27,454 bases of DNA, from positions 1-27,454 of the IMG/VR virus record IMGVR_UViG_3300028027_000191; one strand, written 5' to 3'. Of the stretch, positions 1 through 27,454 are shown in pieces. The notes under the pieces were generated by a model. That model was not told the origin of the DNA. It did not search any database and worked only from the letters and a program-made list of their open reading frames with translations. The stretch comes from a virus. Positions within the stretch are counted from its first letter, which is position 1, and the number at the start of each line of letters is the position of its first letter. A program made the position numbers and the translations under genes.

Positions 1-233
1 ACCAATCAACCTTTGAGGTGATAAGGTTTGAAGAAGAAGAAAAGGAAAGGATTGAGATTGAAAGCAGTGTGGCATGTGCAGCATCATCAATTCATTGGTA
101 CAAGTTCAAACTACTTGAAATGTATGCAGAACTAGGCACCTACCAATCAGTGAGTGATGCAACAGGTATTCCATTAACATCAGTGTTTCAGACAATATCT
201 GAGGCACGAAAAGAAATAAAACAAAAACTATGA
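1..233 (+). CDS. Partial HTH (sigma-region-4-like) protein
   Basis: The reading frame is open to the left edge (first full codon at 3), so the gene probably begins outside the window; a GTG at 18 is only a fallback start. The visible C-terminal part has an acidic stretch (EEEEKERIEIE), then a helical region starting at HWYKFKLLEMYAELGTY and a helix-turn-helix-like segment (YQSVSDATGIPLTSVFQTI). This resembles the small sigma-region-4-like or terminase-adjacent HTH proteins of Bacteroidota phages. It overlaps the next start by 4 nt (ATGA) and lies just before the terminase genes. A role as a late regulator or packaging accessory is inference; DNA binding is likely. Confidence 0.6.
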   Translation, partial: QSTFEVIRFEEEEKERIEIESSVACAASSIHWYKFKLLEMYAELGTYQSVSDATGIPLTSVFQTISEARKEIKQKL

Positions 234-478
234 ATGAATTTTTGACAGCAAGGAACTTCATGTATGAAAGGGTTAAGAGTGGCATTGATGTTCACCTATC
301 CGATAGTGATGCAAAAGCGTTCCAAAAGTTAGCCAAAGAGATTGATTCTCAGAGGCATTTCACTATTTACGAGTGTCAATCATGCATCAACGATCTTGTA
401 AAGTTTGTGTTTGACAATCAGAAAACAGTAATTAAAAAAGAAAAATTCCCGAAAGAAGATGGCGAAGGTGCAGAGTAA
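230..478 (+). CDS. Small hypothetical phage protein
   Basis: This 82-residue soluble protein has no recognised family. It has no signal peptide or membrane segment. It contains three cysteines, two of them in YECQSC, and a charged C-terminal tail (KKEKFPKEDGEGAE). The start overlaps the previous stop as ATGA, and its 3' end overlaps the terminase small subunit start by 20 nt, so it is translationally packed into the packaging operon. That position suggests a role tied to packaging or late expression, but nothing in the sequence shows a specific function. The C-rich motif is too short to call a zinc site. Confidence 0.6.
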   Translation: MNEFLTARNFMYERVKSGIDVHLSDSDAKAFQKLAKEIDSQRHFTIYECQSCINDLVKFVFDNQKTVIKKEKFPKEDGEGAE

Positions 479-962
479 CGATGAAGAACTTTCTACTGAC
501 AAACAAGAAATATTTTGTCAAGAGTACATTGTTGACTTAAATGCAACCAATGCGGCAATCCGTGCTGGTTATTCTCCAAAAACAGCTTATTCGATAGCTA
601 GTAGGCTATTGAGGAATGTTAAGATTCGCGCCCGCGTAACGGAATTGATGGATGAAAGGAGTAAAAGAACCTTAGTTGATGCAGATTTTGTTGTAAGAAA
701 CCTATTAGACATTACGGCAAAGTGTCAGCAGAAAGTACCTGTGATGGAATGGAATGCAGAAAATAAGTGCATGGAGCAAAAGACCGATGAAGAAGGTAAA
801 GCTATTTGGGAGTTTGATAGTAGCGGAGCAAATAAAGCACTAGAGTTACTTGGTAGGCATTTAGCAATGTTTACCGATAAGGCGAAGATTACAACCATGG
901 TTGAACAGCCATTGTTCGAGAAAAAAGCAAAAGATGTTTCAGAGAACCACAGCCATAGATAA
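459..962 (+). CDS. Terminase small subunit
   Basis: This 167-residue protein would recognise the packaging site on phage DNA and recruit the large subunit. Residues 12-52 (STDKQEIFCQEYIVDLNATN followed by AAIRAGYSPKTAYSIASRLL) match the DNA-binding N-terminal region of the Terminase_2 family: a K/Q-x-x-F-x-x-EY helix and then NA-x-x-A-x-R-AGYS, an HTH. The C-terminal half is charged and helical, as expected for oligomerisation. Its end overlaps the large subunit by 29 nt in another frame. The start at 459 is the only ATG ahead of the HTH. Length and position next to the large subunit fit the family. Confidence 0.88.
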   Translation: MAKVQSNDEELSTDKQEIFCQEYIVDLNATNAAIRAGYSPKTAYSIASRLLRNVKIRARVTELMDERSKRTLVDADFVVRNLLDITAKCQQKVPVMEWNAENKCMEQKTDEEGKAIWEFDSSGANKALELLGRHLAMFTDKAKITTMVEQPLFEKKAKDVSENHSHR

Positions 963-2136
963 ACTACTTGCAATCCAATGCAGGAAGAAAGTTATCCAGG
1001 GCGGAACGTGGGCAGGTAAAACATACGGCATCATCCCCTGCATCATTGACTACGCAGCAAAGAACACCAATAAGACCTGCACAATCGTAGCAGAAACAAT
1101 CCCAGCTTTAAAAGGTGGTGCAATCAAAGATTTCAAAAACATAATGAGAGATACCGGGCGGTGGGTAGATAGCCGATGGAATGCAAGTGATCTTCACTAC
1201 ACATTTGGCACGAACACCAAAGTAGAGTTCAAATCATTCGATTCAGTAGGTAAGGCACAGGCAGCAGGTAAACGTGATGTGCTGTTCATCAATGAGGCAC
1301 CATACGTTCAATATGAGATAGCCGATGCACTGATAGGTAGAACAACAGAAGATATTTGGATTGACTTCAACCCAACATCAGAGTTTTGGGCGCACACCGA
1401 GATACTACCCAATAAAGATGCGGAGTTCCTTTTGCTGAAATACACCGACAACGAAGCACTACCATCAACCATCCTGGATGAGTTAATGATGAAGCTAGAT
1501 AAAGCCTATCACAACCCAGCAATGGGTAACGTGGCAGGGAATATCAAATCAAGCTATTGGGCAAATTGGTGCAAGGTTTATGTAGATGGAGAGATTGGCA
1601 GCTTGCAGGGTACGGTGTTTCAGTTCACCCAATGTGGGCAGATACCTTTGGAGGCTGAACTATTGGCATATGGGATAGATTGGGGGTTCACTAATGACCC
1701 GACCACTTTGGTGGCTATGTACCGGATAAACAAAACATTGTACCTAGAAGAATTGATATTTCAAACGGGGATGAGAAACGTGGATATTGCAACCAAGATG
1801 AATGAGTTGGGTATCAGTAAGCAGGTGCCAATCTATTGCGATGATGCAGAACCCAAGAGTATTGCCGACCTCAATAGTTTAGGGTATGGTAACGCACAAC
1901 GAGCGTATAAGGATAGGATAAATACGAGCATTGACCTATTGCAGGGGTATGAGTTGCAGGTGCTATCTTCCTCACTCAACATGGTAAAGGAGTTTAGGAA
2001 CTACCGATGGGAGACGGATGCCTCCGGTAAGTCCACCAACAAACCAATCAAATCATTCAACCACACTATTGACCCGTTGAGATACATTGCCACCAATACT
2101 TTAATCGGGGCAACGGGAGAATATTATCTGATGTAG
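934..2136 (+). CDS. Terminase large subunit
   Basis: This 400-residue protein is the ATPase-nuclease motor that packages and cuts DNA. From the ATG at 934, the Walker A motif is GGTWAGKT (23-30) and the Walker B-like strand is VLFINEA (116-122). The C-terminal RNase H-like nuclease has GIDWGF (D249), YCDDAEP (D303/D304) and HTIDPLRY (D380) as likely metal-binding acidic residues. The layout matches PBSX/Terminase_3-type large subunits, and the length is normal. The open frame extends to a TTG at 901, but the ATG at 934 places a normal distance before Walker A and is preferred. The next gene follows after 31 nt that hold the first copy of the conserved start motif. Confidence 0.93.
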   Translation: MFQRTTAIDKLLAIQCRKKVIQGGTWAGKTYGIIPCIIDYAAKNTNKTCTIVAETIPALKGGAIKDFKNIMRDTGRWVDSRWNASDLHYTFGTNTKVEFKSFDSVGKAQAAGKRDVLFINEAPYVQYEIADALIGRTTEDIWIDFNPTSEFWAHTEILPNKDAEFLLLKYTDNEALPSTILDELMMKLDKAYHNPAMGNVAGNIKSSYWANWCKVYVDGEIGSLQGTVFQFTQCGQIPLEAELLAYGIDWGFTNDPTTLVAMYRINKTLYLEELIFQTGMRNVDIATKMNELGISKQVPIYCDDAEPKSIADLNSLGYGNAQRAYKDRINTSIDLLQGYELQVLSSSLNMVKEFRNYRWETDASGKSTNKPIKSFNHTIDPLRYIATNTLIGATGEYYLM

Positions 2137-2170
2137 AAAAATATCTGCATTTATTGCCACTATAGGTATG
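2134..2170 (+). promoter_or_regulatory. Conserved start-proximal element, copy 1
   Basis: The 34 nt before the ATG at 2168 align without gaps to the sequences before the starts at 8701 and 11768. The core (2155-2170) reads TTGCCACTATAGGTATG counting one base upstream. An AAAA block sits about 27-30 nt before the ATG. The element fills the whole gap after the terminase stop. The CACTATAG segment equals the 3' half of T7-type promoters, but no phage RNA polymerase gene is visible here. Confidence 0.6.
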
Positions 2171-2830
2171 ACGGTGGCACAATACCAAAAAGTTTACGAG
2201 ATTAATAACACCACACCCGATACCATCGAGCGTATGGGGTGGATCATTTGCGCACTATACGGTAAGACCTACGACCAGGTTAACCGTATGACCTCATTGG
2301 CGTTTATGGTTTACGTTAGCAGGATTGAACGTGCGCTCACAGCAACCCCAAAATGGTGGCAACCTAGATGGCATTTCCAAACCGATGCCACCAAGATAAC
2401 CCTAGGGCAATTCATTGAATGTCAACATTGGCTGAAGAATGACAGCGTGCAGGTGCTTGACCTTGTGGCTGCATCTATTCTCAAAGTCCGTGGCAACCAT
2501 GCCCAAGATGTACTGATGATTCAATCTGCACCATTCAACCAAGTTTTACCAGCAGTAACCGAGTTTGTCGATAGTATGAACAAGTTGGTACTCAGCTACA
2601 AAGGTTTATTTGAGCAAGAGCCGGAGATGGATGAAAACGATATGCCTGTGGTTAAAGAATCCGTACACCCATTCATTGACCAATACGGTTGGATATTCTC
2701 AGCAACAGAGGTGGCAAGGCATGAAGGTATTACGCTGGATGCTGCAATGGATTTACCCGTTATGCAAGCGTTCAACGCTATGGCATATCTGAAAAGTAAG
2801 GCACAATACGAAAAACTAAAAATGTCATAA
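2168..2830 (+). CDS. Tail assembly chaperone-like protein (tentative)
   Basis: This 220-residue soluble protein begins two bases after the conserved start element. Its middle (RWHFQTDATKITLGQFIECQ and what follows) and its end (W-x-FSATEVARHEGITLDAAMDL then PVMQAFNAMAYLKSKAQYEK) look like the alpha-helical proteins found near tape measure genes in Bacteroidota phages and resemble tail assembly chaperones. The family is recalled from pattern only, so the role is uncertain. It heads the tail block. No frameshift extension is visible: the short ORF at 2610-2792 in another frame lies wholly inside the gene. It could instead be a head-tail accessory protein. Confidence 0.62.
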   Translation: MTVAQYQKVYEINNTTPDTIERMGWIICALYGKTYDQVNRMTSLAFMVYVSRIERALTATPKWWQPRWHFQTDATKITLGQFIECQHWLKNDSVQVLDLVAASILKVRGNHAQDVLMIQSAPFNQVLPAVTEFVDSMNKLVLSYKGLFEQEPEMDENDMPVVKESVHPFIDQYGWIFSATEVARHEGITLDAAMDLPVMQAFNAMAYLKSKAQYEKLKMS

Positions 2831-2831
2831 T

Positions 2832-2921
2832 ATGAAAACGACCCAAGAAAAACTGATGCCGTGGATATTTATTGCAGTAGCGGCCACTGCTTTTGTAATC
2901 ATCTTACTAGCATCATTGTAA
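2832..2921 (+). CDS. 29-residue single-span membrane peptide
   Basis: A short ORF fills exactly the gap between its neighbours: its ATG is one base after the previous stop, and its TAA is directly followed by the next ATG (TAAATG). The peptide starts MKTTQEKLMPW and continues as one hydrophobic helix (IFIAVAATAFVIILLASL) to the end, so it should be an N-in or C-in single-span inner-membrane peptide. The exact tiling and the clean transmembrane helix argue that it is translated. Its function is unknown; it is not in the lysis cassette. Confidence 0.6.
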   Translation: MKTTQEKLMPWIFIAVAATAFVIILLASL

Positions 2922-3581
2922 ATGCCAAAAAGAACCATTACATCAGCATCCAACAAAGCTGCCACATCGGGGTTCCTTGATTTATTGGGGGCAGAGCAGA
3001 GTGATTTTGAAGCGGTAAAGTTAGACACCATTGCCGATTCAATGGAGTATGTGGCAGCGGTGTACACTGAGAAGCTGAACGAGCAGCTACGTTTAAAGGA
3101 TGCAGATAGTAGTGGGGATTTGGCAAAGAGTATTGTTGCCCTCGATGTGGTGATATTGGGTACAGTTTACACGGTTGAGATAGAATCGTTAAGGTATGCC
3201 TCTTACATAGATGAGGGTGTTGACGGTTGGGCAAACAGCAGGGGTTCACAATTCAAGTTCAAGAAGTCAACCCGTAAACGTGGCGAACCATTCACGGGTA
3301 AAAGTGCCTTTGTTGAAAGTTTAAAGAAATACCTAGGCCGTGAAAAAAAGGTTGGCAGATTAACCAAGAAAGTACAGATAAGTGATAGAGAGCGTAAAAG
3401 AGCCAAAATAACGGATGCAAGCACAAAGGCAGCTATCGGTGCAGCCTACATGATTAAAAGGCAAGGTATAGCTCCCACGCACTTTTGGAGGGATGCTACA
3501 AAGCAAATGGATGAGATAATCAAAAAGGAGTTCAGCGCAGCCTTGAAGATTGACATTATAAACAATTTAACGAATAACTAG
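2922..3581 (+). CDS. HK97 gp10-like tail completion protein
   Basis: This 219-residue protein fits the HK97-gp10/tail-completion type. It has an N-terminal helix, a beta region with SLRYASYIDEGVDGW and RGSQFKFKKS (the family's typical Y-x-x-YID-G-x-x-G pattern followed by a basic loop), and a C-terminal helix (HFWRDATKQMDEIIKKEF). Such proteins sit at the head-tail joint or tail end. It abuts the previous peptide and the next gene with no gap (TAGATG at 3579-3584), so translational coupling is likely. It is somewhat longer than the shortest gp10 proteins because of the basic middle segment. The exact position in the virion is inferred. Confidence 0.65.
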   Translation: MPKRTITSASNKAATSGFLDLLGAEQSDFEAVKLDTIADSMEYVAAVYTEKLNEQLRLKDADSSGDLAKSIVALDVVILGTVYTVEIESLRYASYIDEGVDGWANSRGSQFKFKKSTRKRGEPFTGKSAFVESLKKYLGREKKVGRLTKKVQISDRERKRAKITDASTKAAIGAAYMIKRQGIAPTHFWRDATKQMDEIIKKEFSAALKIDIINNLTNN

Positions 3582-4685
3582 ATGACAGCTAACAGCACAC
3601 CCCCAACCTATGCCAGCGTTAACGGGCCACTTGTGTGGGTTTTTTACGATGCCAATAGTATCAACCCTGCTTTTTTAGATTACAAGTATGTGGGTGAGGT
3701 ATGGGTAGATGGGGTGAAAGTTTATACAGAGAGAGCCTACCCAAGACCAGGGGGTTCATTTGGTATATTTGATTTCTCTGCCATCATCCGGAATTATGTT
3801 GTTCCCGTTTATCTCCCAGCAGCAGGGGTGGTTGCTCAACAATTAGGTTCAGCAGTATTCAGAACACCCGATGTAGTTATCAAAGTGCGTGAAGATTACA
3901 ACGGTGCAACCGGGGCGGTAGTGCTAACAGATAGCGCACGGATATTCTACAACAACTACAACGATAGGAATGAAGGGGTGACGGGTATTGCTACCCTTAT
4001 CAATAAGCCGCTGACGGTTAGGGATAGAACAATAAACCTCACCCGAAGCTGCACCAAGTATTTCATCCCATACTTTGCTACATCAACCACACCTTACAAC
4101 GTGGTTATCAACGGCACAACCACAGCGGTAACACCATCAGCAGCCAACACCTGCCAGATGATAAACATTGCACCAATAGGGTTGAGCAGTTCTGTTGAAT
4201 CATATGTGGTAAGTATCAATGCCCAAGTGTACAACGTGAACATCGTATGCGATGGTTTATACACCAACTACTACCTGCACTTTCTGAACAAGTACGGTGC
4301 CTTTGAATCAATGCTGTTCAACAAGGTAAGGAAGCGATCATTTGAAACCAAGCGTAAAGAATACCAACAGCCACAATTTAGGGTGAGCAATTCGGGGGTG
4401 GTTAGCCTCGGAACTACAGCAGCACTCCATGAGCAGCGGACACAGTTTGCAGGGGAGTTCACCGAAAGGCTACGCATCCAAACAGACCTTTTAACAGATA
4501 CCGAATGGCAATGGCTGTCACAGGTGGTGAATAGTCCGATGGCATACCTTGAAGATGCTGGAACGGTTTACCCTATTGTTATCGGCAACAACAACTATGA
4601 GTTTAAAGAATACGTGGTTGATAAGTTAAACACCCTGCAATTAGATATTCAATTTGGCAGTCAAATAAACACACAATACCGATGA
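3582..4685 (+). CDS. Tail protein, beta-rich (tail tip or distal tail)
   Basis: This 367-residue protein appears mainly beta-structured: its N-terminus (LVWVFYDANSINPAFLDYKY, VWVDGVKVYTERAYP) reads like an immunoglobulin or fibronectin-like fold, and its C-terminal part (LLTDTEWQWLSQVVNSPMAY and then NNNYEFKEYVVDKLNTLQLD) looks like a domain seen in Bacteroidota phage tail proteins. There is no signal peptide. It overlaps the next gene by 4 nt (ATGA), indicating paired synthesis, and both lie before the tape measure gene. I recognise the type but not a named family; a tail-tip or baseplate role is inference from context. Confidence 0.6.
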   Translation: MTANSTPPTYASVNGPLVWVFYDANSINPAFLDYKYVGEVWVDGVKVYTERAYPRPGGSFGIFDFSAIIRNYVVPVYLPAAGVVAQQLGSAVFRTPDVVIKVREDYNGATGAVVLTDSARIFYNNYNDRNEGVTGIATLINKPLTVRDRTINLTRSCTKYFIPYFATSTTPYNVVINGTTTAVTPSAANTCQMINIAPIGLSSSVESYVVSINAQVYNVNIVCDGLYTNYYLHFLNKYGAFESMLFNKVRKRSFETKRKEYQQPQFRVSNSGVVSLGTTAALHEQRTQFAGEFTERLRIQTDLLTDTEWQWLSQVVNSPMAYLEDAGTVYPIVIGNNNYEFKEYVVDKLNTLQLDIQFGSQINTQYR

Positions 4686-6736
4686 TAGAGGCTTTCATAG
4701 AGAAACAACCCGTTGATATTAATGAGGTATTCAGTACGCTGATAACCTATGCCATTGATGATGTGAAGGACTTTGGGGCAAAGAACACTGCCTTCAGTAA
4801 AACATTGGTGCTGCCTGGCACAAAGAACAATAACGAACTATTCGGTAATGTGTTTCAGATTAGCCGTTCAACGCAGTACAACCCTGCTGTTCCAAACTTC
4901 GGTATCAACTTCAATGCAGCGGTAGGTGCAGACATTATAGTGTTCGCTGATAACACGCAGGTATTCAAGGGAATACTTAGGTTACTTGAAATAACGGTAG
5001 ATAAAAACGTGGTTGAATATGAGGTGGCCATGTTTGGTGTGTTTGGTGGGTTCATTGCCAAGATGGGGAATAATAAACTAGAGGCATTGGATTTCAGTGC
5101 CTACAACCACACATACACAGTGGGGGCAATATCGGGATCATGGAATACTGCCAACGCTGGGGCAGGGTATTACTACCCATTAATGGACTACGGCACATAT
5201 AGCACAGCAAAAAAGAATTGGCAATACGGTACGTTTAGACCTGCATTGTATGTGAAGGAATACATTGACAAGATATTCGCAGCAGCAGGGTACAGTTATG
5301 ATTGTGCGCTGTTTAATACATCAAGGTTTAAATCGTTGATTGTTCCACATACCCAAAAGAAACTGCAATCATTTACAACTACCCTGGGCAGCGGTAATTT
5401 AATTGCACCGTATGTGGTGATTGATGATACCATCCCTAGAGATGTTGGACTTGCAAAGTTCGACAACTACACCGCTGGGTTATTTACTGCCAACGCAGGG
5501 TTCAATGTGTTCACCTTTACGGGTGCAACGGGTGCAGCGGTAAACATATCAGTTAGCTTAGAAGGTGAGTACGAGTGTACCCCGGAAGATATTTTGATTT
5601 ACCTTATTGTGGACGGTATTAATGTGCGGATTGATAGACTACCTGCTACCGGAACATCAGCTTTTAGCTTATCCTACACCGAGCAGGTAACGGTAACCAC
5701 AAGTGATGTGGTAACGATTAACATTCAATCTGAGTTCGCAAATCCTACATACAAGTTGACAATGAACACCGCATCAATCGGGTTTGAATCATTGGTGCCT
5801 GTATTAAACCCCATCAGCATTGGTGGCAATGTTACTATCAACGATGTGATTCCAAAGAACATCCTGCAAAAAGACTTCCTCAGCAGCATCTTAAAGCTGT
5901 TCAACCTTTATGTGTTCGATGATAAGGAAAACGATAAACTACTCAACATCGAACCCTTTGTAGATTTCTATGCTAACGCTGACCGGATAGATTGGACTAA
6001 CAAGATAGACCGTTCAAAGCCGATGCGGATAAAACCTATGAGTGAGTTAAACAGCAGGTACTTTGAATTTAACTACAAGGATGATTCCGACTATTGGAAT
6101 GACCTGTACAAAAAACGGTACAATGAAACGTACAACTCATTCAAGTTCGACAGTCAATTTGAGTTTGCCAAAGAGGTGCAAAAGGTTGAGTTGATATTCA
6201 GTCCAACACCATTGGTGGGTTATGTAGGTGAGGAGAAAGTATATTCAACTGTGTTCAAAAGAACCGGAGAGGTTACAGGGGTGGGTGAGGAGAATATGGA
6301 TTTCAATATCCGAATACTACAGGCAAAGAAAATCCTAGGCGTGACAAGTTGGAACGTGTTGGATGGTGCAAGCGTGTTGGGTTCATACACTGCATACGGG
6401 TACGCTGGGCATTTAGACGATCCGGATGCCCCGACCAATGATATTGGCTTTGGTGTACCCAAAGAACTATTCTTTGTGCTTACATCGGGTGCGCTCAATA
6501 TCAATCAATTCAATGTTTATTACTCAACCTACATGGCAGAAATAACCGATAGGGATAGCAGACTATTGGAGGGTACATTTAGGTTAACCCGTAAGGACAT
6601 AGCGGAACTTGATTTCTCTAAACTTATTTACGTGGATGGTTCGCTGTTTAGGTTGAACAAGATCATGGACTACAACGCAACAAAAGAAGATACCTGCAAG
6701 GTGCAATTATTAAAAGTCATCAATACAATATACTAA
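4682..6736 (+). CDS. Tail-tip / baseplate hub-like protein
   Basis: This 684-residue protein has an N-terminal region common to Bacteroidota phage tail proteins (IDDVKDFGAKNTAFSKTLVL then PGTKNNNELFGNVF), a long beta-rich middle, and a segment with DFLSSILKLFNLYVFDDKEN and DWTNKIDRSKPMRIKPM, typical of hub-type proteins. It ends 1 nt before the tape measure start. The gene pair 3582/4682 probably forms the distal tail complex that touches the tape measure tip. No enzyme motif is visible. The order tip proteins then tape measure is reversed from lambda-like phages, where tip proteins follow the tape measure. A specific hub assignment would need structural comparison. Confidence 0.62.
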   Translation: MIEAFIEKQPVDINEVFSTLITYAIDDVKDFGAKNTAFSKTLVLPGTKNNNELFGNVFQISRSTQYNPAVPNFGINFNAAVGADIIVFADNTQVFKGILRLLEITVDKNVVEYEVAMFGVFGGFIAKMGNNKLEALDFSAYNHTYTVGAISGSWNTANAGAGYYYPLMDYGTYSTAKKNWQYGTFRPALYVKEYIDKIFAAAGYSYDCALFNTSRFKSLIVPHTQKKLQSFTTTLGSGNLIAPYVVIDDTIPRDVGLAKFDNYTAGLFTANAGFNVFTFTGATGAAVNISVSLEGEYECTPEDILIYLIVDGINVRIDRLPATGTSAFSLSYTEQVTVTTSDVVTINIQSEFANPTYKLTMNTASIGFESLVPVLNPISIGGNVTINDVIPKNILQKDFLSSILKLFNLYVFDDKENDKLLNIEPFVDFYANADRIDWTNKIDRSKPMRIKPMSELNSRYFEFNYKDDSDYWNDLYKKRYNETYNSFKFDSQFEFAKEVQKVELIFSPTPLVGYVGEEKVYSTVFKRTGEVTGVGEENMDFNIRILQAKKILGVTSWNVLDGASVLGSYTAYGYAGHLDDPDAPTNDIGFGVPKELFFVLTSGALNINQFNVYYSTYMAEITDRDSRLLEGTFRLTRKDIAELDFSKLIYVDGSLFRLNKIMDYNATKEDTCKVQLLKVINTIY

Positions 6737-6737
6737 C

Positions 6738-8666
6738 ATGTCAGATGTAGAAATAAAAGGTAGAATATCGGTAGACACCGGAGAGGCAGCAAAAAAGTTG
6801 GCTGACTTAAACAAGGTCATTGCTGAACAAAAGAAAGTTTGGAAAGATTCAGCAATCGGAAGTGATGAGTATAAGACTGCTCAAGAAAAGCTAAAAAATG
6901 CCACTACGGAGTATAACAGTATTTTAAAAGAAAATCAGCAGCAACAATCCAAAAGTGCAGGGGCATTTGGATTGCTCAAAGAAAAGGTGGGTGCCATATC
7001 CCCAGCCATGGGTGGAGCAATACAAGGAACGCAGGGGTTGGGTACTGCATTCAAGGCACTACTTGCCAACCCGGTTGGTTTGGTGTTACTTGCCATTGTC
7101 GGAGCATTAAAGCTGTTGTATGAGTGGTTTGCCAATTCCTTTGCAGGTGGGCAGAAGTTAGAGCAGATGTTTGCTGGGTTACAAGCAGCAGGGCAGGCAT
7201 TAATGGATAACCTGGGGCGTGTTGCCTCAGCCATCAAAAAGGTGTTTACCCTAGACTTCAGTGGTGCAAGGGCAGAGATTAAAGGGGTGGCCGATGCTGC
7301 AACCGATGCGTACAACAAGATGGCAAAGCTGACCAAAGAAAAGCAGCAGCTAGATAGAGACCAAGCAGACAATGATTTGGAGAGTGCAAAGAGGCAGCAG
7401 TTACTTGCAGACCTTAAAGAAAAGTTGGCAGACGGTGATGTGCCTATTGCAGAAAAGAAGAAAGCACAAAAGGAGTTGCTGGCAATGAGTGAGGCGAATG
7501 CAGCGGAGGACATAAAACTTGCAAAAGCTATTGCCGACAATAAGATTGCACAACTCACTCTGCAAAAGGATGGTGAGAAAAAAAACTATGTTGAGATACA
7601 GAAAATTAAGGCCGACCAGATAAGGGTTGAAACTGAAAATGATAGGGAACTAAAGCAGATTAGAAAGGCAGGTAATACCTTAAACAAAGAAGAAGATGCA
7701 CAACGAAAAGCACTGCATGATGCTGACATGGCACGTAGAAAAGAGGCTGCCCAAAAAAATAAGGAATACCACGAAGAACAGAAAAGACTTGCAGCAGAAA
7801 AACTTGCACTCGATAAAAGACTAGCGGAAGCGAAGAAAAAGTCGGATGAAGAAATGATAAAAGGCATTGAGGAAGAAGGGGAGAGAATGAGGAAGGCAGA
7901 AGAAGATAACGAGAAGAAGCGTTTGAAAACGATTGAGGATAACGAGCGTTTCAGACTTAGTCAAAAAAAGAAATATGCAGAACTCGATGCACTAAACAAC
8001 CCGGACAGTATTGAGTACAAGGTTGCAAAGATTAAAGCTGATTTGGATATAGAACTATTTGCATTAGCAGAAGGAGATGTTCAAAGGCAGATACTTGCAA
8101 AGAAAGCGAGTGATGCTATTATCGCTATTCAGAAGGATGAAACTGATAAGAAAAAGCAAATGCAAGATGCTGAACTACAGGCAAAACTACAATTTGCAGC
8201 AGCTATAGGCAATGTGTTTAGTGGCTTATCTGGTTTATTTAAAAAAGGAACAGCAGCAGCCAAGGTTGCTGGACTTGCAGAGATAGCCATTGGCACAGGC
8301 ATTGGGTTCATCAACGGTTTAGATATTGCCCAAAAAGGAGCAAAAGCAACAGGGCCAGCAGCACCTTTTGCATTCCCAATATTTTATGCCACACAAATTG
8401 CAGCAGTGTTAGCAGCAGCAGCAAGGGCAAAATCTATCTTCAGTAGTGTTGAAGGTGGTAGCGGTGGAGGTAGTGCAACAGCACCATCTATCCCATCTGC
8501 ACCGTTAGGGCCACAATCAAGTTCAACCTCACTCGATGCAGCTAGTATTCAAGGGATAGGCAACGCAGCAGCAGGGGGAATCAACAGAACCTTTGTGCTG
8601 GATTCAGATGTCAACGATGGCCAAGAAAGACAAGCGAGAATATCAAGGGCAGCACGTTTGGGTTAA
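6738..8666 (+). CDS. Tail tape measure protein
   Basis: This 642-residue protein sets tail length and is ejected with the DNA. Evidence: a helical N-terminus (VSDTGEAAKK-like heptads), a hydrophobic segment at about 108-132 (ALLANPVGLVLLAIVGALKL), a long highly charged coiled coil from about 180 to 470 rich in K, E, A and Q, and a second small-residue hydrophobic region at about 485-570 (AEIAIGTGIGFINGLDIAQK; FYATQIAAVLAAAARAKS). A Gly/Ser/Pro-rich tail follows. This is the classic tape measure pattern. At about 1.5 angstrom per residue it predicts a tail near 95 nm. The 34-nt element after the stop leads to the head genes. Confidence 0.9.
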   Translation: MSDVEIKGRISVDTGEAAKKLADLNKVIAEQKKVWKDSAIGSDEYKTAQEKLKNATTEYNSILKENQQQQSKSAGAFGLLKEKVGAISPAMGGAIQGTQGLGTAFKALLANPVGLVLLAIVGALKLLYEWFANSFAGGQKLEQMFAGLQAAGQALMDNLGRVASAIKKVFTLDFSGARAEIKGVADAATDAYNKMAKLTKEKQQLDRDQADNDLESAKRQQLLADLKEKLADGDVPIAEKKKAQKELLAMSEANAAEDIKLAKAIADNKIAQLTLQKDGEKKNYVEIQKIKADQIRVETENDRELKQIRKAGNTLNKEEDAQRKALHDADMARRKEAAQKNKEYHEEQKRLAAEKLALDKRLAEAKKKSDEEMIKGIEEEGERMRKAEEDNEKKRLKTIEDNERFRLSQKKKYAELDALNNPDSIEYKVAKIKADLDIELFALAEGDVQRQILAKKASDAIIAIQKDETDKKKQMQDAELQAKLQFAAAIGNVFSGLSGLFKKGTAAAKVAGLAEIAIGTGIGFINGLDIAQKGAKATGPAAPFAFPIFYATQIAAVLAAAARAKSIFSSVEGGSGGGSATAPSIPSAPLGPQSSSTSLDAASIQGIGNAAAGGINRTFVLDSDVNDGQERQARISRAARLG

Positions 8667-8703
8667 ACGGAAAATAACACGGTTTCCTGCCACTACAGAT
8701 ATG
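8667..8703 (+). promoter_or_regulatory. Conserved start-proximal element, copy 2
   Basis: The 34 nt between the tape measure stop (8664-8666) and the ATG at 8701 align without gaps to copies 1 and 3. The core at 8688-8703 reads TGCCACTACAGATATG and differs from copy 3 at one base. The element exactly fills the intergenic gap, which supports 8701 as the true start of the protease. Confidence 0.6.
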
Positions 8704-9309
8704 CAAAAGCTGCCACTGTACGAAATGAGTATCAAGGATGAGACCGAAAGCGAGGTAGAAGTATCTGCCATCGCTTTGGTTGATAGTCCTGCAATAGAGA
8801 AAGCATTCTATGCCTTCGATGAAAATACCAACCCCCTTGCATTCTCCCAAATAAAGGAGGATGAATATTTGATTGTAGGGCCGGCCATGATTCCCGATAT
8901 GAAGATTTACCGGAATGATCCCGACTTTGGGGAGTACCAGGTATTCTTCTCAAAAGAAACCGTAGTAAAGATTGCCGAGAAGTTCTACAAAAAGGCATTC
9001 CAATCCAACGTAAACCTCATGCACAACTCCGAACAGATGGTGGAGGGTGTGACCTACTTTCTTTCTTTCATCAGAGATTCAGCAAAGGGCATGGTTGGTC
9101 TTGCAGGTGATTACCCGGAAGGCACATGGTTTGTAGGTGCCAGGGTGCAGAACCCTGCTGTATGGGAAAAGATTAAATCGGGTGAGATTACAGGGTTTTC
9201 AGTAGAGGGTGTGTTTGAATATTACAAACCAAACAAGGAAGAAACTGCACCCGTGGATACTGATGATGAACTGCTGGCAAAAATAAAAGAATTGCTAAAC
9301 GGAAAATAA
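8701..9309 (+). CDS. Capsid maturation protease, XkdF-like
   Basis: This 202-residue protein matches the XkdF-like putative serine protease family (Peptidase_S78_2). Visible family features are the N-terminus MQKLPLYEMSI, ISxVD-like AIALVDSPAIEKAF, VGPAMIPDMKIYRNDPDFGE then YQVFFSKETV, VNLMHNSEQM (catalytic His candidate), PEGTWFVGARVQNPAVWEKI and SGEITGFSVEGVFEYY (Ser candidate). It would process scaffold and capsid during prohead maturation. An upstream frame to 8593 exists, but 8701 gives the canonical family N-terminus and follows the conserved element without overlapping the tape measure. It heads the head block: scaffold and capsid genes follow. Confidence 0.82.
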   Translation: MQKLPLYEMSIKDETESEVEVSAIALVDSPAIEKAFYAFDENTNPLAFSQIKEDEYLIVGPAMIPDMKIYRNDPDFGEYQVFFSKETVVKIAEKFYKKAFQSNVNLMHNSEQMVEGVTYFLSFIRDSAKGMVGLAGDYPEGTWFVGARVQNPAVWEKIKSGEITGFSVEGVFEYYKPNKEETAPVDTDDELLAKIKELLNGK

Positions 9310-9349
9310 ACGCATAAACGTACACTTTCATACATACAACACTAATCAC

Positions 9350-9862
9350 ATGAGCAATAGCAAAGATATTATTACAGGAATCAAGAAGTTATTATTTGGC
9401 GAAATGCCAACAGAAACCGTAGCACCTGCACCTGTTGCACCTGCTGAAGAAAAGATGGAAAAGGAATACACGCTTGAAGATGGTGTTACCATTGTGAGCA
9501 TTGACAAGTTAGAAGTAGGCGGTACAGTTACATTGAGTGGCTCACCTGCACCCGATGCAGTACACACTTTGCAAGATGGCACAAAGGTTACAACCGTAGC
9601 TGGAATCATCACCGAGGTAAAGCCGATTGAAGTATTGGCAGAAGAACCACAGAAAGCAGAAGAAGTTGCATACAAGATGCCAACTGAAATGGCTGCACGC
9701 ATTGAGAAATTAGAGGCTGCACTTGCAAAGCAAAGCGATGCATTTGCACAGTTATTCCCTCTCATTGAAAAGATGGCAGAGGTAGAAGTAGAGGCACCTG
9801 TTGAGAACCAAAAGAGTTGGGAAGAAATGACCGCACTTGAAAGATTCAGAGCAACAAAATAA
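9350..9862 (+). CDS. Scaffold protein candidate
   Basis: This 170-residue acidic protein lies between protease and capsid, the usual place for a scaffold. Its order is an N-terminal helix (SKDIITGIKKLLFGE), an Ala/Pro linker (TETVAPAPVAPAEEK), two short beta repeats of the type LEDGVTIVSIDKLEVGGTV and LQDGTKVTTVAGIITEV, then a coiled coil (TEMAARIEKLEAALAKQSDA) and a basic end (TALERFRATK). Similar DG-repeat plus coiled-coil proteins occur at this place in Bacteroidota phages. No enzyme motif is seen. It could also be a decoration-associated protein; scaffold is the better guess because of the coiled coil and gene order. Confidence 0.65.
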   Translation: MSNSKDIITGIKKLLFGEMPTETVAPAPVAPAEEKMEKEYTLEDGVTIVSIDKLEVGGTVTLSGSPAPDAVHTLQDGTKVTTVAGIITEVKPIEVLAEEPQKAEEVAYKMPTEMAARIEKLEAALAKQSDAFAQLFPLIEKMAEVEVEAPVENQKSWEEMTALERFRATK

Positions 9863-9868
9863 GTAAAC

Positions 9869-10054
9869 ATGGCATTGAAAATAAAAGAAGGTTCAAAGAT
9901 TGTTGCCTATGGTGCATCAAACGAATCCTTCACAAGTTCATCAAAATTAACGCAAGATGTATTGGTTCACCTTCAGACAAGGTTTCCAAATGATGTTGTG
10001 AGTGATGCACCCGAAAAGCCGTTATTAAAACAAGAAAAGCAAAAAGTAAAATAA
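9869..10054 (+). CDS. Small hypothetical protein before capsid gene
   Basis: This 61-residue basic protein follows the scaffold candidate after 6 nt and precedes the capsid gene by 20 nt. Its N-terminal half may form a small beta unit (LKIKEGSKIVAYGASNESFT), and it ends in a lysine-rich tail (KPLLKQEKQKVK). Similar small genes occur between scaffold and capsid in Bacteroidota phages, but I know of no defined function. A role in head assembly is inferred only from place. Confidence 0.6.
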   Translation: MALKIKEGSKIVAYGASNESFTSSSKLTQDVLVHLQTRFPNDVVSDAPEKPLLKQEKQKVK

Positions 10055-10074
10055 AAATTTAAAAACCACAAACA

Positions 10075-11100
10075 ATGGCAATATCTTATAACGTAGTAGA
10101 CATCCGTGGCGTAGCAGCGGAACCAATCATTGAAGAACTAATCTTTGACAACGCAACCGTTTCAGAAGGGTTGGTTACTTTGGAAACCGATGTAAAGGCA
10201 GAAACAATCTTCACAGAAACCACCGCAGGTGTTACCATGCAGGCTTACACCGCAGGCGCACCTTCTTCTTCTGGTACTTTGGGTGCTTTTGATGTAACTG
10301 TTACCCCTACAAAGGTTCAGTACTACCAAGAGTTTGATCCAAACTCTTTGCGTTTCTCTCGTTTTAAAAGGGATTTGAAGCCAAGTGCATGGAATGTATT
10401 AAGTACAGAATTTGAGCGTGTGGTGATTGGTGGTTTGTATTCTCGCAAAATCTCTGCAAACGTAGAATCTTTATTCTGGAACAACGCATTGGCAGGTACA
10501 AAAACAGCCGTTGCAGCACTTGTTGCAGGATTGCCACAGGGTTCAGTAGGTGCAGCAGAGAAAACTTTGGTTGCTGCTACTACAGCAGGTTTGTTCGATG
10601 GTATCATCACTAAATTAATCTACAACAATTCAAATGCAACTGCAACCCCAGGGTTGGGTGGTCGTGTGAAAGTAGCAGGTACAACCATCACCTCATCAAA
10701 CATCAAAGCTGAGTATGATAAAGTGTACGAAGCTATCCCAGCAGTAGTGTTGGCAGATGGTGGTGAGGCTCCTTTCATCTACGCTCCACGTAGCCACAAG
10801 CAGTTAATAAACATCTTCAACAACAACGTAGCAAATTTCAAAGATGCGTTCAGCGTGAATGATGCAAAAACACAATACTTCTTTAACGGTATCGAAATCA
10901 AGTTCGTTCCGATTCCAGAGAACGTGATTGTTGCTGCTCGTAAATCTCACCTTTTCTTTTGCACTGATTTGGCCTCTGACATCAACAAGATGGAGATCAA
11001 CAAGATTGCAAACAACCGTGAAGATATGTTCATTAAGAACAACATGACCATCGCTGCGCACGTAGGCAACCAAGCATACAATGTGTTGTACGTAGGATAA
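10075..11100 (+). CDS. Major capsid protein (HK97-fold type)
   Basis: This 341-residue protein has the expected length and place of the head shell subunit. An N-terminal segment (MAISYNVVDIRGVAAEPIIE) is followed by beta-rich Thr/Ala-rich stretches (AETIFTETTAGVTMQAYTAG) and a long helix region (SRFKRDLKPSAWNVLSTEFE) that resembles the spine helix of Bacteroidota phage capsid proteins; the C-terminus (NNREDMFIKNNMTIAAHVGN, then QAYNVLYVG) is typical. Codon choice is tidy and highly regular, as expected for a highly expressed gene. A strong hairpin terminator follows 11 nt after the stop. Confidence 0.85.
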   Translation: MAISYNVVDIRGVAAEPIIEELIFDNATVSEGLVTLETDVKAETIFTETTAGVTMQAYTAGAPSSSGTLGAFDVTVTPTKVQYYQEFDPNSLRFSRFKRDLKPSAWNVLSTEFERVVIGGLYSRKISANVESLFWNNALAGTKTAVAALVAGLPQGSVGAAEKTLVAATTAGLFDGIITKLIYNNSNATATPGLGGRVKVAGTTITSSNIKAEYDKVYEAIPAVVLADGGEAPFIYAPRSHKQLINIFNNNVANFKDAFSVNDAKTQYFFNGIEIKFVPIPENVIVAARKSHLFFCTDLASDINKMEINKIANNREDMFIKNNMTIAAHVGNQAYNVLYVG

Positions 11101-11110
11101 GAAACAAATT

Positions 11111-11138
11111 AAGGGTAGTACTTCGGTGCTACCCTTTC
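11111..11138 (+). terminator. UUCG-capped hairpin after capsid gene
   Basis: A 10-bp stem (AGGGTAGTAC with GTGCTACCCT, one G-U pair) closes on a TTCG tetraloop with the stabilising C-G closing pair, then CTTTC. It lies 11 nt after the capsid stop. The T-run is short, so it may attenuate rather than end transcription, or protect the capsid mRNA 3' end. Confidence 0.75.
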
Positions 11139-11157
11139 ATAAATAAAATTTAATACT

Positions 11158-11676
11158 ATGCCGTGTGTACTCACCCAAGGCTACAACCTAGATTGTAGGG
11201 ATTCTTTTGGCGGTTTGAAAGAGGTTTATGTAATGGAGCATGCCAATGGTGTCGTTACCCAAGCTGCTGGAATCGTTACAGGAATCGTAAAGACAGCAAC
11301 AAAGAAGTTTTTCAAATACAAATTGATTGCCCATACCGGAGAAGCTGATGAGGCTTTCACTCCTAGCAGAGAGAATGGCACTACAATGAGCAAGCAGTCG
11401 GTTAAATTCCCAATAAACAAAATGACCGTTGCAGTTCGCAATGAGTTGCTGTTGTTGGCTCAGAATCGTTTGCTGATTGTTATTGTTGACCAGAATGGTA
11501 CAGGGTGGTTGTATGGTGCTGACTTCGGAATGATGCTAGCACCATCAACTGCAAAGACCGGGAAAGTTTTGGCAGACAGAAATGGTTATGAATTAGGATT
11601 TGAAAGTGATGAGAAGTTCCTCGCACCTTCAGTAGATGCAGCGACCTTGCTGACCTTAGAAACCCCAGGCGTTTAG
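11158..11676 (+). CDS. Probable major tail (tube) protein
   Basis: This 172-residue protein has a pattern common right after the capsid gene in Bacteroidota phages: an N-terminal CVLTQGYNLDCRDSFGGLKE, a beta-rich core (FFKYKLIAHTGEADEAFTPS, VKFPINKMTVAVRNELLLLA) and GWLYGADFGMMLAPSTAKTG near the end. The fold looks like tail tube proteins (repeated beta strands with one helix). It is bracketed by two hairpin terminators, suggesting a separately tuned, abundant transcript as expected for a tube subunit. The tail-tube role is inference; an alternative is a head decoration protein. Confidence 0.6.
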   Translation: MPCVLTQGYNLDCRDSFGGLKEVYVMEHANGVVTQAAGIVTGIVKTATKKFFKYKLIAHTGEADEAFTPSRENGTTMSKQSVKFPINKMTVAVRNELLLLAQNRLLIVIVDQNGTGWLYGADFGMMLAPSTAKTGKVLADRNGYELGFESDEKFLAPSVDAATLLTLETPGV

Positions 11677-11698
11677 TTTTGGTAAATAATAAAAGAAA

Positions 11699-11727
11699 GG
11701 CCTCACAGAAATGTGAGGCTTTTTTTA
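11699..11727 (+). terminator. Rho-independent terminator after tube gene
   Basis: A perfect 8-bp stem (GCCTCACA with TGTGAGGC) closes on a GAAA tetraloop and is followed by seven T. The A-run before it makes a bidirectional function possible. It ends the capsid/tube unit, and the third copy of the conserved start element begins 7 nt later. Confidence 0.9.
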
Positions 11728-11733
11728 TGTGTT

Positions 11734-11770
11734 TCTGAAAAAAGAATGAATTACTGCCACTATAGATATG
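11734..11770 (+). promoter_or_regulatory. Conserved start-proximal element, copy 3
   Basis: The 34 nt before the ATG at 11768 align without gaps with the copies before 2168 and 8701. The core at 11755-11770 is TGCCACTATAGATATG, and an A-run sits about 25-30 nt before the ATG. It directly follows a strong terminator, which fits transcription restart here. Similarity to the 3' half of a T7-type promoter (CACTATAG) is noted, without proof. Confidence 0.62.
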
Positions 11771-12148
11771 TTACTGTTAAACCAAGGAGATACAACGGGT
11801 AGAATAGTTTGCACACTTACTGAAAAGGTAACGATTGCAGAACCGTTTTATGTGTTTGTATTTACCCACGTAACAACCAAAGCAGTGGTACAATGGGTGC
11901 AAACTTTCGGAAACGATACAAGTCCATCACCGGAGAGATACAACGAGTTTTTAATACCACTCAGTTTATTCACTAACAAGGCCACAGGGCAATATACATA
12001 CAATGTTTTTCAGAGTGCAGTGGTAAACCCTGCAACAACGGTGGGTTTAACCCTACTTGAAAACGGCAAAATGCTGCTGGAAAAATCCAGCGGTGTAACA
12101 CTAACGGGTCACAACCCATCAGCAACATACACAGGATATGCAGGATAA
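11768..12148 (+). CDS. Hypothetical protein before portal, beta-rich
   Basis: This 126-residue protein starts two bases after the third conserved element. It seems to be a single beta domain (TEKVTIAEPFYVFVFTHVTT; YNEFLIPLSLFTNKATGQYT; LLENGKMLLEKSSGVTLTG) with no signal peptide. Its last 11 nt overlap the portal start, so the two are co-translated. I recognise the general type as a Bacteroidota phage protein found with head genes, without a known function. A virion surface or head-decoration role is a guess. Confidence 0.6.
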   Translation: MLLLNQGDTTGRIVCTLTEKVTIAEPFYVFVFTHVTTKAVVQWVQTFGNDTSPSPERYNEFLIPLSLFTNKATGQYTYNVFQSAVVNPATTVGLTLLENGKMLLEKSSGVTLTGHNPSATYTGYAG

Positions 12149-14189
12149 TTTAATTACCATAGCTTTTGCGGATGTAAAAATTCCCGACTTCAAAGAGCAG
12201 CCAGGCGAAAAGGTTGTGATGTTTGGAGAGGATAATAAGTACCCCGACTATTTGATAATGCTCCTCAACAAGAGTGCAAAGCATAACAGCATTATCAATT
12301 CCAAAGTAAACTACATATTCGGTAACGGGTTGAAGGCAGAGGTAGAAGATGAAACGGCCATGGCCTTTATTAAGAAAAATACAAAGCTGATAAAGAAGAT
12401 CACCCATGACAAAGAAGCATTTGGGATGGGGTATATTCAGTGCATTCCTAAAAGGGATGGCAAGACATGGGGATTCCATCATCTGTCCTACAATCGGATG
12501 CGTTCCAATGTAGCCAACACTTACTTTGAATATCGTAAAGATTGGCAGAAGAAATGGGATGGTAAAGCAAAGTGCTGGCCAGCGTTTGACCCTTCAAAGA
12601 GGGTAACATCGGTTTTGATGTTCAAAGAATACAGAGCAGGGTTAGAAACCTACAGCCTACCATCATTTGTGGCAGCTTGTAACTACATAGAGGCAGACAT
12701 CGAAGTTTCTAAGCATACACTTACAAACGCTCAGTCTGGTTTTAGTGCATCGAAGTTCATCAACTTTTACAATGGTGAACCAGACGAAATGACAAAGCGC
12801 AGCATTGAGGCAAGATTTAAAAACAAGTTTGGCGGAGCATCGGGTGAGAAGATGATTATAGGTTTCAATAATGATCCTGCAAAGGCACCCACGGTTCAAG
12901 ATTTGGGAGCGAGTGATTTAACCAAAGAAGATTTCCAGCAGGTAGACAATTTGATTGCCAACAACATCTATGCAGGGCATCAGATTACAAATAGTTCCCT
13001 ATTTGGGATTCCATCTTACAACCATTCTCTAGGCGGTAACTCCGGTGCTGAATTGAAAATGGCATACGACATTTTCAAAAGCACGTATGTAGCGGTTAAG
13101 AAAAAGGAAATAGAAGATATTATCAACTTCATTGCAGTGTGTAACGGGGTTACCACTGAACTATCTCTCATTGATATTGAGCCTGTAGGTTACACGTTTA
13201 CAGAGGCAACCATTATGCAGACAGCACCAAGGCCATGGCTTTTGGAAAAGCTAGGTATTGATGAAACTAAGTATGAAAGCACGGTGACAAAGAACGCTGT
13301 TGTAAATGCCATCAACACCCTTTCACCTTTGGTGGCTAACAAGGTACTTGAGAAAATGACTCCCGATGAGATTAGATCCATTGTAGGATTAGGTGCAACA
13401 CCTGGGGGCAATGTTATTGAAACAGCCGCAACAAGTGGAGGAGAAACTGCACCGACTACAGCGGAGCCTATGCAAGATGGTTTGGTTAATGAGAATCTAA
13501 AGAACCTTACTGCAAAGCAAATGCAGCAGGTTAACCGCATTATTCGCCAACACAGTAAGGGGCAGATTACAGATGCCACAGCCATGTTATTACTTACCAA
13601 TGGTTTTGGATTGACAGAGGAACAAGCACGCACCATGTTAGGGTTAGACCAACCAGAGGCCGACCAATTCGGTAGTGATGATGATGTGGCAATGTTATTT
13701 GCTGCACATGGTGAGCCTGCTGATGATTACCAAGCATTTGAAAAAAGAACAGCAAAGTTCGTTGATGAGTACACAGACATCGAGGACAAGATTAAAATAT
13801 TAAGAGAGAAAAACCCAAAGGCAACCGCCAAGAGTATTGCCAAAACATTGAACGTAGAGGAAGCCATTGTGGAGGAATACATCACAGGCAGCACGGGTGG
13901 TACTATTGGCGGTGCTATTGCCAAGATTCCAAAGTTTGAGGTAAGGTATTCATACGAATTAAGGGCAGGAGTAAGCGGTGCTGAAGTGCTACCTACTACA
14001 CGCCCATTCTGTAAAAAACTATTGGCATTAAACCGCTTTTATACAAGGGCAGACATTCAGAAGATTTCTGCCTACTTAGGGTATGATGTGATGAAGCGCA
14101 GCGGTGGTTTTTGGAATAACAACGGAACCGTAGAATACCATTGCCGTCATGAGTTTTTTAGTCAAATCGTAGTAAAGAAAAAGAAATGA
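12138..14189 (+). CDS. Portal protein with C-terminal HTH-like and Cys/His extension
   Basis: This 683-residue protein forms the DNA entry ring of the head. Residues 27-65 (VVMFGEDNKYPDYLIMLLNK, then SAKHNSIINSKVNYIFGNG) are the hallmark of Bacteroidota portal proteins; about 1-420 form the portal core. The remainder is an extension: a helical part (QMQQVNRIIRQHSKGQITDA), a winged-HTH-like segment at 551-582 (KILREKNPKATAKSIAKTLN), and a C-terminal domain with R-x-FC (625) and H-C-R-H (668-671) that resembles a MuF-type minor head domain end. The gene overlaps its neighbours at both ends. It sits some 10 kb from terminase, while in many phages the two are adjacent. Confidence 0.85.
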   Translation: MQDNLITIAFADVKIPDFKEQPGEKVVMFGEDNKYPDYLIMLLNKSAKHNSIINSKVNYIFGNGLKAEVEDETAMAFIKKNTKLIKKITHDKEAFGMGYIQCIPKRDGKTWGFHHLSYNRMRSNVANTYFEYRKDWQKKWDGKAKCWPAFDPSKRVTSVLMFKEYRAGLETYSLPSFVAACNYIEADIEVSKHTLTNAQSGFSASKFINFYNGEPDEMTKRSIEARFKNKFGGASGEKMIIGFNNDPAKAPTVQDLGASDLTKEDFQQVDNLIANNIYAGHQITNSSLFGIPSYNHSLGGNSGAELKMAYDIFKSTYVAVKKKEIEDIINFIAVCNGVTTELSLIDIEPVGYTFTEATIMQTAPRPWLLEKLGIDETKYESTVTKNAVVNAINTLSPLVANKVLEKMTPDEIRSIVGLGATPGGNVIETAATSGGETAPTTAEPMQDGLVNENLKNLTAKQMQQVNRIIRQHSKGQITDATAMLLLTNGFGLTEEQARTMLGLDQPEADQFGSDDDVAMLFAAHGEPADDYQAFEKRTAKFVDEYTDIEDKIKILREKNPKATAKSIAKTLNVEEAIVEEYITGSTGGTIGGAIAKIPKFEVRYSYELRAGVSGAEVLPTTRPFCKKLLALNRFYTRADIQKISAYLGYDVMKRSGGFWNNNGTVEYHCRHEFFSQIVVKKKK

Positions 14190-14776
14190 GCAACGTAAAA
14201 TTATTGATACTACCATCGGTTATACAGGAGCGCATGAGCCTGCATACCAACGTGGATGAGAAGCTGATATTCCCCGAAATAAAGGCCGCCCAGGATATGT
14301 ACATCAGACCGTTATTAGGCTCTATTCTTTTTGATAAGATACTGAATGACATTGCTACCAACACCCTATCTGGTCAGTACCTAACATTGATGAACGACTT
14401 TATCATTGATGCACTATGCAACTATGTGATGAGTGAATTGCCGGAGGGGTTGAACTACCAATACTTTAACAAAGGGGTATCAACAAAAACAGCAGACCAA
14501 AGCCAATCACCATCCATGAGTGATATGTATGCCATCGTTTCAAAGTATAAGAAAAGGGCAGAGCATTATGCACAAAGGTGCCGACTGTATCTCGTTCAGA
14601 ACTATACATTGATTCCAGAGTATTACGCACCGGGGGGGATTGACAGAGTAATACCGGATCGTGCCTCTTTCAGTTCACCCATTTACTTGGGCAACAGAGG
14701 TGGGCAGGATGATTTCTTTAATAAGCCAAACCCGAATTACAATGAGCCTTATTATCCATTCAATTCAGATATATAA
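14186..14776 (+). CDS. Head-tail connector-like protein
   Basis: This 196-residue protein follows the portal with a 4-nt overlap (ATGA). A helical N-terminus (LILPSVIQERMSLHTNVDEK; IFPEIKAAQDMYIRPLLG), the GQYLTLMNDFIIDALCNYVM helix pair, and a Tyr/Pro/Asn-rich tail match the gp6-like connector type (DUF6712-like) found behind Bacteroidota portals. It probably binds the portal ring and closes the head. The C-terminal tail (NKPNPNYNEPYYPF) may bind a neighbour. Assignment rests on pattern and place. Confidence 0.65.
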   Translation: MSNVKLLILPSVIQERMSLHTNVDEKLIFPEIKAAQDMYIRPLLGSILFDKILNDIATNTLSGQYLTLMNDFIIDALCNYVMSELPEGLNYQYFNKGVSTKTADQSQSPSMSDMYAIVSKYKKRAEHYAQRCRLYLVQNYTLIPEYYAPGGIDRVIPDRASFSSPIYLGNRGGQDDFFNKPNPNYNEPYYPFNSDI

Positions 14777-14910
14777 TGCCTAAAAACATCAGTAAAAAAA
14801 ACGAAGAAAAGTTAAAGCTGTATTTAGCATCAATCAAAAACAATGGCACTAACACTCAACCAGGTAGTCAAAAGGATTCAAAACCTCGCATCAGCGCACA
14901 AGCAAATTAA
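14776..14910 (+). CDS. Possible 44-residue basic protein
   Basis: The start overlaps the previous stop by one base (TAATG), typical for coupled genes. The peptide (MPKNISKKNEEKLKLYLASI and a polar tail) is lysine-rich and probably partly disordered. Its last 68 nt overlap the next gene in another frame. The start coupling supports translation; the overlap and low-complexity tail speak against a conserved protein. It could just be a relay that brings ribosomes to the start at 14843. Confidence 0.35.
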   Translation: MPKNISKKNEEKLKLYLASIKNNGTNTQPGSQKDSKPRISAQAN

Positions 14911-15568
14911 CGACAACCGTGTTGGCCCTGCTGCTGAATGGTTGGCTAATGGTGATGTCAAGTATCCTGCATTGTTCATTGATTGGTCAAACGGTAATAT
15001 CTCAAAAGACAGCAAGAATGTTAAAATCAACTTTGAATTTTGGTTTTGTGATTTGTGTAATGTATCGGTAAGGAGCAGAGAGAATGAACTAGAGGTGCAG
15101 AGTGATTTAACAAGTATAGCTACAGACTTCAAGTCTATGCTCGATTACACAGGCTTTGATGAAAGCTGGGATGTATCAGAGGGTTCGGGGATAGAATACT
15201 TTGAAGAAATATTTGAGGACTTGGTAATTGCGGTAAAAATGACTGTAGGGATAGAGTTGCCGTATGATAGCAATAGATGTGATATACCAACAACAGACTA
15301 CTCAGAACCCAATGTAAACAAAATGATAATTGTAAACACCATATACACGGGAATCGGTACTGAGGGCAGAACCCTCACTTTGTCTGTATTGCAGAACCGT
15401 ACCATCTTGATGCTATTCAAAGGAGATAAACTGCTTGAACCTGCAACGAGTGGGGTAGGGTTAACGGTGAACCAATACTTCTTTACTCCATCAACGGGGG
15501 TGCTACTATTTGGCAGTGACATTGAGGAACTACAATTTATTCAAGTATTAAATAAAACACAAGGATGA
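14843..15568 (+). CDS. Neck / tail-terminator-like protein
   Basis: This 241-residue protein begins MALTLNQVVKRIQNLASAHK, a family start seen in Bacteroidota phage neck proteins, with YPALFIDWS and VKINFEFWFCDL strands and ELPYDSNRCDIP at the end of the first domain. A second beta domain (about 155-241, ending LQFIQVLNKTQG) follows. The first domain fits a tail terminator or head-tail joining fold. It overlaps the fibre gene by 4 nt (ATGA), so it is the last gene of the connector block. A specific joining role is inferred from order: portal, connector, this gene. Confidence 0.6.
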   Translation: MALTLNQVVKRIQNLASAHKQINDNRVGPAAEWLANGDVKYPALFIDWSNGNISKDSKNVKINFEFWFCDLCNVSVRSRENELEVQSDLTSIATDFKSMLDYTGFDESWDVSEGSGIEYFEEIFEDLVIAVKMTVGIELPYDSNRCDIPTTDYSEPNVNKMIIVNTIYTGIGTEGRTLTLSVLQNRTILMLFKGDKLLEPATSGVGLTVNQYFFTPSTGVLLFGSDIEELQFIQVLNKTQG

Positions 15569-18500
15569 GAATTTTAATCACAGCTTTTTTATTGGCTTTT
15601 TCATTTGCGGCTTTTTCACAAGGATCATATCCAACCGACACAACCCAAATGTACAAGAGTAGAGACTACGGATGGATTCACAAAAGATTATTGGCAAGGG
15701 TTCAGCTATTGCCCACTGATACTGTTTTCAATAAAACGGGGTTGGCGGCTATTGGCACCTCTTTGTATTTAGGTAATGGCACAAGATGGTTTGCTATTAG
15801 CGGTGGTGGGGGTGGTGGCTCTACCGATACAACATCTTTGAGTAGTCGTATAAACTTGAAGTTAAACATCGCAGACACAGCAAGTAAATGGGTAGGTAAT
15901 ATTCAAGTATTAAATGATTCTACTATTAGAGTTTACGAAGGTGCATCATTTACAGATTTACAAATATTAGGAAAGGCGAACAACAGTGGCACAACAGAAA
16001 CAGCATCCAATGGTTTAGCAAAGACATTATCAAATATCAAACTTGGTGGGCCATTAACAGAAGCAACCTCTATTGATAATTCTTCTTTTCCCCTCAATAT
16101 CGGTCAGAACTACTTCTCAAACACCTACAACTTTCTTCCTTTTGCAGATGCTACTAACACAATGGCAGCATTTCAAAATAGTGGAACTTATGAAATATTT
16201 TCTCAAAAAACAAGTGATAGGGTAGCTGGCTTTGGGTATAGCAATTCAACCGTATCGGTTAATGGTGCTGCAAAGCAAGTGTTGATTGGAAGTTATATGC
16301 CATTCACATTCGGCCCACCTGCTCCTGCATTGGATGATTCACTTTCAAGTTTCTTACAGATTGTGCCTTCATTGGTGAACATTACAGCAAGGCAGACCAC
16401 CATCAATGGATTGTATGCTAATATTAATGCGTTTACTAATTTTTTACCGGAGGAAACAGACAGCGTATTGGCACTACCATCTTACAAAAGATTACAAGGG
16501 ATGCAGTGGTATGATGCAGCGAGAAGAACCCCAAAGTATTGGGGTGGTGTAAGAGCAGAAAATAGTAACCATGTTATATTCGTTGAAAACCTTCAAGGGT
16601 ATGCAACAGATAACGAAAAACTGCAAGCTGCTATAAACTTTGCGACTGAAGGAGATATAGTATTGCTCGAGGATGGCAAGACCTATAACATAGACAAAGG
16701 ACTTTCAATACCACGTTCAATGGTTATTCGTGGAGGCAACAAAACAGTTTTAAAAAGAGAGAACCAGATAACATACACATTAGTACAAGCTGCATCTCAA
16801 AATGATACAGTTATACGAGTAAATAGCATTGCTGGATTGTACGTTGGTATGCCTTTTAGTTTAGCAGCCGATACAACCTATAAAGGTACAACCTATCCGT
16901 ACTACATTGAAAGACTTGCTGCTGATAGCGTATATCTAAGTGATAGCATAGGCACTACTGTTAACGGGAATACTACATACCCAATAGGAACAAAAGGTTA
17001 CAAGAGCATCGTATTCATGGAGATCACCGAAGCCTCTCAACAAGGGAGCCTAAGTGTTACGGTAGAGAATATAATCTTTGATGGTAATAGAGATAATAAC
17101 AGGGGTACATACTTGTGGAATCATAACATGGGAATAGTAGCAAGTAGTAAGGGAATTACTTACATCAAGAACAGTACATTCAAAAACAGTCCATCAGAAT
17201 CACTATTGGGCGCAAACTTAAACGTAACCGGAACTAAGTTCTACAACCTCAATGGTAGTGGTATTCACCTTTCTTTTGCTGCATCCCAGAACATGGGTAG
17301 GGAGTTTAGAAGTACTATCACAGGCAATACGTTTGACTCAACTAACAAATACCCATCATTTACCATCGGGGGGCATAGTGAGGGAGTAATTACATCATCC
17401 AATAGTGGTGCATACGCATACATCGCTGGCAACGTGTTTAAGAATGTACTTAATGATGCCTTGTTCGGTGCGTTGTATGGCGCTACTCATGCAGACAACA
17501 TGGGTACTAATAACCTTACAATCACAGGCAATATTGTTGATAATGTTCCGAAATTGGTGTACCTGGTAGATACTGTATCCGGTGTGATTGATAACGTGTA
17601 TATAAAAGGGAATCAGATAAACAACTTAGGGACTTACGTAGACTACAACGAGTGGCTTCCACGACTTCAACCAAAAGTGATAATTGACCAATACAATAAA
17701 GACACAATTTGGCGTAGTGGCGCTAATGTATATGCAAGACGTAACAGCCTTACTTATCTAGAACACACTGATAGTATTGGCTTAACAAGCAACCAAACAA
17801 TCACTTTGACAGGTGCAGTAACAGGCACAGGAGCAACTTTAATCAATACCGTTTACGATACTACTGATGTTTCATTGAAGGCTCTTGTTAGGTCATTGAT
17901 TTCGGATAGCACAAAAGAAATGGTTGTAAGAACTCCATTACAGTTTTCTGATGGGGTAGGCAGTGCGCCCGATACTTTAAGAGCAGATACCACAACGAGT
18001 GCTGGAGTAGCGACTAAAACAAATCTAAACTTAAAACAAAACTTAGTCACCCTTACTACTACGGGTTCAAGTGGTGCAGCCACTTTCAATCAAAGTACGG
18101 GAGCATTAAACATTCCGAACTATGCTGGTGGTGGTGGTGGTACATGGGGAAGCATTACGGGTACTTTATCTTCTCAAACAGACTTACAAAACGCACTAAA
18201 CTTAAAAGCAAGTGTTGACAGTTTAAATGACCGTTATAGCAGAACACAACAAGTTTCAGATTCATCATACCGCATTATTAAACAAAACGGAAAATCTACT
18301 TTGTATGTGTATGAGCGCAATATAAATAATGTAACGGCAAATGCTGCCGGAAGCACTACTCAAATTCAATACAACCTTGCTGGGGTTACCTCTGCTGATG
18401 CTGGACTAACTTTTGACCCTGCTACTCAGAAATTATCTATGCTCGGTCAAAATGCAGAAATACTTTTAAAGTCAATTACTACTGAACCTGCACAGCCAGC

Positions 18501-19281
18501 GGATAGTCAGCTACACGTTTACGCAAAAACTATTGCAGGCAAACCAGAATTAAAAATTAAAGGAGGTGGTTTAGAATATCCTTTACAATCAGCATTGTGG
18601 ATGACAACCACAACTGAATGGGCAAATACAACGGCTACTGCTGGGGTATGGAAAAACACCGCTGGAACGGGTGCAGGAACCTTTGCTGCTGTAACTCCTA
18701 CTGATGTGAATATATATACAAGCATGAAAAGGAGTAGGTACGGTAATGTTGTCACAACTACTAACCAAGTGTTAGGGCAAAGAAACACAGAGAATATATT
18801 TTTTAGAGGTTCTGCTGTTTCGGGTGCAGGCGGTTTTAGAGCGGTTGCAAGGGGTGGAATGGAGATATGGACTAACGGTGGCAGATTCTTTTTTGGGATG
18901 GCTACCGCAAACACCGTAATAACTGCCGACCCTTCTGCTTTGAATAATACGGTTGGTTTCTCTGTTGATGTTGCCGATAATGGATTGATTCATTTCATTA
19001 CAAAGAATACAGGAACCGTGCAAAAGGTATCGACAGGTTACACCTTCGCAAACAATACAGGTTTCGATTTCTATATCTTCTGCGCCCCTGGTTCTTCGCA
19101 ATACAGTTGGAGAATAGTTAGCCTACAAGATGGAACAGAGGCAAACGGGGTTGCTACTTTGCAGCTACCTGTCAACACCACAAAACTATCTGTCAACTTC
19201 TTAGCTAGTAATGCAGCATTAACCGCTGCAAATGCTGTACAACTAGGATTGCAGAAAATATGGGTAGAAACAGATTTTTAA
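15565..19281 (+). CDS. Large tail fibre/tailspike with beta-helix and Sec signal peptide
   Basis: This 1238-residue protein starts with a clear signal peptide (MRILITAFLLAFSFAAFSQG, cut probably at S-Q, about 18/19), odd for a virion protein. Then come a short Ser/Thr/Gly-rich stalk with poly-Gly linkers (79-85), a domain to about 330, and a right-handed parallel beta-helix region from about 340 to 690 with pectate-lyase-like turns (VTVENIIFDGNRDN; KGITYIKNSTFKN; LTITGNIVDNV). A fibre repeat (TGTLSSQTDLQNALNLK, 866-882) leads to a globular C-terminal lectin-like domain (about 1000-1238). It likely binds or cleaves surface polysaccharide; catalytic residues are not identifiable. Confidence 0.75.
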   Translation: MRILITAFLLAFSFAAFSQGSYPTDTTQMYKSRDYGWIHKRLLARVQLLPTDTVFNKTGLAAIGTSLYLGNGTRWFAISGGGGGGSTDTTSLSSRINLKLNIADTASKWVGNIQVLNDSTIRVYEGASFTDLQILGKANNSGTTETASNGLAKTLSNIKLGGPLTEATSIDNSSFPLNIGQNYFSNTYNFLPFADATNTMAAFQNSGTYEIFSQKTSDRVAGFGYSNSTVSVNGAAKQVLIGSYMPFTFGPPAPALDDSLSSFLQIVPSLVNITARQTTINGLYANINAFTNFLPEETDSVLALPSYKRLQGMQWYDAARRTPKYWGGVRAENSNHVIFVENLQGYATDNEKLQAAINFATEGDIVLLEDGKTYNIDKGLSIPRSMVIRGGNKTVLKRENQITYTLVQAASQNDTVIRVNSIAGLYVGMPFSLAADTTYKGTTYPYYIERLAADSVYLSDSIGTTVNGNTTYPIGTKGYKSIVFMEITEASQQGSLSVTVENIIFDGNRDNNRGTYLWNHNMGIVASSKGITYIKNSTFKNSPSESLLGANLNVTGTKFYNLNGSGIHLSFAASQNMGREFRSTITGNTFDSTNKYPSFTIGGHSEGVITSSNSGAYAYIAGNVFKNVLNDALFGALYGATHADNMGTNNLTITGNIVDNVPKLVYLVDTVSGVIDNVYIKGNQINNLGTYVDYNEWLPRLQPKVIIDQYNKDTIWRSGANVYARRNSLTYLEHTDSIGLTSNQTITLTGAVTGTGATLINTVYDTTDVSLKALVRSLISDSTKEMVVRTPLQFSDGVGSAPDTLRADTTTSAGVATKTNLNLKQNLVTLTTTGSSGAATFNQSTGALNIPNYAGGGGGTWGSITGTLSSQTDLQNALNLKASVDSLNDRYSRTQQVSDSSYRIIKQNGKSTLYVYERNINNVTANAAGSTTQIQYNLAGVTSADAGLTFDPATQKLSMLGQNAEILLKSITTEPAQPADSQLHVYAKTIAGKPELKIKGGGLEYPLQSALWMTTTTEWANTTATAGVWKNTAGTGAGTFAAVTPTDVNIYTSMKRSRYGNVVTTTNQVLGQRNTENIFFRGSAVSGAGGFRAVARGGMEIWTNGGRFFFGMATANTVITADPSALNNTVGFSVDVADNGLIHFITKNTGTVQKVSTGYTFANNTGFDFYIFCAPGSSQYSWRIVSLQDGTEANGVATLQLPVNTTKLSVNFLASNAALTAANAVQLGLQKIWVETDF

Positions 19282-19299
19282 TACTAAAATAAAAAAAGA

Positions 19300-19971
19300 A
19301 TGAAAATAATACTGTCAGTTTTAATTACGCTTTGCTCACTTAGTGCATACTCACAAGAGGATACAATAAGGGTTAAGCAAAACAACCTAATAACGACAAA
19401 CGAAATTGAAGAACTTGTAATTGTGCATAGGGCATTGGGTTCTCAAATGGTTGCACAAAAACCAATCTTCAATGCACTAGAGGTAAATACTACTGCTATC
19501 ACAATGGTGGATAACAGAATTTTCTTATTGCCAATAGTTGTGAAAAGAGATACCGTAATTACAGGCGTTAAGTTCACAAACCAAACACAAGGGGTTTATA
19601 CTGCCGACAATAACAACAAGGTTGGTTTGTATTCCTATAGCGGAGGCACATTGACATTGGTAGCATCCTCAACTAATGACGGTAACCTTTGGAAAGGTGC
19701 TGCCAATACTTTGCAATCAAAAGCTTTTACTACTCCTTATCTAGCAACAGCAGGGGTTTATTTTGTTGCTATGTTGTATAATCAATCAGCGGTTACAACT
19801 GCTCCTGCTTTGTTCGGCACCAATTCATTTGGAACAGCAGTAGCTAGAACACTTGACCATACAAATAGTGCAAAGCTATTAGGATTTTCAGCAGGGAATG
19901 ATTTGCCAGCAACACAAGCAATGAGCGGTGTTACATCGGCATCAGATTGGGCATGGTACATGATTTATTAA
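19300..19971 (+). CDS. Exported beta-rich fibre-accessory protein
   Basis: This 223-residue protein has a Sec signal peptide (MKIILSVLITLCSLSAYSQE, cut near S-Q). The mature part has a Thr/Ala/Ser-rich beta-sandwich look (ITGVKFTNQTQGVYTADNNN; VGLYSYSGGTLTLVASSTN) and ends SDWAWYMIY. Such domains occur at the ends of Bacteroidota phage fibres. It lies between two other signal-peptide-bearing adsorption proteins, 18 nt and 25 nt from them, in one operon. It may be a fibre tip or receptor-binding subunit. No catalytic motif is visible. Confidence 0.6.
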   Translation: MKIILSVLITLCSLSAYSQEDTIRVKQNNLITTNEIEELVIVHRALGSQMVAQKPIFNALEVNTTAITMVDNRIFLLPIVVKRDTVITGVKFTNQTQGVYTADNNNKVGLYSYSGGTLTLVASSTNDGNLWKGAANTLQSKAFTTPYLATAGVYFVAMLYNQSAVTTAPALFGTNSFGTAVARTLDHTNSAKLLGFSAGNDLPATQAMSGVTSASDWAWYMIY

Positions 19972-19996
19972 AAATGTAAGTGAAAACAAAAATATA

Positions 19997-21862
19997 ATGA
20001 AAGTCTTTTTAATTGTACTCTTATTGTTAATCGTTACGGTCACTTATGCTCAAAGCAACTTCACAAATATTGGTACTGCTGAGTATGTAACATCGGGTTT
20101 GAAAAATGATAAAACTGTTTGGACTTATTCGCAGAACACCATTACTCCAACCTTGCAACAATATACAGGTGGGGTTGATAGCATTGTATTCATACGTGGT
20201 GGTCAATACCATACACAAGTTATCAATGAAAGGGGCAGAACTACTAAGCTGGGCAATCAACATACGAGTGTAACAGAAACATATCTTGATGCGTTAGGTA
20301 ATGAGTTTAAAGATAATTTTTACGTTGACCCCATGTATCAATGTAATGTATCTATAAGAAATCCTGATAGTACTTTGTGGTATTGGGGAATATCCGATCC
20401 GATGAACTATAGTGCAACAGAGCCAATAGTTTCTCCGATTGCTTTAACCATGCCTTCTGGTAAGAAGTTTAAAAAAGTAAGCACAGGAACTAACACAGGA
20501 TTCAACGATGGCATCACTTTTATCCTTGCCTTAGCGAGTGATGGAACGCTTTGGAAATACGACAAGAAAGTTGGTACAGCGGGTTTAACCACTCCCACAA
20601 ACGTAACCCCAGCAGGGGAGACGGTTCTAGACTTTGCAAACGCTTCTTTTTATGGATACTTAGCGGTTACTGCTAGTAACAAAATAATGGCAAGGGGTGT
20701 TGTAGATTTTTATGGTGGTCTTTATGTAGGACAAGCTTCAGCAAGTTTAAGCTGGGTTGATGTTACTTCTAGGTGGGGCGTTACGTTTCCCGTCAAGGAG
20801 GTTAATAGCGGAACATGGACTGTTCATATTATAGATGCTAACGATAACCTTTTTGCTTGCGGTTCTAATCACGGGGGCAACATTGGCAATGGGTTTTTAC
20901 CTCCCTTATTAAAGAACGGTGCTGCTCCATTACAAGGGCCATGGGCAATTAATATATCGAACAATAACCTCAACATGGTTGCTCCGGTTCAAATCCCAGG
21001 AAAGTATAAAAATATCCGTTCAAGTACTTCAATAACCTTTTACCATTACGTTCAAGATTTAGCTGGGAATTGGTATAGCTGGGGAAGGAACAAGTCATTC
21101 TGTTTATCAAACGGCACAAGTCTTGGCCCGTATGTTGGGTGGGGAGGCACAGGAGATTATGCAAATTATCCCAATGCTTTAGACGTACCGATGCCAAAAA
21201 GAGTAAATGCTTTTGTTACTCCTTACACCTTGGTGAACTTTGCAATAGGAGATGATCAACCCCCTGTTGTTGCAGCAGGAGTAAACCAATACATAAACAC
21301 CACTTCAAGTACTTTGTATGGTATTGTTCATCAACAGGAGTTTACCATTACATCTTCAACCTGGAGCAAAGTGAGCGGCCCTTCCGGTGGAACTATCACA
21401 TCACCAAGCGCACTTACATCTGGAATTACAAGTCTTGTAAATGGTACATACGTTTATAGGCTCTCTGCCACCAATAGTGCAGGACTGACAAGCACAAATG
21501 ATGTTGAAGTTATTGTCAGTGCTACGAATGCTCCACCTATCGTTACTGCTGGAACAGACCAATCAATTACTTTGCCAACCACTACCACAACAATATTGGC
21601 GGTATCTGCAAGTGATCCCGATGGCTCAATCGTTAGTTATGGGTGGACTAAGGTAAGCGGCCCTGCTGGGGGAGCAATTACATCACCATCAGCAATATCA
21701 ACAGGGATCACAGGACTACAAGAGGGAACCTATATGTTCAGAGTTACAGTAACAGATGATGATGCTGCAACGGGTCAAGATGATGTCACAATCGTAGTCA
21801 ATCCGGCACCAATAGCACCGGCAAACACAATCAGAACTATTAAGAGATTCAGACAACTATAA
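19997..21862 (+). CDS. Exported RCC1-like propeller plus two Ig/PKD domains
   Basis: This 621-residue protein has a signal peptide (MKVFLIVLLLLIVTVTYAQS), then RCC1/BLIP-II-like propeller repeats with the xGxLWxxG or NxxSWG signature: DSTLWYWG (about 124-131), DGTLWKYDK (182-190), DNLFACGSNHGGNIGNG (283-299), GNWYSWGRN (357-365). Two tandem immunoglobulin/PKD-like domains follow at about 421-509 and 512-603, sharing WSKVSGPSGGTITSPSA versus WTKVSGPAGGAITSPSA, also alike in DNA. A short basic tail (TIRTIKRFRQL) ends it. It is probably an adsorption or cell-surface-binding protein; the domain duplication suggests modular exchange. It could be a host-derived surface protein instead. Confidence 0.68.
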   Translation: MKVFLIVLLLLIVTVTYAQSNFTNIGTAEYVTSGLKNDKTVWTYSQNTITPTLQQYTGGVDSIVFIRGGQYHTQVINERGRTTKLGNQHTSVTETYLDALGNEFKDNFYVDPMYQCNVSIRNPDSTLWYWGISDPMNYSATEPIVSPIALTMPSGKKFKKVSTGTNTGFNDGITFILALASDGTLWKYDKKVGTAGLTTPTNVTPAGETVLDFANASFYGYLAVTASNKIMARGVVDFYGGLYVGQASASLSWVDVTSRWGVTFPVKEVNSGTWTVHIIDANDNLFACGSNHGGNIGNGFLPPLLKNGAAPLQGPWAINISNNNLNMVAPVQIPGKYKNIRSSTSITFYHYVQDLAGNWYSWGRNKSFCLSNGTSLGPYVGWGGTGDYANYPNALDVPMPKRVNAFVTPYTLVNFAIGDDQPPVVAAGVNQYINTTSSTLYGIVHQQEFTITSSTWSKVSGPSGGTITSPSALTSGITSLVNGTYVYRLSATNSAGLTSTNDVEVIVSATNAPPIVTAGTDQSITLPTTTTTILAVSASDPDGSIVSYGWTKVSGPAGGAITSPSAISTGITGLQEGTYMFRVTVTDDDAATGQDDVTIVVNPAPIAPANTIRTIKRFRQL

Positions 21863-21898
21863 AAAACCCTATTAATAATATAAAATAATTATGTAGTC

Positions 21899-22084
21899 AT
21901 GTTACAATCATTTTTAAGCGGAGACAAAGGCCCGGTAATGACATTTTGCAGCTTCATATTTGGGAGCATATTCGTAAACATTCAAGTTAGTTTGTCGATA
22001 GTATCATTTGCGATTGCCATCATTGTGGGTGTGCTTACAATAGTTGAAAAGGTTACAGCATTAAAAAAAGATAAAAACAAATAA
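21899..22084 (+). CDS. Small membrane protein of lysis cassette
   Basis: This 61-residue protein has two hydrophobic helices (VMTFCSFIFGSIFVNIQV and LSIVSFAIAIIVGVLTIV) and a positively charged end (EKVTALKKDKNK), the profile of a small holin or holin partner. It is followed by another membrane protein after 1 nt. Either may be the holin, the other the antiholin. No family is recognised. Confidence 0.6.
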   Translation: MLQSFLSGDKGPVMTFCSFIFGSIFVNIQVSLSIVSFAIAIIVGVLTIVEKVTALKKDKNK

Positions 22085-22085
22085 T

Positions 22086-22397
22086 ATGGAACAAACACTG
22101 CCTTACTTATGGGATGCGTTCAACGCAAACATTGATTGGGTGATTGTGATTCTGGTAATTGCCAGCGGTTACTTTCAATCTGCGTACCTCAAAGATTTAA
22201 ACTTTAACGATGCGCTGAAAACGCTATTGGTATCGTTTGTTGCTAGCGGTATCTACTTACTCCTTGCTGGGGATTTGGTAAACAAAGCCTCATTGGCAAA
22301 GTACTTTTTCAGCTTCTTTTTGGCTACCTCATTGTATGAGATATTGCTGAAGGGATGGACTAAGAAATTAATCGGAGACCAAAAAAAGAAGTTGTAA
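22086..22397 (+). CDS. Holin candidate (three membrane spans)
   Basis: This 103-residue protein has three membrane helices (about 18-37 DWVIVILVIASGYFQSAYL, 43-62 ALKTLLVSFVASGIYLLLAG, 71-88 AKYFFSFFLATSLYEILL) and a lysine-rich cytoplasmic tail (KKLIGDQKKKL). Three-span topology, short length and place before the spanin candidate and endolysin suggest a holin that opens the inner membrane at the end of the cycle. No named family is seen; the assignment comes from topology and context. Confidence 0.55.
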   Translation: MEQTLPYLWDAFNANIDWVIVILVIASGYFQSAYLKDLNFNDALKTLLVSFVASGIYLLLAGDLVNKASLAKYFFSFFLATSLYEILLKGWTKKLIGDQKKKL

Positions 22398-22399
22398 TG

Positions 22400-22424
22400 A
22401 ACTGTCCGGAAATTCCGGACAGTT
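22400..22424. repeat. Perfect inverted repeat after holin gene
   Basis: A 12-nt arm (AACTGTCCGGAA) and its exact complement flank a single A, giving a very stable hairpin just after the holin stop. Neither strand has a T-run after it, so it is not a standard terminator. It may stabilise the upstream mRNA, block ribosomes or act as a protein site. Confidence 0.7.
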
Positions 22425-22437
22425 AAAATAATTAACT

Positions 22438-22989
22438 ATGAACAAAACATTAAACAACACTTTGGCAATAGCATGCAATGCCATCATTGCGGCGGTATTG
22501 ATACTATCATTGTTTAGCTGCAAAACATCGGAGCAGCTCTACGTTAAAGCAAAAGTAAAAGACCTCACAAAGGTTGCAGAATTGGCACGGATTGACTTTC
22601 CCTGCACAACAACAAAGATAGACAGCGTAACCACCATTGATACGTTGTACGGATTTATTGAGGTGGATTGCCCACCGAATGAAACCCGTGTTGATTCGTT
22701 TGAAAAGGTTGTGGTTAATACTGTGAAAGTAAAAGTACCCCGTCAGTTGACTACAATTCGTATCCAACAGAAGGTGGAGGACAGCGCAAAAATCAAAGTT
22801 ATGTATGCAGAAATACAGAAGGCCGCAGCCATGATAGTAGCTGAAAGAAAGCTAACAGCAGAGCAGAAAGCAGAAGCAGAACAACAGCGTAAGTCAAAGA
22901 ATTGGTGGCGCAAATGGTGCCTTATTACTTGGGGAGTAATTGCCGCAGGTATTGCATTCAGACTGCTACGTTCTAAGATTGGATTGTAA
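22438..22989 (+). CDS. Unimolecular spanin candidate
   Basis: This 183-residue protein has an N-terminal signal ending in a lipobox (ILSLFSC, Cys28), so the mature N-terminus should be lipid-anchored. A periplasmic stretch leads into a charged helical coil at about 110-155 (IRIQQKVEDSAKIKVMYAEI; AERKLTAEQKAEAEQQRKS), then a C-terminal membrane helix (about 159-176, KWCLITWGVIAAGIAFRLL). An outer-membrane lipoprotein end plus an inner-membrane end in one chain is the u-spanin design, which fuses outer to inner membrane in the last lysis step. Place between holin and endolysin supports this. It could otherwise be an Rz-like protein. Confidence 0.65.
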   Translation: MNKTLNNTLAIACNAIIAAVLILSLFSCKTSEQLYVKAKVKDLTKVAELARIDFPCTTTKIDSVTTIDTLYGFIEVDCPPNETRVDSFEKVVVNTVKVKVPRQLTTIRIQQKVEDSAKIKVMYAEIQKAAAMIVAERKLTAEQKAEAEQQRKSKNWWRKWCLITWGVIAAGIAFRLLRSKIGL

Positions 22990-22995
22990 TGGTAT

Positions 22996-23048
22996 AAATA
23001 TTCAAATATTTTTTACATAAAAATTGCAAGCGCACAAATATTCAAATA
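22996..23048. repeat. Two direct repeats upstream of endolysin gene
   Basis: AAATATTCAAATA occurs exactly at 22996-23008 and 23036-23048, 40 bp apart (about four helical turns), in an AT-rich 83-bp gap before the M15 peptidase. They could be paired operator sites or chance in AT-rich DNA. No promoter motif of the Bacteroidota type is seen near them. Confidence 0.5.
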
Positions 23049-23072
23049 ATTGTGACACAATAAATAACTATC

Positions 23073-23489
23073 ATGGTTACATCAGCACAAGCATTAAAGA
23101 AATACGGTCTACCCGAAAAGGAAGCACATATGACATTGTGGGAAGTTCCTGCTCATTTATGGGTTGCACCACTACCTAAAAAGATATACTGCAACAAAGA
23201 CATGGTTAAGCCTTTGCTGTCTGCGATCTGCGAACTACACGCCACCAAGCACATCAAAGAATTAAAGACCTGGGATGGCTGCTTTAACATTCGCAAAAAG
23301 CGTGGCCTTTCATCATCATCACTACACAGTTGGGGCATTGCAATAGATGTCAACGCATCTACTAACGGACTGAATAAAGAGCCTACACTATCAGAGGGTT
23401 TTGTAAAGTGTTTCACTAACAACGGTTTTGAATGGGGTGGAACGTGGAAAAGAAAAGACGGTATGCACATGCAGCTTGCATCCATCTAA
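23073..23489 (+). CDS. Endolysin, M15 peptidase (VanY/M15_4 type)
   Basis: This 138-residue protein should cleave peptidoglycan peptides at lysis. It shows the M15 zinc ligand pattern: SSLHSWGIAIDVNAS (H85, D92) and GMHMQL (H132), with FEWGGTW (E120-W125) and D129 before the last His as catalytic region. The length is normal for single-domain M15 endolysins, and there is no signal peptide, so it depends on a holin for release. It follows the holin and spanin candidates. Cleavage of L-Ala-D-Glu or D-Ala cross-bridges is the family range; the bond cannot be fixed here. Confidence 0.88.
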   Translation: MVTSAQALKKYGLPEKEAHMTLWEVPAHLWVAPLPKKIYCNKDMVKPLLSAICELHATKHIKELKTWDGCFNIRKKRGLSSSSLHSWGIAIDVNASTNGLNKEPTLSEGFVKCFTNNGFEWGGTWKRKDGMHMQLASI

Positions 23490-23520
23490 CGATGCACATT
23501 CACTCATCTAAAAACTAAAC

Positions 23521-24552
23521 ATGAACACTATAAGACCAAGATTAACAGTAGAAGAAAATGAGTGGTTGCTAAAGTTCAGAGAGAAAAATAAAGGACTATC
23601 AGATGAATGTGATGCAGTAGGGATTGATGTGGCAAGTGTAAAACACTATTGGTACAAAGGCAAGCATTACTCCATTAATGCAAACGCAGGTAAAGAGAAT
23701 GGCTACGATATTATAAGAAACAGCCTCATTGATGAAATAAAGCAGCATGCTCCCAAATACCCCAAAATAAAATACACTGATACAAAGGATGGTCATTTAC
23801 TTTTAATATCCCCAGCAGATATTCACGTTGGCAAACTATGCAGTGCCTTTGAGACGGGCGAAGATTACAACAGTCAGATAGCAGTTACCAGGGTAATGGA
23901 TGGAGTTAATGGAATCCTTAACAAAGTAAAAGGGTTTGAGATTGATAAAATCGTTCTGGTTATCGGTAACGATATTCTGCACGTAGATACACCAAAAAAC
24001 ACCACAACAGGCAATACTCATCAAGATACAGATGTGATGTGGTACACGGCATTTTTAATGGCTAAGAAGCTGTATGTACAGATTATTGAACTATTGATGC
24101 AAGTTGCACCCGTTCACGTAATGTACAACCCTAGCAATCACGATTACGCACATGGCTTTTTATTAGCCGATACCATTTCCTCATGGTTCAGTAAGTCGGA
24201 GAATATTTCTTTTGATGTTAGCATAAACCATAGAAAGTACTATTCCTACGGCAAAAACCTAATTGGTAGCACCCATGGGGATGGTGCAAAAAATACAGAT
24301 TTGCCTTTATTGATGGCACATGAGGCCGCAGAGAATTGGTCGAACAGTGTACACCGTTACATCTACACTCACCATATCCACCACAAGCAAAGCAAAGACT
24401 ACATGAGTGTATGTGTAGAGGCATTACGCAGTCCTAGTGGAACGGATAGTTGGCATCACAGGAACGGTTACCAACATAGTCCAAAGGCTGTAGAAGGGTT
24501 TGTTCACCATAAAGAGTATGGCCAGGTCGCAAGAATTAACCATTTATTTTAA
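23521..24552 (+). CDS. Calcineurin-like metallophosphoesterase
   Basis: This 343-residue protein has the full metallophosphoesterase motif order: SPADIHVGK (D100, H102), VIGNDILH (N150, D151), NPSNHD (N206, H207, D208), GSTHGD (H252) and THHIHH (284-288). An N-terminal segment (residues 1-60, LSDECDAVGIDVASVKHYWY with KGKHYSI) looks HTH-like and recurs in phage members of this group. The substrate is unknown; nucleic acid or nucleotide phosphoester is most likely for phage versions. It starts 31 nt after the endolysin and is 8 nt from the acetyltransferase gene, at the end of the late operon. Confidence 0.82.
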   Translation: MNTIRPRLTVEENEWLLKFREKNKGLSDECDAVGIDVASVKHYWYKGKHYSINANAGKENGYDIIRNSLIDEIKQHAPKYPKIKYTDTKDGHLLLISPADIHVGKLCSAFETGEDYNSQIAVTRVMDGVNGILNKVKGFEIDKIVLVIGNDILHVDTPKNTTTGNTHQDTDVMWYTAFLMAKKLYVQIIELLMQVAPVHVMYNPSNHDYAHGFLLADTISSWFSKSENISFDVSINHRKYYSYGKNLIGSTHGDGAKNTDLPLLMAHEAAENWSNSVHRYIYTHHIHHKQSKDYMSVCVEALRSPSGTDSWHHRNGYQHSPKAVEGFVHHKEYGQVARINHLF

Positions 24553-24560
24553 ATTATAGC

Positions 24561-24986
24561 ATGATGCGACTTGTAAAGATATTTGACCATGGTAAAGTAA
24601 AATCTGATTCATTGTATAATCAGTTGCAAGAGTTAGACATTAAAGTATTCCCTGGTTGTGGTGATGAGTTTTTAAGCAATAGGGTATGGTGGGCAATGGA
24701 GGATGAAGGCAAGATCATTGCTTATTGTGGCTGTATTCTTTCTGAAGGTGTTTGCATATTCAACCGGGCCTGGGTGCATCGCAATTTCAGAGGCAATGGA
24801 TTCCAAAGCAAAATGATTAAGGCACGTTTAGCCAAAGCTAATGGGTTGGCTTATGTGGCAATAACCTACACAACCTTTGACAATGTGCATTCAGCAAACA
24901 ACCTTATAAAAAACAAATTTACATTATACAATCCTATGTATGCATACGCTGGAGGGGATAAATTATATTTTAAAAAAGAGTTTTAG
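24561..24986 (+). CDS. GNAT-type acetyltransferase
   Basis: This 141-residue protein fits the GNAT fold: central strands (KIIAYCGCILSEGVCIFNRA with WV), the acetyl-CoA-binding motif A RGNGFQSKMIKARL (R77-Q82 as the pyrophosphate loop) and a C-terminal strand region (YVAITYTTFDNVHSANNLIK; NPMYAYAGGDKLYFKKEF). It would move an acetyl group from acetyl-CoA to an unknown amine. Last gene of the late operon, after the metallophosphoesterase; a terminator lies 20 nt after the stop. Such phage GNATs sometimes act on host targets, but nothing here shows which. Confidence 0.78.
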   Translation: MMRLVKIFDHGKVKSDSLYNQLQELDIKVFPGCGDEFLSNRVWWAMEDEGKIIAYCGCILSEGVCIFNRAWVHRNFRGNGFQSKMIKARLAKANGLAYVAITYTTFDNVHSANNLIKNKFTLYNPMYAYAGGDKLYFKKEF

Positions 24987-25006
24987 TGAGTGATTAATTT
25001 GATATC

Positions 25007-25034
25007 AACCCTGCATTTCTATGTGGGGTTCTTT
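25007..25034 (+). terminator. Terminator of the late operon
   Basis: A 10-bp stem with two G-U pairs (AACCCTGCAT with ATGTGGGGTT) and a TTCT loop is followed by CTTTATTT. It lies between the last plus-strand late gene and the 3' end of the convergent integrase, whose stop codon it touches. On the minus strand there is no T-run after it, so it mainly acts on plus-strand transcripts. Confidence 0.7.
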
Positions 25035-26130
25035 ATTTCCATACCCTATCCATCTCATCATCAATCCTTACATCGGTAATCTTACCATAGATAGAAGTAG
25101 TTTTCAAAGTTGAATGCCCTAGTATCTTACTCAGTAATTCCATACTGCCCCCCTGGTTCAAATGCTGCACTGCGAAGGTATGGCGTGCCGTGTGGCTTGT
25201 TAGTTTCTTATCTATCTCTGCACTCTCTGCCACGGCCTTTAATTTCCTATTGTAATCGACATTTGAAACCACATCGAAGTTCATCCTATCATAAACGGCT
25301 TTTAATCTTGTGTGCATCTTTATGGCCACATCAGTGCCAGACTTTTCAGTCCTTAATATAATCTTGCCATTCACCACCTTATTAGGGGTGAACGCTTTTA
25401 AATCTCCGAACCTCAATCCCGAATAGCAGCAGAACAGAAACCAATTTGCTGCATCCCTATATTGGACATTTTTTGTCCTTTTGGCAAATGCCTCTATTTG
25501 ATTCAGTTCCTCAGCGGTCAGCCATATCCTTTCCGGGTTGTGATACTTTGTACGTTTAAACCCTAACATTGGGTTCTTAGATACTACACCCTCCCTGCAA
25601 GCTGCATTGATGATGGTGGTGATGAATTTGAGTGATGACCAGATGGTGTTGTCAGTATTGCCCAACCCCCTGCAATAGTTCTCATACTCATAGAGTAGGG
25701 CAGGTGTTACCTCGGACAGCTTTACCCCAGATTTATATCGATTAAATTTATTCAGATAACTTTCTTTGTGGGCAATAGTGCCAGCACTTTCTTTGCTCTT
25801 TGCCTGTGCAATCTTCATTTTTGCATAGGTGCTGAAGATGACAGTCTTGGCCGGCACTACCTTCAATGCTGTGTTACCGGATAAGTCCTGCGCAATTAAT
25901 TCCCTTTCTAATTCAGCAATCCTCTTACTAATTATCAGATTCAGTTGGTTTTTGTTTTCGTGCTTTACTATTGTACGGCTTTGTTCATCCCAAAACTTTA
26001 AAGGTATTACCACCCCTGTAGCGTAGTATGTCACCTTTCTTTTAATAGTGGCACGAATACGCACCGCCACGTTCCCAAATCGGTCTGGTCGTTGCTTATT
26101 TATGCACGCTGTAAGATTATGTTTAAACAT
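25033..26130 (-). CDS. Tyrosine-type site-specific integrase
   Basis: This 365-residue protein has an N-terminal arm-binding domain (about 1-75, RIRATIKRKVTYYATGVVIP), a core-binding SAM-like domain (about 95-195) and a catalytic domain with R240 (YSGLRFGDL), K263 (RTEKSGT), H313 and R316 (HTARHTF), H339 (LGHST) and nucleophile Y348 (TSIYGK). All six residues are present, so it should be active. The architecture is the Bacteroidota phage integrase type. The ATG at 26128-26130 lies inside a 12-bp palindrome (26119-26130). It converges with the late operon and faces the proposed attachment region directly upstream. Confidence 0.92.
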   Translation of the reverse strand: MFKHNLTACINKQRPDRFGNVAVRIRATIKRKVTYYATGVVIPLKFWDEQSRTIVKHENKNQLNLIISKRIAELERELIAQDLSGNTALKVVPAKTVIFSTYAKMKIAQAKSKESAGTIAHKESYLNKFNRYKSGVKLSEVTPALLYEYENYCRGLGNTDNTIWSSLKFITTIINAACREGVVSKNPMLGFKRTKYHNPERIWLTAEELNQIEAFAKRTKNVQYRDAANWFLFCCYSGLRFGDLKAFTPNKVVNGKIILRTEKSGTDVAIKMHTRLKAVYDRMNFDVVSNVDYNRKLKAVAESAEIDKKLTSHTARHTFAVQHLNQGGSMELLSKILGHSTLKTTSIYGKITDVRIDDEMDRVWK

Positions 26131-26149
26131 GTTTCAACATTTGTGTAAA

Positions 26150-26157
26150 CAAAAGTA
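26150..26157 (-). promoter_or_regulatory. Possible integrase -7 element
   Basis: On the minus strand this reads TACTTTTG, fitting the Bacteroidota TAnnTTTG -7 consensus and lying 20 nt before the integrase start. No TTTG is found at the proper upstream distance, so only half a promoter is visible. Confidence 0.3.
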
Positions 26158-26210
26158 ATTGTAAAAGGTAGGAAATAGTAGAATATAGTGTGTAGTTAAT
26201 ACGTAAAAAT

Positions 26211-26237
26211 AAAAAAAGCCACTATTTACAGTGGCTT
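26211..26237 (-). terminator. Minus-strand terminator near attachment core
   Basis: On the minus strand an 8-bp stem (AAGCCACT with AGTGGCTT, loop GTAAAT) ends in a run of seven T, a textbook terminator. It lies 3 nt beyond the tRNA-like core. This fits either the end of the minus-strand small-gene operon or a carried tRNA terminator that restores termination for the host tRNA after integration. Confidence 0.85.
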
Positions 26238-26348
26238 AAAGTGATCCGGATTGGATTCTTTACCATTCCTTTATAACGGAGTACGGGTGATGTTTGTAGC
26301 GGATTTGCAAAATGGCTGTTTAAACATTCCTGCAAACATTCGTTTCAA

Positions 26349-26585
26349 TTACCCTAAAATGTCCTCAATGCTTATGCTCCCATGATTGGCATAGATGTGT
26401 TCTTCCTTCGCAGCTTTGCGAGTTAAAAAGAACTCATTCAGAAACTCCCTGGCACGTTCCGGTGGTACGTTGTTCTTTTCGCAGTAGAGTGGTAGTATCA
26501 TTTCAGCTATCAATCTATTCTGTGTGTAGATTTCGGTGAGTAGTTCAATCACCAACGGGGTTTTTTCTTCATCTGCTATTTTCAT
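26349..26585 (-). CDS. Small hypothetical protein
   Basis: This 78-residue soluble protein is mostly helical (IELLTEIYTQNRLIAEMILP; ERAREFLNEFFLTRKAAKEE) and has no signal peptide. It starts 2 nt after the stop of the upstream exported gene, so both form one operon. No family is recognised. Its place next to the attachment site could make it a phage accessory or, if the window is integrated, a host gene. Short paired helices suggest protein-protein contact. Confidence 0.6.
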   Translation of the reverse strand: MKIADEEKTPLVIELLTEIYTQNRLIAEMILPLYCEKNNVPPERAREFLNEFFLTRKAAKEEHIYANHGSISIEDILG

Positions 26586-26587
26586 AG

Positions 26588-26980
26588 TTATAGTAATTCT
26601 TTGTTATCAATGGCAGAATCGAGGTTAATAAATAACTTATTCCCCCCAAGTGCATTTACTGTTTTATCAATCAATTTAGCACGAAGCATTACTGTTTTTC
26701 CGGATTTATAAACCTTATCAATTATTGCCTCAGCCTTTGCCCAATTTCTTTCTAGTTCTGTAGTACCGGCCATCGCTGAACCAATGTAGATGTATGCAAA
26801 ACTTTTGTTTGGCAAAGTTCCATACCCTAGATTTATTGTATCTCCTACAGCGTAATTTTTGGAGAGATAAGTTGCAACACCATTTTCAATGGTTGCATTT
26901 TGCGCTTTACTTGTGTAAGAAATAAAGGAAAGCATTGCAGATAAAAAGCATAAAGTAAGTGATTGTCTAATCTTTTTCAT
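26588..26980 (-). CDS. Exported hypothetical protein
   Basis: This 130-residue protein begins with a signal peptide (MKKIRQSLTLCFLSAMLSFI then SYTSKAQ, cut near A-Q). The mature part has a regular domain (NYAVGDTINLGYGTLPNKSF; SAMAGTTELERNWAKAEAII; SGKTVMLRAKLID) of a type I have seen in Bacteroidota genomes with no known function. It would act in the periplasm or outside. It is followed 2 nt later by the small helical protein. It may be a lysogenic conversion gene, or host sequence; the sequence does not decide. Confidence 0.65.
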   Translation of the reverse strand: MKKIRQSLTLCFLSAMLSFISYTSKAQNATIENGVATYLSKNYAVGDTINLGYGTLPNKSFAYIYIGSAMAGTTELERNWAKAEAIIDKVYKSGKTVMLRAKLIDKTVNALGGNKLFINLDSAIDNKELL

Positions 26981-27002
26981 TTAATTGTGTTTGATGATTA
27001 TT

Positions 27003-27018
27003 AAATAAATATTTATTT
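27003..27018. repeat. AT-only perfect palindrome
   Basis: A 16-bp perfect palindrome (AAATAAATATTTATTT) lies between two minus-strand small genes. It could be an operator for the downstream exported gene or a weak hairpin after the lipoprotein gene. AT richness makes chance possible. Confidence 0.45.
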
Positions 27019-27022
27019 TGAT

Positions 27023-27226
27023 TTATTGTTTTGTGCATATTTGACCAATTACGTTACCGCTTGCATCATATCCTTGTTCCGGCTCCTCACCATCATTGCA
27101 GATTGTTGAGTCTGGCTTTTGATAACCACCATATATACCGTAGGTACATTTCCAGCAAACGCCGCCTTCTTTTTTACAGCTACTCATAACGGATAGTATT
27201 ACCAAAAGTGCGATAATTGTTTTCAT
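27023..27226 (-). CDS. Small cysteine-rich lipoprotein
   Basis: This 67-residue protein has a lipoprotein signal (MKTIIALLVILSVMSSC, lipobox VMSSC, Cys17). The mature part holds four more cysteines, including CWKC, with a Gly/Tyr-rich loop. Such small outer-membrane or surface lipoproteins are frequent in Chitinophagaceae-like genomes with no known job. It leads the minus-strand cluster and diverges from the gene at 27332. CWKC resembles thioredoxin-type CxxC but the chain is too short for that fold. Confidence 0.65.
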   Translation of the reverse strand: MKTIIALLVILSVMSSCKKEGGVCWKCTYGIYGGYQKPDSTICNDGEEPEQGYDASGNVIGQICTKQ

Positions 27227-27265
27227 GGTGTGTAAGTTATATCAGTTTATTAAAGTATAAATAAT

Positions 27266-27296
27266 TTTGACAGTTTAATATGCGCTTATATATTTG
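27266..27296 (+). promoter_or_regulatory. Bacteroidota-type promoter
   Basis: TTTG at 27266-27269 and TATATTTG at 27289-27296 match the Bacteroidota primary sigma consensus (TTTG and TAnnTTTG) with a 19-nt spacer. Start of transcription should fall near 27302, about 30 nt before the ATG at 27332. It is the only full host-type promoter I find in the window. Confidence 0.75.
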
Positions 27297-27331
27297 CATT
27301 TCCTAACATTATAACCCTATAAACTCCCTAC

Positions 27332-27454
27332 ATGATTACTTGCCCTTTCGTAATTCTTCCAGAGAATGTTTTAAAACCATTGCCAACGCTGACTGAAGTT
27401 CAACCCTTACTGTCGCTATCGACTTGCCACTTGACAGTGATAAAGATTGAACCG
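27332..27454 (+). CDS. Partial gene at right edge
   Basis: An ORF of 41 codons (MITCPFVILPENVLKPLPTL and on) stays open to the window end, behind a strong promoter with a short leader. No family is recognisable from the start. It is divergent from the minus-strand cluster and may open a new transcription unit, for example early phage genes or a host gene. Confidence 0.5.
   Translation, partial: MITCPFVILPENVLKPLPTLTEVQPLLSLSTCHLTVIKIEP

Follow-up and report, generated by a model that had tools for sequence, protein, structure and literature searches.

A two-box element recurs directly in front of three start codons in a virus contig of 27,454 nucleotides (the whole stretch analysed, hereafter the window). 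Judging from sequence comparisons and a predicted protein fold, the element is quite probably a promoter that would be read by the host core RNA polymerase together with a phage-encoded ECF-like sigma factor, giving near-leaderless mRNAs for the particle genes.

Three copies of the element in the window

A search of the window placed TGCCACTAYAGRTATG at 2155-2170, 8688-8703 and 11755-11770 on the plus strand with 0 mismatches. Each copy is preceded by an A-block about 13 nt upstream, and the copies head the tail, head and portal blocks. The window is a single contig of the genome, and it contains no fourth copy at up to 3 mismatches. The original prediction spoke of an exact repeat of 34 nt; the three copies are where it put them, but the exactness does not hold, since the copies agree at only 18 of the 34 columns before the ATG, among them 11 of the last 13. 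Its view that the three genes open the tail, head and connector blocks was borne out, with terL before the first gene, a PF14550 protease as the second and the portal gene after the third (Table 1). The strong terminator that it noted ahead of the third copy is also there, and is the strongest terminator-like hairpin in the first 15 kb. No terminator stands ahead of the sites at 2168 and 8701, where read-through may therefore yield additional transcripts that do have leaders.

Among the window's 26 start sites, the triple of element sites is the best, with 18 identical columns; shuffled upstream sequences reached at most 16 columns (300 trials) and random positions at most 13 (300 trials). An unbiased best-pair test, fed with the last 18 nt ahead of all ORF starts, selected the sites at 2168 and 11768 with a score of 27.1 against a null maximum of 20.1 (0/100). 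In L015, a relative that is 94.5% identical overall, none of the three 37-nt sites has changed. The presence of three repeated start-codon elements is confirmed. The TAnnTTTG -7 box of the Bacteroidota housekeeping promoter is absent from the three sites, the sole TAnnTTTG match with a TTG box on the plus strand of the window being at 27267, and a scan for E. coli-type sigma-70 promoters gave no excess over shuffles.

Table 1. Coordinates of the genes, terminator and promoter-like elements in the window
Feature	Position	Strand	Evidence or remark
Predicted ECF-like sigma factor, C-terminal 76 aa, region-4-like helix-turn-helix, cut by contig left end	3..233	+	ORFs, HMM; PHROG 1740 and predicted fold for the complete copy
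Terminase large subunit (terL), between sigma gene and element 1	901..2136	+	
Promoter-like element 1, before tail-block gene	2134..2167	+	Starts inside terL stop codon
Element 1 boxes	Upstream box (A-block) 2136-2142; downstream box TGCCACTATAGGT 2155-2167	+	Orthologous sites in relatives
First tail-block gene, 220 aa, no family match, follows terL	2168..2830	+	Orthologues in relatives
Promoter-like element 2, before head-block gene	8667..8700	+	
Element 2 boxes	Upstream GGAAAATAAC 8669-8678; downstream TGCCACTACAGAT 8688-8700	+	
XkdF-type head protease, opens head genes	8701..9309	+	PF14550
Intrinsic-terminator-like hairpin, strong, with T-run	11693..11726	+	Ends 41 nt before third ATG
Promoter-like element 3, before connector block	11734..11767	+	
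Element 3 boxes	Upstream GAAAAAAGAA 11737-11746; downstream TGCCACTATAGAT 11755-11767	+	
First connector-block gene, 126 aa, overlaps portal gene start	11768..12148	+	126-aa orthologue also element-headed
Portal protein	12138..14189	+	PHROG portal

A predicted phage-encoded sigma factor

One suggested check was to look for a phage RNA polymerase or sigma gene, and a gene for a predicted ECF-like sigma factor is indeed present, truncated by the left edge of the window so that 76 aa remain. L015 carries a complete copy of 184 aa at 684-1238. This copy matches the sigma factor family PHROG 1740 (E 3.7e-6) and, taken alone, scores below the Pfam cut-offs. Matches to PF04542 occur in 11 of 28 related contigs, in 6 of them above the cut-off of that family, and the sigma clade of the window is linked to the PF04542-matching homologues by HMM. 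The AlphaFold model of the L015 protein, with a low overall pTM of 0.39, has helices at residues 3-79 and 119-183 joined by a flexible or disordered linker. Its top structural matches are sigma-E, sigma-L, sigma-H, AlgU and SigK, and it superposes on region 4 of sigma-E on -35 DNA at 1.7 A over 62 columns. ECF sigma factors have regions 2 and 4 only, in about 150-200 aa and without regions 1.1 and 3, and the 184-aa copy shows this organisation. The protein is thus predicted to be an ECF-like sigma factor, its modelled fold matching those of sigma factors. Wherever both genes were found, the sigma gene lies upstream of terL. Sigma factors of the window clade had no match among named phages by tblastn, and bacterial genomes scanned with the capsid protein and with the sigma factor yielded no relative.

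The element in related phages

In related phages the same block-heading genes are preceded, against the ATG, by a two-box element whose sequence is specific to the lineage. Among 19 distinct upstream sequences of genes orthologous to that at 2168, 17 contain a recognisable element abutting the ATG, and these elements fall into 4 or more sequence styles. In L032, L066, L096 (at 5527, 13105 and 15872), L128 and the large lineage F, the same block heads have the element in other sequences; some block heads in relatives are without it, such as the protease gene in L066 and in lineage F. A lack of copies before orthologous genes had been named as refuting the proposal, which withstands this check in altered form: the position of the copies is conserved, but their sequence is not. 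Exact matches to TGCCACTAYAGRTATG occur in 25 IMG/VR stretches, with three copies in L015 alone. Each of the remaining stretches has one copy, in unrelated surroundings, that looks like chance.

In lineage B, 19 of the 37 matches to [TA]TGATAC-N17/18-TT[AT][AT] sit 0-8 nt before the ATG of an ORF, against 0 or 1 of 11-23 matches in shuffled DNA. The cultured Nonlabens phage P12024S carries a sigma gene (gp33) and seven sites of its own form of the element, at gp01, gp05, gp08, gp35, gp41, gp44 and gp45. Each of the 6 matches to A[AC]A[AC]A[AC]-N15..17-CGTTA[AC][TA] is followed 4-5 nt later by an annotated CDS (0.42 expected), the pattern is found nowhere else in the genome nor on the other strand, and in the seventh site, at 23961, the spacing is off by one base. 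AAC is part of the upstream box in lineage F, P12024S, G020 and G022, and the AAC-type upstream boxes of several lineages read CAACAAAC, AAAACAAA and GTAACAAA; in the window, only GGAAAATAAC contains it.

The box-to-box spacing in lineage F is fixed: two different genes show CAACAAAC-N11-GCCAC without variation, whereas the distance from GCCAC to the ATG ranges from 7 to 9. In relatives, including lineage F, the T-runs of terminators finish directly ahead of the upstream box. In L035, L046 and L071 the terminator loop contains the upstream box (TTGATAC or TGATAC), and the T-run forms the spacer.

Element and sigma gene are also absent together from some relatives. In the unbiased test, seven sigma-bearing genomes beat all 100 nulls, one of these (G002) with a different repeat. 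Four others (G007, G014, G019 and G025) gave no significant repeat there, and this test is not taken as support from them. Three genomes with terL and no sigma gene (phi46:1, G006 and G013) have no shared element, 28-82 of 100 nulls reaching their score. No sigma gene was found in G012, but it is not counted as sigma-less because its contig stops just at the start of the gene that neighbours the sigma gene. A shared motif before structural genes is thus absent from the sigma-less relatives, and promoter style follows the phage sigma clade. In relatives, TAnnTTTG occurs in excess at -13/-12 of ATGs, and roughly one in two of these sites is the start of a sigma operon; the gp29-gp33 operon of P12024S has a TATATTTG box.

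Discussion

The proposal that the element is a phage-specific promoter for near-leaderless mRNA gains support from its place at block-heading genes and from the sigma gene in the same genome, although other readings have to be weighed. The original prediction also saw a likeness to T7-type promoters, which would imply a single-subunit RNA polymerase of the phage and a transcription start at the G in CACTATAG. We regard this as extremely improbable. CACTATAG is found in two of the three copies, but the third reads CACTACAG, and relatives bearing the element at the same genes do not conserve it. A second box, about 28 nt ahead of the G that would be +1, lies outside a T7-type promoter, and the conserved -17 to +6 sequence of T7 promoters, ending in CACTATAG(GG), is not seen here. 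The long ORFs of the window encode no T7-type polymerase; PF00940 was found in 0 of 28 related contigs, which are partial, and the control genomes also lacked this family, making that control uninformative. As far as the sequences tell, the T7 resemblance is a coincidence. It is equally hard to credit that chance, or a recent small duplication without function, produced the repeat. There are only three copies in the window, as this would lead one to expect, but they beat all nulls, stay unchanged in the 94.5% identical relative and have counterparts that keep the position even where the sequence has diverged; the comparison with relatives refutes this explanation.

The alternative of a translation-start signal, either an initiation context or a protein or ribosome binding site in an mRNA begun further upstream, would account for the abutted ATG in every case, and Bacteroidota are described in PMC6847099 as using start-codon context and lacking Shine-Dalgarno sequences. 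Still, we consider it very unlikely. Where many genomes are comparable, the distance between the boxes is constant and that to the ATG varies by 1-2 nt, which argues for a promoter, and a second conserved box stands about 30 nt upstream. The terminators that end before the upstream box, or contain it, point the same way, because little mRNA would then carry this box. The element is also confined to block-heading genes and absent from genomes without the sigma gene. If the element is a promoter, it might instead depend on an alternative (ECF) sigma factor of the host, or on host RNA polymerase assisted by an activator from the phage, and the phage sigma-like protein would then have another role. 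Flavobacteria do have several ECF sigmas, and one class of ECF promoters in them has a CGT box (PMC9723704), which resembles CGTTAATA in P12024S. However, promoter style tracks the sigma clade of the phage, sigma-less relatives lack the element, and phages whose structural genes are alike have sharply different element sequences, so that this possibility appears unlikely.

In the favoured model of a promoter read with the phage sigma, the sigma gene, located just upstream of the terminase genes, would in several relatives be read from a host-type TAnnTTTG promoter, and its product would switch on the tail, head and portal/connector blocks. Counted from the ATG, the downstream box spans roughly -13 to -4 and the upstream box roughly -35 to -26. 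In F. psychrophilum the host TAnnTTTG box spans -12 to -5 relative to the transcription start (PMC9723704); by this rule, the first transcribed base would be the A of the ATG or lie no more than a base or two away from it, and the late mRNAs would be leaderless or near-leaderless. Recognition of these boxes by the sigma, the start site and the late timing are what we infer from the features described above.

Phage sigma factors that redirect host RNA polymerase to later phage genes are represented by T4 gp55 and by SPO1 gp28 and gp34 (PMC9429907). Here, too, the sigma-like protein is phage-encoded. T4 gp55 recognises only a -10-like TATAAATA and requires the sliding clamp and gp33, whereas in the present system, from siphophages of Bacteroidota, a two-domain ECF-like sigma would act at promoters that have two boxes and are fused to the start codon. 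The protein resembles bacterial ECF sigmas (E. coli sigma-E, Mtb sigma-L and the flavobacterial CGT -10 class) in size and two-domain fold, and the promoters resemble theirs in the AAC upstream box of several lineages and the short downstream box. Unlike bacterial ECF sigmas, it is phage-borne beside terminase genes, its putative targets are structural genes and the promoters overlap start codons. The primary host promoter of Bacteroidota (TTG / TAnnTTTG) stands before the sigma operon in several relatives, at -13/-12 of the ATG, and differs from the three elements, which have no TAnnTTTG. The lambda cI mRNA from PRM is leaderless and begins at the ATG, but cI is a single regulatory gene, whereas here the heads of structural-regulon blocks are concerned. 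The late promoters of phiKZ, TATG with a start at the G (PMC5312081), are likewise short enough to overlap a start codon; unlike those proposed here, they are single short motifs used by a phage multisubunit polymerase without sigma.

A literature search, mostly without subscription papers, found no such element and no late promoters described in these phages, in agreement with the earlier statement that none was known in Bacteroidota phages. Late phage sigmas are known, but an ECF-type, start-codon-fused version in Bacteroidota phages appears to be undescribed. We hold with moderate confidence that a family of Bacteroidota siphophages would make leaderless particle-gene mRNAs from start-codon-fused promoters, partly overlapping the preceding terminator, by means of a phage ECF-like sigma, and that sigma and promoters have changed together while the geometry at the ATG was kept. 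Since the sequence turns over and the position stays, these phages may offer a natural series for sigma-promoter co-evolution. Leaderless mRNAs are rare in hosts, amounting to 5.5% in F. psychrophilum (PMC9723704), and about 3.7% of B. thetaiotaomicron mRNAs have leaders under 10 nt (PMC7366714); such a regulon would therefore allow a direct test of how efficiently Bacteroidota translate leaderless mRNAs. The idea itself is testable because the cultured P12024S carries both the sigma gene and the seven sites. If true, it would give a late-transcription mechanism to a phage group with none described in the literature searched, explain why block-heading structural genes have next to no room for a leader, and provide compact sigma-promoter pairs for a phylum poor in genetic tools.

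The element at the start codons of the window

As the original prediction had placed them, copies of TGCCACTAYAGRTATG are found on the + strand at 2155, 8688 and 11755, each ending in the start codon of a gene (2168, 8701 and 11768), and a search of the window tolerating up to three mismatches gave no further copy. To call them an exact 34-nt repeat was too strong: the three copies agree in 18 of the 34 columns, and in 11 of the 13 columns next to the ATG. Even so, these 18 columns make the three sites the best triple among the window's 26 start sites, above the maxima of 16 in 300 shuffles and 13 in 300 random placements. When every ORF start is compared in an unbiased best-pair test, 2168 and 11768 come out on top (0 of 100 nulls). 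The identity is therefore far from chance. The three genes do head blocks, and a strong terminator-like hairpin does stand ahead of the third copy.

Features of the window and of related contigs (L-numbers)
Feature	Source	Position	Strand	Remark
First tail-block gene	window	start 2168	+	follows terL (terminase large subunit gene)
XkdF-type protease	window	start 8701	+	ahead of capsid genes
Pre-portal gene	window	start 11768	+	ahead of portal gene
Terminator-like hairpin, strong	window	ends 41 nt before ATG 11768		
Sigma factor, C-terminal part (last 76 aa)	window	ORF 3-233		cut by left edge
GC-rich hairpin	window	11110-11136		directly 3' of major capsid gene
Large protein	window	19997-21862		RCC1-like region, PKD/Ig-like domains
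Tyrosine integrase	window	25033-26130	-	Arm-DNA-bind_5 and SAM_5 domains
Terminator hairpin with next promoter's upstream box in loop	L035	4068-4101		
Same	L046	3029-3062		
Same	L071	1393-1426		
TAnnTTTG about -13/-12 of sigma gene/operon ATG	L179	19644		
Same	L096	2795		
Same	L103, L108, L110, L115, L126	sigma starts		

The hairpin behind the capsid gene recurs ahead of the orthologous gene in nearly all relatives (about 30), with a sequence that changes between them; it may lower transcription beyond the capsid gene and leave capsid protein in excess. The large protein, encoded towards the end of the structural genes, is possibly a receptor-binding or decoration protein. The phage is probably temperate, given its integrase. 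No replication genes were seen in the window's contig.

Elements at the same genes in relatives

Among 47 related loci from an IMG/VR scan with the major capsid protein, the element's letters are identical only in a contig of 94.5% identity (L015/L029). Tables of the sequence ahead of orthologous start codons show, for other relatives, repeated elements of their own at these genes: L032 carries ACACTACATAGTATG before its protease and its pre-portal gene, L066 carries CGCCACTACTTTTAAATG before the tail head and the pre-portal gene, and L096 carries CGTTATTAAGGTATG, CGTTATAGTGGTATG and CGTTATATAAATATG before the tail head, the protease gene and the portal gene, respectively. In L096 these are the three block heads of the window. 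Scanning with the sigma protein added contig L128, with GACACTTATAGGTATG, and a large group of related phages, lineage F, with boxes CAACAAAC and TTGCCACA.

The cultured Nonlabens phage P12024S has seven AAAACAAA-N14-CGTTAATA-N4-ATG sites with small departures (gp01, gp05, gp08, gp35, gp41, gp44 and gp45). Searched with a pattern, its genome yields six places (0.42 expected), all on one strand, and an annotated gene begins 4 or 5 nt after each. In genome G002, a 21-nt repeat of a different kind, TTAAAAAACCGACTGACTATG, stands at the head of two small genes close together (L084 reverse strand, ORFs 13066 and 13353). In L110, a copy of TGCCACTATAAA at about 14441-14452 does not abut the ATG at 14484 but lies some 30-40 nt before it, and might be a sigma site that leaves a leader of normal length.

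Promoter or ribosome signal

A signal read by the ribosome should stand at a constant distance from the start codon, whereas the element keeps the spacing between its two boxes, as a promoter does. In lineage F, 13 distinct sequences at the tail head all read CAACAAAC-N11-GCCAC, as do further sequences at the 126-aa pre-portal gene, with the ATG following GCCAC at 7, 8 or 9 nt. In another group, lineage B, TTGATAC occurs 15 times within 60 nt of a start, and 14 of these copies stand at -34 or -35 relative to the ATG. Of 37 two-box matches found anywhere, 19 immediately precede an ORF start; in shuffled DNA this is so for 0 or 1 of 11 to 23. In several genomes the T-run of a terminator stops a few bases ahead of the upstream box; in three contigs the TTGATAC/TGATAC box is inside the loop of the hairpin and the T-run forms the spacer. 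If these terminators are functional, the next mRNA can start only at about the ATG.

A probable phage sigma factor

Of the polymerase or sigma gene suggested as a check, a probable sigma gene is present, cut by the window's left edge. Its counterpart is complete in L015 (684-1238, 184 aa), and Sigma70 region 2 proteins occur in 11 of 28 related contigs. Profiles link the L015 protein to the other phage sigma proteins, and it matches PHROG 1740 (RNA polymerase sigma factor) at E 3.7e-6; its Pfam scores are below the cut-off. Its AlphaFold model has two helical domains and a disordered linker (pLDDT 71, pTM 0.39). In structure comparison it is closest to sigma factors, mainly of the ECF type, and region 4 superposes on that of sigma-E bound to -35 DNA (1.7 Å, 62 columns). 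Wherever a contig was found to have both, the gene lies upstream of terL, mostly within 1-3 kb, P12024S included (gp33, annotated 'Sigma-70 region 2'); in G002 the two are near opposite contig ends, consistent with a circular map.

In the best-pair test, seven genomes with the sigma gene score above all 100 nulls, the top pair of G002 being its different repeat; several others do not. In the complete phage phi46:1 and in contigs G006 and G013, which have terL with ample surrounding sequence, no sigma was found, nor any shared element abutting the ATG (their best scores are matched or passed by 28 to 82 of 100 nulls). The style of the downstream box tracks the sigma tree, CAC-type within one supported clade and GTTA-type outside it, in a tree whose long branches make the deep joins uncertain.

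Proposed mechanism

Some phages are known to encode sigma factors for later classes of genes, namely T4 gp55 and SPO1 gp28 and gp34 (PMC9429907), and in this the present protein would be like them. We found no description of an ECF-like phage sigma with promoters fused to start codons in Bacteroidota siphophages in a literature search covering few subscription papers; an earlier account is possible. In hosts, leaderless mRNAs are uncommon (5.5% in F. psychrophilum; PMC9723704), and mRNAs with leaders below 10 nt make up about 3.7% in B. thetaiotaomicron (PMC7366714).

In Flavobacterium psychrophilum the primary sigma box occupies -12 to -5 relative to the transcription start (PMC9723704). The phage boxes are at about the same distance from the ATG, and transcription should therefore start at or next to its A. 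The host box itself, TAnnTTTG, is enriched at -13/-12 of ATGs in these phages, about half of these being sigma gene or operon starts; the sigma operon of P12024S opens with the host box TATATTTG at -12 to -5 of the gp29 ATG. From this spacing, the sigma may also be made from leaderless mRNA. We infer recognition of the boxes by the phage sigma, the exact start site and late timing. In the simplest scheme, the host sigma would read the phage sigma operon, and the phage sigma would then read the structural blocks, whose messages would be leaderless or nearly so.
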